A stretch of 50,600 nt of DNA from Bacteroidaceae bacterium (lineage in GTDB: Bacteria; Bacteroidota; Bacteroidia; Bacteroidales; Bacteroidaceae), in the NCBI GenBank assembly GCA_017462065.1, contig JAFTRV010000003.1, positions 1 to 50,600 on the forward strand, read 5' to 3'. The position numbers were made by a program, and so were the translations under genes. Positions 1-50,600 of the stretch are shown here, in pieces. Under the pieces are notes generated by a model. It ran no database searches and was not told where the DNA came from. It worked only from the letters and a program-made list of their open reading frames with translations. The stretch's first letter is position 1. Each line of letters opens with the position of its first letter.

Positions 1-32
1 GACTAAAAAGTAAATTTCTGTGTTACGTTTGC

Positions 33-75
33 CTTCAAAATCCTCATTTACGCCAAGTAAACTGCGGTTTTGAAG
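33..75. repeat. Nested inverted repeat at left edge
   Basis: An outer stem pairs CTTCAAAA (33-40) with TTTTGAAG (68-75). An inner stem pairs TTTAC (47-51) with GTAAA (57-61) around a five-base loop. No coding sequence is visible in 1-164. The structure could be an interspersed noncoding repeat or a leader or terminator belonging to something left of the window. A second, imperfect dyad around 125-150 lies just downstream of the acyltransferase stop on the minus strand, but it has no T-run after it, so I do not call it a terminator. Confidence 0.45.
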
Positions 76-164
76 CCTGCACAAGCCTTGAACTTTGCTT
101 TTTATTCACCCCCGACGACAAGAGGGTGACTTTTGGGTCACTCTCCTGAAATCGTTTGATAGAG

Positions 165-1334
165 TTATCTTTTTATGAACCTCTTTGCAAGCCAACGGCG
201 TACCGGCTCGTCGTAGAGCTTAAGGCAGAGCAAGGCAAGCAGAATGCTTGAAACAACAACCAACAGAGCTGTCGGCCAGCATTGCTGCAAGGTGTAATAC
301 TCGTTCTCGATAAGCCATGCGTAGAAAACATACATTATAGGGTAGTGAACGATATATAGCGGGTACGACAGGTCGCCAAGCAGCCTGTTTATTCTGTGTG
401 TAGTGCCGTTGCCGCTCTTGCCGCATGCTCCGAGCCATACTACAAACGGGAATATGAACGCAATGCATGCGAACTCATAAAGGCTGTTGAGGCTTATGTC
501 GCCGGCAGGCGCTATGTAGGGTACGGCAAAGAGAACGACAAGGATTAAACTGCATATCCAGAATGCGCCCTTAACCTTTCTTGGCCTGAATGTCCTTGCT
601 ATGAGCATGCCCATGCTGAACGGGAAGAGCATGCGCACAAATCCGCCCCAGAAATTTATCTCGTCAATTGTCCAACCAACGCCAACCATGTCATATCCCG
701 AAACGTTGCCTATGAAGAACCATGCATGAACGATGCCAAGCAATGCCGTGAATACCGCAAGGAGCGTCGTCGATAGGCGACGTATAAAAAGGGCGTAGAG
801 GATGTTCCCGATATACTCGAAGAAGAGCGACCACCCCGGTCCGTTCAAGGGAAACATCTCGCCGTTGCCTCGTACCTCATAAGGAAGGCCCGGCAAGGCG
901 GGTATCATGAACATGGTAAGCAGCAACGCTGCCATCACCCAGCCGGTCGGCGTTGTAGTGCCGTCCCACCTTTCGCAGCCTACTGCAAAGAATGAGATAG
1001 CGCCGATTATCGCTCCCATTATGAGCATCGGGTGCAGACGTATAAGACGGCGGCTGAAGAAACCGCCTAAGCTCATCTTCTTCCAACGGTCGTCGTATGC
1101 ATAGCTTATCACGAATCCCGAAAGGATAAAGAAGAAATCGACGGCGATGTGTCCGTGGTTCAGCGTAGTTATTATTCCGCTACCTGCATTGTTCGTGACT
1201 TCCGCGAACGAAAAGCCTTCGAAAATGTGATAGAAAAGAACAAGAATCGCAGCTACTCCGCGAAGCCCGTCAAGCAGTTCGTAATGCGGCTTTGTATCGG
1301 TAAAAGATACCGATGAAAATGTGTTTTTTTGCAT
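165..1334 (-). CDS. Acyltransferase 3 family (OafA/YrhL-like) membrane protein
   Basis: This 389-residue protein belongs to the acyltransferase 3 family of integral inner-membrane enzymes, which move acetyl or other acyl groups onto surface sugars such as O-antigen or exopolysaccharide. The N-terminus carries the family signature: a DGLRG stretch near residue 22 followed by a YHIF histidine motif, then a VDFFFILSGF segment. About ten hydrophobic segments follow, and the length is normal for a stand-alone member without the extra SGNH domain. It is transcribed away from metG and is alone on its strand. The glycosyltransferase cluster at 3775-10855 makes a surface-polysaccharide acceptor plausible, but the substrate cannot be read from sequence. 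The chosen ATG gives the usual short cytoplasmic lead before the DGLRG motif. Confidence 0.85.
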   Translation of the reverse strand: MQKNTFSSVSFTDTKPHYELLDGLRGVAAILVLFYHIFEGFSFAEVTNNAGSGIITTLNHGHIAVDFFFILSGFVISYAYDDRWKKMSLGGFFSRRLIRLHPMLIMGAIIGAISFFAVGCERWDGTTTPTGWVMAALLLTMFMIPALPGLPYEVRGNGEMFPLNGPGWSLFFEYIGNILYALFIRRLSTTLLAVFTALLGIVHAWFFIGNVSGYDMVGVGWTIDEINFWGGFVRMLFPFSMGMLIARTFRPRKVKGAFWICSLILVVLFAVPYIAPAGDISLNSLYEFACIAFIFPFVVWLGACGKSGNGTTHRINRLLGDLSYPLYIVHYPIMYVFYAWLIENEYYTLQQCWPTALLVVVSSILLALLCLKLYDEPVRRWLAKRFIKR

Positions 1335-1646
1335 TTGGCTATAATTTTGCGTTTATTTTTTGTCTTTGTGTGCGGCGTCAAGCGTTGCCGGCAAGGCTTC
1401 GTCGCCGCAGGGATAATGGTTGCTTATCTTTGCTGTTATATTCTTCGTTCTTCATTTATCACCGTTGCGAAGATAATATATTCTGCCGCAAAATACGAAT
1501 ATTACACGTTTTACCTGACGCTTGCCATGACATATTCATGGCCGCCGCTCAATTTCTCGCATGCGTGTCTGTGTAATTAAAATAAAATAACTACTTTTGT
1601 AGTTTGTAATAACAAGCCTCGGAATAATTCAAAAAAACATAAAGAC
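1335..1646. other. Divergent intergenic region between acyltransferase and metG
   Basis: These 312 bases separate two divergent genes and should hold both promoters. I see a perfect 10-bp palindrome TTGCCGGCAA (1385-1394), a plus-strand TATCTTTG (1425-1432) that lacks an obvious -33 partner, and the probable metG -7 box listed separately. I could not find a clear TAnnTTTG on the minus strand for the acyltransferase. Two overlapping plus-strand ORFs of just over 80 codons cross this region, but their composition and overlap with the acyltransferase start argue against coding. Confidence 0.5.
1592..1599 (+). promoter_or_regulatory. Probable metG promoter -7 box
   Basis: TACTTTTG matches the Bacteroidetes -7 consensus TAnnTTTG and lies 47 bases upstream of the metG ATG. 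The -33 partner is not clear. Confidence 0.6.
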
Positions 1647-3686
1647 ATGGAAAAGAAATTCAAAAGAACTCTTGTGACATCGGCTCTGCCGTATGCGAAC
1701 GGCCCTGTTCACATAGGTCACCTCGCAGGCGTCTATGTGCCTGCTGATATTTATGTGCGTTATCTGCGTCTGAAAGGCGAGGATGTCCTCTTCATCGGCG
1801 GCAGCGACGAGCATGGCGTTCCCGTAACAATACGTGCGAAGAAAGAGGGCATAACTCCTCAGGACGTGGTAGACCGTTATCACAAAATCATAAAGGACTC
1901 TTTCGAGGGCTTCGGCATCTCTTTCGACGTCTATTCACGCACTACGTCGCAGACTCACCGTGAGCTGGCCTCGGACTTTTTCCGCAAGCTCTATGACGAG
2001 GGCAAGTTCGTGGAGATGGAGAGCGAACAGTATTACGACGAGGGCGAGCAACAGTTCCTCACCGACCGCAACATTCGCGGAGAGTGTCCCCGTTGCCATG
2101 CCGCCGACGCATACGGCGACTAGTGCGAGAAGTGTGGCGCAACGCTATCTCCCGACGAGCTTATCAATCCATACAATGCCGACTCGGGCAACAAGCTCGT
2201 GAAACGCAAGACAAGCCATTGGTATCTGCCCCTCGACCAGTATCAGCCCTGGCTGGAGCAGTGGATACTCAACGAACACAAGGAGTGGCGAAGCAATGTG
2301 TACGGCCAATGCAAGAGCTGGCTCGACACCGGCCTCAAGCCGCGCGCAGTGACACGCGACCTCAACTGGGGTATTCCTGTGCCTGTGGAGGGCGCCGAAG
2401 GCAAGGTGCTGTATGTGTGGTTCGACGCCCCTATCGGTTATATCAGCAATACAAAGGAGCTGCTGCCCGACACATGGAAGCAGTGGTGGAAGAGCGAGGA
2501 TACACGCCTTGTCCATTTCATAGGAAAGGACAACATCGTGTTCCATTGCATAGTCTTCCCCGCGATGCTTAAGGCGCACGGCGACTATGTGCTTCCCGAC
2601 AATGTCCCGAGCAATGAGTTCCTGAACCTTGAGGATGACAAAATATCCACATCACGCAACTGGGCGGTATGGCTCAACGAGTATCTTGTGGACTTCCCCG
2701 GCAAGCAGGACGTCCTGCGCTATGTCCTCACCGCGAACGCTCCTGAGACGAAAGACAACAATTTCACTTGGAAGGATTTCCAGGCACGCAACAACAACGA
2801 GCTTGTTGCGGTTTACGGCAACTTCGTGAACCGTGCCTTAGTGCTGACAAAGAAATATTTCGACGGCAAGGTGCCCGCCTGCGGCGAGCTCACCGACTAC
2901 GACAAGGCTATCGTAAACGAGTTCGTGGGAGTAAAGGATAGGGTAGAGCATCTGCTCGACCAGTACAAGTTCCGTGAGGCGCAGAAAGAGGCTATGGAGC
3001 TTGCCCGCATCGGAAACCGCTATCTTGCCGAGACAGAGCCCTGGAAGCTTGCAAAGACAGACCTGGGACGTGTGGCTACAATCCTGAACCTCTCGTTGCA
3101 GCTCGTGGCGAACCTCTCAATAGTGTTCGAGCCGTTCTTGCCGTTCAGCAGCAAGAAGCTGCGTGAGATGCTCAACCTCTCAAGCTTTGAATGGACAAGC
3201 CTCGGCAGCATATCCCTGCTTGCCGAAGGCGCCGAACTCGGCGAGGTCTCGCTCCTGTTCGAGAAAATCGAGGACGATGCCATACAGGCGCAGCTTGACC
3301 GTCTTGCCCGCATAAAGAAAGAGAACGAGGCAGCCAACTACAAGGCCAACCCCATACGCCCCGAATGTTCATTCGATGACTTCATGAAGCTCGACCTTCG
3401 TGTAGGAACTGTCCTTGAATGCACTAAGGTGCCTAAGGCCGACAAGCTCCTGCAGTTCAAGATAGACGACGGCCTTGAGACACGTACTATCCTTTCGGGC
3501 ATCGCAAAGCATTTCAACCCCGAAGAACTTGTCGGCAAGCAGGTGTGCTTCATTGCCAACCTGCCGCCACGAACGCTGCGAGGCATCGTGAGCGAGGGCA
3601 TGATTCTGAGCGCCGAGGACAACGAGGGCAAGCTTTCGCTGCTTACAGTGACGCCTGCCGCAAAGCCCGGAAGCGAGATAAAGTAA
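1647..3686 (+). CDS. metG: Methionyl-tRNA synthetase, interrupted by an in-frame TAG
   Basis: MetRS charges tRNA-Met with methionine in the cytoplasm and is essential. Read through, the frame is 679 codons, the normal length for the Bacteroidetes form with a C-terminal tRNA-binding (Trbp111/EMAPII-like) domain. Visible motifs are HIGH at residues 22-25, a KMSKS variant KISTS near 332-336, and the C-terminal OB-fold from about residue 573. The frame is broken once, by TAG at codon 159 (2121-2123). That codon sits between the two cysteine pairs of the zinc knuckle (Cys147/150 and Cys160/163), where this family commonly has Gln, so a single C-to-T change from CAG explains it. No other frame disturbance is seen before or after. 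The 158-residue product alone would lack most of the catalytic domain. An independent downstream restart is unlikely to rescue activity because the HIGH motif is upstream. I annotate the whole span as one gene. Confidence 0.9.
2121..2123 (+). other. In-frame amber codon inside metG
   Basis: TAG follows the residues AYGD and precedes CEKCG, replacing an expected glutamine codon. Sequence error, strain polymorphism, true mutation or amber suppression are all possible. TAG acts as an ordinary stop at 17193-17195 and 38622-38624 in this window. Confidence 0.95.
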
Positions 3687-3695
3687 TATTTGGCA

Positions 3696-3767
3696 ATGAA
3701 GGAAGGTTCAGCAAACAGCAATCTCAAGCATGCCGTCGCAAAGGGTTTTCTTTGGGCCAGGAAATAA
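3696..3767 (+). pseudogene. Truncated duplicate of the flippase 5' end (23 codons)
   Basis: From ATG 3696, the first 20 codons nearly duplicate the start of the flippase gene at 3775. About 60 bases match, with only a few mismatches clustered at codons 4-5 (GGTTCA here, AGCGCA in the gene). The copies are offset by 79 bases, which is not a multiple of three, so this copy is out of frame with the real gene. It diverges after codon 20 and stops at TAA 3765-3767. It starts 9 bases after the metG stop. It may be the scar of a recombination or deletion involving a second flippase paralogue, or an assembly artefact. Expression as a short peptide is possible but unsupported. Confidence 0.75.
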
Positions 3768-3774
3768 TGGAGTA

Positions 3775-5229
3775 ATGAAGGAAAGCGCAGCAAACAGCAA
3801 TCTCAAGCATGCCGTCGCAAAGGGTTTTCTTTGGGGCGGCATGAGCAATGCAGTGTGCCAATTGCTGAGCCTTTTCTTCGGCATATACCTTGCACGTCTT
3901 CTCGGCCCCGACGACTATGGCCCCATAGGCATGCTTGCGATATTCTCGGCGATAGCCGGCTCGTTGCAGGACAGCGGCTTCGTAATGGCGATAGCCAACC
4001 GCAAAGAGGTGACGCACGATGACTACAACGCAGTCTTCTGGTTCAATATCATAATCTCTTTAGTCATGTACGGCGGGCTTTACGCCTGCGCCCCTCTTAT
4101 CGCAGGCTTCTTCAACCAGCCCATTCTCGTAGAGCTTTCACGCTATAACTTCCTGGGCTTTGTCGTCGCAGCCTTCGGAATAGCGCCGTCGGCATACCTC
4201 TTCAGGGAGCTTAAGGTGAAACAGAAGTCGATAGCGTTCATTCTCTCGATAGCTGTCTCGGGCGTCGTGGGAATAGTGATGGCTGTCAATGGCTATTCAT
4301 ATTGGGGCATTGCGACGCAGAGCATTGTCTATGTGCTTGTACGCACCATCGTATGCTGGTGCTTTACCCCGTGGCGGCCTACGCTAAAGGTTAATTTCGC
4401 TCCGCTGAGGTATCTCTTCGCCTTCAGCTACCGTCTGCTTATAACGAATGTGTTCCAACGCTTCAATTGGAACATCTTCTCTTTTATTCTCGGCAAGTTC
4501 TACAGCCGCGCCGACGTGGGCAACTATACCAAGTCGGCCGAATGGTTCAACATGGGAGGCGAGGTAGTGAACGGAATGGTCAATGCCGTTGCACAGCCCG
4601 TGCTGGCGAAAGTTGTCGATGACAACGAACGTCAGCTGCGTGTATTCCGCAAGATGCTCCGCTTTACGGCTTTTGTAGCCTTTCCGCTGATGTTCGGAAT
4701 GTCATTGGTCTCAAAGGAGCTGATAGTGGTAATAATAACCTCGAAATGGCTCGAAAGCGCCAAGATGCTGCAGATACTCGCTGTCTGGGGGGCTTTCATG
4801 CCTTTGCAGTCAATGATGACCAATCTGCTTGTGAGCAGGGGCAGGTCAAGGACATTCATGTGGTGTACCATTGTGCAAGGCCTTCTCACCCTTGCGATGT
4901 TGCTGACGATGTCCGGTTTCGGAATAAAGCCTATGCTGGCGGCATATTGCATATTCAATATCCTCTGGCTGTCGGTGTGGAGCTATTTCGTGAAGAAAGA
5001 GATAAGCCTGACAATTAAAATGTTCCTGAGAGACACCATGCCTTATATGCTGCTTGCCGCAGCGGTTATGCTTGCGACATCATGCATGACAGCATCTATC
5101 GCCAATATGTATCTCTTGCTCGTGTCGAGGATTGCGATAGCGGCATTGCTGTATGTCGTTGTTGCATGGGTCGCCAAGAGCGACGAGCTCTCCGAGATTA
5201 TAGATTTCCTGTTCAAGCGTAACAAGTGA
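3775..5229 (+). CDS. Polysaccharide flippase (Wzx/MOP superfamily)
   Basis: This 484-residue polytopic membrane protein matches the lipopolysaccharide biosynthesis (PST/Wzx) branch of the MOP flippases, which move lipid-linked oligosaccharides across the inner membrane. The family pattern is visible in the N-terminal GFLWGGMSNAVCQLLSLFFGI segment region, the LARLLGPDDYG loop near residue 41, and about twelve to fourteen hydrophobic segments spread over the length. I chose ATG 3775 over an upstream in-frame start at 3730. It has GGAG a few bases before it, and the protein then begins as relatives do with a short charged lead. The upstream extension lies inside the duplicated stretch. It heads a tight run of glycosyltransferase genes; the next ATG begins one base after its TGA. 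Confidence 0.88.
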   Translation: MKESAANSNLKHAVAKGFLWGGMSNAVCQLLSLFFGIYLARLLGPDDYGPIGMLAIFSAIAGSLQDSGFVMAIANRKEVTHDDYNAVFWFNIIISLVMYGGLYACAPLIAGFFNQPILVELSRYNFLGFVVAAFGIAPSAYLFRELKVKQKSIAFILSIAVSGVVGIVMAVNGYSYWGIATQSIVYVLVRTIVCWCFTPWRPTLKVNFAPLRYLFAFSYRLLITNVFQRFNWNIFSFILGKFYSRADVGNYTKSAEWFNMGGEVVNGMVNAVAQPVLAKVVDDNERQLRVFRKMLRFTAFVAFPLMFGMSLVSKELIVVIITSKWLESAKMLQILAVWGAFMPLQSMMTNLLVSRGRSRTFMWCTIVQGLLTLAMLLTMSGFGIKPMLAAYCIFNILWLSVWSYFVKKEISLTIKMFLRDTMPYMLLAAAVMLATSCMTASIANMYLLLVSRIAIAALLYVVVAWVAKSDELSEIIDFLFKRNK

Positions 5230-5230
5230 C

Positions 5231-6319
5231 ATGAAAAAGATATTGTACGATAACCAGATGTTCACGTTTCAGCGTTTCGGCGGAGTCACACGCTATTTCG
5301 CCGACCTGATATACAACCTGCCTCGGAATGAATTCGCGGCAGAGCTTCCTATGCGTTATTGTGAGAACCACTATGTGGTGGAAACGTACGGTCAAGAATA
5401 TGAAAAGTTCTCGTATCCCCGGAATTACAGAATACGCCGCCGTCTCTATGCACTTGCGAACGACAGAATGGCCAAGAGCGCAGTTAAGTCGGGCGACTAC
5501 GACATCTTCCACCCGACATATTACAGCCCCTATTTCCTTAAGGCATTGAGAAAGAGACAGAAACCACTTGTCTTGACGATACACGACATGACATTCGAGC
5601 GTTACCCGCAGGATGTTCTCATATACGACAAGACAATACCTCATAAAAGACTGCTCATATCCGAGGCCGACCACATAATAGCCGTTAGCGAGAACACTAA
5701 AAGGGATATTATTGAAAAGCTGGGCACCGACCCATCGAAGATAAGCGTGGTGTATCATGGATACAGGCCTGTCGTGGATCCCGCTGCTCAGCTGTTCGAC
5801 CGTTATATACTCTATGTGGGAGAACGCAAGGGCTACAAGAACTTCTATCCGTGGCTGTCGGCCGTGCGTCCTTTGTTCAACCTTGACCCGAATCTCAAGA
5901 TTGTATGCACGGGCAACCCCTTTACGCCGCACGAGACGGCGCTGTTCAAAAAATGGAGCATCGCCGACCGCATTCTTCACATATCGGCGAACGATGCCCA
6001 AATGGCATCGCTTTACCGTCATGCGTTGTGCTTCGTCTTCCCGTCGCAATACGAGGGCTTCGGCATCCCAATACTTGAAGCGTTCGCCAACGGCTGCCCT
6101 GTATGCCTTAGCGACGCAAGCTGTTTCCCGGAGGTGGCAGGCGACGCGGCGCTATTCTTCAACCCCAACGACGCGCAGTCAATGTATGATGCCCTGAAAG
6201 AGCTTCTTGTCACTCCGTCGTTGCGTGAAGAACTGAGCAACAAAGGATTGCTCCGCAGCAAAGAGTTCTCTGTAGAGAGAATGGTTGAACAGACATGCGA
6301 CGTCTACCGTAAACTATAA
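5231..6319 (+). CDS. Glycosyltransferase family 4 (GT-B)
   Basis: This 362-residue protein has the two-domain GT-B layout of family 4 retaining glycosyltransferases, which transfer a sugar from a nucleotide-sugar donor to a growing lipid-linked glycan at the cytoplasmic membrane face. The N-terminal domain carries the acceptor-side GGVTRYF motif near residue 16. The C-terminal domain has the nucleotide-sugar site with the E-x7-E type motif EGFGIPILEAF near residue 276. Length is typical. It follows the flippase by one base, so the two are almost certainly co-transcribed. Donor and acceptor sugars cannot be inferred. Confidence 0.88.
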   Translation: MKKILYDNQMFTFQRFGGVTRYFADLIYNLPRNEFAAELPMRYCENHYVVETYGQEYEKFSYPRNYRIRRRLYALANDRMAKSAVKSGDYDIFHPTYYSPYFLKALRKRQKPLVLTIHDMTFERYPQDVLIYDKTIPHKRLLISEADHIIAVSENTKRDIIEKLGTDPSKISVVYHGYRPVVDPAAQLFDRYILYVGERKGYKNFYPWLSAVRPLFNLDPNLKIVCTGNPFTPHETALFKKWSIADRILHISANDAQMASLYRHALCFVFPSQYEGFGIPILEAFANGCPVCLSDASCFPEVAGDAALFFNPNDAQSMYDALKELLVTPSLREELSNKGLLRSKEFSVERMVEQTCDVYRKL

Positions 6320-6329
6320 ACAAACGGCT

Positions 6330-7553
6330 ATGAAAGTAAAGTTATCCGAAATATCAAGGGTCTGGCCAATAGCGAAGCGGCGTACGGCTTCGGCTATCGC
6401 TTCATGGGCGCAGAGGCTGCTGGCCGGCGAAAAGCTCGTGCGTGACGTCTTCGGCAAAGGGCGTTCAAAGCGGGTTCTCATGTGTCATCTGCCCGAAGCC
6501 TTCAACAGCAAGCCTTTGTCCAAGTATCATTCAAACCTCACGGAATGCTATACTATAGCCCGGTGCTTCGACCGTCTCGGCTACAGCGTCGATTGCTGCT
6601 CGCGCGGGAAAACCGGAATAGACTATTCTCCATACGATGTCGTTTTCGGCATAAACGGCAATGCGTTTATGGGCTCGTTCGACGTCAGTGGCAAGCAGCC
6701 GTTGAGGATATTCTACTCCGTGGGTGCCGAAATGTGTTATAACTATAAGGTCACGGCGTTGCGTAACAGGGAGTTCTTTGAGCGTCATGGATTGTGGCTG
6801 CTGAACTCCAACCGCTACATGCCCGGTGACGGCAGAGCCTATTACGAGACAACGTTCAGCGATGCGGTCGTAATGCTCGGCAGCGAATATGTCCTGGAAC
6901 AATACCTTAAGCAGGACGATAGAAAAGAGAAGTACGCTCTTCTGCCGGCTTTCTATTTCAAGGTGACCGAGCCTGAGAGGGAGAAGGACTTTGCGAAATG
7001 CAACAAGTCAATACTTTGGTTCGGAAGCTCGGGCATGGTACACAAGGGGCTTGACATAGCTATCGACTTTGTCATGGCTCATAAGGAATATACGCTTCAC
7101 GTATGCGGCGGAAGCAGGCTCGAAAGCGGTTTCTGGGACTACTATAACCCTAAAGTAAAGGAGTGCGGCAATATAATAATGCACGGCTTTGTGGATATTG
7201 AGTCCAAAGAGTTCGCACGCATTCTGTCCGAATGCGGAATATTGGCAAGCCCGTCGATATCCGAGGGCATGGCTGTCGCTGTCCTTAATGTGATAGGCAA
7301 CGGCGCTCTTCTGCCTGTTTACAGCGCTGCGACAGGCATTGATTTCGGTCGGCACGGAATTATGGTCGCCGATGTCACGTACGCAGCTTTTGAAGAGGCT
7401 CTGTCGCAGGCCGGCTCAATGCCTGTCGAGGAACTTGCCCTGAAGGCGTGGGCGGCGCACAAGCTCATAAGGGAGAACTATACCATTGAGCAGTACGAGC
7501 AAAGGATGTTCTCTCATTTGAAAACGATTTTGGAAAATAAAGACAAGATATGA
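6330..7553 (+). CDS. Glycosyltransferase, GT4-like
   Basis: This 407-residue protein resembles group 1 glycosyltransferases in its C-terminal half. There is a WFGSSGMVHKGLD segment typical of the donor-binding domain, and SPSISEGMAVAVLNVIGNG corresponds to the family 4 glutamate motif. The N-terminal half is more divergent. An in-frame start at 6285 would overlap the previous gene; ATG 6330 lies 10 bases after the previous stop and begins a basic, amphipathic stretch, so I prefer it. The 3' end overlaps the YfhO gene by four bases (ATGA), which points to translational coupling. It probably adds a sugar in the same surface glycan. Confidence 0.8.
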   Translation: MKVKLSEISRVWPIAKRRTASAIASWAQRLLAGEKLVRDVFGKGRSKRVLMCHLPEAFNSKPLSKYHSNLTECYTIARCFDRLGYSVDCCSRGKTGIDYSPYDVVFGINGNAFMGSFDVSGKQPLRIFYSVGAEMCYNYKVTALRNREFFERHGLWLLNSNRYMPGDGRAYYETTFSDAVVMLGSEYVLEQYLKQDDRKEKYALLPAFYFKVTEPEREKDFAKCNKSILWFGSSGMVHKGLDIAIDFVMAHKEYTLHVCGGSRLESGFWDYYNPKVKECGNIIMHGFVDIESKEFARILSECGILASPSISEGMAVAVLNVIGNGALLPVYSAATGIDFGRHGIMVADVTYAAFEEALSQAGSMPVEELALKAWAAHKLIRENYTIEQYEQRMFSHLKTILENKDKI

Positions 7554-10108
7554 TGAAGAATTTTGATTGGAAGAGTATTGTGCCGCACGTAGCGGCTGTG
7601 GCTGTTTTCCTGTTCCTTACATTGGCATATTTCCAGCCGGTACTCGAAGGAAAGGATGTACGTCAGGCCGACGCTGTAGGCTCAATGGGCTGGGGCAAGG
7701 ACGCTCAGGACTATCACAAAGAGAGCGGAGAGTATTCCTATTGGTCGAACTCCATGTTCTCGGGCATGCCGTGCAACTACACGTTCGCTCCTCAGCCTGC
7801 AAACACATTCAAGCCGTTGAGCCGCCTTGTGACTCTTAATGTATTCGGTGCGTCGAGCCGCCACATAGGCTGCATATTCGCAACGTTTCTGGGCTGTTAT
7901 CTGCTGTTCCTGGCGCTCGGCTGCAAACCGTGGCTAAGCATTGCAGGGGCGATAGTCTACACGTTAGGCTCATATAATTTCATCATTATAGCTGCCGGCC
8001 ACATGAACAAGAGCCTTGTAATCGCAACCCTTGCGCCGATAGTCGGGGGCATAGTGCTGTGCTACAGGCGGAAGCTTCTCGCAGGCTCCCTGCTTACCCT
8101 GCTTTTTGCCGGCCTGAATATCTTTTGGAGTCATCAGCAGGTGACATACTATATGCTTCTGACGGCTCTCATAATGGCTGTCGTATATTTCATATATGCA
8201 TGGCGTGAAAAATGGCTGCCCTACTATTTCAAGGCTACGGGCGTGCTTGCCCTTGTGGCTTTGCTGGCTGTAGCCCCTGCCGTGGGAATACTTCTTCCTA
8301 CCAGCGACTACGCAAAGGACTCTATGCGAGGAGGCTCCGAGATAAGTGCCGGAAAGGGTGAAAAGGCCAAAGGCCTTGACATTGACTATGCGTTCAGCTG
8401 GAGCTACGGCAAAATGGAGAGCTTCACTCTGCTTATACCGAACTTCTACGGCGCGTCATCGCACTACGACGTAGGCAAGGAGAGCAAACTGTACGGCGAG
8501 TACCGCAAGATAATGACCGACTACTATGTCGATGCAATCATGGAGCAGAATCCGGGGGCTACCCGTGCCGAGGCCATGCGTTATATCCAGTCCGACAAGG
8601 ATTTGCGTACGCAGATAAACCAAGAGGCTTTGAGCTTCGTCTCCGCAGCGCCTACATACTGGGGTGACCAGCCCTTCACCGAGGGCCCTGTATATGCGGG
8701 GGCGATAGTCTGCTTCCTCTTTGTGCTTGGCATGATAATTCTTCGCGGGCCTGAAAGGTGGTGGCTGCTTGCGGCGACGCTCTTCTCGCTTGTGCTTGCG
8801 TGGGGACGCAATCTGCCGGGAATAAACAACTTCCTGTTCGAATACATGCCTCTTTACAACAAGTTCCGCACGCCGTCGATGTCTCTCGTCATTACTACAA
8901 TGACAATGTCGATAACGGCGTTGCTTGCTGTGAAAAAGGTTGTCGAGGTGGTGAAGGAAAAGAACGATGAGGCTATTAAGGCGTTACGCAAGGCGCTCTT
9001 CATCTCGTTTGCTGTAACAGGCGGCGTTGCTCTCCTCTTCAGCCTGTTCGGGGGCTCTTTGCTCGGTTTTACGTCGCCGAACGACGCCGGGCTCGCTCAG
9101 ATGCCGGAACTGTATGACGCTGTCATTGCAGAGCGTAAGTCAATGCTCGTTTCCGACTCTTTGCGTTCTTTGCTCTTCATTGCCGCCGCGGCTTTGCTGC
9201 TTTCCGTATATATGAGAGGAAAGGTGAAGGAGTGGCTGTTCGTGGCTCTTCTTGGCGTAATGTTCCTGTTCGACATGTGGCCTGTCTCTTGGCGTTTCCT
9301 TTCGCACGACGACTTTATCGCTAAGAAAAAGACAACCGCAATTGAGGTTACCGACGTAGACAAGGATATATACCGCATGGCTGGCGACGACCCGCATTAC
9401 AGGGTCTTCAACCTCACGTCAAGCCCGTTCAATGAGGCGTTCACGTCGTACAAGCATAACTCTATCGGCGGTTACAGCCCGGCGAAACTGGCGAGGTATC
9501 AGGATTTGATAGACGCATACCTCTCAAAAATGAACTGGAATGTGATTTCAATGCTCAACACACGCTTCTTCATTACCGGTAACGGCGTAGCCGAGAACAC
9601 CGCCCTCTATGGGCTCCCCGGAGCATACGGGAACTGCTGGCTCGTCGATAGTATAAATTGGGTAGACGGGGCAGCCGAGGAGTTGCAGGCAATAAAGAAT
9701 GTCGATAAGAAAACGGCGCACGTAGACATCGCTTGGAAGGAGTCCCTGCCCGGCGCCGAAAAGTACGATAATGACGCTGCCGGCGAGATAAGGCTTGCTG
9801 AATACCGCAATCCGGGAAATATAATCTACGACAGCCAATGCGAGCAGCCTAAGCTTGCGGTCTTCTCCGAGGTCTATTACAAGACATGGAAGGCTTATAT
9901 CGACGGCGAGGAGGTCGCTCCTGTACGTGCCAACTATGTGCTGCGCGCCCTGCCTGTTCCCGCCGGCAAGCATACGATAGAGTTCAAGTGCTTCGACGAG
10001 GTTATGCATAAGAGTCACCGCTGGTCGTTCTATTTGTCTATTGTTGTCGGTGTCGTTGTTGTGGCTCTTGCGGGAGCAATGGTCTATAAGGGTATAAAGA
10101 AACAGTAA
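7550..10108 (+). CDS. YfhO-family large membrane protein
   Basis: This 852-residue protein has a first transmembrane helix near residues 12-30, about a dozen further hydrophobic segments through residue 590, a large hydrophilic (predicted periplasmic) domain at about 610-820, and a final helix before a basic tail. This layout matches the YfhO family, which is related to GT-C polyprenyl-phosphate-dependent glycosyltransferases; members have been linked to glycosylation of wall or surface polymers in Firmicutes. In Bacteroidetes the family is common, usually long, and functionally uncharacterised. Position between a GT4-like and a GT2 gene fits a role in glycan modification outside the inner membrane. 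Start: ATGATG at 7550, with the second ATG equally possible. Confidence 0.8.
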   Translation: MMKNFDWKSIVPHVAAVAVFLFLTLAYFQPVLEGKDVRQADAVGSMGWGKDAQDYHKESGEYSYWSNSMFSGMPCNYTFAPQPANTFKPLSRLVTLNVFGASSRHIGCIFATFLGCYLLFLALGCKPWLSIAGAIVYTLGSYNFIIIAAGHMNKSLVIATLAPIVGGIVLCYRRKLLAGSLLTLLFAGLNIFWSHQQVTYYMLLTALIMAVVYFIYAWREKWLPYYFKATGVLALVALLAVAPAVGILLPTSDYAKDSMRGGSEISAGKGEKAKGLDIDYAFSWSYGKMESFTLLIPNFYGASSHYDVGKESKLYGEYRKIMTDYYVDAIMEQNPGATRAEAMRYIQSDKDLRTQINQEALSFVSAAPTYWGDQPFTEGPVYAGAIVCFLFVLGMIILRGPERWWLLAATLFSLVLAWGRNLPGINNFLFEYMPLYNKFRTPSMSLVITTMTMSITALLAVKKVVEVVKEKNDEAIKALRKALFISFAVTGGVALLFSLFGGSLLGFTSPNDAGLAQMPELYDAVIAERKSMLVSDSLRSLLFIAAAALLLSVYMRGKVKEWLFVALLGVMFLFDMWPVSWRFLSHDDFIAKKKTTAIEVTDVDKDIYRMAGDDPHYRVFNLTSSPFNEAFTSYKHNSIGGYSPAKLARYQDLIDAYLSKMNWNVISMLNTRFFITGNGVAENTALYGLPGAYGNCWLVDSINWVDGAAEELQAIKNVDKKTAHVDIAWKESLPGAEKYDNDAAGEIRLAEYRNPGNIIYDSQCEQPKLAVFSEVYYKTWKAYIDGEEVAPVRANYVLRALPVPAGKHTIEFKCFDEVMHKSHRWSFYLSIVVGVVVVALAGAMVYKGIKKQ

Positions 10109-10111
10109 TAT

Positions 10112-10855
10112 ATGGGCTTGAAACCTAAATTCTCGATAATAACTATAACATATAACGCTTCGTCTGTCATAGAGCCGACATTGAGAAGCGTAATAGGGCA
10201 GACGTACGGCAACTATGAGTATCTGCTCATTGACGGCGGGTCAAAGGACGATACTTTAGCTAAGGCTAAGGCAAGCGGCATAGAGTTCGCGCATATTGTG
10301 AGCGAGCGTGACAACGGCATTTACGACGCCATGAATAAGGGAATCAAGCTCGCTACGGGCGATTATCTCTGTTTCCTGAATGCCGGTGATTCGTTCTACT
10401 CTCCCGACACCTTGCAGACTGTCGTGGATGCCATTGCCGGCGAAGAGCGGCTGCCCGACGTGCTGTATGGCGAAACGGCAGAAGTGGACGAGGAACGCAA
10501 TTTCGTGCGTATGAGGAGGCTCAAAGCGCCCGAAAAGCTCGATTGGAGAAGTTTCAGGAACGGAATGCTTGTCTGCCACCAGTCTTTCTATGCCCGCCGT
10601 GAGATAGCGCCTCTTTACGACCTTAGGTACCGGCTTTCCTCCGACGTGGACTGGTGCATAAAAATAATGAAGAAGGCGAAAAAAATGGTAAACGTGAACG
10701 CCATAGTGACAAACTATCTGCAAAACGGATTATCTTTGCAAAGACACCGAGAGTCGCTGATTGAGCGTTTCCGGGTAATGGCAAAGCATTACGGGCTTCT
10801 CTCCACGATAGGCCGCCACGTCTATTTCGTGTTCAGAGCTGTTGTAAAACGATAA
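10112..10855 (+). CDS. Glycosyltransferase family 2
   Basis: This 247-residue GT-A enzyme shows the standard family 2 sequence. It opens with FSIITITYNAS near residue 6, continues with a nucleotide-binding LIDGGSKDDT stretch, then GDYLCFLNAGD as the DxD-type metal site region. SSDVDWCIK near residue 179 stands where the catalytic acidic motif lies. The protein is close to WcaA-type transferases that act on colanic acid and similar polymers. It follows the YfhO gene by three bases and ends the polysaccharide cluster. The donor and acceptor are unknown. Confidence 0.88.
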   Translation: MGLKPKFSIITITYNASSVIEPTLRSVIGQTYGNYEYLLIDGGSKDDTLAKAKASGIEFAHIVSERDNGIYDAMNKGIKLATGDYLCFLNAGDSFYSPDTLQTVVDAIAGEERLPDVLYGETAEVDEERNFVRMRRLKAPEKLDWRSFRNGMLVCHQSFYARREIAPLYDLRYRLSSDVDWCIKIMKKAKKMVNVNAIVTNYLQNGLSLQRHRESLIERFRVMAKHYGLLSTIGRHVYFVFRAVVKR

Positions 10856-10877
10856 ATTAACCAATAATAAATACACT

Positions 10878-12269
10878 ATGTTTTCTAAAGAGACTTATGT
10901 TGCACGCCGTCAGGCGTTGAAAGAGAAGGTTGGCAGCGGTCTGCTGCTTTTCCTCGGCAACAACCTTACAGGCATGAATTATGCCGACAACTCATATCAT
11001 TTCCGTCAGGATTCGACTTTCCTGTATTATTTCGCATCGGACTATGAGGGGCTCGCAGCCGTAATCGACATCGACAACGACAAGGAGATAATATTCGGCA
11101 ACGAGCTTACAATCGACGATATTGTATGGACAGGCATTCAGCCTACAATCAAGGAGAAGAGCGAGCGTGTAGGCATTGAAATTACAAGGCCTATGAGCGA
11201 CCTTGCCAAGTATGTGGGCGACGCTCAGGCAAAGGGCCAAAAGGTACACTTCCTGCCTCCTTATCGTGCCGACCATCAGGTATGGCTCCAGGAGCTGCTT
11301 GGCATAAATCCGGCAGAACAGGCCGCAGCTGCGTCTATGGCTTTTGTAAAGGCTGTAATAGCGCAGCGTAACTACAAGAGCGAAGAGGAAATCGCCCAAA
11401 TCGAGGAGGCTGTGAACGTTTCGGTAGACATGCATTGCGCTGCGATGCGTGCGGTACGTCCCGGAACGACTGAGGCCGAAATCGTAGCTGTTGTCCAGGC
11501 CGAGGCTCAGAAGCACAACTTCGGCCTCTCTTTCCCTATAATCGCTACCGTGAACGGTCAGACTCTCCATAACCACGCATACGGCACGGCTCCGTTGAAA
11601 GAGGGGCAGATGCTGCTGCTTGACTCGGGCTGCGAGAATGCCATGCACTATGCCGGCGACCTGACAACGACAATGCCTGTGGGCAAGCGTTTCACGGAGC
11701 AGCAGCGCGAGGTGTGCAATATCCTTCGCAGGGCTCATCTTACAGGCCTTGAGAATATCAGGCCGGGCGTTGAATACCGTGAAGTGCATAAGCTCGTGCT
11801 TACGGAGATAGCAAAGGGCATGATTGACCTCGGCCTTATGAAGGGCGACCCTGTCGAGGCTACAATAAAAGGGGCTACATGCATGTTCATGCCTCACGGG
11901 CTCGGACACATGATGGGCCTTGACGTGCATGATATGGAAAATCTCGGCGAGGTTAATGTCGGTTACGAAGAGGGCCGTTCCAAGAGTACTCTCTTCGGCT
12001 GGAAATCACTCCGCTTGGCAAAGGCTCTGGAGCCGGGCTTCGTATTCACCGTTGAGCCGGGAATTTATTTTATTCCCGACCTTATCGACAAATGGCGTGC
12101 CGAAAAGCAGTTCACCGACTTCATCTGTTACGACAAGCTCGACTCATGGCGTAATTTCGGCGGCATGAGAGGCGAAGAGGACTACTATGTGTTCGAAGGC
12201 GGCGCGCGACGTCTCGGCAAGTACAAGCCAATGTCTCCCGAAGAGATTGAAGAGGAGCATAACAAGTAA
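10878..12269 (+). CDS. pepP: Xaa-Pro aminopeptidase (M24B)
   Basis: This 463-residue metalloprotease removes N-terminal residues that precede proline. It has the aminopeptidase P N-terminal domain (about 1-150) and the pita-bread catalytic domain. The five metal ligands of family M24 can be placed: Asp249 and Asp261 in LLLDSG and AGDLTTT, His344 in HGLGHMMG, Glu393 in TVEPGIYF, and Glu434 in the GEEDYY motif. Length is normal for the bacterial cytoplasmic enzyme. It is separated from the GT2 gene by 22 bases without a visible promoter and ends before a strong hairpin, so it may be the last gene of the upstream transcript. Confidence 0.93.
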   Translation: MFSKETYVARRQALKEKVGSGLLLFLGNNLTGMNYADNSYHFRQDSTFLYYFASDYEGLAAVIDIDNDKEIIFGNELTIDDIVWTGIQPTIKEKSERVGIEITRPMSDLAKYVGDAQAKGQKVHFLPPYRADHQVWLQELLGINPAEQAAAASMAFVKAVIAQRNYKSEEEIAQIEEAVNVSVDMHCAAMRAVRPGTTEAEIVAVVQAEAQKHNFGLSFPIIATVNGQTLHNHAYGTAPLKEGQMLLLDSGCENAMHYAGDLTTTMPVGKRFTEQQREVCNILRRAHLTGLENIRPGVEYREVHKLVLTEIAKGMIDLGLMKGDPVEATIKGATCMFMPHGLGHMMGLDVHDMENLGEVNVGYEEGRSKSTLFGWKSLRLAKALEPGFVFTVEPGIYFIPDLIDKWRAEKQFTDFICYDKLDSWRNFGGMRGEEDYYVFEGGARRLGKYKPMSPEEIEEEHNK

Positions 12270-12310
12270 ATACATCGAGCGGGAAGCAATAAACTTCCCG
12301 CTCGATGTAT
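12270..12310. terminator. Strong hairpin between convergent genes
   Basis: ATACATCGAGCGGGAAG (12270-12286) is perfectly complementary to 12294-12310 around the loop CAATAAA: a 17-bp stem. No long T-run follows on the plus strand. It lies right after the aminopeptidase stop and 10 bases past the end of the convergent small gene, so it probably serves as a two-way terminator or 3'-end stabiliser. Confidence 0.75.
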
Positions 12311-12319
12311 ATTATGGGT

Positions 12320-12493
12320 TCAGTCTCCTAATCCTTCAAGGTGACGGAATCTTTTTGCGAACCTCAACCGTTTTTTGCGTGTGTTTATGTTCGGGTGATA
12401 GTCCCTTGTGTATTTCCTGCGACGCAGTTTAACCAAAACCTTTGCGGCGAACGCAAGAATCAGAACGCTCCCTATTACTATCCATACAATCAT
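12320..12493 (-). CDS. Small single-pass membrane protein (57 aa)
   Basis: On the minus strand an ATG at 12493 opens a 57-codon frame that closes at TGA (12322-12320). It encodes one N-terminal hydrophobic helix (about residues 2-20, MIVWIVIGSVLILAF onward). A strongly basic stretch KLRRRKYTRDYHPN, a second basic run NTRKKRLRFAKRF, and an acidic end EGLGD follow. The helix-then-basic-tail design, tyrosine-rich linker and clean GC-balanced codons look protein-coding, unlike the AT-rich DNA beside it. I do not recognise the family. By positive-inside logic the tail should be cytoplasmic. Its ATG overlaps the TGA of an upstream AT-rich minus-strand frame (12490-12711). That frame has only a TTG start and is probably not a gene. 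Confidence 0.6.
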   Translation of the reverse strand: MIVWIVIGSVLILAFAAKVLVKLRRRKYTRDYHPNINTRKKRLRFAKRFRHLEGLGD

Positions 12494-12700
12494 AATCGAA
12501 AAGGTGTTAAGGTTAATATAGGAGTTATAACGCTTGCAATATAAGCGAAAAGTTTTGTAAAAGGCAAATAATCAACATCTTTTTTGATATATTGCGTTCC
12601 GGTAACTAAGTCTTTGACCCATATGTTAAATTTAAATTCTGTTGATATCTTTTGTCTGTTTTGGCATGGTATTATGAATAGTTTATTTATTTTTGCATAA
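12494..12700. other. AT-rich intergenic stretch
   Basis: This stretch is markedly more AT-rich than its surroundings. A 73-codon minus-strand frame fills most of it and ends with an ATGA overlap on the small gene. It lacks an ATG start and covers the nrdD promoter, so I leave it unannotated. Promoters for the small minus-strand gene may lie here, but I found no convincing minus-strand TAnnTTTG. Confidence 0.4.
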
Positions 12701-12708
12701 TACTTTTG
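12701..12708 (+). promoter_or_regulatory. nrdD promoter -7 box
   Basis: TACTTTTG is a full match to TAnnTTTG, with 23 bases between it and the nrdD ATG, leaving a very short leader. The -33 element is weak. Confidence 0.65.
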
Positions 12709-12731
12709 CAAAATAAAAATCCCATAATTAT

Positions 12732-14939
12732 ATGATTCAGACTGTTGTCAAGCGCGACGGACGTATTGTCGGCTTTAATGAAGAAAAGATTATTACCGCT
12801 ATCCGTAAGGCTATGCTTCACACCGACAAGGGTGAGGATATGTCGCTCATACGTCAGATAACCGACCACATATCATTCCGTGGCGATGCCCAGATGACCG
12901 TGGAGGATATCCAGGACATGGTGGAGCTGGAGCTGATGAAGAGTAGCCGCAAGGACGTTGCGCAAAAGTATATCGCTTATCGTAACCAGCGTCGTATCGC
13001 ACGCAAGGCAAAGACGCGAGATCTCTTTCAGGAGATAATCAATATCCAGTCGAACGACGTGACACGCGAGAACGCCAACATGAATGCCGATACTCCGGCA
13101 GGCATGATGATGAAGTTCGCCAGCGAGACTACAAAGCCTTTCGTCGATGACTTCCTGCTGAGCGAGGATGTAATAGACGCCGTACGTCACAACTATCTGC
13201 ACATACACGACAAGGATTACTATCCGACGAAGAGCCTTACCTGCTGCCAGCATCCGCTCGACCATATACTGATCAACGGCTTCAATGCAGGTCACGGCGA
13301 ATCACGTCCGGCTAAGCGTATCGAGACTGCGAGCATCATGGCGTGCATCTCAATGGAGACTGCGCAGAACGAGATGCACGGAGGCCAGGCCATTCCGGCC
13401 TTTGACTTCTATCTTGCTCCTTATGTGCGTTCAAGCTTCATCGAGGAGCTCAAGAGCCTCGAAGGCCTTATGGGAGCCGACTACTCGCACTTATATAATA
13501 AGGTAATAGAGGACTATGTGCAGGAGCCCCTTGATTTCCTCAGCGGCGACGAGCGTATCGTCCAGCATGCGATGAACAAGACTGTGGCACGTGTTCACCA
13601 GGCTATGGAGGCGTTTATCCATAACATGAACACTATTCACTCTCGTGGCGGCAATCAGGTGGTGTTCAGCTCAATCAACTACGGTACTGATACATCTCCC
13701 GAAGGCCGTTGCATAATAAGGGAGCTGCTCAACAGCACCTATCGTGGCGTAGGCAATGGCGAAACGGCAATATTCCCCATACAGATATGGAAAAAGAAAC
13801 GTGGCGTGAGCTATCTGCCGGGCGACCGCAACTACGACCTTTATCAGCTTGCCTGCAAAGTTACGGCCCGCCGTTTCTTCCCTAACTTCCTTAATCTTGA
13901 CGCAACGTTCAACCAGCACGAGGATTGGAAGGCCGACGACCCCAAGAGATACATGTATGAGGTGGCTACAATGGGTTGCCGTACACGTGTGTTCGAAAAC
14001 CGTTTCGGCCCTAAGACATCGGTAGGACGAGGCAACCTCTCATTCTCTACAATTAATATTGTCCGTTTGGCGATAGAGTGCATGGAGGTCGAGGACAAGG
14101 AACAGAGAATAGCTCTCTTCTTCGCTAAGCTCGATAATCTGCTCGATATTACGGCGCGTCAGCTGCATGAGCGTATGGAATTCCAGATGAGCGCCTATGC
14201 AAAGCAGTTCCCGTTGCTCATGTCGGCTCTTTGGGTGGGCAGCGAGAAGCTTAAGCCAAATGAAACTATCGCCCCTGTCATAAACCAGGGTACTTTGGGC
14301 ATCGGTTTCATTGGCCTCGCAGAGTGTCTTGTAGCCCTTATCGGAAAACATCACGGCGAGAGCGAAGAGGCTCAGGAGCTTGGCCTGCGTATAATCACAT
14401 ATATGCGTGATCGTGCAAACGGCTTCTCGGAGCAGTATCAGCACAACTATAGCATCCTTGCTACTCCTGCCGAGGGCCTCTCGGGCCGTTTCACACGTGG
14501 CGACCGCAAGCGTTTCGGCAAGATAGACGGCGTTACCGACCGTGACTATTACACGAACAGCAACCACGTTCCTGTATATTACAAGTGCAGCGCACGTCAC
14601 AAAGCCGAGGTTGAGGCTCCTTACCACGCTCTTACCGGCGGCGGGCATATATTCTATGTCGAAATGGACGGTGACGCTACGCATAATCCCGAGGCTATCA
14701 TGCGTGTCGTGGATATGATGGACAAGTACAACATCGGCTACGGCTCGGTAAATCATAACCGCAACCGTTGCCTTGACTGCGGCTACGAGAACTCTACAAA
14801 GAATCTTGAGGCGTGCCCGAAATGCGGCAGCAAGAATCTCGACAAGCTGCAGCGTATCACGGGCTATCTTGTAGGAACGACTGACCGTTGGAACAAGGCG
14901 AAGCTCTCGGAACTTAACGACAGGGTAATTCACGAATAA
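12732..14939 (+). CDS. nrdD: Anaerobic ribonucleoside-triphosphate reductase
   Basis: This 735-residue class III reductase converts ribonucleotides to deoxyribonucleotides without oxygen, using a glycyl radical installed by NrdG. The N-terminus is an ATP-cone regulatory domain (about residues 3-95). The body has the ten-stranded barrel with CCQHPLDHIL and related segments. Near the C-terminus is a zinc site with CxxC pairs Cys680/683 and Cys695/698, followed by the radical-site motif RITGYL with Gly711 as the likely radical glycine. Length is usual. The nrdG gene begins 4 bases after its stop, so the pair is one operon. The pairing indicates an anaerobic lifestyle. Confidence 0.96.
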   Translation: MIQTVVKRDGRIVGFNEEKIITAIRKAMLHTDKGEDMSLIRQITDHISFRGDAQMTVEDIQDMVELELMKSSRKDVAQKYIAYRNQRRIARKAKTRDLFQEIINIQSNDVTRENANMNADTPAGMMMKFASETTKPFVDDFLLSEDVIDAVRHNYLHIHDKDYYPTKSLTCCQHPLDHILINGFNAGHGESRPAKRIETASIMACISMETAQNEMHGGQAIPAFDFYLAPYVRSSFIEELKSLEGLMGADYSHLYNKVIEDYVQEPLDFLSGDERIVQHAMNKTVARVHQAMEAFIHNMNTIHSRGGNQVVFSSINYGTDTSPEGRCIIRELLNSTYRGVGNGETAIFPIQIWKKKRGVSYLPGDRNYDLYQLACKVTARRFFPNFLNLDATFNQHEDWKADDPKRYMYEVATMGCRTRVFENRFGPKTSVGRGNLSFSTINIVRLAIECMEVEDKEQRIALFFAKLDNLLDITARQLHERMEFQMSAYAKQFPLLMSALWVGSEKLKPNETIAPVINQGTLGIGFIGLAECLVALIGKHHGESEEAQELGLRIITYMRDRANGFSEQYQHNYSILATPAEGLSGRFTRGDRKRFGKIDGVTDRDYYTNSNHVPVYYKCSARHKAEVEAPYHALTGGGHIFYVEMDGDATHNPEAIMRVVDMMDKYNIGYGSVNHNRNRCLDCGYENSTKNLEACPKCGSKNLDKLQRITGYLVGTTDRWNKAKLSELNDRVIHE

Positions 14940-14943
14940 GCAG

Positions 14944-15438
14944 ATGGCGACTATATCCATCCTGGACATTGTTGAGGATACTACAGTAGACGGGCCCGGC
15001 TTCAGGACAACCGTCTATTGCGCCGGATGTCCTAACCGTTGTCCGGGATGTCATAACCCGCAGTCGTGGGATATTGAGAACGGGCACGAGGCCGACGTGG
15101 AGGATATACTTGAAAAGATACTCTCCGACCCTTTTGCCGACGTCACTTTCTCGGGCGGCGACCCTATGTTCCAGCCTCAAGGGTTTAGGGAACTCGCAAA
15201 AGCCGTAAAGGAGAAGAGTGCAAAGAATATCTGGTGCTACACAGGCTATCTCTTTGAGGATTTGCTGAAAATGCCTCAGCAGCGTGAGTTGCTCGAATAT
15301 GTCGATGTGCTTGTGGACGGCCGTTTCGTTGAGGCTCTCAAGGATGAGACCCTGCGTTTCAGGGGCAGCGGCAACCAACGTATCATAGATGTAAGGGCAT
15401 CATTGGAGAGCGGAAGCACGGTGGTAATGGATATCTAA
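14944..15438 (+). CDS. nrdG: Anaerobic RNR-activating protein
   Basis: This 164-residue radical SAM enzyme makes the glycyl radical on NrdD. The cluster motif C-x3-C-x2-C is at Cys29, Cys33 and Cys36 (CPNRCPGC), with an additional Cys26 just before. The SAM-binding FSGGDPMFQP motif follows near residue 70. Length matches the family. It sits directly downstream of its substrate gene and 6 bases upstream of a nitroreductase gene, all on one transcript by spacing. Confidence 0.95.
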   Translation: MATISILDIVEDTTVDGPGFRTTVYCAGCPNRCPGCHNPQSWDIENGHEADVEDILEKILSDPFADVTFSGGDPMFQPQGFRELAKAVKEKSAKNIWCYTGYLFEDLLKMPQQRELLEYVDVLVDGRFVEALKDETLRFRGSGNQRIIDVRASLESGSTVVMDI

Positions 15439-15444
15439 TCTCTT

Positions 15445-16080
15445 ATGGCAGACAATTTCCTTGAAAAAAGAATGGAGCAGTTCCGCTCGCAGGCCCCGTC
15501 GCAGAACAGCGGCGGAAAGGGGCGTCTTGCGGCTCTCTTGCAGAAAAACCGCAGTACACGCGGCTACGATTCGTCGTTCAAGGTACGCAGGGACCAGCTC
15601 AGACGCATCGTTTCGGTAAACACAAAGGTGGCTTCGGCAAGGAACAGGCAGCCTTTGCGTTTCATGCTCGTGACAGAGGAGCGGGCGTCGCTTGTGCTTC
15701 CGCATATAAAAATGGGAAGCGCATTGAGAGATGTCAAGCTGCCGTTGCCGGGTCACGAGCCTAATGCGTTCATCGTAATATGCTCTGTCTCCGAGCCGAG
15801 GCAAAGCACGTTCATCGACTTAGGCATTTCGGTGCAGAGCATGCTTCTTCAGGCTGTAGAGATAGGGCTTAACGGCCTCTGCATAATGTCTTTCGACAAG
15901 GATAGGATAAAAGAGAACCTCTCTTTGCCCTATGAGCCCTTGATGGTGCTGGCTATCGGCAAGAGTGCCGAAAGAATAGAGCTTGCCGACATGCCTGCCG
16001 GCGGCGATTGCGGCTACTATCGGGAAAATGGTATTCATTATGTGCCTAAATTGGCTCTCGATGACTTGATTATTGAATAA
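15445..16080 (+). CDS. Nitroreductase family protein
   Basis: This 211-residue protein has the FMN-dependent nitroreductase fold. The N-terminal RSTRGYD motif is the usual FMN-phosphate contact and is followed by RNRQPLRF, where the family has its N/QPW-type segment. The middle IDLGISVQSMLLQAVEIGLNGLC helix region (about 130-150) is the dimer-interface helix; the C-terminal part VLAIGK is also typical. Family members reduce nitroaromatics, quinones or flavins with NAD(P)H; the substrate here is unknown. It sits between nrdG and the DUF5009 gene, whose ATG overlaps its TAA by one base. Confidence 0.85.
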   Translation: MADNFLEKRMEQFRSQAPSQNSGGKGRLAALLQKNRSTRGYDSSFKVRRDQLRRIVSVNTKVASARNRQPLRFMLVTEERASLVLPHIKMGSALRDVKLPLPGHEPNAFIVICSVSEPRQSTFIDLGISVQSMLLQAVEIGLNGLCIMSFDKDRIKENLSLPYEPLMVLAIGKSAERIELADMPAGGDCGYYRENGIHYVPKLALDDLIIE

Positions 16081-17195
16081 TGCGTTCCCCTAAAGATAAA
16101 AACAGACGCCTTTTGTCGCTCGACGCCCTGCGTGGCTTCGATATGCTATTCATAATGGGCGGCGAGGCTTTTGTAATATCACTGATGTCGCTCTTCCCGG
16201 GTGATGCTTCGGACATCGTTATCGCTCAAATGGGGCATAAGGCTTGGCATGGCCTTGCTTTTTACGACATAATATTCCCCTTGTTCCTCTTTATGGCAGG
16301 TATCTCTACCTCTTTCTCGCTCTCCAAGCAGCTCTCTACCGGGAAAGGCAAGAGGGATATTTCGCTGCGGATTTTGAGAAGATGCGCCATGCTTCTCTTT
16401 TTAGGAATGCTCTATAACGGCTTGCTCGGCTTCGACTTTGAGAACATGCGTTATGCGAGCGTGCTTGGGCGCATCGGCCTTGCGTGGGCTCTGGCCTCGC
16501 TCTTATACCTATGGACAGGCAGGCGGTTCTCTGTTATAATATCCGTAGCCGTCCTGCTCGGCTACTGGGCCTTGCTCGCATTGGTGAAGGCTCCGGATGC
16601 AGCGGCCTCAGTCTCTATTTTCTCAATGGAGGGCTCAGTTGTCGGCTATGTAGACCGCATCCTTCTGCCCGGCAGGCTGCATGATGCTATGCACGACCCC
16701 GAGGGGCTGCTCTCGACGCTGCCGGCTATGGTTACTGCGATGCTGGGCATCTTTACAGGCGAGCTTGTAAGGAAAGAGGGAACAGGCGAGTATAAAAAGG
16801 TTGTTATTATGACAGCCTGCTCGTTGCTGCTGCTCTCTGTCGGCTATATGTGGGGAGAACTGTTCCCCGTGAACAAAAACCTATGGACAAGCTCCTTCGT
16901 ATGCTGTGCAGGAGGCTGGTCCATGATGCTTTTCGCCGTTTTCTATCTATTGATAGATGTCGTAGGCTTCAGGAAATGGGCTTTCCCCTTGCGTGTCATA
17001 GGCATGAACTCCATAACAATATATATGGCTCAGCAGTTCTTCGATTTTCATAGGCCTGTGCAGACTGTGTTCGGCGGTCTGCTGTCGCTGTTCCCCGAAA
17101 GTTTATACGCAACCGCATATTGGAGCTGTTATATTCTTGTATGTTGGCTGTTCCTCTATCTTCTTTACAGGAACAAACTCTTTCTTAAGGTGTAG
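16080..17195 (+). CDS. DUF5009/HGSNAT-like membrane acyltransferase
   Basis: This 371-residue protein has around ten membrane segments. Its N-terminal RLLSLDALRGFDMLFIMGGE motif is characteristic of the DUF5009 group, related to heparan-alpha-glucosaminide N-acetyltransferase and YeiB-like proteins. Relatives move acetyl groups across or within the membrane onto sugars, but the bacterial substrates are mostly unknown. The ATG overlaps the nitroreductase stop by one base. It ends in TAG (17193-17195), showing that TAG is a working stop here. The frame downstream of that stop happens to remain open into engB, which I regard as chance. Confidence 0.8.
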   Translation: MRSPKDKNRRLLSLDALRGFDMLFIMGGEAFVISLMSLFPGDASDIVIAQMGHKAWHGLAFYDIIFPLFLFMAGISTSFSLSKQLSTGKGKRDISLRILRRCAMLLFLGMLYNGLLGFDFENMRYASVLGRIGLAWALASLLYLWTGRRFSVIISVAVLLGYWALLALVKAPDAAASVSIFSMEGSVVGYVDRILLPGRLHDAMHDPEGLLSTLPAMVTAMLGIFTGELVRKEGTGEYKKVVIMTACSLLLLSVGYMWGELFPVNKNLWTSSFVCCAGGWSMMLFAVFYLLIDVVGFRKWAFPLRVIGMNSITIYMAQQFFDFHRPVQTVFGGLLSLFPESLYATAYWSCYILVCWLFLYLLYRNKLFLKV

Positions 17196-17212
17196 GGCGG
17201 AATAGTGCCGGG

Positions 17213-17243
17213 TTGTGTTTCTCTGGATATTTTTGTATCTTCG
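17213..17243 (+). promoter_or_regulatory. Probable engB promoter
   Basis: TTG at 17213-17215 and TATCTTCG at 17236-17243 (one mismatch to TAnnTTTG) are separated by 20 bases. The box lies 21 bases before the engB ATG at 17265. Confidence 0.6.
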
Positions 17244-17264
17244 TGCCATAAAATACATTGCACA

Positions 17265-17867
17265 ATGAAGAATCTTGTTAAAAACGCGCGTTTTGTAATA
17301 AGCAATACGGATATAAAGAAGTGCCCGAATGACGGCAAGCCCGAATACGCTTTCATTGGCCGTTCCAATGTTGGCAAGTCAAGCCTTATAAACATGCTTA
17401 CAGGCAACAATAAGCTTGCGATGACATCCTCAACGCCGGGAAAGACTTTGCTGATAAACCATTTCATCGTAAACAATGAGTGGTATCTTGTGGACCTTCC
17501 GGGCTACGGCTACTCCAAGAGAAGCAAAACGCAGAACGAACAGCTGAAGCGTATAATATCAAGCTATGTGCTTAACCGCGAGGCAATGACTTTGCTTTTC
17601 GTGCTGCTCGACTGCCGTCACGAGCCGCAGAAGATAGACCTTGAATTCATCCAATGGCTGGGGGAGAACGGCGTGCCGTTTTCCATTATATTCACTAAGG
17701 CCGACAAGCTTACACGAAGCGCATTGGCTGCGAACGTGAACGCATACAAGAACCGCCTGCTCGAGGAGTGGGAGGAACTGCCGCCCGTCTTCGTTACGTC
17801 GTCCGAGACAGCCTTAGGGCGTGAAGAGGTGCTGCAGTATATTAATAGCGTAAACGAAACTTTGTGA
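17265..17867 (+). CDS. engB: Ribosome biogenesis GTP-binding protein EngB/YsxC
   Basis: This 200-residue GTPase assists assembly of the large ribosomal subunit. All G motifs are present: G1 GRSNVGKSS near residue 32, G2 in STPGKT, G3 DLPGYGYS, G4 TKADK, and G5-like SSE. A longer frame reaches a GTG at 17205, but ATG 17265 gives the standard [13 protein letters not shown] start and follows its own promoter. Its stop overlaps the next ATG by one base. Normally essential and single-copy. Confidence 0.94.
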
Positions 17868-19009
17868 TGAAAAGGGCGATATACATTCTTTCTTTGCTGT
17901 TTCTTGTTACAGCATGCGATAAAGAGAGCTATAAAATAAACGGAATTCACAAGGCTGTACCCGATGGTACGGTAATGTATCTTTCGCCATACGTTGTCTT
18001 TGATGTCGATGATATTCTTGTTCCTGTTGATTCGGCTGTAGTCAAGAACGGCCGTTTTAAGTTCAGCGGAACGCTGGAGAAACCTGGTGTATATTTCGTA
18101 TCCTCTTCACGTGTGATAGACGGTGGCTTTGTTGTCGTTGAGCCCGGGAAGGTACGTCTTGACTTGTCCGGCAGGACATCAAGGCACGGCACTGCTGGCA
18201 ATGAACAGCTCGACCGTTTCCTTAACGAAAAAGAGAAAATAATAGCAATGAGAGGCATGTGCGACCCGGCGATACTTCCGGCAATAGCGCAGACGCCAAG
18301 CGTGCGTGACAGTGTGGCGACAATGCTCTCTTTAGCGGAAATTGTTTTTGACCTCTATGTCTCAAAAGAAGTAGAAGAGAATATAGAAAATGACTTGGGC
18401 CATTTTATGCTTACTCAATCCGTAGGCATTGCCTCGCCCGAAAAATTGGCAGGTTTCTTCGAGCGTGTTCCCGAGCGGTTGAGGGATAAGATGTACGAGA
18501 GCAGGCTGGTTCAGCTGAACAGGCTGTGGGATGCTCATAGTGCGAAAGAGAGCTATATGGAAAATGCGTACAAGGCTGTGCAAGAGACCTCTGTCGGCAA
18601 AAAATATATTAATTTCGAAATGAATGATATCTCAGGCGGGAAGCGATTGTTCTCCGACATTGTCACGGATAGTGAATATACCGTGCTTTGTTTCTGGGGA
18701 GCCTGGAATGAAAATTCTCTTGCGTCTCTTTGCGAGATAGATAAAATGGCGTTGCCATATATAAAGGATGGTTTGAGCCTTGTCACGGTATCGCTCGATA
18801 CGGATGTTGATGAGTGCAAGAAGGCTGTCTTGAAAAACGATATTTCAGGTACGCATCTCTGCAATCCGAAAGGCGGCAGCGCCGAGGTGGCGTCGGCTTA
18901 CGGAATTTACGAACTGCCGCACGTGCTTGTCATAAACAGAGAGGGAACCATTCTCCTTAGAACGGCGTCGGTCAATGATGTGAAAAGCAAGCTTGCGGAA
19001 CTGTTCTAA
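17867..19009 (+). CDS. Thioredoxin-fold lipoprotein (TlpA-like), lacks CxxC
   Basis: This 380-residue predicted lipoprotein has a lipobox LVTAC with Cys17. It carries an N-terminal DUF4369-like beta domain (about 22-115), a helical middle, and a C-terminal AhpC/TSA-thioredoxin domain from about residue 245. Bacteroidetes relatives are periplasmic or membrane-anchored disulphide reductases with W-C-x-x-C. Here the corresponding stretch reads FWGAWNENSLASLC, so both active-site cysteines are missing. The cis-proline segment ELPHVLVI is retained. The protein therefore probably cannot do classic thiol chemistry, and may bind partners instead. It is linked to engB by a one-base overlap and ends at a strong terminator. 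Confidence 0.8.
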   Translation: MKRAIYILSLLFLVTACDKESYKINGIHKAVPDGTVMYLSPYVVFDVDDILVPVDSAVVKNGRFKFSGTLEKPGVYFVSSSRVIDGGFVVVEPGKVRLDLSGRTSRHGTAGNEQLDRFLNEKEKIIAMRGMCDPAILPAIAQTPSVRDSVATMLSLAEIVFDLYVSKEVEENIENDLGHFMLTQSVGIASPEKLAGFFERVPERLRDKMYESRLVQLNRLWDAHSAKESYMENAYKAVQETSVGKKYINFEMNDISGGKRLFSDIVTDSEYTVLCFWGAWNENSLASLCEIDKMALPYIKDGLSLVTVSLDTDVDECKKAVLKNDISGTHLCNPKGGSAEVASAYGIYELPHVLVINREGTILLRTASVNDVKSKLAELF

Positions 19010-19027
19010 GAGGAACGTCCTGATACG

Positions 19028-19062
19028 AAAAGATAGGCATGAGAAATTGTGCCTATTTTTTT
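19028..19062 (+). terminator. Rho-independent terminator
   Basis: ATAGGCA (19033-19039) pairs with TGCCTAT (19050-19056) around a ten-base loop, and seven T follow (19056-19062). The A-run before the stem extends the pairing. It closes the nrdD-to-lipoprotein run. Confidence 0.85.
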
Positions 19063-19176
19063 GTATATATATGCAATTTATTGTCTCTTTTTGAGAAAAA
19101 TCGGGTTTTTGTTGAAATAATAGGCGTGAATGTGTGAATAAATGTGCAAAAACGACAAAAATGTTTAATTATGTTG

Positions 19177-19184
19177 TATATTTG
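19177..19184 (+). promoter_or_regulatory. SusC operon promoter -7 box
   Basis: TATATTTG is a perfect -7 box 127 bases upstream of the SusC ATG, so the operon has a leader of about 120 bases. Within it a short dyad GACAAA/TTTGTC (19254-19269) is the only local structure I see. No anti-sigma/ECF pair or hybrid two-component gene is next to the locus. Confidence 0.65.
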
Positions 19185-19311
19185 CAAGAATTATCGAAAA
19201 TGGGCGGTCCGCAATCTTGATGATTAAGCGGCAATTGCATGAACTTAAGAAGCGACAAACATTTTTGTCCGTCCAAATTCAAATAACGAGAATTATAATT
19301 AAAAGATAACA

Positions 19312-22242
19312 ATGAGAAAAAAGGTATTCTTGCTGTTTGCTTTTCTTTTTGCCATACAATACTCTTATGCGCAATCCTTTACCGTAAAGGGTAGAGTGAC
19401 TTCTGCCGACGACGGAGAGGGTATGGTCAGCTTGACGGTTATGCAAAAAGGAACGGCGAACGGTGTTGTTACTGACTTTGACGGAAATTATGTCATTCAG
19501 GTAAACAATGCAAAAGAGGCGACATTGCTGTTCACGTATGTCGGCTACGAAAGTCAGGAGCATGTCGTGACTGCAGCGACAAAGGAACTGAATGTCGTAA
19601 TGGAGTCGGAGCAGATAGCCATGGACGAGGTTGTGGTTGTCGCATATGGTGTCCGCAAGAAAGGTACTATCGCAGGCTCTGTATCGACTGTCAAGGCCGA
19701 GAAGCTTGAGAATGTTCCCGCTGTGGGCTTCGACCAGGCATTGCAAGGCTTGACACCCGGTATGACCGTGATATCCAACTCCGGTGAGCCAAGCAAGGCT
19801 GCTGTATTTCAGATTAGAGGCACAAACTCAATCAACTCGGGTACATCGCCGCTCTTCATTCTTGACGGCGTGCCTATCACAAGCTCAGACTTCAACACAA
19901 TCAGTCCTAACGACATTGAATCTATTAACGTGCTCAAGGATGCCTCTTCGACATCAATCTATGGCGCACGTGCAGCCAATGGCGTGGTTGTGATTACCAC
20001 AAAGCGAGGCACGTCTACCGAAAAGGTTGATATCACATTCCGCACACAACAGGGTTTCTCGAACCTCGCTCACGGCAATTGGAACTTGATGAATACAGCC
20101 GAGCGTATACAGTTCGAAAAGGAGATTGGCATTGACTTCGGCCAGGATTATGAACTGCTTGGCCAGACCGACGTGAACTGGCTCGACGTCGTTTTTAACG
20201 ACAGGGCGGGCCTGCAGAGCTATGACCTCTCTGTCAGCCATGCCACCGACAAACTCAATTACTTCGTTTCGGGCGGTTTCTATGACCAACAGGGTATTGC
20301 GCAAGGCTCCACGTTCCGTCGTTACAATATGCGTGCCAATGCCGACGTGCGTGTGGCGCGTTGGCTGAAACTCGGAACGAACACAATGCTTACATACGAG
20401 GAGGTGCAGCAGGCCGACGACGGCGAATATGCTCTCTACACTCCTATCTCTGCATGCCGTTTCATGCTTCCTTACTGGAATCCTTATAAAGAGGACGGAA
20501 CATTGTCGAAAACCGAGGACGGCAGCTGGACGGGCACGTCGTACAATCCGCTGGTGTGGATGGAAAACAACCCTCTGCTGAACAAGAAATACAAGGCTTT
20601 GAGCGTCTTCTATGCCGAGGCCACCCCAATAAGGAATCTTACCATACGCACGCAGCTCGGCGTCGATTATTCTCAGTCTACCGCTGATATGAAATCATAT
20701 CCGAGCTTCGTCGGCAATGACGGCGTTGGCGTAGCGGGCCGCAGCTCTTTTACGGCAGTAAATCTTACAATCACGAATACCGTGAACTACAAGTTCGACA
20801 TTGACCGTTGGCACCAGTTCAACTTCATGCTCGGACAAGAGGGCGTCGATTACCGCTCCGAGGGCTTCCAAGTTGTAACAAGCGGTCAGAACAACGATGC
20901 GCTTACGATGCTTTCGTCGGGTACAAGAGCTACATCATGGTCGAACTCGTCATCGAGCCATGCGTTCCTCTCTTTCTTCGCAAGAGGCGAATACAATTAC
21001 CGCGAGCGCTATTACGCCGACTTCTCTGTACGTACGGACGCATCGTCACGCTTCGGCAAAGAGGGGCGTTGGGCTACGTTCTGGTCTTTGGGCTTCATGT
21101 GGGATATGCGTAAAGAGAAGTTCATGCAAAAGGCGAAGTGGGTGACCAATGCGCAGATAGCGTTGAGTACGGGTACTTCGGGTAACTCATCTATCCCCGA
21201 CTATGATCATCTCGCCCTCGTCGGAAGCGGCGCAAACTACATGGGCGACGCCGGCATAGCTCCGATATCTCAAGGAAACGAGAAGCTTGGCTGGGAACAA
21301 CTCTGGTCATCGAACGTCGCATTGCACTTCGGCTTCCTCAGCCGCATAAACCTTGACATGGAACTGTACCATAAAAAGACAACCAATATGCTTATGCTTG
21401 TTCCGCAGTCGTATGTGAACAACGGCTTCGGTACACGTTGGGACAATGTGGGCGCTATGGTGAACAGCGGTTTTGAACTTTCGCTCGGAGTCGATGTGCT
21501 ACGTCTCAAGGACTTCAATTGGAACGTCAATGCGAACGCAAGCTATAACCACAACGAGATTACTGAGCTCTACAATAACCTGAACGAATATGAACTGTCT
21601 AACACTTCGACAAAGCTTCAGGTAGGCCATCCGATAGGCGAGTTCTACATCAACCGTTACGCAGGCGTAAACCCTGCCAACGGTGACGCTCTGTGGTATG
21701 ACAAGAATGGCAATATTACCAATGAGTTCAGCGAGGAGGACAAGGTGATGATAGGCAAGAACTACAATGCTCCGTGGCAAGGCGGCTTCGGTACGTCATT
21801 GTCATACAAGGGCATCTCGCTGAATGCTAACTTCAGTTGGGTGGCCGACCGCTGGATGTTCAACAACGACCGTTTCTTCGAAGAGAGCAATGGCCTTTAT
21901 TCGGCATACAACCAGTCTAAGCGTATGCTCTATGACCGTTGGAAGAAGCCGGGCGACATTGCGGACATTCCCCGTTACGGAATTACTCCGCAAATGGACT
22001 CCCGCTTCCTCGAGGACGCCTCGTTCCTTCGTCTGAAAAACATCATGATTGGCTATGACTTCCCGAGAACTCTGCTCAAGAAGAGCCGTGTATTAAGCGG
22101 CGCCCGCATATATATACAGGCGCAGAACCTCTTTACATGGACAAAGTTCAGCGGACTCGACCCGGAATCGTCAAGCAATGTGTATAAGGCTCAGTACCCT
22201 ATGTCACGTCAGTATTCATGCGGCGTTGAGATAACCTTCTAA
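19312..22242 (+). CDS. SusC/RagA-family TonB-dependent outer membrane transporter
   Basis: This 976-residue outer-membrane receptor imports oligosaccharides or oligopeptides using TonB energy, working with a SusD lid. The signal peptide ends around YSYAQ (residue 21). Residues about 22-100 form the carboxypeptidase-regulatory-like (CarboxypepD_reg) domain, starting FTVKGRVTSADDGEG. The plug follows with the SusC signature PLFILDGVPI and IESINVLKDASSTSIYGARAANG region (about 180-225). The rest is a 22-strand barrel ending in the aromatic EITF. There is no N-terminal STN domain, so regulation through an ECF sigma/anti-sigma pair is not expected. SusD follows after 13 bases. Confidence 0.95.
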   Translation: MRKKVFLLFAFLFAIQYSYAQSFTVKGRVTSADDGEGMVSLTVMQKGTANGVVTDFDGNYVIQVNNAKEATLLFTYVGYESQEHVVTAATKELNVVMESEQIAMDEVVVVAYGVRKKGTIAGSVSTVKAEKLENVPAVGFDQALQGLTPGMTVISNSGEPSKAAVFQIRGTNSINSGTSPLFILDGVPITSSDFNTISPNDIESINVLKDASSTSIYGARAANGVVVITTKRGTSTEKVDITFRTQQGFSNLAHGNWNLMNTAERIQFEKEIGIDFGQDYELLGQTDVNWLDVVFNDRAGLQSYDLSVSHATDKLNYFVSGGFYDQQGIAQGSTFRRYNMRANADVRVARWLKLGTNTMLTYEEVQQADDGEYALYTPISACRFMLPYWNPYKEDGTLSKTEDGSWTGTSYNPLVWMENNPLLNKKYKALSVFYAEATPIRNLTIRTQLGVDYSQSTADMKSYPSFVGNDGVGVAGRSSFTAVNLTITNTVNYKFDIDRWHQFNFMLGQEGVDYRSEGFQVVTSGQNNDALTMLSSGTRATSWSNSSSSHAFLSFFARGEYNYRERYYADFSVRTDASSRFGKEGRWATFWSLGFMWDMRKEKFMQKAKWVTNAQIALSTGTSGNSSIPDYDHLALVGSGANYMGDAGIAPISQGNEKLGWEQLWSSNVALHFGFLSRINLDMELYHKKTTNMLMLVPQSYVNNGFGTRWDNVGAMVNSGFELSLGVDVLRLKDFNWNVNANASYNHNEITELYNNLNEYELSNTSTKLQVGHPIGEFYINRYAGVNPANGDALWYDKNGNITNEFSEEDKVMIGKNYNAPWQGGFGTSLSYKGISLNANFSWVADRWMFNNDRFFEESNGLYSAYNQSKRMLYDRWKKPGDIADIPRYGITPQMDSRFLEDASFLRLKNIMIGYDFPRTLLKKSRVLSGARIYIQAQNLFTWTKFSGLDPESSSNVYKAQYPMSRQYSCGVEITF

Positions 22243-22255
22243 ATTTGGTAGAGAT

Positions 22256-23788
22256 ATGATGAAAACGAAATTATATATATGTCTGATGTTGCTCCTTTTG
22301 AGCGTTACATCATGCCTTGACAAGTTTCCCGAAGATGCGGTAGGCGAAAGCAACGCCATTACCAGCGTCGAGGAGGCCGACCAGGCAGTAATAGGTATCT
22401 ACTCTTCGTTCCTGAGCAGTGCCTTGTATAGCGGTTATCTCACTCTGCTGCCCGACATTCAGTGTGACCTTGTGTATGCCGTGAACGGTTACTCAAACAC
22501 TCATGGCGACATCTGGCGTTGGGATATTCTTGCGACGAATTCGCAGATAGAGGCTGTGTACGGCTCGCTTTACTCTGTAATTGGCAACTGCAACTTCCTG
22601 CTTGACAATGCGAAGAAGATTAAGCCGACACTTGTGAATGACGACGATGTAGACCGCCTTGAATCGCTGTGCGGCGAAGCCTATTTTGCCCGTGCTCTTG
22701 CCTACAGCGAACTGATAAAGCTCTTCTGTGTCGATTACAAGGGCGACGACGAAGCGAAGAACGAGCTTGGCGTTGCGTTGCGTACGGAGTATTACAAGAG
22801 TCAGCCAATAAGGCGCTCGTCGCTGTACGATTCGTACCAGTTAGTGCTTTCGGACCTTGATATGGCTGCGAAATACCTTGCTCTTGACGAGGATTATGAC
22901 CCCGCATACGACGGCTATCTTTATAACAACGCTGTATATTTCAACGAGTATACCGTTTATGCGTTGCGTGCCCGTGTAGCTCTTTATATGCGTGACTATG
23001 AGGCTGCGATAGAGTATTCGTCAAAGATAATCGACAGCAACATGTATGAGCTCTCAAGCGTAAATGCTCAGATATCTTCGGGCGTAAGCTACTACGATTA
23101 TATGTGGCAGACCGACCTTGCGACCGAGATTATATGGAAGGTGGGTTACGCGTCTACAAATTATGGAGGCGCTCTCGGACGCTTGTTCTTCAATTACGAC
23201 TACTCGTCGTTCAAGCCCGACTATGTTCCGGCAAAATGGGTCCTCGACCTTTACAACTCGTCGGACGGCCGTTACAACGCTTTCTTCTATGAGACTCTTA
23301 CGGGCTATAGTCACGGGTTGCAGTGGCCATTGCTTTATAAGTACTGGGGAAACGAGAATTTGTATGCCGAGACTCACGTGTTGAACATGTCAATGCCTAA
23401 GGTGTTCCGCCTCTCGGAGCAGTATCTCATAAGAGCCGAAGCATATTGCAATCTCGAGACTCCCGATTACAGCAAGGCAAGCAAGGATATATCGACGCTG
23501 CTCTCTTGCCGATACACCTCTTATGGCGGAGCCACGCCGCTCAATGCAAGCAATGCGATGGAGGTTATTGAACAGGAGCGTGTCAAGGAACTCTACATGG
23601 AGGGCTTCCGTCTGCAAGACCTGAAGCGTTGGGGCAAGGGTTTCGAGCGTGAGCCTCAGGCGCAGTCGTTGAGCAACGGCAGTTCGTTGAAGGTCGGTGC
23701 AGACAACCCGCTGTTTGTGTGGCCTATTCCTCAGCACGAGATTGAGTCTCCGGGAGCTGAAATAGAGCCTAATGAAAGTAACAAATAA
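22256..23788 (+). CDS. SusD/RagB-family surface lipoprotein
   Basis: This 510-residue lipoprotein is the substrate-binding lid of the SusC channel on the cell surface. The lipobox SVTSC puts the lipid-modified Cys at residue 20. The TPR-containing SusD fold is recognisable from the N-terminal SNAITSVEEADQAVIGIYSS segment, the middle EAYFARALAYSELIKLF, and the C-terminal EVIEQERVKELYMEGFRLQDL and WPIPQHEIE motifs, all diagnostic of SusD/RagB. Two ATGs in tandem (22256, 22259) could start it. It lies 13 bases after SusC. The ligand is not predictable, but the protease and LRR genes downstream suggest peptides or glycoproteins. Confidence 0.95.
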   Translation: MMKTKLYICLMLLLLSVTSCLDKFPEDAVGESNAITSVEEADQAVIGIYSSFLSSALYSGYLTLLPDIQCDLVYAVNGYSNTHGDIWRWDILATNSQIEAVYGSLYSVIGNCNFLLDNAKKIKPTLVNDDDVDRLESLCGEAYFARALAYSELIKLFCVDYKGDDEAKNELGVALRTEYYKSQPIRRSSLYDSYQLVLSDLDMAAKYLALDEDYDPAYDGYLYNNAVYFNEYTVYALRARVALYMRDYEAAIEYSSKIIDSNMYELSSVNAQISSGVSYYDYMWQTDLATEIIWKVGYASTNYGGALGRLFFNYDYSSFKPDYVPAKWVLDLYNSSDGRYNAFFYETLTGYSHGLQWPLLYKYWGNENLYAETHVLNMSMPKVFRLSEQYLIRAEAYCNLETPDYSKASKDISTLLSCRYTSYGGATPLNASNAMEVIEQERVKELYMEGFRLQDLKRWGKGFEREPQAQSLSNGSSLKVGADNPLFVWPIPQHEIESPGAEIEPNESNK

Positions 23789-23800
23789 AAAGTGGTGCAT

Positions 23801-24700
23801 ATGAAAAAGAATATATTGACATTGCTTTTGGCTTCTACAGTTGCAACCCTGTGGCTTGCAGGCTGTAAACCGGAATATACGACATATACCGGTCCTAATT
23901 ACATATTGTTCTCCGATACTTTGTACGAGATGGCTGTCGTGGACGACGTTTCGTATCACAACATACCTATAGTCGCTACACAGGCTTGCGACTACGACCG
24001 CACTGTAGGCGTTGAGGTGATTGATGCCGGCAGCAACGCTGTCGAGGGCAAGCACTATTCGATAGAGTCGAACAGCGTGACAATCAAGGCAGGAGAGCTT
24101 GCAGGCAATTTGCGTGTGAAGGGTTATCACAGCAATATATCCGTGTACGACTCTTTGGGCATAAAGCTGCAGCTTATTGTTCCCGAGGATGCCGTTTGGG
24201 ACCTGTACGGCACGACAGCCAACGTGCTTGTAAACAAGGCCTGCAAGTTCGATATCAATGCCTTTGCCGGGTATTGTCTTGTGCGTTCGACATTCATCAA
24301 TTCGTACATGACAACAACTGACAAGATACTTGCCCGTTCCGAGGTATGTCCCGACGAGGAGAATACAATCATAATAAGGGACTACTTCTTTAAAGGGTAC
24401 GACATAAAGATAAAATTTGACACATCGGATATAAAGAACCCGCTGATATACATGGAAGAGCAGCGTTTCGCCTCAACAGCCGACGCATTCGGCACATTGT
24501 ACGGCGACGGGTATATAAACGCTTATCACCCGACTGCGTATACATCATATTACAGCAGTTGCGAGAAATTCATATTCCAGTACATGACATTGTATGTTCC
24601 GGGTATGGATGCGGCATCGAACACCATAGGTACATTCGTCAATGCTGTTGAATGGATAAGCGATGACGAAGCAGAGAAATTAATGCGTGAAGGTTACTAA
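23801..24700 (+). CDS. DUF4843-family lipoprotein
   Basis: This 299-residue predicted lipoprotein has a lipobox LAGC around residue 20 followed by KPEYTTYTGP. The following sequence (NYILFSDTL, then a Calx-beta-like region VGVEVIDAGSNAVEGKHYSI) matches DUF4843, a Bacteroidetes family almost always encoded next to SusC/SusD. The function is unknown; an accessory surface ligand-binding role is usually assumed. A GTG at 23792 in the same frame is possible, but ATG 23801 gives a normal lipoprotein signal. The gene begins 12 bases after SusD. Confidence 0.82.
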   Translation: MKKNILTLLLASTVATLWLAGCKPEYTTYTGPNYILFSDTLYEMAVVDDVSYHNIPIVATQACDYDRTVGVEVIDAGSNAVEGKHYSIESNSVTIKAGELAGNLRVKGYHSNISVYDSLGIKLQLIVPEDAVWDLYGTTANVLVNKACKFDINAFAGYCLVRSTFINSYMTTTDKILARSEVCPDEENTIIIRDYFFKGYDIKIKFDTSDIKNPLIYMEEQRFASTADAFGTLYGDGYINAYHPTAYTSYYSSCEKFIFQYMTLYVPGMDAASNTIGTFVNAVEWISDDEAEKLMREGY

Positions 24701-24712
24701 AACAGAAATATT

Positions 24713-26305
24713 ATGAATAAGATAAGTAAATGGTTTATTATACCGTCCGTAATCGTTACGGGGTTGGCTGTGGTTGCCTGCGCCGACTTCAATAACGACG
24801 ATGATGTGCCGGGAGAGTTCGCATATACAGTCCCTGAATTTGACATCGAGGCTCTTGACTCATGCGACTATGTTGCGGGCTCGTTCACTATTGACGCTCC
24901 TGGCAACTGGCGTGTCGAAAGTGACAAGATGTGGCTTACGCTCTCGCTTGATTCTGCCGGTGTATATGTCAGCGAGGAGAGAGGCGGCAAAGGCAATCAT
25001 ACAGTATATGTGAAGGTGACTAACGCTGCCCGCGAATTCGTTGATGCTACAGCCGATATAAAGTTGATAACAGACACAGAAGAGTTCGTTGTGATAACTG
25101 TTCTTCGTCCCGCAAAAGAGTATAAGCTGACGCTTATGTCGGCCGAAGGCGATGTCATCGACGATATAAAAATAGGATATAGCGGCGTTGAAAGCGTGCG
25201 TGTCGAGGCTAATTATAAATGTGCCGTCGTTGAATATCCAAACTGGCTGGAAGAGCCTGTGGTAAACAAAGGCTTGTATACCTTCAGCGTTGTTCGGGAT
25301 TCGATCCCGGTAGAGTGCCGTGGCAAGATTGTAGTGAGCGACATTACTATGAATGTGAAAAGGGAATTTGAAATCGCTTATGATGGAATGAACCCTAATA
25401 ATATATCTGTGAGCGGAGAACACGACCCCTGGTGGTGGAATGTCTCTGCCGATGGAAAGGTTTTCAAGAAACTCCCTCAAGAGGGTCTTAGCAGTACGGA
25501 GGAGGTTGTCGTGGAGAACAGCCTTAGCATGAACGTTGTATGCCGTAATTTTGACTATAGCCTCTTCTTTATTGAAGAGAACGATGAGCTGTATTCTCTT
25601 AAGACCGGCGACGACGCTTGGATTAAAGGCGCTTGCAATGAGGCGGAAAAGGGCGCAATCACAATAACCGTAGAGCCTAACGCTCTTGAAAAACCACGTA
25701 CAGGATACCTCTTTGCAGTTCCCGAGGCCATGTGCGATAGTTTTATGACTGTGACGCAAGAGACCACTTCTGTAGAGGTGATGGTCGAGACGTTCGTAAA
25801 CAATGTCATTGCCCACGTTACTCAAGAGGGTATAGTTGTTGAAGGCGGTGACGGCTCGGGTGGCGAGGGTTCCGTTATTGATGAAGAGGCATGTGTCGTT
25901 ACGGACAACGATGGCAATGTCTCGTACAGTGTCGTTGAACCCGACTTGGATGTGCATACATTCCTTTTTACCGAATTCTTCTCGGCAAGCGGAGAGATAG
26001 AAGAGGCTGTGGCGAACGACAAGAATGTCGTTACATGTGATATTGTACCGGGCAAGGCATACAGCATTAATACAAAGGTGACCGGCAACAATAGAAATTT
26101 CGAGTTGCTTGACTATGAAAGCGCTCCTACCTGGAAGGAGATAAGCGGCATCGAGAATTGGAACGCCTGCATGGTTAAGAAAGATGACGGCAATTGGTAC
26201 TTGGAATTTACTGTTCCGGAATCTTTCGATAAGACAGTTGTTGTGCGTATATCGAGCAAGAACAACATCAACATTAAGATTATCATAATGAGAATAAAAA
26301 AGTAA
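24713..26305 (+). CDS. BACON-like lipoprotein of SusCD locus
   Basis: This 530-residue predicted lipoprotein has a signal ending at VVAC near residue 23, followed by an acidic linker ADFNNDDDV that resembles Bacteroidetes surface-export signals. The N-terminal third contains a BACON-like repeat (FTIDAPGNWRVESDKMWLTL, then KVTNAAREFVDATADIKL). A similar beta-rich module follows, and a glycine/serine/aspartate-rich linker (VVEGGDGSGGEGS) lies near residue 380 before a last beta domain. DUF5003-type proteins occupy this slot in related loci, but I assign that name only tentatively. No catalytic motif is visible. It likely binds ligand or scaffolds the complex at the surface. Confidence 0.65.
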   Translation: MNKISKWFIIPSVIVTGLAVVACADFNNDDDVPGEFAYTVPEFDIEALDSCDYVAGSFTIDAPGNWRVESDKMWLTLSLDSAGVYVSEERGGKGNHTVYVKVTNAAREFVDATADIKLITDTEEFVVITVLRPAKEYKLTLMSAEGDVIDDIKIGYSGVESVRVEANYKCAVVEYPNWLEEPVVNKGLYTFSVVRDSIPVECRGKIVVSDITMNVKREFEIAYDGMNPNNISVSGEHDPWWWNVSADGKVFKKLPQEGLSSTEEVVVENSLSMNVVCRNFDYSLFFIEENDELYSLKTGDDAWIKGACNEAEKGAITITVEPNALEKPRTGYLFAVPEAMCDSFMTVTQETTSVEVMVETFVNNVIAHVTQEGIVVEGGDGSGGEGSVIDEEACVVTDNDGNVSYSVVEPDLDVHTFLFTEFFSASGEIEEAVANDKNVVTCDIVPGKAYSINTKVTGNNRNFELLDYESAPTWKEISGIENWNACMVKKDDGNWYLEFTVPESFDKTVVVRISSKNNINIKIIIMRIKK

Positions 26306-26315
26306 TAGGTTTGCC

Positions 26316-28970
26316 ATGAATAGGAATTTAATATATCTGTTTGCCGCGCTCATTCTTGCCTTTACAGGTTTTACGGGCTGTACCGACAACGGGGAAATTG
26401 TTAAGGGGCAGTATGGCTATGCGCAGTTCAAGCTGTATAAGAGCGCCTCTATGGGCAAGAATTATACAGCAGCGACTCGTGTTGTCGATAAGCTGGAGTA
26501 CCTTGCCGATGCCCATAAGCTCAAGGTGGTAATGAAGTATGGCGATAATACTATAACACAGACTTTGGTGTTGAATGCATACAATGCCGAGAATGCGGAG
26601 TATGGCTTGCGTAGTGACAAACTGCGTCTTTTGGCAGGCGAGTATGAAATAAAAGGCTTCACGTTGTATGACAAGCTCGACAATGTGCTCTTGTCGCGGG
26701 ATGTCACCGGTTGTGTCATGAATGTGGTTGCCGACGGCTTGACTGTGCAGTCTCTCGGCGTCGATGCCGTAGAGCGGGGCCTCGTGTCGTTCAAGCTCGT
26801 GAAAGAGTGGGGCAATGCGACAAGGGCTGCCGAAGGCGAGGAGTATCCTTTCAGCAATATAAAGGTCGTTGATATAACCGTTCAGGATGTCTTTACAAAA
26901 GAGCCGACCACTTTTAAGAAGATTAATGTTGAATATGTCGAGGATTTTGCCGAAGGCTCGGCCGACGAAGGACTGTATCCCGGCAAGAACAAAGAGATTT
27001 CTTACGCCTTGTGCGATACGGTTCTATGGCTCGAAGGCGGAACATACCGTGTGAGCAGTTGCGTTACGTACTCAGACAAAAAGGGAAAGACAAAGCTTGC
27101 CGAAGAGCTGAATATGACCCAAAATACATTTGTCGTAAAAGACAATGTATTGACCGAGGAGGTTGAGGTGCCTATAAATCTTTCTGAGACAGCGGAGTAT
27201 ATAAAGGACTATTTGGCATTGAAGGAGATTTGGGAAGCGCTTGACGGTCCTAACTGGAGCTATGCCGGCGATGTCGAGGCCGACGGTGCCAACTGGAACT
27301 TCAATAAGGAGGTTGATTTGTGGGGCGACCAGCCCGGCGTTCAGCTGCATGCCGACGGACGTGTGGCTACAATATCATTGGAGGGCTTCGGCCCGAAGGG
27401 CGTAGTGCCCGACGCTATCGGCCAGCTTAAGGAACTTGCGGTCTTTTATCTCGGCAGCCACTCCGACCTTTTAGGCGGTCATATCTTCGGGCGAGTATCT
27501 CCTAACATGACTACTGAAGAGAAGAGCGCTTTGAGATTGGACTATGCCGACAAGGTGCTGGAAAAGGATTTCCGTTTGGGGCTCTCCAAAATATGGCAGG
27601 AGACAATCGAGCTCGATGAAAAGGAGGCTCCTTTGAAGAAAGGCATATCGCTCAAGCATATCCAGTTCGGTGATATGACGAACGGAATTACGGGTATCTC
27701 TAAGGCTATAATGCACTGTACCAAGCTTGAGCAGTTCTTTATAGCTAACTGCCCGATAGAACATGATGATTTCTTCAGGGAGATAACGGACCCGAGGTAT
27801 GTCTGCGATACGCTCAGTTGGGCAAAAATGACAAACCTGCTCGACCTTGAGATATTCAACTGTCCTAAGCTCACTGCTTTGCCGTTGGATATGCTTACCG
27901 GCCTTCCCGAACTCCAAATGCTTAACGTGGCATGCTGCAAGGGAATCACGGGAGAACAGCTGAAAAAGGACTGGGAGGCTATTATCGATGGCAATTGCGG
28001 CGACAAGATTCAGGTGCTTTACATGGGCTTCAACAACCTTAAGGAGTTCCCCGAGCATGCGAAGCTGAGCAAAATGACAAAGCTTGGCATGATAGACTGT
28101 GCCAATAACCAGCTGGAGACGCTGCATCCGTTCGGAAAGAGCATAAACCTTGCGAAGGTGTACCTTGACTACAATAAGATAAAGAGCATTCCGGTGGCTG
28201 ACGACGGCCATTTCATCGGCTTCTCGCAGCTTGAAAGCTTTACGGCCTCGCATAACGAAATGGAAGAGTTCCCCGACATCTTCAATGCCAATTCGGCCTA
28301 TGTATGTCAGTCGATAGACTTCTCTTACAACAAAATAAAGGGCTTTGAGCATGGTGACAATGCAAGGGGAGTAAACGCTTCACAGGTAAACCTCTCGGAC
28401 AACTATCTTGAGACATTCCCTGCGGTGCTTTTCAAGAAAAACTCTCCTATGAACTACCTTGTTCTTGCCGGCAATGGAATGAAAGAGATACCCGAAGGCG
28501 CATTGAGCGGCAAGAAGGCATATCTTCTCGAGGCGCTCGACCTCAGCTACAACAAGCTGAGCAAGCTGCCCGACGACTTCTATGCCCGCACGTTGCCATA
28601 CCTTATGGGCCTTGACCTCAGCTATAACTGCTTCTCGGAATTTCCGACGAAGCCATTGAGCATAAACAGCCTTTCACGTCTTTTCGTGCGTTACCAGCGT
28701 GACGAGAACGGTAATCGTATTCTCAAAGAGTGGCCTACGGGAATATACTCTTGTCCGTCGTTGTCGTTCCTCTGTCTTGGAGGCAATGACTTGAGAAAAA
28801 TCGAAGACACGATATCGCCTTACATATACTATTTTGAGATTGCCGACAATCCGAACATCTCGATAGACCTGTCGGGCGTGTGCGATTATATCCGTGCAGG
28901 AATATATATGCTTATATATGACCGTACACAGGATATACGAGGATGCGACGCTATTAAACTTGAACGATAA
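26316..28970 (+). CDS. Leucine-rich-repeat surface lipoprotein (DUF4458-like)
   Basis: This 884-residue predicted lipoprotein has a lipobox FTGC near residue 22 followed by TDNGE, an acidic start like surface-export signals. Residues about 30-290 are beta-rich and resemble the DUF4458 N-terminal region. From about residue 500 to 850 there are leucine-rich repeats: LLDLEIFNCPKLTALPLDML, LGMIDCANNQLETL, KVYLDYNKIKSIP, ALDLSYNKLSKLP and LGLDLSYNCFSEFP are individual units. LRR arrays bind proteins or glycans, and in this setting probably present a ligand to SusCD or to the protease. No enzyme motif is seen. It starts 10 bases after the preceding gene. Confidence 0.75.
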   Translation: MNRNLIYLFAALILAFTGFTGCTDNGEIVKGQYGYAQFKLYKSASMGKNYTAATRVVDKLEYLADAHKLKVVMKYGDNTITQTLVLNAYNAENAEYGLRSDKLRLLAGEYEIKGFTLYDKLDNVLLSRDVTGCVMNVVADGLTVQSLGVDAVERGLVSFKLVKEWGNATRAAEGEEYPFSNIKVVDITVQDVFTKEPTTFKKINVEYVEDFAEGSADEGLYPGKNKEISYALCDTVLWLEGGTYRVSSCVTYSDKKGKTKLAEELNMTQNTFVVKDNVLTEEVEVPINLSETAEYIKDYLALKEIWEALDGPNWSYAGDVEADGANWNFNKEVDLWGDQPGVQLHADGRVATISLEGFGPKGVVPDAIGQLKELAVFYLGSHSDLLGGHIFGRVSPNMTTEEKSALRLDYADKVLEKDFRLGLSKIWQETIELDEKEAPLKKGISLKHIQFGDMTNGITGISKAIMHCTKLEQFFIANCPIEHDDFFREITDPRYVCDTLSWAKMTNLLDLEIFNCPKLTALPLDMLTGLPELQMLNVACCKGITGEQLKKDWEAIIDGNCGDKIQVLYMGFNNLKEFPEHAKLSKMTKLGMIDCANNQLETLHPFGKSINLAKVYLDYNKIKSIPVADDGHFIGFSQLESFTASHNEMEEFPDIFNANSAYVCQSIDFSYNKIKGFEHGDNARGVNASQVNLSDNYLETFPAVLFKKNSPMNYLVLAGNGMKEIPEGALSGKKAYLLEALDLSYNKLSKLPDDFYARTLPYLMGLDLSYNCFSEFPTKPLSINSLSRLFVRYQRDENGNRILKEWPTGIYSCPSLSFLCLGGNDLRKIEDTISPYIYYFEIADNPNISIDLSGVCDYIRAGIYMLIYDRTQDIRGCDAIKLER

Positions 28971-28987
28971 TCATAACAGAAACAGAT

Positions 28988-30697
28988 ATGGCAAAATATA
29001 TTCTAAAGATTACACTGTCGCTTGCAGTAGCTCTTTTGGCTGCCGCATGCACTGACGATGAAGGCAAGGTAGTCGGCTTTTCTGTAAACAATGACGAGTC
29101 GGTCATAACCTTTGACGCCGCAGGCGGCAAGAAGGTTGTCTTGGTAGAGACCGACGAGAGCTGGGTGGCTACAACAATGGAGCCGTGGATTACAATATCG
29201 CCGGCGAACGGCTTAGGCTCTGTCGCTTGCGAGATAATTGTCGATTCTTCTCTTACCAATGAGGTCCGCCCCGGAGCGATACGCTTTACTCCGGGTATAA
29301 GCCCTGCCAAGACATTGAAGGTCGAGCAGTTCGGCTTTGACAAGATGATATTGCCAAAGGACAGCGTACTGACAATCGAGTCTTCGGAAAAGCTTGACAA
29401 ACGCTACTTCGAGGCGGAGATTTCTTCGAACGTGCAGTTCAAGGTAGAGTGCGACTTCATGGGGAATGACGAGTGGCTCACTCCTGCGGCACCCGAATTC
29501 GAGCTTGACCGAGGCGCTCGTCCACGCACGATAAAGCTGCGTTTTGACTGGAAAATGAACACTGACACGCTTGAACGTGTGGCCGAAATAAAGTTCGTCC
29601 CGAAGAGTGCCGGCGACGTTCTCAAGAAAGAGGCAATATTGACCGTAAGGCAAAAGGCTGCCGTAAAAATAGAGGATAACCGTGCCGGTGACTCTATCGC
29701 TCTTGTTGTCATCAACGAGCGTTTGAACTGCTGGAGCGACGCTTGGGATACAAGCGAGAACATGCAGTACTGGAGCGGAGTGAAGTTGTGGGAGAAGACC
29801 GATACGGCATTGCCGTGCCCCGAGGCTGTAGGCCGTGTCCGTTCAGTGGAGTATTTCCTTATAGATACTAAGGAGAGCTTGCCTTCGGAATTCAAGTATT
29901 TGAAGTATCTTGAGTCCTTGTCCGTGTCAAGCAATATCAACACTATGTTGCTCGATATTGAACTTGGCACAGAAATCTGCGACTTGGAGTATCTGAAGAA
30001 TATCCGTCTGTTCTCGTACGGCCTTGTATCATTGCCGGCAGAGTTCGTGAAGCTCGGCAACTCGCTCGAGACGCTCGATTTGAGTGCTAATAACTTCACG
30101 GCGATACCCGAAATACTTACTCAGGAGAACTTCCCCAAATTGAAGTCGCTTAACTTCATAGGCTCAAGACGCTACACGACAAGCGATTTGCGTAAGGCCG
30201 ACAGCTATAAGGACAGAGGCGGTGTCGGACTGCACTTCAATACCGATACGGACAATACTCTGCGTAACCTCTTGTTGTGGGAGAATCTCGAGGAGCTTTC
30301 TCTGTCGAACTGTTACATCGAGGGCACAATCCCCGATTTCAAGGTCGGCGAGGATGGAGTAGTCACATACGAGCAGAAAGATGTCGATGCGTGGGGCGGC
30401 GACACGATACAGTATGTAGCCGACAACAAGATTCCTAAGATTTTGCCTAACTGCACAATGTTGAGGCTTAACCTGAATTTCTTTACAGGCAAGCTGCCCG
30501 ACTGGCTGCGTTATCACCCGCACTTGCTTGAATGGATGCCCGACCTCTTGATTTTCCATCAGCAGGAAAAGGGCTACAATTCCGAAGGCAAGGTAGTCGG
30601 CTTTGACAATGCCCCGTCTACGTTTGACTACTATTATGAAGCATTCCCGGCTTTAAGAGAGAAATTTGAGTTTAAGGATGAGATAACAAATGAATAA
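28988..30697 (+). CDS. BACON-domain plus LRR surface lipoprotein
   Basis: This 569-residue predicted lipoprotein has a lipobox LAAAC near residue 21 followed by TDDEGK, a good surface-export-like acidic stretch. A BACON domain follows (about 32-105), seen as VITFDAAGGKKVVLVETDE, the WITISP motif and RPGAIRFTPG, with a second beta domain to about 225. The C-terminal half has LRR units such as ETLDLSANNFTAIP and NLEELSLSNCYIEGTIP. It is a shorter partner to the preceding LRR protein. BACON domains are thought to bind mucin or carbohydrate. Its end overlaps the start of the protease gene by eight bases. Confidence 0.75.
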   Translation: MAKYILKITLSLAVALLAAACTDDEGKVVGFSVNNDESVITFDAAGGKKVVLVETDESWVATTMEPWITISPANGLGSVACEIIVDSSLTNEVRPGAIRFTPGISPAKTLKVEQFGFDKMILPKDSVLTIESSEKLDKRYFEAEISSNVQFKVECDFMGNDEWLTPAAPEFELDRGARPRTIKLRFDWKMNTDTLERVAEIKFVPKSAGDVLKKEAILTVRQKAAVKIEDNRAGDSIALVVINERLNCWSDAWDTSENMQYWSGVKLWEKTDTALPCPEAVGRVRSVEYFLIDTKESLPSEFKYLKYLESLSVSSNINTMLLDIELGTEICDLEYLKNIRLFSYGLVSLPAEFVKLGNSLETLDLSANNFTAIPEILTQENFPKLKSLNFIGSRRYTTSDLRKADSYKDRGGVGLHFNTDTDNTLRNLLLWENLEELSLSNCYIEGTIPDFKVGEDGVVTYEQKDVDAWGGDTIQYVADNKIPKILPNCTMLRLNLNFFTGKLPDWLRYHPHLLEWMPDLLIFHQQEKGYNSEGKVVGFDNAPSTFDYYYEAFPALREKFEFKDEITNE

Positions 30698-32726
30698 TAT
30701 GATAAAGAGACTTGTATATACGCTGTTTATAGCATTTGCCGCTCTGTCGTGTACCGACAATGTCGAAAACGGCAATACGTTGCAGGGCAGCCTGTCCGCA
30801 CCGTTCAATGATGATGCCGTTGAGGGAGAACTGCTCATTAAGTTCGCCCCTGAGATGACCGATATACTCGACACTCATTATTCTACCCGCTCTGCAGGCG
30901 GTATTGCGACCCGCTCCGGCATTCCGTCCACCGACGAGGTGCTGAGCATTCTCGGCGCATACAGCATCGAAAGGGTGTTCCCTATCGACCCCGAGGCCGA
31001 GGAGCGTACCCGTGAGGCCGGGCTTCATCTTTGGTACAAGGTGAGCTTTGACAAGGAGATTGATGTCAATGAGGCTAAGATGCAGTTGTCCAAGCTTGGA
31101 GAAATATCAAAGATGCAGTGCAACCGACGCATATACAGTGCGGGCAACGGCAAGAAGCCTGTGCTTGTAAGTGCCGAAGGAGTCAGAAATGCTGCTGCCG
31201 ATAATGCGGCATTGCCTTTCAACGACCCAGATTTGCACCTCCAGTGGGGTTACATAAACAAGGGCGGCTATAGCTTCGAGCAGGAGTGGGCCAAGAGCAT
31301 AAAGAACTGCGACGTGAACTGCGAGGAAGCATGGGCTCTCTGCACCGGCGACCCCTCAATCATTGTCGGTGTCATGGACGAGGGTGTAATGTGGGAGCAT
31401 CCCGACCTTGAGCCTAACATGTGGGTGAATGAGGATGAGGAGAACGGCTCCTATGAGGACAACGACAACAATGGTTTCAAAGGCGACCGCTATGGCTATA
31501 ATTTCGCATCGGACAGGGGCTACATATCATCTACCGGCTCAAATGACAGCGGTCACGGAACGCACGTGGCAGGAACAATCGCCGCCGTGAACAATAACGG
31601 TCTCGGAGTGTGCGGCATTGCCGGCGGAGACGCATCGAAAGGCGAGCCCGGTGTCAAGATAATGTCTTTGCAGATATTCGATGACAGCAGGGCCTCTACG
31701 GTCGCTCTCGAGGCCAAAGCGTTCAAATATGCGGCCGACAACGGCGCTGTCATCGTGCAGTGCAGCTGGGGCTATAACTCGGCATACTCAAATATAATTC
31801 AAGGTTTCACCCCGGGTCCTGCGAGCGAGAAGGAGTGGGAGACGCTCTATCCGCTTGAAAAGGAGGCTATCGACTATTTCATAGAGAACGCAGGTTCTCC
31901 TAACGGGGTCATCGACGGCGGCATTGTCGTCTTTGCCGCCGGTAACGAGTCCGCGGGCAAGCCCGCATATCCGGGAGCCTACTCCAAGTGCGTGTCGGTC
32001 AGCGCTATCGCTGCCGACTATACACCGGCTACTTATACCGACTACGGCGAAGAGGTCGATTTTACGGCTCCGGGCGGTGACGGCGACTACTATGGCGTTC
32101 CGGGAAGCTCTTACGAGAACGGGGGAATGATATATTCTACCCTTTCTTTCGAGGGAAAGGCGGGCTATGGCTTCTACGAGGGTACATCAATGTCTTGTCC
32201 TCACGTGTCTGGCGTGGTAGCGCTCGGCCTCTCTTATGCGGCGCAGCTCCGCCGTCATTTTACGGCCGAGGAGTTCATTGAGCTGATGTCACAAGAATCG
32301 ACCGACATCGAGGAGTATTTCGAGGGCGAGAAATTCTCTCACTATAACCACTCCTCTCCCGGTTCGTTCGCTACAAAGACCCCTCTGTCGCAGTACAAGG
32401 GAAAGATGGGCAAGCTCGTGAACGCAGGCAAGCTGCTGAAGGCTATTGAGACTGCCGGACGTGACATGAAGGTGCCTAATTTCTATGTTGCTCCTGAAAA
32501 GTCGGTAACGCTTGACCTTGCACGCTTCTTTGTCAATGGCGAAAACTTGGAATACAGCTATGAGATTTTGGACAATACAGTGGCGACAGCCGAAATGGAA
32601 GGTACGGTACTGACTGTGAACGGCAAGAGAGAGGGCTTTACGTCCTTGACAATAAAAGTCAATGGCGCGGAACATGTCGTTGAGGTTACTGTACGCAACG
32701 GCGCTAATAATAATGGCTGGCTGTAA
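30690..32726 (+). CDS. S8 (subtilisin-family) serine protease lipoprotein
   Basis: This 678-residue predicted surface lipoprotein protease has a lipobox ALSC near residue 20 followed by TDNVEN. An inhibitor-like propeptide region runs to about 180. The S8 catalytic domain (about 215-560) has Asp230 in VGVMDEGV, His289 in GHGTHVAGT and Ser500 in GTSMSCPHVSG, plus the oxyanion asparagine in AAGNESAG. All three triad residues are intact, so it should be active. A short beta domain with a KVNGAEHVVEVTV segment closes it. Overlap with the upstream gene and a one-base overlap with the next show co-transcription with SusCD. ATG 30699 is an alternative start. Its presence is the strongest hint that the locus handles proteins. 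Confidence 0.9.
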   Translation: MNNMIKRLVYTLFIAFAALSCTDNVENGNTLQGSLSAPFNDDAVEGELLIKFAPEMTDILDTHYSTRSAGGIATRSGIPSTDEVLSILGAYSIERVFPIDPEAEERTREAGLHLWYKVSFDKEIDVNEAKMQLSKLGEISKMQCNRRIYSAGNGKKPVLVSAEGVRNAAADNAALPFNDPDLHLQWGYINKGGYSFEQEWAKSIKNCDVNCEEAWALCTGDPSIIVGVMDEGVMWEHPDLEPNMWVNEDEENGSYEDNDNNGFKGDRYGYNFASDRGYISSTGSNDSGHGTHVAGTIAAVNNNGLGVCGIAGGDASKGEPGVKIMSLQIFDDSRASTVALEAKAFKYAADNGAVIVQCSWGYNSAYSNIIQGFTPGPASEKEWETLYPLEKEAIDYFIENAGSPNGVIDGGIVVFAAGNESAGKPAYPGAYSKCVSVSAIAADYTPATYTDYGEEVDFTAPGGDGDYYGVPGSSYENGGMIYSTLSFEGKAGYGFYEGTSMSCPHVSGVVALGLSYAAQLRRHFTAEEFIELMSQESTDIEEYFEGEKFSHYNHSSPGSFATKTPLSQYKGKMGKLVNAGKLLKAIETAGRDMKVPNFYVAPEKSVTLDLARFFVNGENLEYSYEILDNTVATAEMEGTVLTVNGKREGFTSLTIKVNGAEHVVEVTVRNGANNNGWL

Positions 32727-33523
32727 TGGCTGTTATGAAGAGGCGTATAGCTTTTATATCGTTGATTGCTCTCCTGTCCGCTCTGCCTGTCGCAGGGCAG
32801 GTCAGCAAACGGCTTTCACGTGAGGCTATCGACTCCTTGAAGAACAAAAGGCCGCTCGATGGCGGCAGCGGCTATCTGCTCTTTGATGAATATGCCCATG
32901 ACATGGGTACGATATACGAAAGCGATACGGTGCAGGCCGTTAGTTTCGCTTTTGAGAATGTGTCGAATGAGGTTGTTGAAATAACCGACATTGTTACAAA
33001 TTGCGGGTGCGCCTCCTCTTTTTGCAATAAAAAGAGACTCAGTCCCGGCGAGAAAGGCACGGTGACGGTAAAGTTCAATCCTCATAGCCGTTCGGGAACG
33101 GTAGACACGAACGCATTTGTATACACGTCGTTGTCAAGCGTGCATCCCGTAGCGAAGCTTACGCTCCTGGGAAATGTAATCGACAGGAACGAGTGGAGGC
33201 ACTTGCCGTGCATTATGGGAAGCCTGCGCCTTAAGAGCAAAGAGGCGTGCTTTGAACAGGTGAGAGGCGGCACGGCTCCGCAAGTGCGTATAGCTTGCGC
33301 CAATGTAGGCACGTCGCCTCTGCGTCTCTTTTCAAGAATGCTGCCCCCGTATGCGGCGTTCGTGACCGAGCCTGCGGAGCTCTCTCCCGGCGAGGAGGGC
33401 GACTTGGTAATAACGGTGAAAGGCAGTCTGTTGCCCGAGGACGGAGCGGACAGCTTTGAGATATTGGTGGAGGGCGTCGAAGGGCGAATCTCGGACCGCA
33501 TAATTAAAGTAAGACTAAAATAA
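32726..33523 (+). CDS. DUF1573 exported protein
   Basis: This 265-residue protein has a signal peptide ending near PVAGQ (residue 25) and no lipobox cysteine. Residues about 50-150 match DUF1573, an Ig-like, ASPM/SPD-2-related beta domain: YAHDMGTI, then AVSFAFENVSNEVVEI, then a TNCGCASSFC cysteine motif, then KGTVTVKFNP. A second similar beta domain fills the C-terminus. DUF1573 proteins are very common in Bacteroidetes and usually of unknown role. Its ATG overlaps the protease stop by one base, so it is translated with it. Confidence 0.82.
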   Translation: MAVMKRRIAFISLIALLSALPVAGQVSKRLSREAIDSLKNKRPLDGGSGYLLFDEYAHDMGTIYESDTVQAVSFAFENVSNEVVEITDIVTNCGCASSFCNKKRLSPGEKGTVTVKFNPHSRSGTVDTNAFVYTSLSSVHPVAKLTLLGNVIDRNEWRHLPCIMGSLRLKSKEACFEQVRGGTAPQVRIACANVGTSPLRLFSRMLPPYAAFVTEPAELSPGEEGDLVITVKGSLLPEDGADSFEILVEGVEGRISDRIIKVRLK

Positions 33524-33536
33524 AAAGAGTGAGCAT

Positions 33537-34001
33537 ATGAAAACTTTTTTAAAGACTTTTGCAATACTATTCGCAATATCGTTTCTTGGCAGTTGCAGCA
33601 ACGACGGCATAGATGATATTCTGCCAGAGAACTTAGAGGTCACTCCTAACAATATCGCAGGCGTCTGGAAGTTGATGGAGGTCAATGGAGCTGTTCTTCC
33701 GGCCGATGCGTACTGCTATGTGGAATACATACGCAAAGACAAGAAATTCGTAATGTATCAGAAGTTTGACAGTATGTATCCTCGTCGCATTACAGGCAGG
33801 TATTCTATCGAGAACGATGCGAAGAGGGGCTCTGTGCTTTCGGGCATTTATGATTTCGGCATGGGAGAGTGGAACAACAAATATATTGTCTCCGAGCTTC
33901 TTGAGAGTGACATGGTGCTTGTCTCCGAATCTCAGGACGAGGTCTGCAAATACATGCGTTGCAACGAGGTGCCTTCCGACATATTGGAGCAGGCAAAGTG
34001 A
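33537..34001 (+). CDS. Lipocalin-like lipoprotein
   Basis: This 154-residue predicted lipoprotein has a lipobox LGSC near residue 20 followed by SNDGIDD. The mature part has the small beta-barrel pattern of Bacteroidetes lipocalin-like proteins: an early IAGVWKLMEVNG segment, then YVEYIRKDKKFVMYQ and ITGRYSIEND strands. No ligand can be named. It is the last gene of the SusCD run, 13 bases after the DUF1573 gene. Confidence 0.65.
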   Translation: MKTFLKTFAILFAISFLGSCSNDGIDDILPENLEVTPNNIAGVWKLMEVNGAVLPADAYCYVEYIRKDKKFVMYQKFDSMYPRRITGRYSIENDAKRGSVLSGIYDFGMGEWNNKYIVSELLESDMVLVSESQDEVCKYMRCNEVPSDILEQAK

Positions 34002-34094
34002 CCGTTTTGCTCTAAAAACGCCATATTTATGCCTAATTAATGGGGTTTTAGATAAAAAAACATATTTTTTAAATTTGTTTTGAAACAAAAAGGC

Positions 34095-34102
34095 TATATT
34101 TG
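34095..34102 (+). promoter_or_regulatory. rho promoter -7 box
   Basis: TATATTTG matches TAnnTTTG perfectly. A TTTG at 34074-34077 lies 17 bases upstream as the -33 element. The leader is about 95 bases. Confidence 0.7.
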
Positions 34103-34115
34103 CATTATAATTAGT

Positions 34116-34131
34116 GCAGGGCTTTCCCTGC
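34116..34131 (+). promoter_or_regulatory. Hairpin at the 5' end of the rho leader
   Basis: GCAGGG (34116-34121) and CCCTGC (34126-34131) form a tight stem with the loop CTTT, immediately after the predicted transcription start. E. coli rho controls itself by leader attenuation; whether this hairpin does so, or only protects the 5' end, is inference. Confidence 0.5.
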
Positions 34132-34203
34132 CCGTTTCAATTCATAAAAATCAAACTTTTTTCTTTAGTAAACTTATTTCTCCTTTGAGATAAGATTATC
34201 TTT

Positions 34204-36120
34204 ATGTATCACATTGAACAATTGAGGAGCAAGGAGATTGCCGATTTGCAGTCTATTGCCCAGGAATTAGGAATTAAAGGTATAAAATCTCTTGACAGGG
34301 ATTCTCTGATATACCGAATTCTCGACGGTCAGGCAATGCAGAACAGCAAGGCTGGCGCGCCTGCCGTAGTAAAGGAAGAGAACAGAATGAATCGTCGCGA
34401 GCATCGCCGCAATAGAATTCATTCCGACGCTCCGAGCAAGGTTTATACAGCTACCGGCGACAAGGCTGTCAAGCTTGAAAAGAACGAACCGAAAAAGGCT
34501 GTTGCCGAGGTGGTCGCTGAAAAGCCGGTCGAGCAGCCTGTCGCAAAGCCCGCCGAGCCTGTTGCAGTGCAAGAGAGCAGTGCGGCAGAGCCGGCAAAGC
34601 CCAAGAAACGAGGCCGTAAGCCAAAGAGTGAGACTGTAGCGGCTGAGCCTGTGGCCGAGCCTGCAAAAGAGGCTGTAGAGGTTGCGGCGCCTGTAGAGGA
34701 GAAGAGCGAGGCCGCTCCTGCTCCAAAGAAACGTGGCCGCAAGCCTAAAGCAAAGCCTGAGGCTGCCGCAGAGCCCGTTCAGGAGACCGAAAAGGCCGAG
34801 ACTCCCGTTGTGCCGGAAGCGAAGAGCGAGGGCGAAGCCTTTGTCCCTATCGAGGAGCTTCCGAGCGAGAGCAAGGAGTTGCCGGCAGAGCTTGTCGATA
34901 AGTTCGAGAAAAACGCCAAAGAGCATAAGAAGAACAACCAGCGCCGTCAGCAGGACAAACGTCACGAGGCACAGGCCGAAGAGGCTCCTAAGCAGTATGA
35001 TTTCGCCAATGTGCTGCGTGTAGAGGGCGTTCTTGAAATTATGCCCGACAACTACGGCTTCTTGCGTTCTTCGGACTACAACTATCTTGCTTCGCCCGAC
35101 GATGTATATGTATCGCAGTCGCAGATTAAGCTCTACGGCCTGAAAACGGGCGACGTTGTCGAGGGTATAATACGCCCGGCATCGGCAGGCGAGAAATATT
35201 TCCCGTTGGTCAAGGTAAACCGCATCAACGGCGTCTCTCCCGAGCTTGTCCGTGACAGAGTCTCATTCGACAACCTTACCCCATTGTTCCCCGACGAGAA
35301 ATTCACTCTTTGCAGCGGAAGCTATGACAACCTTTCGGCTCGTGTAGTGGATCTTTTCTCTCCCATCGGCAAGGGACAGCGTGGTCTTATCGTGGCACAG
35401 CCTAAGACGGGTAAGACAATGTTGCTCAAGGATATAGCCAATGCGATTGCGGCCAACCACCCCGAGGCTTATATGATTATGCTTCTCATTGACGAGCGTC
35501 CCGAGGAGGTTACCGACATGGCCCGTTCGGTCAATGCCGAGGTTATTGCGTCTACATTCGACGAGCCTGCCGAGCGTCATGTGAAAATTGCCGGAATTGT
35601 TCTTGAAAGAGCGAAGCGCATGGTAGAAAGCGGCCACGATGTTATAATCTTCCTCGACTCGATAACACGTCTCGCGCGTGCCTACAACACCGTCTCTCCG
35701 GCTTCGGGCAAGGTGCTCTCGGGCGGCGTGGACGCAAATGCGCTTCATAAGCCCAAGCGTTTCTTCGGCGCGGCACGTAACATCGAGAACGGGGGCTCGC
35801 TTACAATCATAGCGACAGCCCTTATCGATACAGGCTCAAAGATGGACGAGGTGATTTTCGAAGAGTTCAAGGGTACTGGCAACATGGAGCTTCAGCTCGA
35901 CCGCTCTCTTGCGAACAAGCGTATATTCCCTGCTGTGAATATCATTGCCTCATCGACCCGTCGCGACGACCTTCTTCTTGACCGTCAGACACTTGACCGC
36001 ATGTGGATATTGCGTAAGCATCTTGCCGACATGACTCCTATGGAGGCTATGGAATTCTTGAAGGACAGGCTCGAAAGAACAAAGGACAACGATGAATTCC
36101 TGATGAGCATGAATTCATAA
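34204..36120 (+). CDS. rho: Transcription termination factor Rho with long disordered insert
   Basis: Rho is a hexameric RNA-dependent ATPase that ends transcription. This 638-residue form is much longer than E. coli Rho because of a low-complexity insert. Domains are a Rho_N/SAP-like segment (about 3-45), then an Ala/Glu/Pro/Lys-rich region (about 60-265) with two nearly identical RGRKPK motifs near residues 136-141 and 178-183. The cold-shock RNA-binding domain follows (about 275-345), then the ATPase with Walker A PKTGKT, Lys404. The RGRKPK units look like AT-hook-type basic motifs. Long inserts are typical of Bacteroidetes Rho, and the one in B. thetaiotaomicron has been reported to drive phase separation in the gut. 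The gene is monocistronic, with its own promoter and terminator. Confidence 0.96.
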
Positions 36121-36125
36121 TTAAC

Positions 36126-36161
36126 AAAAAAAGATATGGTCATTTGGCCATATCTTTTTTT
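36126..36161. terminator. Bidirectional terminator between rho and the DUF3127 gene
   Basis: GATATGG (36133-36139) pairs with CCATATC (36148-36154). The A-run before and T-run after make a classic intrinsic terminator on both strands, serving the two convergent genes. Confidence 0.88.
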
Positions 36162-36180
36162 GTTTGTTTTTCTTTTCAGT

Positions 36181-36555
36181 TTAGAACGGCAGGTCGTCCG
36201 GGTCGTTCGAAGCCTTGCCGAAGTCGGGCACTTCAACCTTAGGAGCGTCTATTACCGGGATGTTCGCGCTCTCGGGTGCCGGAGCCGTGCCTCTCTCTAC
36301 TCTCCATGCACGTATGTCGTTGTACCAGCGGCCGTTGTATTCACGTGCGTTGATGTCGAACGATACTGTCATCTCCTCGCCGGCTTGAATGTTGAACTGT
36401 GCTATCTTGTCTGCGCCGAACACGTTGAAACACATCTTTCTTGGGTATTGTTCGTGTGTTTCAAGAACATATTCCTGCATTTTCCACTCGTTTCCTGTCT
36501 TTGATACACCGCCTCTTTCGGGCAGCACTGCAATGATTTTTCCTGTTATTTCCAT
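36181..36555 (-). CDS. DUF3127 protein with SSB-like acidic tip
   Basis: This 124-residue protein begins at ATG 36555 with MEITGKIIAVLPERGG and matches DUF3127, a Bacteroidetes family with a predicted OB-fold (strands around QEYVLETHEQYPRKMCFNVFG, MTVSFDINAREYNGRWYNDI, AWRVER). A proline- and acid-rich linker follows, and the last residues are NDPDDLPF. That ending closely resembles the C-terminal tip of single-stranded DNA-binding protein, which recruits replication and repair enzymes. The protein may therefore be an SSB-like factor. It is divergent from dnaN and convergent with rho. An upstream TTG start is possible but unnecessary. Confidence 0.82.
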   Translation of the reverse strand: MEITGKIIAVLPERGGVSKTGNEWKMQEYVLETHEQYPRKMCFNVFGADKIAQFNIQAGEEMTVSFDINAREYNGRWYNDIRAWRVERGTAPAPESANIPVIDAPKVEVPDFGKASNDPDDLPF

Positions 36556-36575
36556 AATAATTCTCAAATTCTTGG

Positions 36576-36583
36576 CGAAAATA
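36576..36583 (-). promoter_or_regulatory. Probable DUF3127 gene promoter -7 box
   Basis: On the minus strand this reads TATTTTCG, one mismatch from TAnnTTTG, 20 bases before the ATG. A TTG at 36604-36606 (minus strand) is 20 bases further upstream. Confidence 0.5.
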
Positions 36584-36647
36584 GTTCATTTCTTTTCCAA
36601 AAGCAATTTTTTGTTCCGTTTTTTATACGCTTTTATATATTTAGTTT

Positions 36648-36655
36648 TATCTTTG
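36648..36655 (+). promoter_or_regulatory. dnaN promoter -7 box
   Basis: TATCTTTG is a perfect -7 box. Transcription should start at about 36660, giving a leader of roughly 70 bases that begins with a palindrome. Confidence 0.68.
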
Positions 36656-36663
36656 TAACTAAT

Positions 36664-36679
36664 ACGCACATATGTGCGT
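36664..36679. promoter_or_regulatory. Perfect 16-bp palindrome at dnaN transcription start
   Basis: ACGCACATATGTGCGT is a perfect palindrome placed 8 bases after the -7 box. It could be an operator for a dimeric repressor or a 5' hairpin. No similar copy was noticed elsewhere in the window. Confidence 0.6.
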
Positions 36680-36729
36680 GAGGTGCATTGCCTTGAACAA
36701 AAGCGATTAATCACTAAATTTATAATACC

Positions 36730-37854
36730 ATGAACTTTACAGTATCAAGTTCCTTGCTGTCGTCTCGTTTGCAGACAATCAGCCGTGTCATCAACTCAAA
36801 GAACACCATTCCTGTCCTGGATTGCATTCTGTTTGAACTCGAGGGCAACAAGCTTACCCTTACGGCTTCGGACCCTGACAACACTCTCAACACTTCGATT
36901 GATGTCGTTGATTGCTCCGAAGATTTCAGCTTTGCCATATCTTCAAAAATACTCATTGACTCACTGAAGGAGATTGCCGAGCAGCCTATCCGCTTCGAAG
37001 TTAAGAAAGATACTCTTGAGATAACGATATTCTACCAGAACGGTAAGTACAGCCTTGTAGGCCAGAACGCTGACGAATATCCCGGCGCTGCGGTGTTGGG
37101 CGAGGGCGCTGTCGCAATCTCGGTTCCTACAAAGGTTCTCTCAAGCGGCATCGCATGCTCTTTGTTCGCAACAGCCGACGACGAGGTGCGTCCCGTAATG
37201 TGCGGCGTGTATTTCGACTTCACCCCCGAGAGCATAACTCTCGTGGCTTCTGACGGCCACAAGCTCGTTCGTTGCCGCGACTATTCGGTGACAGGCGCCG
37301 AGAAGTCTGCTTTCATCCTTCCCAAGAAGCCGGCGACACTGCTCAAGAACCTGCTTGGCAAGGACGAGCAGGAGGATGTGGCTGTTGAGTTCGATGGTCG
37401 CTTCGCAACATTCGACATGGGCGAGTACAAGCTCGTTACACGTCTCTTCGACGGCCGTTATCCCAACTACAACTCCGTAATACCTCAGAACAACCCTCAT
37501 AAGCTTACCGTAGACCGTGCGGCTCTTATCAGCACGCTCCGCCGTGTAGCTATCTTCTCTTCACAGGTGAGCCTTATCAAGCTTCATCTTGAGGACAACA
37601 AGGTTGTCATTTCCGCTCAGGATACCGACTTCTCTACCTCTGCCGAGGAGAGCATCGCTTGCAGCTACGACGGAGCTTCAATGAATATCGGTTTCCGTGC
37701 GTCGTTCCTCATCGATATCCTCAACAACACTCCGGGCCAGGATGTGGTTATCGAGCTCGCCGATCCTTCACGTGCCGGCGTAATCGTTCCTGCCGAGCAG
37801 GTAGGCAAGCAGGAGCTGCTCATGTTGTTGATGCCAATGATGCTTACAGAATAA
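36730..37854 (+). CDS. dnaN: DNA polymerase III beta subunit (sliding clamp)
   Basis: This 374-residue protein forms the dimeric ring that tethers the replicative polymerase to DNA. The three clamp domains are recognisable: the N-terminal MNFTVSSSLLSSRLQTISRVINSKNTIP region, a middle with VASDGHKLVR near residue 175, and the C-terminal end with the usual LLMPMMLTE terminus. Length is normal. It heads the run dnaN-exonuclease-coaBC/DUF4835-recN-rlmB, with the exonuclease ATG two bases after its stop, and is not next to dnaA in this window. Confidence 0.96.
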   Translation: MNFTVSSSLLSSRLQTISRVINSKNTIPVLDCILFELEGNKLTLTASDPDNTLNTSIDVVDCSEDFSFAISSKILIDSLKEIAEQPIRFEVKKDTLEITIFYQNGKYSLVGQNADEYPGAAVLGEGAVAISVPTKVLSSGIACSLFATADDEVRPVMCGVYFDFTPESITLVASDGHKLVRCRDYSVTGAEKSAFILPKKPATLLKNLLGKDEQEDVAVEFDGRFATFDMGEYKLVTRLFDGRYPNYNSVIPQNNPHKLTVDRAALISTLRRVAIFSSQVSLIKLHLEDNKVVISAQDTDFSTSAEESIACSYDGASMNIGFRASFLIDILNNTPGQDVVIELADPSRAGVIVPAEQVGKQELLMLLMPMMLTE

Positions 37855-37856
37855 TC

Positions 37857-38624
37857 ATGGAACTCAATCTAAAGAAGCCTATAATATTCTTCGACTTAGA
37901 GACGACGGGTACCGATATCTCTAAGGACCGTATCGTCGAGATATGCTATATCAAAGTATATCCCGACGGCCGTGAGGCTGAATATACAAGGCGTATAAAC
38001 CCGGGCGTTCATATTCCCGAAGCGGCATCGGCCGTTCATGGCATATACGATGACGACGTAAAGGACTGCCCGCTCTTCAAGGAGGTGGCAAGGGAGATAG
38101 CCAATGAGTTCGAGGGCTGCGATGTGGCAGGCTTCAACTCAAACCGCTTCGACCTTCCTCTGCTTGCCGAAGAGTTCTTGCGTGCGCAGGTGGACATAGA
38201 CCTTTCACGCCTTTCGGCGATAGACGTTCAGGTGCTTTATCACAAGCGGGAGCCCCGTACCCTTACAGCCGCATACAAGTTCTACTGCGGCAAGAATCTC
38301 GAGGACGCGCATAGCGCTCTTGCCGATACCCGTGCCACCTACGAGGTGCTTAAGGCGCAGCTCGACCACTACGGCGACATGGAGAATGACATGGAGTCTC
38401 TTTCAAAAGAGTCGTCATTTACCAACAACGCCGACTTCGCCGGCCGCATAGCGTACGACGAACAGGGCCGCGAGGTGTTCAACTTCGGCAAGTACAAGGG
38501 CTATCCTGTGGATGCGGTGCTTGACAGAGACCCCGGCTATTACGGCTGGATGATGAACGGCGACTTTACGCTTAATACAAAGCAGGTGCTGACACGTATC
38601 AAGCTGCGTGGAATAAAGAGATAG
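37857..38624 (+). CDS. DnaQ-like 3'-5' exonuclease with DUF3820 tail
   Basis: This 255-residue protein is a DEDDh exonuclease. Exo I is FDLETTG near residue 13, Exo II is in GFNSNRFDLPLL, and Exo III is HSALADTRAT with the histidine and aspartate in place. The C-terminal part FGKYKGYPVDAVLDRDPGYYGWM fits the DUF3820 module often attached in Bacteroidetes. The family includes the proofreading epsilon subunit; this one may act as epsilon or in repair. I chose ATG 37857, two bases after dnaN, rather than an upstream in-frame start that overlaps dnaN. The gene ends in TAG. Confidence 0.9.
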   Translation: MELNLKKPIIFFDLETTGTDISKDRIVEICYIKVYPDGREAEYTRRINPGVHIPEAASAVHGIYDDDVKDCPLFKEVAREIANEFEGCDVAGFNSNRFDLPLLAEEFLRAQVDIDLSRLSAIDVQVLYHKREPRTLTAAYKFYCGKNLEDAHSALADTRATYEVLKAQLDHYGDMENDMESLSKESSFTNNADFAGRIAYDEQGREVFNFGKYKGYPVDAVLDRDPGYYGWMMNGDFTLNTKQVLTRIKLRGIKR

Positions 38625-38673
38625 CCTGCTGAACATGAACCGTTGCCATGCGGCAACAACAACTATTTTGCAA

Positions 38674-40758
38674 ATGCTTAGAGGAAAGAAGATAGTGCTT
38701 GGAGTTACGGGAAGCATCGCCGCATATAAGGCGGCGGTACTTTTGCGTCTGTTGGTAAAAGAGGGCGCCGAGGTACAGGTAGTGATGACCCCTTCAGCCA
38801 AAGAGTTCATAACGCCGCTCACGCTCTCCACATTGTCGGGGCGTCCGGTGCTGTGCGACTTCTTCAATGCCTCGGACGGCGCATGGCACAGCCATGTAGA
38901 GCTTGGCTTGTGGGCCGACGCTATGGTGATAGCCCCTGCTACAGCCTCGACGTTGGGCAAGATGGCGAACGGCATTGCCGACAATCTGCTCGTTACCTCA
39001 TACCTTTCGATGAAGGCTCCCGTCTTCGTGGCTCCGGCCATGGACCTCGACATGTATGCTCACCCCTCGACGCAGCGTAGCATCGAAGTTCTCAAGAGCT
39101 ACGGCAATGTAATCATCGAGGCCGCTCAGGGCGAGCTTGCGAGCCACCTTAACGGCAAGGGCCGCATGGAAGAGCCCGAGAATATCGTAGGGCAGCTCAA
39201 AGATTTTTTTTTCGAAAGTCGTGAGTTAAGAGGGAAAAAGGTGCTCGTCACCGCCGGCCCTACATACGAGAAGATTGACCCCGTGCGTTTCATAGGCAAC
39301 TACTCTTCGGGCAAAATGGGCTTTGCGATAGCCGAGGAGTGCGCGAAGCGTGGGGCGGACGTCACTCTTGTCGCAGGCCCGGTGGCTTTGAAGACTCCCC
39401 ACCCCTCAATAAAGCGTGTCGATGTAGAGTCGGCTGCGGAGATGTACGAAGCGAGCGTCTCGGAATTCCCTTCGTGCGACGTTGCGGTACTGTCGGCCGC
39501 TGTTGCCGACTATCGCCCGGCTGTGCAGGCCTCCGAAAAGATAAAGCGTGCCTCTCAGGGCATGACAATTGAGCTTGAGGCGAACAACGACATCGCTGCG
39601 GCTTTGGGCCGCATGAAAGAGCCTTCGCAGCGTCTTGTGGGCTTTGCCCTTGAGACTAACAATGGCGAGTTCCATGCACGCGAGAAGCTCAGCAAGAAAA
39701 ATCTCGACTTCATAGTGCTGAACTCTCTCGAGGACAAAGGCGCAGGCTTTGCATACGACACCAACAAGGTTTCAATCATCGACAAGGAGGGCAAGACCGA
39801 CTATCCGCTTAAGAGCAAGAGCGACGTGGCGAAAGATATCGTAAGCCACATATCCAAGCTTCTCATGCTTCTGCTTCTCATGCTCCTGCCTTTCACTGCA
39901 AGCGCCGAGGGCGAGGAGCTGAATGCGACCGTAACGCTCAACGCAAGCAAGGTGCAGGGCTCTAATACCGAGGTCTTCGACCAGTTGCAGGAGGCTCTTG
40001 TGGAGTTTGTCAATAATCGCAAATGGACATCCAATACATACGAAGAGGAGGAGCGCATAGCATGCAACTTCTCTTTTGTGGTCAATTCATACGCCAACGA
40101 CGGCTCTTTCGACTGCTCTCTTATGGTACAGGCGACCAGGCCCGTGTACGGCTCTTCATATCTTTCGACAATCTTCAAGTACGAGGACAAGAGCATAAAG
40201 TTCAAGTACCAGCCTTTTGACCGCCTTGAATTCATCGAGGACAACCTCGACAATAACCTCACTGCGGTGATAGCCTTTTATGTCTACGCTATAATAGGCA
40301 TGGACATGGACACTATGGGCGAGCTTGGCGGCAGCGAGTGGCTCAACAAGGCTCTCACCATAGCCAACAATGCGCAAAATCTCGGCGATGCGGGCTGGAG
40401 AGCCGGCAGCAGCAACAATAACCGCTACTCCATAATCGACGACTACATGAACGGAGCCATGGAGCCTGTCCGCAAGCTCATGTACAAGTATCACCGTCTG
40501 GGCCTTGACACCATGTATAAGAACGCCGACAACGGCCGCAAGGCTATAACCGAGAGCTTCGACCTCTTGAAAAAGGCGTACGAGGACCGTCCTATGGCAT
40601 ATTTCACAAAACTGCTGACCGAATACAAGGTCGATGAGATTGTGAATGTCTATTCAAAGTGCACTCCCGAAGAGAAGAAGACGGTAGTGGATATTCTCTC
40701 TAACATAAACCCTTCGTTGTCGAGCGAGTGGGAAAAGATAACCAAGAACAATAACTGA
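38674..40758 (+). CDS. coaBC: CoaBC fused in frame to a DUF4835 protein
   Basis: Residues 1-397 are bifunctional CoaBC: an FMN-dependent phosphopantothenoylcysteine decarboxylase (GVTGSIAAYKA, the catalytic-His segment HSHVELG, and PAMDLDMY) followed by phosphopantothenate-cysteine ligase (VTAGPTYEKIDPVRFIGNYSSG near residue 192). It makes 4'-phosphopantetheine for CoA in the cytoplasm. Instead of stopping, the frame runs into a very hydrophobic stretch (HISKLLMLLLLMLLPFTASA) that looks like a signal peptide, and then about 290 residues of DUF4835, normally a separate exported protein encoded directly after coaBC. Internal ATGs at 39865 and 39880, or a GTG at about 39827, could start DUF4835 alone. 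If truly fused, the tail would be outside the inner membrane and CoaBC inside. I prefer ATG 38674 over 38635, because family members begin MLxGKKIVLG. Confidence 0.85.
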   Translation: MLRGKKIVLGVTGSIAAYKAAVLLRLLVKEGAEVQVVMTPSAKEFITPLTLSTLSGRPVLCDFFNASDGAWHSHVELGLWADAMVIAPATASTLGKMANGIADNLLVTSYLSMKAPVFVAPAMDLDMYAHPSTQRSIEVLKSYGNVIIEAAQGELASHLNGKGRMEEPENIVGQLKDFFFESRELRGKKVLVTAGPTYEKIDPVRFIGNYSSGKMGFAIAEECAKRGADVTLVAGPVALKTPHPSIKRVDVESAAEMYEASVSEFPSCDVAVLSAAVADYRPAVQASEKIKRASQGMTIELEANNDIAAALGRMKEPSQRLVGFALETNNGEFHAREKLSKKNLDFIVLNSLEDKGAGFAYDTNKVSIIDKEGKTDYPLKSKSDVAKDIVSHISKLLMLLLLMLLPFTASAEGEELNATVTLNASKVQGSNTEVFDQLQEALVEFVNNRKWTSNTYEEEERIACNFSFVVNSYANDGSFDCSLMVQATRPVYGSSYLSTIFKYEDKSIKFKYQPFDRLEFIEDNLDNNLTAVIAFYVYAIIGMDMDTMGELGGSEWLNKALTIANNAQNLGDAGWRAGSSNNNRYSIIDDYMNGAMEPVRKLMYKYHRLGLDTMYKNADNGRKAITESFDLLKKAYEDRPMAYFTKLLTEYKVDEIVNVYSKCTPEEKKTVVDILSNINPSLSSEWEKITKNNN

Positions 40759-40765
40759 GCCGGCT

Positions 40766-42430
40766 ATGCTTAAGCAGATATCGATACGTAACTATGCGCT
40801 CATAGAGAGAGTCGAGGTTGATTTCTCTCAGGGCTTTTCGGTAATCACGGGCGAGACAGGTCATGGCAAGTCGGTTTTTCTTGGCGCGATATCAATGTTG
40901 CTCGGTCACCGTTCCGACGTCAAGGCAATACGTGAAGGAGCGGACAAATGCGTCATCGAGGGCTGCTTCGATATATCGGGCTTCGGCTTGCAGCCGTTCT
41001 TCGAGGAGAACGGGATAGACTACGACGACGAGTGCATCATCCGCCGCGACATGTCGGCAAACGGACGCAGCAGAGCCTTCGTGAACGACACGCCGGTCGG
41101 CGTCTCCTTGCTGAAGGAGATAGGCTCAAGGCTGATAGACATACATTCGCAGCATCAGAATCTCTTGATTGCCGACAAGAACTACCAGCTGGGCGTCCTC
41201 GACAAGCTGTCGGGCAACAAGGCGTTGCTTGACGACTATAGTGCCAAGTACGGCCGGTACGTCTCTCTTCGCAAGCGGATAGAGAGAATGAAAGAGGAAC
41301 TCGAGAAGAGCTGTCGCGACGAGGAGTGGCTCCGTTTCCAGCTCGAAGAGCTTGAGAGAGCCTCTCTCAAGGAGGGCGAGCTCGAAGAGCTTGAGCAGGA
41401 GATACAGGAGCTGTCGCACGCCGAGGATATAAAATCGGCCCTTTATGGAGCGTGCAACGCTATGGACGGCGGCGAGGGGCATAGCCTCTTGTCGGCTCTG
41501 CGTGACGCCTCCAACGCCCTCTCCCGCATATCGGCGCATTACAATGCGGCGGCGGAGCTGTCGGAGCGTCTCGAGAGCAATTATATCGAGCTCAAGGACT
41601 GTTACGACGACATCGCTCAGCGTGCCGAACGCATACAGTTCTCCCCGGAGCGTCTCGAACAGGCCGAACAGCGTGTAGCGCTCATATACGGGCTTCAGAA
41701 GAAACATCGTCTCTCTTCGGCCGAGGAGCTAATCTCTCTTGCGGCCGATTTCGCCGAACGTCTTGAACGCATCTCTTACGGCGACGACGAGATAAAGGAG
41801 TCCGAAAAGCAGCTCGCTGCATTGCGTGAGGAGCTGTCGGAGATGGCAGCCTTGCTTACCGAGCAACGCAAGGGCAGTGCGGCAAGGCTCGTCAAGGAGA
41901 TTATGGCTATCCTTGTCAATCTTGGCATGCCGGCGATACGTTTCGAGGTCGATTTCGGCAAGTCGCAGGAGTTTACTCCATACGGCACCGACAATGTGGT
42001 ATTCCTCTTCTCGGCGAACAGCAGCAGCGTGCCGCAGCCATTGAGCGATGTGGCTTCCGGCGGCGAGATGTCACGCGTGATGCTTGCCCTGAAGTCGCTG
42101 ATAGCTTCCGAAACGGCTCAGCCCGCATTGATATTCGACGAGGTCGATACGGGCGTCTCCGGCGTGATTGCCGAGCGTATGGGCCGTCTTATGCAGCAGA
42201 TGGGCGGAGCGAGCCGCCAGGTGATAAGCATAACCCATTTGCCTCAGGTGGCAGCCCTCGGCATGCACCATTACAAGGTCTACAAGGAGGAGACGGCGAA
42301 GGGAACAGTAACGAATATGATAGAACTCGACAGACAGGAGCGTGTGCGTGAGATTGCGCAGATGATGAGCGGAGAGGTGCTTACCGACGCCGCCATTGAC
42401 AATGCGACGCAAATGCTGTCACAAATATAA
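40766..42430 (+). CDS. recN: DNA repair protein RecN
   Basis: This 554-residue SMC-like ATPase acts in double-strand break repair. The head domain begins at the N-terminus with LKQISIRNYALIERVEVDF and a Walker A reading GETGHGKS (Lys35); the usual RecN form is GETGAGKS, so Ala to His is unusual but keeps GKS. A coiled-coil arm spans about 150-370. The ABC signature SDVASGGEMSRVMLALK and Walker B LIFDEVDTGVSG complete the head. It is 7 bases after the CoaBC-DUF4835 gene and 4 bases before rlmB. Confidence 0.93.
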   Translation: MLKQISIRNYALIERVEVDFSQGFSVITGETGHGKSVFLGAISMLLGHRSDVKAIREGADKCVIEGCFDISGFGLQPFFEENGIDYDDECIIRRDMSANGRSRAFVNDTPVGVSLLKEIGSRLIDIHSQHQNLLIADKNYQLGVLDKLSGNKALLDDYSAKYGRYVSLRKRIERMKEELEKSCRDEEWLRFQLEELERASLKEGELEELEQEIQELSHAEDIKSALYGACNAMDGGEGHSLLSALRDASNALSRISAHYNAAAELSERLESNYIELKDCYDDIAQRAERIQFSPERLEQAEQRVALIYGLQKKHRLSSAEELISLAADFAERLERISYGDDEIKESEKQLAALREELSEMAALLTEQRKGSAARLVKEIMAILVNLGMPAIRFEVDFGKSQEFTPYGTDNVVFLFSANSSSVPQPLSDVASGGEMSRVMLALKSLIASETAQPALIFDEVDTGVSGVIAERMGRLMQQMGGASRQVISITHLPQVAALGMHHYKVYKEETAKGTVTNMIELDRQERVREIAQMMSGEVLTDAAIDNATQMLSQI

Positions 42431-42434
42431 GACT

Positions 42435-43181
42435 ATGGTAAATACAAATGAAATGATATTTGGCGTAAGAGCCGTTCTCGAGGCTCTTGAGGCAGGTAAG
42501 GAGGTAGACAAGATTCTTGTCAAGCGTGATATCCAGAGCGAGCTTTCACGTGAGCTGTTCGCTGCGTTGAAGGGCCGCACCATTCCTGTAGTGCGTGTTC
42601 CTGTCGAGAAGCTCAACCGCATAACCCGCAAGAATCATCAGGGCGTTATCGCATATATCTCGGCTGTGGAATATGCCAAGACCGACACTCTTGTGCCTAC
42701 ATTGTACGAAGAGGGCAAGATGCCGTTCCTTGTGCTGCTCGACGGCATAACCGACGTGCGTAACTTCGGCTCGATAGCCCGCACGTGCGACTGTGCAGGC
42801 GTCGATGCGATAATTCTTCCTGCGCACAACAGCGTAACGGTCAATGCCGACGCCGTAAAGACCTCGGCGGGTGCGTTGCATACATTGCCTGTCTGCCGCG
42901 AGAAGAATGTAACCGAGACGCTCAAATACCTGAAGGCTTCGGGAATACGCATCGTGTGCGCTACCGAAAAGGGCAAGATGAACTATACTCAGGCCAACTT
43001 TACCGAGCCTGTATGCATTGTCATGGGCGCCGAGGATACAGGTATTCCTCAGGAGCATCTTGCTCTGTGCGACGACTGGGTGTCTATACCTCAGTTCGGC
43101 AACATCGAGTCTCTGAATGTCTCGGTTGCGACGGGCGTCATTCTTTACGAAGCTGTGCGTCAGCGTCATCTTACGAAGTAA
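42435..43181 (+). CDS. rlmB: 23S rRNA 2'-O-methyltransferase RlmB (SpoU family)
   Basis: This 248-residue SPOUT methyltransferase modifies a ribose in 23S rRNA. It has the N-terminal substrate-binding domain (FGVRAVLEAL) and the trefoil-knot domain with NFGSIARTCDCAGVDAI, IVMGAEDTGI and IPQFGNIESLNVSVATG. Family motif 2 usually has a GAEGKG-like stretch; here it is GAEDTG. An in-frame start at 42396 overlaps recN; ATG 42435 gives the standard start. It lies 4 bases after recN. The methyl target (G2251 in E. coli for RlmB) is inferred from family only, since other TrmH paralogues look similar. Confidence 0.88.
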   Translation: MVNTNEMIFGVRAVLEALEAGKEVDKILVKRDIQSELSRELFAALKGRTIPVVRVPVEKLNRITRKNHQGVIAYISAVEYAKTDTLVPTLYEEGKMPFLVLLDGITDVRNFGSIARTCDCAGVDAIILPAHNSVTVNADAVKTSAGALHTLPVCREKNVTETLKYLKASGIRIVCATEKGKMNYTQANFTEPVCIVMGAEDTGIPQEHLALCDDWVSIPQFGNIESLNVSVATGVILYEAVRQRHLTK

Positions 43182-43185
43182 TGCC

Positions 43186-44853
43186 ATGAAAAGGGGGCTT
43201 CTGCTTTTTATATTGCTCTTCTCGTTAGGCACGCTCTTTGCCGCAAAGGTGCCAAAGGCTGTCGCTAAAGGCCTGCAGTCGGTCGCTACTGTCGTGACAT
43301 ACAAGAACGGCGTGCTGAAAGCGAGCGGCAATGCTCTCTTTGTAGGCGGCGGAGACCTTTTGGCATCGACCGGGATATTCATCGGTGCCGACAGTGCTGT
43401 GGTTATCGACAGCAAGGGCAAGGCGCGCCCCGTAAAGTATATTGTAGGCATAAACGACGTTCTTGAATGCATAAGGGTACGTGTCGCTGCCGACAAAAAG
43501 ATAAAGCCTCTCGTTGCGTCGGCCTCTAAGGTAAACGTCGGAGACGAACTTTATATGCTCACCTATGGCGTCAAGGGCAAGGGTTCGGCCAAAGAGGTGA
43601 AGGTGCTTGCCGCCGACTCGCTATACGGCAACCCGTACTACACGCTCGGCATGCGTATGCAGGAGAAGTACGTCTCGCTGCCGTTGCTCAACAGCGACGG
43701 CGAGCTTGTGGCGGTGATGCAGCATGCGTCGCAGGGCGACACGGTAAGCAGCTATGCCGTCGGGCTCTCCGTTCTGGAGTCGCTTGTCCCTACTGCGATG
43801 AACTACGGCAGGGGGTATTACGATTATGCCCGCATAGGAATACGTACGGCTCTGCCGGGCACGAAAGAGGACGCCTTGTCCTGTCTTTATATGCAGGCGA
43901 TGGCAGGCGACAGCCTTTCGTTGCTCAACACCCTGAACGACTATATGGCGGCTTTCCCCGCAAGCTACGAGGGCTATCTCTCGCTTGCCGAATACTCGGC
44001 AGTCTGCTGCAGGGACATGAAAAAGGCCGACGAGGCATGGAAAAAGGCCCTCTCGCTCACAAAGGATAAGGCCGACGTCTATTACGGAAAGGGCAAAGTG
44101 ATAGCCTCTATTGTGCAGAGCGGCGACACCGTGTCGCACAGCATGCTCTCGTACGGCAACGCCCTCAGTGCGTTGGACAAGGCGATAGAGGCAAGCCCTC
44201 TGCCGCTGTATGTGAACTACAAGGCCGACCTGCTGCGTTCAATAAAGCGTGTCGATGAGGCTATCGAGTGCTACAAGGCGGTAAAGGAGGTCACTCCCGA
44301 TGTCTATGCAAGCCTCTCGCAGTGCTATGTCGATAAAGGCTGTTTCGACGATGCTGTGGCGATGCTCGACAGTGCCGTGGCTCTTTGCGGCGAAAGCGAC
44401 AAGGCTGCCTCTTCATATATTCTGGCAAGGGGCGTGGTAAAGGTGACGGCCGAAAGATACCGTGAGGCTGTTATCGACCTCAACAGGTACGAGGAGCTTG
44501 CAGGCGGCATGCAGGACGCCGCTTTCTATTACATGCGTGAACAGGCCGAACTTAAATGCAAGATGTACCAGCAGGCGTTGAACGACATTGAGACCGCCAT
44601 ATACATAGCTCCCCAAACGACTCTCTACTACTTCGAGAAAGGCATGCTCTGCTACCGTGTCAAGCTCACGGACGAGGGCATAAGGGCTTTGGAAAAGGCA
44701 CGAGAGCTTGCTCCCGCAGCCTCCGACGTTCATTACCTCTTGGGCCGTCTTTATGTTCAGAGAGGCGACAAGGAACTGGCTAAGGAGTCTTTTGAGATAG
44801 CGCTTGAGCTTGCGCACCCCGACGCTGCGGCCCAGCTCGAGAATTTGAAATAA
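43186..44853 (+). CDS. Trypsin-fold pseudoprotease with TPR domain, exported
   Basis: This 555-residue protein begins with a signal peptide (MKRGLLLFILLFSLGTLFA). Residues about 25-210 follow the beta pattern of a trypsin-like domain (ASGNALFVGGGDLLAST, VGDELYMLTYG, LPLLNSDGELVAVMQ). The triad is absent: the histidine segment reads STGIFIGA, the aspartate region LECIRVRV, and the GNSGGP serine motif is replaced by LNSDGE. It is probably a non-catalytic binding domain. Residues about 250-555 contain six or more TPR-like units (for example ARGVVKVTAERYREAVIDLN and HYLLGRLYVQRGDKELAKES). It follows rlmB by four bases and was not recognised as a named family. Confidence 0.7.
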   Translation: MKRGLLLFILLFSLGTLFAAKVPKAVAKGLQSVATVVTYKNGVLKASGNALFVGGGDLLASTGIFIGADSAVVIDSKGKARPVKYIVGINDVLECIRVRVAADKKIKPLVASASKVNVGDELYMLTYGVKGKGSAKEVKVLAADSLYGNPYYTLGMRMQEKYVSLPLLNSDGELVAVMQHASQGDTVSSYAVGLSVLESLVPTAMNYGRGYYDYARIGIRTALPGTKEDALSCLYMQAMAGDSLSLLNTLNDYMAAFPASYEGYLSLAEYSAVCCRDMKKADEAWKKALSLTKDKADVYYGKGKVIASIVQSGDTVSHSMLSYGNALSALDKAIEASPLPLYVNYKADLLRSIKRVDEAIECYKAVKEVTPDVYASLSQCYVDKGCFDDAVAMLDSAVALCGESDKAASSYILARGVVKVTAERYREAVIDLNRYEELAGGMQDAAFYYMREQAELKCKMYQQALNDIETAIYIAPQTTLYYFEKGMLCYRVKLTDEGIRALEKARELAPAASDVHYLLGRLYVQRGDKELAKESFEIALELAHPDAAAQLENLK

Positions 44854-44866
44854 AACCCTCGCTCCA

Positions 44867-46501
44867 ATGAAAAAGTTACAGGCTAACATCGTTGCTCTTG
44901 TCATGCTTCTTGGCATTGTGCTGCCGGGAAGGCTTTGTGCCAATGATGTGTCTGTAGCTTTGCCCGACAGCTCTTCCCTTGAGGTAGAATACAAGGCGGG
45001 CCTTGAAGCGTATAAGGCTGCCGACTACAAAGAGGCTGTCCGCCGGTGGAAAAAGGCCGCTAAGAAGGGGCATGCGGGGGCGCAGTGCAATCTTGGCGCA
45101 TGCTATTCTAAGGGGCTCGGCGTCGAAGTGAACCAAAAGAAGGCTGCCGACTGGTATGGCAAGTCCGCCATGCAGGGAAACAGCATGGCGCAGTCTAATC
45201 TCGGCAACTGTTATCTTAGCGGCAACGGCGTAAGCCAGAACTTCGAGGAGGCCGTGAAATGGTATATTCTTGCTGCCGAGCAGGGAAATCTCCAGGCTAT
45301 AACAAGCCTCGGCGTCTGTTACAAGCTCGGCGAGGGTACGGAGCTTAGCCCCGAAAAGGCTTTCGACTGCTTCAAGAAGGCGGCGTTCAAGGGCTATCCC
45401 AACGCTCAGAACGAGCTTGGCGACTGTTTTTATGGAGGCATAGGGGTAAGGCAGGATTTCTCTAAGGCGCTCTATTGGTATGGCGAGGCTGCGAAGAGGG
45501 GCGTGGTAGCGGCGCAGAGAAGCCTTGCTATATGCTACGAGAACGGCGACGGCTGTGTCGCCGACAGGACTAAGGCCGTGGAGTGGTACCGCAAGGCGGC
45601 GGAGGCGGGCGATGCGCAGTCACAGTACTACCTTGCCGATATTCTGCTTGCCGAGGGCAAGAGTACCGAAGCGGCAGAGTGGCTTAAGAAGTCTGCCCGC
45701 AAGGGCAATGCCGATGCGCAGTATCTCCTGGCATGCTGTTACTTCTCGGGCGACGGCGTGCAGCAGGACTACCGAATGGCGTATGTGTGGTTCAGGTCCG
45801 CTTCGGACAAGGGCGACGCCGACGCCAAATGCCAGCTCGCCGGCTGTTACTATTCGGGCAGGGGCGTTAGCGCCGACGTTGAAAAGGCTGTGGAGCTCTA
45901 TTTCGAGGCGGCTGAGCAGGGCTCTGCCGACGCTCAGTATTTCCTTGCTGAGTCATACTTCAACGGAGCGGGCGTCGAGCATTCGATGGAAGAGGCGTAC
46001 GACTGGTACTGCAAAGCTGCTGAGCAGGAACACCCCGACGCTATAAATAATCTTGCGGCGTTCTACTACGAAGGCTATGTAGTGGAAAAGAACGACTCGA
46101 TAGCCGTGGAGCTTTTTACAATGGCTGCCGAGCTTGGCAACGCCGAAGCGCAGAACAACCTTGCCAACTGCCTTATGCTCGGGCATGGGGTGGAGAAGGA
46201 CTGCCTTAAGGCGGCAAGGTGGTTCATAAGAGCCGCCGAGCAGGGCAACGTGAATGCTCAGTATAAGCTCGGCGTGTTGTACTATAAGGGAATGGGCGTG
46301 CAGCAGAACTACCCCGAAGCGGTAATGTGGTACCGCAAGGCTGCTGCGAACGGTCACCCCTCGGCGCAATATGACCTCGGTGTCTGCTATTACAACGGGC
46401 AGGGCGTCGAGAGGGATAGGAACGAAGCCGTAAAATGGTGGAAAGAGTCCGCCAAGCAGGGCGACGAGAACGCCCGCAAGGCGTTGAGAGATATGAAGTG
46501 A
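44867..46501 (+). CDS. Exported Sel1-repeat protein (13 repeats)
   Basis: This 544-residue protein has a signal peptide ending near RLCAN (residue 26) and then 13 consecutive Sel1-like repeats of about 36 residues, each following A-x-x-x-L-(A/G)-x-x-Y-x-x-G-x-G-V with a KAxxWYxKAAExG second half. Repeat 6 is shortened to about 32 residues (ADILLAEGKSTEAAEWLKKS). A half repeat precedes the array and a short basic tail follows. Sel1 repeats form alpha solenoids that mediate protein contacts. Several cysteines recur at the same repeat position (for example LGxCY). The gene lies 13 bases after the TPR protein, and both may act together in the periplasm. Confidence 0.85.
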   Translation: MKKLQANIVALVMLLGIVLPGRLCANDVSVALPDSSSLEVEYKAGLEAYKAADYKEAVRRWKKAAKKGHAGAQCNLGACYSKGLGVEVNQKKAADWYGKSAMQGNSMAQSNLGNCYLSGNGVSQNFEEAVKWYILAAEQGNLQAITSLGVCYKLGEGTELSPEKAFDCFKKAAFKGYPNAQNELGDCFYGGIGVRQDFSKALYWYGEAAKRGVVAAQRSLAICYENGDGCVADRTKAVEWYRKAAEAGDAQSQYYLADILLAEGKSTEAAEWLKKSARKGNADAQYLLACCYFSGDGVQQDYRMAYVWFRSASDKGDADAKCQLAGCYYSGRGVSADVEKAVELYFEAAEQGSADAQYFLAESYFNGAGVEHSMEEAYDWYCKAAEQEHPDAINNLAAFYYEGYVVEKNDSIAVELFTMAAELGNAEAQNNLANCLMLGHGVEKDCLKAARWFIRAAEQGNVNAQYKLGVLYYKGMGVQQNYPEAVMWYRKAAANGHPSAQYDLGVCYYNGQGVERDRNEAVKWWKESAKQGDENARKALRDMK

Positions 46502-46504
46502 TGT

Positions 46505-46553
46505 TTAACGATTAACGATTAACGATTAGCGATTAACGATTAATGATTAGCGA
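46505..46553. repeat. Seven-copy heptamer tandem repeat
   Basis: Seven tandem copies of TTARYGA (TTAACGA four times, TTAGCGA twice, TTAATGA once) fill 49 bases just after the Sel1 gene and upstream of the PEGA/FISUMP gene. Similar words recur at 48350-48550. Confidence 0.9.
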
Positions 46554-46565
46554 GGACTACCTTAG

Positions 46566-46593
46566 TTGCCTTACCAACCTTAATATAAAATTG
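46566..46593 (+). promoter_or_regulatory. Weak promoter candidate for the PEGA/FISUMP gene
   Basis: TTG at 46566-46568 and TAAAATTG at 46586-46593 (one mismatch to TAnnTTTG) are spaced by 17 bases. The TTG lies inside CCTTAGTTGCCTTA, a word repeated in inverted form near 48376. The heptamer array sits immediately upstream. Confidence 0.4.
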
Positions 46594-46607
46594 CAATTAA
46601 CAATATT

Positions 46608-48269
46608 ATGAAAAAACACCTTATTATATTATTGTCATTATTGATTGCATCAACTGCGATGTCTCAGCAGTTGCAGAGTTTCTCTGTGGTGAGCTTTAGC
46701 GAGCGTCCTTTCGACACGGCGGCCAATGACGAGCGGTACAAGGAATATGACGGCAACGGCGAGCTGTTCTCGATAATAAAGCTCGTCTCAAAAACGGCCG
46801 ACGACGACCTTCGTGCCTATGATTTCGACTTCGGCCTTTGCGAGCATCGTGTAAAGACCGTCAATGACGAGGTGTGGGTATATGTTCAGCGTAACGCCAT
46901 GCACGTTGCCATAAAGCGTGCAGGCTACAAAACAGTCAAGCATGAGCTGAACACCACCGTCCAGCCGGGCAAGGTCTATGAGATGGTGCTTCAGGCATCC
47001 CCTAAGGAAGTATATTACCAGTTCCTTGTATTCGAGATAACCCCTGCCGACTCCGAGGCTTTGATAACCTTCAAGCCCGAGGGCGGCGGCGATGATTACA
47101 AGCCCTTCGGCAACGGCAAGGTCGATGCCGGCGGCCGTTCTGCCATGAGCCTTGAACTTGGCAAGTACGTTTATAAGATATTCTCTGCCAACTACCATGC
47201 GACCGAGGGCATAGTAACGCTTGAGACTCCCAATGAAAAGCATGTCGAGAAGATAGAACTCCGCCCCAACTTTGCCAATGTGGCGTTGAATGCCCAGAGC
47301 GGTGTCGATATTTATATCAACGAAGCGAAGAAGGGCACAGGCTCATGGAACGGCAAGCTCTCTCCCGGCACATACAGAGTAGAGTGCCGCAAGGACAAGC
47401 ACAAGAGCAGCGTTGAGACAATAACCGTAGAGGCAGGCAAGGATATGACCCTGCGGCTTCAGTCCCCCTCTCCCATTACAGGCATGCTCTCATTGAATTC
47501 TACCCCTTTGGGTGCTAAGATTGTCATTGACGGCAAGCAGCATGGCGAGACTCCCGACTTTGTCGAGGGGCTGCTAATAGGCGAGCATAAGGTGGAACTG
47601 ACCTATCCCGGCTACGGAAAAGAGACCTTGACGGTAACGATAGAGGAGAACGCTACGGCTGAGTATAATATTGAGTTGAAGAAATCCTCTTCGCAAAAGT
47701 CGTCATCTTCATCTACAGGCGTGTCCGGCGGCCATGAGTATGTCGATTTAGGCTTGCCGAGCGGTCTTAAATGGGCTGCATGCAATGTAGGTGCAAGCAA
47801 GCCCGAGGAATACGGCGATTACTTCGCTTGGGGCGAGACATCGCCCAAGAGCAGCTATGATACCGGCAACAGCGTTACATACGGTAAGAGCATGGGCGAC
47901 ATAAGCGGCGACGCCCGGTACGATGCCGCCCGTGCGAATTGGGGCGGCAGTTGGCGACTGCCAACCAAAGCCGAATTCGCAGAGTTGCTCAATAGAAAAA
48001 ATTGTAAATGGAAATGGACTACTCAGAACGGCGTGAACGGCTACAAGGTCACAAGCAAAAGGAACGGCAACAGCATCTTCCTTCCGGCTGCGGGCTGCCG
48101 TCGCGGCTCGTCGCTCAGCAGCGAAGGGTCAAGCGGTTACTACTGGAGTTCGACTCCGCGCGAGAGCGGTGGCTACTACTCGTACTACCTGTACTTCTAC
48201 AGTGGCTACCACAGCACTTATTGGTTCGACCGTCGCAACGGGCGAAGCGTGCGCCCTGTCTCAGAATAA
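46608..48269 (+). CDS. Exported PEGA-FISUMP domain protein
   Basis: This 553-residue protein has a signal peptide ending near AMSQQ (residue 20), a beta-rich N-terminal region, and two PEGA-like domains (about 220-290 and 290-365; the second reads GAKIVIDGKQHGETP and EHKVELTYPGYG). A serine-rich linker (about 366-376) follows. The C-terminal FISUMP domain starts GHEYVDLGLPSGLKWAACNVG and ends NGRSVRPV. The FISUMP/DUF1566-type domain has a C-type-lectin-related fold, and close relatives in Bacteroidales are targets of diversity-generating retroelements. The last 35 residues are very rich in Tyr and Ser. It lies alone between repeat-rich noncoding blocks. Role unknown; probably envelope binding. 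Confidence 0.8.
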   Translation: MKKHLIILLSLLIASTAMSQQLQSFSVVSFSERPFDTAANDERYKEYDGNGELFSIIKLVSKTADDDLRAYDFDFGLCEHRVKTVNDEVWVYVQRNAMHVAIKRAGYKTVKHELNTTVQPGKVYEMVLQASPKEVYYQFLVFEITPADSEALITFKPEGGGDDYKPFGNGKVDAGGRSAMSLELGKYVYKIFSANYHATEGIVTLETPNEKHVEKIELRPNFANVALNAQSGVDIYINEAKKGTGSWNGKLSPGTYRVECRKDKHKSSVETITVEAGKDMTLRLQSPSPITGMLSLNSTPLGAKIVIDGKQHGETPDFVEGLLIGEHKVELTYPGYGKETLTVTIEENATAEYNIELKKSSSQKSSSSSTGVSGGHEYVDLGLPSGLKWAACNVGASKPEEYGDYFAWGETSPKSSYDTGNSVTYGKSMGDISGDARYDAARANWGGSWRLPTKAEFAELLNRKNCKWKWTTQNGVNGYKVTSKRNGNSIFLPAAGCRRGSSLSSEGSSGYYWSSTPRESGGYYSYYLYFYSGYHSTYWFDRRNGRSVRPVSE

Positions 48270-48667
48270 GTTGAGAGTTTAGGGTTTAGAGTTGAGAGAA
48301 TGCCGGCAGCAATTGGTCAAGCGTAGTGCCGCAACGTGGCACCGCTTGGGTTGCGATTAACGCTTAAAATTGAAATAAGGCAACTAAGGAGGCTAAGGGC
48401 AACTAAGGTGGCTTAGGTTACTATGTAGCCCTCGTTAATCATTTGAGATCCTTCACTTCACTACGTTCCGTTCGAGGATGACAAATACTCGTTAATCGCC
48501 GCCAACATTCTCTCAACCCTAAACTTTGACAACGTGCGTTAATCGCACCCCACGTGGCAACATCTTCGCCGTTGCTTCACGTGACTATTTGCTACGCACG
48601 TTATCGAAGCTAACGCTTTCAACTCTCAACTCTAAACTCTCAACTCTAAACTTACAGCCGTTCAACG
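48270..48667. repeat. Repeat-rich noncoding block between FISUMP gene and tilS
   Basis: No gene is visible in these 398 bases. GTTGAGAGTTTAGGGTTTAG type sequence at 48270-48300 recurs inverted at 48508-48528 and 48620-48652 (CTCTCAACTCTAAAC twice). GGCAACTAAGG occurs at 48377-48387 and, with a variant, again soon after; its reverse complement is upstream of the FISUMP gene. TTAATCG/GATTAACG words recur. A segment from about 48446 to 48483 resembles the GAGATCC...GAGGATGAC type of interspersed repeat. CACGTG occurs twice (about 48552 and 48579). It looks like a nest of short interspersed repeats. Confidence 0.75.
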
Positions 48668-49981
48668 TTAAACCCCTTTCCAGCTCAAACGAACAACGCT
48701 CTTGGTGTTCTTGTCCACGCAGAATGGGGCGGCGAGGCGTTCACCGACAAGCCATGCGATATTGCCTTCGGCGTCGCACACTGCAAGCTGCCGTTGTCTT
48801 TCGGCAAGGCTTCTCTTCTTGTCGGTAAGGTAGTCGCTGACAAGCTTTGTCCCGCGCATGCCGAACGGCGCGAAGCGGTCGCCGTTACGCAGGGTCCTCA
48901 GTGTCAGAGGCATACGCAGCTTGTCGTAATCGAGCGTGGCGATGTTCTTCTCTTTGGGGATTGTGCCGTCGAAGGCTGTTGCCTGAATATCCATTGAGCC
49001 AAGCACGGTGTCCGTCGTGCCGCTTTCGGGCAGCAGCAGCTCCCACTTCTGGCGTTCGCGCAGCTCGGTTATCAGCAGCTTGCCTCGCTCCTTGACGACA
49101 GCGATGCCGTCGGCGGCTACGACCTTGCAGCCTTCGCTGCCGATGGATGTAATGATATTCTCAACCTGAGTGCTGTTGAAGCCGTAGGGCGACAGTATCT
49201 CGTGCAGCAGCGTAGCCGGGGCGACCTCTCTCATCAACGACGCAATGTCAATGCTGTTGCCCTCCTTTACACGCTCCTCGGCCTCTTCAATAGCCTTGCG
49301 GTATATCTTTTCCGCCTCGCCTACCATGTATGCCGTCGATGCGAGGCTCTCTTTTATTGACGGGTTTATCTCGCCGAGCTTGGGAATGACTTCGAGCCTT
49401 ATCTTGTTGCGGGTATAGTCGCATGTGAGGTTGGTGCTGTCGGTAACGAACGGCTCTTCTCTGTGTTGCAGGTAATCGACAATCTCTTCACGCCCCACGC
49501 AAAGCAAGGGGCGTACGATGTGGCCGTTCTTGGGCTGTATGCCTCTAAGCCCCTTTATTCCTGTGCCTCGAATGAGGTTTAGCAGCAGTGTCTCGGCGGA
49601 ATCGTCCCTGTGGTGGGCGACGGCTATGGCGTCGAAGCCTCTCTCTCTCCTGAGCTTCTCGAAAAGCCCGTACCGCAGCTGCCGTGCAGCCATCTCAATG
49701 GATATGCCATTCTCCTTCGCATACGAGAGCGTGTCGAACTCCTCGACAAACAGGCTCACGCCGAGGCGGCCGCATAGCTCACGTACGAACAGCTCGTCTC
49801 TGTAGCTCTCCTCGCCACGCAGATGAAAGTTACAATGCACCGCCTCGCAGCGGTAGCCTAAGCTCAGCAACACGTGCAACAGGGCTACAGAGTCCGCTCC
49901 TCCGCTAAGCGCTACAAGCAGGCTGCTTTGCCTGTCAAAAAGCTTGTGCTTCTCTATGTAATTCTCTACTTTGTATTTCAT
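48668..49981 (-). CDS. tilS: tRNA(Ile)-lysidine synthetase
   Basis: TilS adds lysine to C34 of tRNA-Ile(CAU), so that AUA is read as isoleucine; it is essential. The 437-residue protein has the N-type PP-loop ALSGGADSVALLH near residue 25, the HCNFHLRGEESYRDE segment, HHRDDSAETLLLNLIRGTG near 120, and the C-terminal TilS substrate-binding domains, ending with SWKGV. It is a single minus-strand gene with its own upstream promoter. The end lies immediately beside the repeat block, with no obvious terminator. Confidence 0.94.
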   Translation of the reverse strand: MKYKVENYIEKHKLFDRQSSLLVALSGGADSVALLHVLLSLGYRCEAVHCNFHLRGEESYRDELFVRELCGRLGVSLFVEEFDTLSYAKENGISIEMAARQLRYGLFEKLRRERGFDAIAVAHHRDDSAETLLLNLIRGTGIKGLRGIQPKNGHIVRPLLCVGREEIVDYLQHREEPFVTDSTNLTCDYTRNKIRLEVIPKLGEINPSIKESLASTAYMVGEAEKIYRKAIEEAEERVKEGNSIDIASLMREVAPATLLHEILSPYGFNSTQVENIITSIGSEGCKVVAADGIAVVKERGKLLITELRERQKWELLLPESGTTDTVLGSMDIQATAFDGTIPKEKNIATLDYDKLRMPLTLRTLRNGDRFAPFGMRGTKLVSDYLTDKKRSLAERQRQLAVCDAEGNIAWLVGERLAAPFCVDKNTKSVVRLSWKGV

Positions 49982-50036
49982 CGGTCAATGCGAAAGGGTT
50001 GGCAGGGGGGGTGCTTGCCGCTGCCCGATATTTTTG

Positions 50037-50044
50037 CAAATATA
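50037..50044 (-). promoter_or_regulatory. tilS promoter -7 box
   Basis: The minus strand reads TATATTTG, a perfect -7 box, 55 bases upstream of the tilS ATG. Between them, GGCAG and CTGCC (about 50001-50025) can pair as a leader hairpin. Confidence 0.6.
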
Positions 50045-50106
50045 AACCAAAACGTTGAATAATTGTTTAAAATCGGGCGGCTTAGGCAAAAAATGGCTCT
50101 CTTTGT

Positions 50107-50136
50107 TTGTTCTTCACAAAAAATGTCTTACCTTTG
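50107..50136 (+). promoter_or_regulatory. tRNA-Cys promoter
   Basis: TTG (50107-50109, in TTTG) and TACCTTTG (50129-50136) are separated by 19 bases, a near-ideal Bacteroidetes promoter 15 bases before the tRNA. Confidence 0.78.
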
Positions 50137-50151
50137 TCATCGCAAATCGCC

Positions 50152-50223
50152 GGTACCTTGGATGAGTGGCTTAGTCAGCGGTCTGCAAAACCGTGTACGG
50201 CGGTTCGAATCCGCCAGGTACCT
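50152..50223 (+). tRNA. tRNA-Cys (anticodon GCA)
   Basis: The acceptor stem GGTACCT (50152-50158) pairs with AGGTACC (50216-50222). The anticodon stem-loop is GCGGT-CTGCAAA-ACCGT with anticodon GCA, and the T arm is GGCGGTTCGAATCCGCC-like. The discriminator base is U, as expected for tRNA-Cys. CCA is not fully encoded (TCA follows). Confidence 0.95.
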
Positions 50224-50226
50224 CAT

Positions 50227-50255
50227 GGAGTCTCATTGCTGAGACTCCTTTTTTT
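50227..50255 (+). terminator. Intrinsic terminator of tRNA-Cys
   Basis: GGAGTCTCA (50227-50235) pairs perfectly with TGAGACTCC (50240-50248) around TTGC, followed by seven T. Confidence 0.92.
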
Positions 50256-50600
50256 GGCTCACCAGCAAAGTCTGGGGGGAATAGAATGTTTCATTCTTAT
50301 TGCAACTTACCCTTAGCCAGTTATCTTTTATTCTCGTTGTTGTCGTTCTATCATGTACTTTTGTTGCACAAAAGTACCAAAAAGCCTCGGCACAGGGAAG
50401 AACAGTCTGCCGGTTCTTTGCTCAGGAGTTGCCAGCAACATCCTTCGGTCAAACCGGCATTGCCATAAAAGGCTTGTCTTTGACATTCAGGGCTCCGAAG
50501 AGGCATGTTGCATTGCGTTTTAGGGAAATATAACGGCATACAACACGCTCGGTCCTCGCTTTCTCCTGAATGTCAAAGGCCTTTTATTGTGTTCTTCAAC
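50256..50600. repeat. Dyad-rich noncoding stretch at right edge
   Basis: No credible gene is seen. Three dyads stand out: GTACTTTTG/CAAAAGTAC (50355-50363 and 50369-50377); AAGAAC/GTTCTT (50398-50403 and 50413-50418); and a long one in which CTTTGACATTCAGG (50478-50491) plus TAAAAGGC (50466-50473) is complementary to 50565-50586, with four extra bases in the left arm. It resembles a noncoding interspersed repeat, cut by the window end. Confidence 0.6.

What the first reader, a model, noticed from the sequence alone, without database searches (positions are those of the whole stretch)
19312..34001. SusCD locus built around a subtilisin protease and LRR/BACON lipoproteins, with no glycoside hydrolase
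Nine consecutive genes, with gaps of at most 17 bases or overlaps, encode SusC, SusD, DUF4843, a BACON-like protein, two LRR lipoproteins, an intact S8 protease, DUF1573 and a lipocalin-like protein. Most are lipoproteins, several with acidic residues right after the lipid cysteine, as in surface-export signals. The absence of carbohydrate enzymes and presence of a protease suggest a capture-cleave-import machine for host or dietary proteins, comparable in logic to RagAB peptide uptake but with LRR recognition parts. This is my best candidate for an undescribed system in the window.
Basis: inference. Interest (0 to 1): 0.72.

Follow-up and report, generated by a model that had tools for sequence, protein, structure and literature searches.

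The report
Conserved bacterial surface protein-feeding gene cassette
Nine neighbouring genes, kept in the same order in many gut Bacteroidales, most likely build a cell-surface machine that catches proteins, cuts them with a tethered protease and pulls the pieces into the cell, so the textbook sugar-importer design seems to have a protein-eating counterpart.

Summary
Window 19312-34001 carries nine co-directional genes, each gap 17 bases or less: SusC, SusD, DUF4984/DUF4843, a BACON-like lipoprotein, two LRR lipoproteins, an intact S8 subtilisin, DUF1573 and a lipocalin-like lipoprotein. It is not peculiar to this window: the same order recurs across Bacteroidaceae and in at least one other family. 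By product names, B. thetaiotaomicron carries at least five of the genes as BT0207-BT0213.

Peptide import gains a new line of evidence. The SusC is closer to the peptide importer RagA (589 bits) than to any of 55 other SusCs examined from one Bacteroides-like genome (best 421), and that best paralogue prefers another solved SusC over RagA (650 against 311). The only nearer full-length SusCs outside the cassette family in my set also sit beside S8_N subtilisins. The flanks sampled show no conserved glycan enzymes.

Against a strict capture-cleave-import machine: three homologous loci keep SusCD and LRR genes but lack S8, and one S8 stands without the cassette. New: gene 4 is hypervariable (median 24% identity against 66% for SusC).

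Verdict: a real, widespread, functionally undescribed variant of the SusCD/RagAB kind. Mechanism inferred; complex, ligand and growth were not tested.

The parts
19177..19184 (+). TATATTTG, possible -7 element of a Bacteroidota promoter upstream of susC (uncertain)
   Evidence: read, found by script; consensus TAnnTTTG recalled; short and degenerate, no conserved upstream element seen in relatives
19312..22242 (+). SusC/RagA-type TonB-dependent outer-membrane barrel, RagA-like clade
   Evidence: TIGR04056 E 1.8e-239; best solved relative RagA 6sli, 589 bits; ranking against 55 other SusCs; control
22256..23788 (+). SusD/RagB-type lid lipoprotein
   Evidence: SusD_RagB E 2.6e-16; best PDB 3kez, then RagB
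23792..24700 (+). DUF4984 (DUF4843-like N part) lipoprotein, function unknown, likely accessory on SusCD
   Evidence: PF16372 E 9.5e-60; well conserved in 12 relatives; no meaningful PDB relative (best E 0.048)
24713..26305 (+). BACON-like surface lipoprotein, hypervariable; proposed substrate-recognition part
   Evidence: weak BACON; median pairwise identity 24% in 33 cassettes; highest dN of nine genes in 6 of 8 pairs
26316..28970 (+). LRR1: two DUF4458 domains + LRR_10 + leucine-rich repeats, lipoprotein
   Evidence: solved homologues 4ecn (E 2e-258) and 4eco
28988..30697 (+). LRR2: BACON + leucine-rich repeats, lipoprotein
   Evidence: acidic signal CTDDE
30690..32726 (+). S8 subtilisin lipoprotein with S8_N pro-domain; D230, H289, N419, S500
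   Evidence: homologous to solved subtilisins
32726..33523 (+). DUF1573 Ig-like protein, no lipobox, probably periplasmic
   Evidence: PF07610 E 1.2e-20
33537..34001 (+). lipocalin-like small lipoprotein
   Evidence: Lipocalin_4 E 0.0033, below cut-off; acidic signal; conserved last gene of the cassette

Best explanation
A protein-utilisation cassette. The lipoproteins of genes 4-6 (BACON-like, LRR1, LRR2) sit on the cell surface and bind protein substrate. The membrane-tethered S8 subtilisin cuts it. The RagA-like SusC barrel with its SusD lid imports the peptides in a TonB-dependent way, with DUF4984 probably seated on the transporter. The DUF1573 protein acts in the periplasm and the lipocalin-like lipoprotein is an accessory of unknown role. 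POT and OPT transporters elsewhere in the genome could finish the uptake. Shown here: gene order and its conservation, the RagA affinity of SusC, kept catalytic residues, lipoprotein and acidic export-type signals, hypervariability of gene 4. Inferred: surface location, that the parts form one complex, that peptides are the cargo, and that gene 4 decides the target.
For: Nine-gene order kept in 26 of 40 fetched S8_N neighbourhoods by a strict rule; of the 29 of these whose S8 has 680-708 codons, 26 are full, L076 is cut by a contig end, L101 has all nine genes but gene 4 scores 55.8 bits, below my 60-bit rule, and L097 has no cassette upstream. The 40 were chosen, not random. Of 13 named loci, 8 show all nine, 2 have an unmatched ORF in slot 4, 3 are cut by contig ends; three of these records recur among the 40. 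In another family G647 is complete and G068 is too, with an unmatched ORF in slot 4. SusC: RagA 589 bits against 391 for the next solved SusC, 8aa4; at most 421 bits for 55 other SusCs of G235. Control: the best of those, L137, prefers 8aa4 (650) to RagA (311). The full-length S8_N-linked SusCs of L081 and L108 are nearer to the window (705, 700) and L108's best solved match is RagA, 636 bits. RagAB is the peptide transporter of P. gingivalis (PMC11817032, PMC12578637, PMC7782687, passages). Catalytic positions kept 33 of 33. Export-type signals. Genes co-diverge (LRR1-S8 r 0.91, SusC-S8 r 0.82; 0 of 999 permutations), as any jointly inherited genes would. No conserved glycan enzyme in the flanks sampled. 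Own genome (84% complete): seven SusC over cut-off plus one split, two S8, one POT, one OPT.
Against: Three loci (G405, G493, G444) keep genes 1-6 and have a third LRR gene and an unknown lipoprotein instead of S8 and what follows; G405 has no S8_N match in its genome, while G493 and G444 have S8_N genes elsewhere. L097 has the S8 without the cassette upstream. L106, another S8_N locus with SusCD, has a SusC only weakly RagA-like (RagA 223.5, 8aa4 211 bits). SusD's best solved match is a 'putative sugar binding protein' (depositors' name). BACON and lipocalin-like folds do not speak for protein binding. A B. theta BT_0212 mutant still cleaved the one protein tested (PMC6282197 passages). No structure could be predicted. 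The cargo of the 55 comparison SusCs is not known one by one.
Confidence: 0.68

Rival explanations
1. Peptide import is the function, but S8 is an optional helper: the core is RagA-like SusCD plus LRR/BACON receptors that capture proteins or peptides cut by other proteases, and the S8-DUF1573-lipocalin tail was added or lost in some families.
For: S8-less homologous loci in two families; G405 has no S8_N match; LRR genes present in all three.
Against: Within the cassette S8 co-diverges with LRR1 and SusC, and the full order is kept in Bacteroidaceae and in G068/G647.
Confidence: 0.17
2. Glycan or glycoprotein PUL: SusCD imports an oligosaccharide and S8 merely removes the protein part, with glycan enzymes encoded elsewhere, in the manner of BT4240-50 with its M60-like peptidase.
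For: A protease inside a SusCD locus is known there, together with GHs (PMC11992087 passages); SusD best PDB match called sugar binding; one relative (L087) has a GH109-like gene and a GDSL-type esterase next door.
Against: No glycan enzyme among the nine window genes; the same nine slots are filled in relatives by homologues of these (not scanned one by one); one such flank in 11 loci sampled; SusC in the RagA clade.
Confidence: 0.1
3. Protective surface protease: S8 and the LRR proteins destroy host or competitor proteins (antimicrobials, antibodies) or mature other surface proteins, and SusCD imports something unrelated.
For: Hypervariable gene 4 fits immune or phage pressure as well as ligand choice.
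Against: Tight operon of protease and transporter; two different S8_N locus types carry RagA-like SusC.
Confidence: 0.05

Closest known systems
RagAB of Porphyromonas gingivalis (peptide-importing SusCD)
   Same: SusC best solved match is RagA (589 bits); SusD also matches RagB
   Different: RagAB is described as importing gingipain-cut peptides (PMC11817032 passages); that gingipains are not part of the rag operon is recalled; here an S8 protease, two LRR proteins, a BACON-like protein and DUF4984 lie in the same operon
Levan and dextran utilisomes of B. thetaiotaomicron (SusCD + surface binder + surface enzyme)
   Same: logic: transporter, surface binder and surface enzyme from one locus (PMC7618045 abstract, outline and passages)
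   Different: protease in place of GH, LRR/BACON in place of a glycan binder; a complex is not shown here
BT2261-2264 (SusCD with bound oligopeptides)
   Same: SusCD with oligopeptide ligands (PMC7782687 passages); extra lipoproteins recalled
   Different: window SusC only 107 bits from BT2264: a different SusC clade; no protease in that locus known to me (recalled)
BT4240-50 mucin PUL with M60-like peptidase
   Same: surface protease encoded with SusCD (PMC11992087 passages)
   Different: carries GHs and CBM32; M60-like, not S8; mucin-inducible
B. thetaiotaomicron BT0207-BT0213 and solved LRR protein 4ecn
   Same: apparently the same locus, judged by product names: BT0207-08 SusD and DUF4984, BT0211-13 BACON, S8 and DUF1573; 4ecn is homologous to LRR1 (that it is BT_0210 is recalled)
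   Different: sequences not compared here; no function assigned in the passages seen; the genes are listed only as lower in iron-poor medium, P 0.084-0.57

Membership tests
SusCD/RagAB transporter | SusC/RagA TonB-dependent barrel followed by SusD/RagB lipoprotein | tested here: met
SusCD/RagAB transporter | SusC nearer to RagA than to other SusC paralogues | tested here: met
   589 against at most 421 bits for 55 of the 56 G235 SusCs listed; one search scored 56 of 118 candidates, so G235 may hold more; control L137 prefers 8aa4
SusCD/RagAB transporter | binds and imports oligopeptides | not testable with these tools
   needs structure or growth assay
Polysaccharide utilisation locus | SusCD pair | tested here: met
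Polysaccharide utilisation locus | carbohydrate-active enzymes in the locus | tested here: not met
   none among the nine genes; in relatives' flanks one locus of 11 sampled (L087: GH109-like, GDSL-type esterase), not conserved
Polysaccharide utilisation locus | linked regulator | tested here: inconclusive
   no regulator recognised next to the operon in the window (upstream gene scanned; downstream gene read as Rho, not scanned); one relative (L207) has an unscanned ORF upstream that reads like an anti-sigma factor
Utilisome | surface binder and surface enzyme lipoproteins encoded with SusCD | tested here: met
   by sequence only; with a protease as the enzyme; binding itself not tested
Utilisome | stable complex on SusCD | not testable with these tools
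   structure prediction switched off
S8 subtilase | Asp-His-Ser triad and oxyanion Asn | tested here: met
   33 of 33 aligned

The most novel reading that the evidence does not exclude
A protein utilisome with exchangeable receptors: SusCD and S8 form a conserved chassis, while the surface block BACON-like-LRR1-LRR2, above all gene 4, is swapped or diversified between strains and between two to three cassettes of one genome, so that each cassette targets a different protein.
Probability: 0.35. Interest if true: 0.75.

Novelty: new variant of a known kind. Interest (0 to 1): 0.56.

Why it matters
SusCD systems are mostly known as glycan importers. A 2025 paper on RagAB discusses whether RagAB works with surface protein-binding molecules and peptidases, and whether it forms complexes like the glycan utilisomes (PMC11817032, section 3.4, read in full). 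This cassette is a natural operon with parts of exactly that kind, common in gut Bacteroidales and, by product names, present in the model strain B. thetaiotaomicron, so the question can be tested directly. It would also link gut protein breakdown to a dedicated surface machine.

Tried and rejected
Regulatory DNA: no conserved element upstream of susC in seven aligned upstream regions (window plus six relatives of its genus); terminator-like sites are at chance level (13 against 12.9) and promoter-like sites above shuffles (29 against 17.5) but scattered on both strands. Iron or haem scavenging: the B. theta genes are lower, not higher, in iron-poor medium and the P values are not significant (passages). 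Replacement of S8 by another protease in the three S8-less loci: the ~350-400 aa proteins there match no Pfam family except one weak RHS repeat; not a recognised protease. L106 as a BT2264-type SusC: rejected, 71 bits only. Positive selection on gene 4: pairwise dN/dS is below 1 wherever it could be computed; several silent rates were saturated. One search searched DUF4842 by mistake (DUF4843 was meant); its family result is not used. PMC13271334 and PMC9765649: the passages shown held nothing on such loci.

The 40 S8_N neighbourhoods were not a random draw: they were chosen from the places listed (about one hundred, not counted) by score and reading-frame length, ten of them because their frames had other lengths. 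Rows dropped before counts: L084, near-identical to L083, before the identity medians (34 to 33 cassettes); SusC-like ORFs under about 800 aa (among them those of L103, L104 and L111) before the SusC ranking. The G235 comparison uses 55 of its 56 listed SusC matches, the cassette's own copy left out; one search scored 56 of 118 candidates.
Full report
What is there. Nine + strand ORFs run from 19312 to 34001 with spacings of 13, 3, 12, 10, 17, -8, -1 and 13 bases. Family scans name them SusC/RagA, SusD/RagB, DUF4984 (with a weak DUF4843 match), weak BACON, DUF4458-LRR_10-LRR, BACON-LRR, S8_N-S8 subtilisin, DUF1573 and a weak lipocalin-like domain. The gene before (17864-19009) is a DUF4369/thioredoxin-like lipoprotein, 302 bases away; the gene after reads as Rho (not scanned). 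The window lies in a 2.08 Mb, 84% complete draft genome. The LRR1 matches of 61-72% identity are MAGs, mostly Bacteroidaceae from ruminant hindgut.

Intactness and location. The subtilisin has D230, H289, N419 and S500; these positions are kept in 33 of 33 cassettes. Seven window proteins have a lipobox; SusC and DUF1573 do not. Over 34 cassettes the eight residues after the lipid cysteine hold 3.9-4.0 acidic residues on average in the BACON-like (34 of 34 with lipobox), LRR1 (34), LRR2 (33) and lipocalin-like (29) proteins, against 1.1-1.4 expected from their own composition; SusD 2.75 (32), S8 2.73 (33), DUF4984 1.88 (32). In the window itself the signals are milder in LRR1 (CTDNGE) and S8 (CTDNVE). 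That such acidic runs mark surface export in Bacteroidota is recalled knowledge.

Conservation. In 13 named loci, 8 hold all nine genes in order, 2 (Bacteroides acidifaciens L040, B. caecigallinarum L042) have an ORF in slot 4 that the window's protein did not match, and 3 are cut by contig ends. Leyella stercorea and Prevotella sp. P5-92 are among the full ones. In 40 S8_N neighbourhoods chosen, 26 are complete by a strict rule. Twenty-nine of the 40 have an S8 of 680-708 codons; the three of these that are not complete are L076 (contig end), L101 (all nine present, slot 4 at 55.8 bits against a 60-bit rule) and L097 (S8 with no cassette upstream, contig end just downstream). The other eleven S8_N places have other lengths or a split S8 and lie in other settings. 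Over 392 genomes of the order, 10 carry DUF4458: the own one, G056 (complete, L105) and eight that I read in stretches of about 20 kb. Of these eight, G647 is complete, G068 is complete with an unmatched 816-codon ORF in slot 4, G666 lacks DUF1573, three lack S8 and have a third LRR gene and an unknown lipoprotein (G405, G493, G444), and two show no cassette (G391, G680). In the window's own genus 21 of at least 41 genomes have LRR1; several without it are over 90% complete, so absence is often real.

Peptide or glycan. With the window's SusC as query, phmmer gives RagA 589 bits and the next solved SusC, 8aa4, 391. The same program gives at most 421 bits to 55 other SusCs of G235, a Bacteroides-like genome (55 of 56 listed; 56 of 118 candidates were scored), and at most 253 to the six other full SusCs of the own genome. 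Control: the best of the 55 (L137) prefers 8aa4 (650) and gives RagA 311, so affinity to RagA is not a property of SusCs at large. Only two full-length SusCs in my set outside the cassette family are nearer to the window, those of L081 and L108 (705, 700), and both lie beside S8_N subtilisins. L108's SusC hits RagA best, 636 bits. Against this, L106 also joins SusCD with an S8_N subtilisin, but its SusC is only weakly RagA-like (RagA 223.5, 8aa4 211 bits). RagAB is described as a peptide transporter in the passages of PMC11817032, PMC12578637 and PMC7782687. Twenty flanking proteins from 11 loci were scanned, of 33 listed over 180 aa in 12 loci; one locus (L087) has a GH109-like gene and a GDSL-type esterase, the rest are unrelated housekeeping or mobile genes or have no match. 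The own genome holds one POT and one OPT oligopeptide transporter and two S8 proteins.

How the parts evolve. Median pairwise identity in 33 cassettes: SusC 66, SusD 62, S8 55, DUF4984 50, LRR1 48, lipocalin-like 47, LRR2 43, DUF1573 39, BACON-like 24%. Divergences of the genes correlate, LRR1-S8 r 0.91, SusC-S8 0.82, SusC-BACON 0.61, as expected of jointly inherited genes. Two cassettes of one genome (G343) share 84-91% in SusC, SusD, S8, DUF1573 and the lipocalin-like protein, 65-70% in DUF4984, LRR1 and LRR2, and 28% in the BACON-like protein. Silent divergence also jumps there (saturated for BACON-like and LRR1, 2.3 for LRR2, 0.56-0.69 for SusC, SusD and S8), which suggests exchange of the surface block. 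In L098/L100 gene 4 has the highest silent divergence of the nine (1.26 against 0.26-0.99); in L079/L085 it is high too (0.93), but so is SusC (0.90), so there the mosaic is wider than gene 4. Gene 4 has the highest dN of nine genes in 6 of 8 pairs; in the other two DUF1573 or DUF4984 is higher. No dN/dS above 1 was seen. Ligand choice, immune pressure and phage pressure are all possible causes.

Known or not. PMC10434189 (passages) lists BT0207-08 as SusD and DUF4984 and BT0211-13 as BACON, S8 and DUF1573, in a table of genes lower in iron-poor medium, with P 0.084-0.57. PMC6282197 (passages) reports a BT_0212 mutant, which still cleaved EspB. 4ecn is a solved homologue of LRR1 (BT_0210 recalled). 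No paper on the function of this locus came up in the listings, which cover open-licence PMC only. PMC11817032 section 3.4, read in full, calls it plausible that RagAB interacts with surface protein-binding molecules and peptidases and leaves open whether it forms utilisomes; glycan utilisomes are described in PMC7618045 (abstract, outline and passages).

Verdict. A real and widespread cassette, best read as a peptide-importing RagAB-like system with its own tethered protease and receptor lipoproteins. The parts list is shown; the working is inferred. It is a new variant of a known kind.

Noticed in passing
L106:16173-17165, L108:16221-17156 (also the ~310-330 codon ORFs after S8 in L103, L104, L109-L113): S8_N subtilisins of other lengths are followed by a ~310-330 codon ORF; the two scanned are PorV-like (PF19572), and L108's S8 has a Por_Secre_tail match just below cut-off, suggesting T9SS export with a dedicated PorV.
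   Followed up: partly
L208:12820-15746, L209:3721-6638, L210:4488-7324: S8-less variant of the cassette in two other families: third LRR gene plus an unknown ~350-400 aa lipoprotein in place of the S8 tail.
   Followed up: partly
window 1647-2123 and 2199-3686 (+): A gene that reads like methionyl-tRNA synthetase (not scanned) is interrupted into two ORFs; possibly an assembly error of the draft genome.
   Followed up: no
L081:3677-6550 (-): The S8_N gene beside a RagA-like SusCD is split into two ORFs in G268.
   Followed up: no
L207 (G666), 16594-17763 (-): A cassette whose SusC ORF is 1087 codons and is preceded by an ORF that reads like an anti-sigma (FecR-type) factor; family not scanned.
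   Followed up: no
G000:C35:44119-47111: One SusC of the own genome is matched in two pieces, one with an in-frame stop.
   Followed up: no
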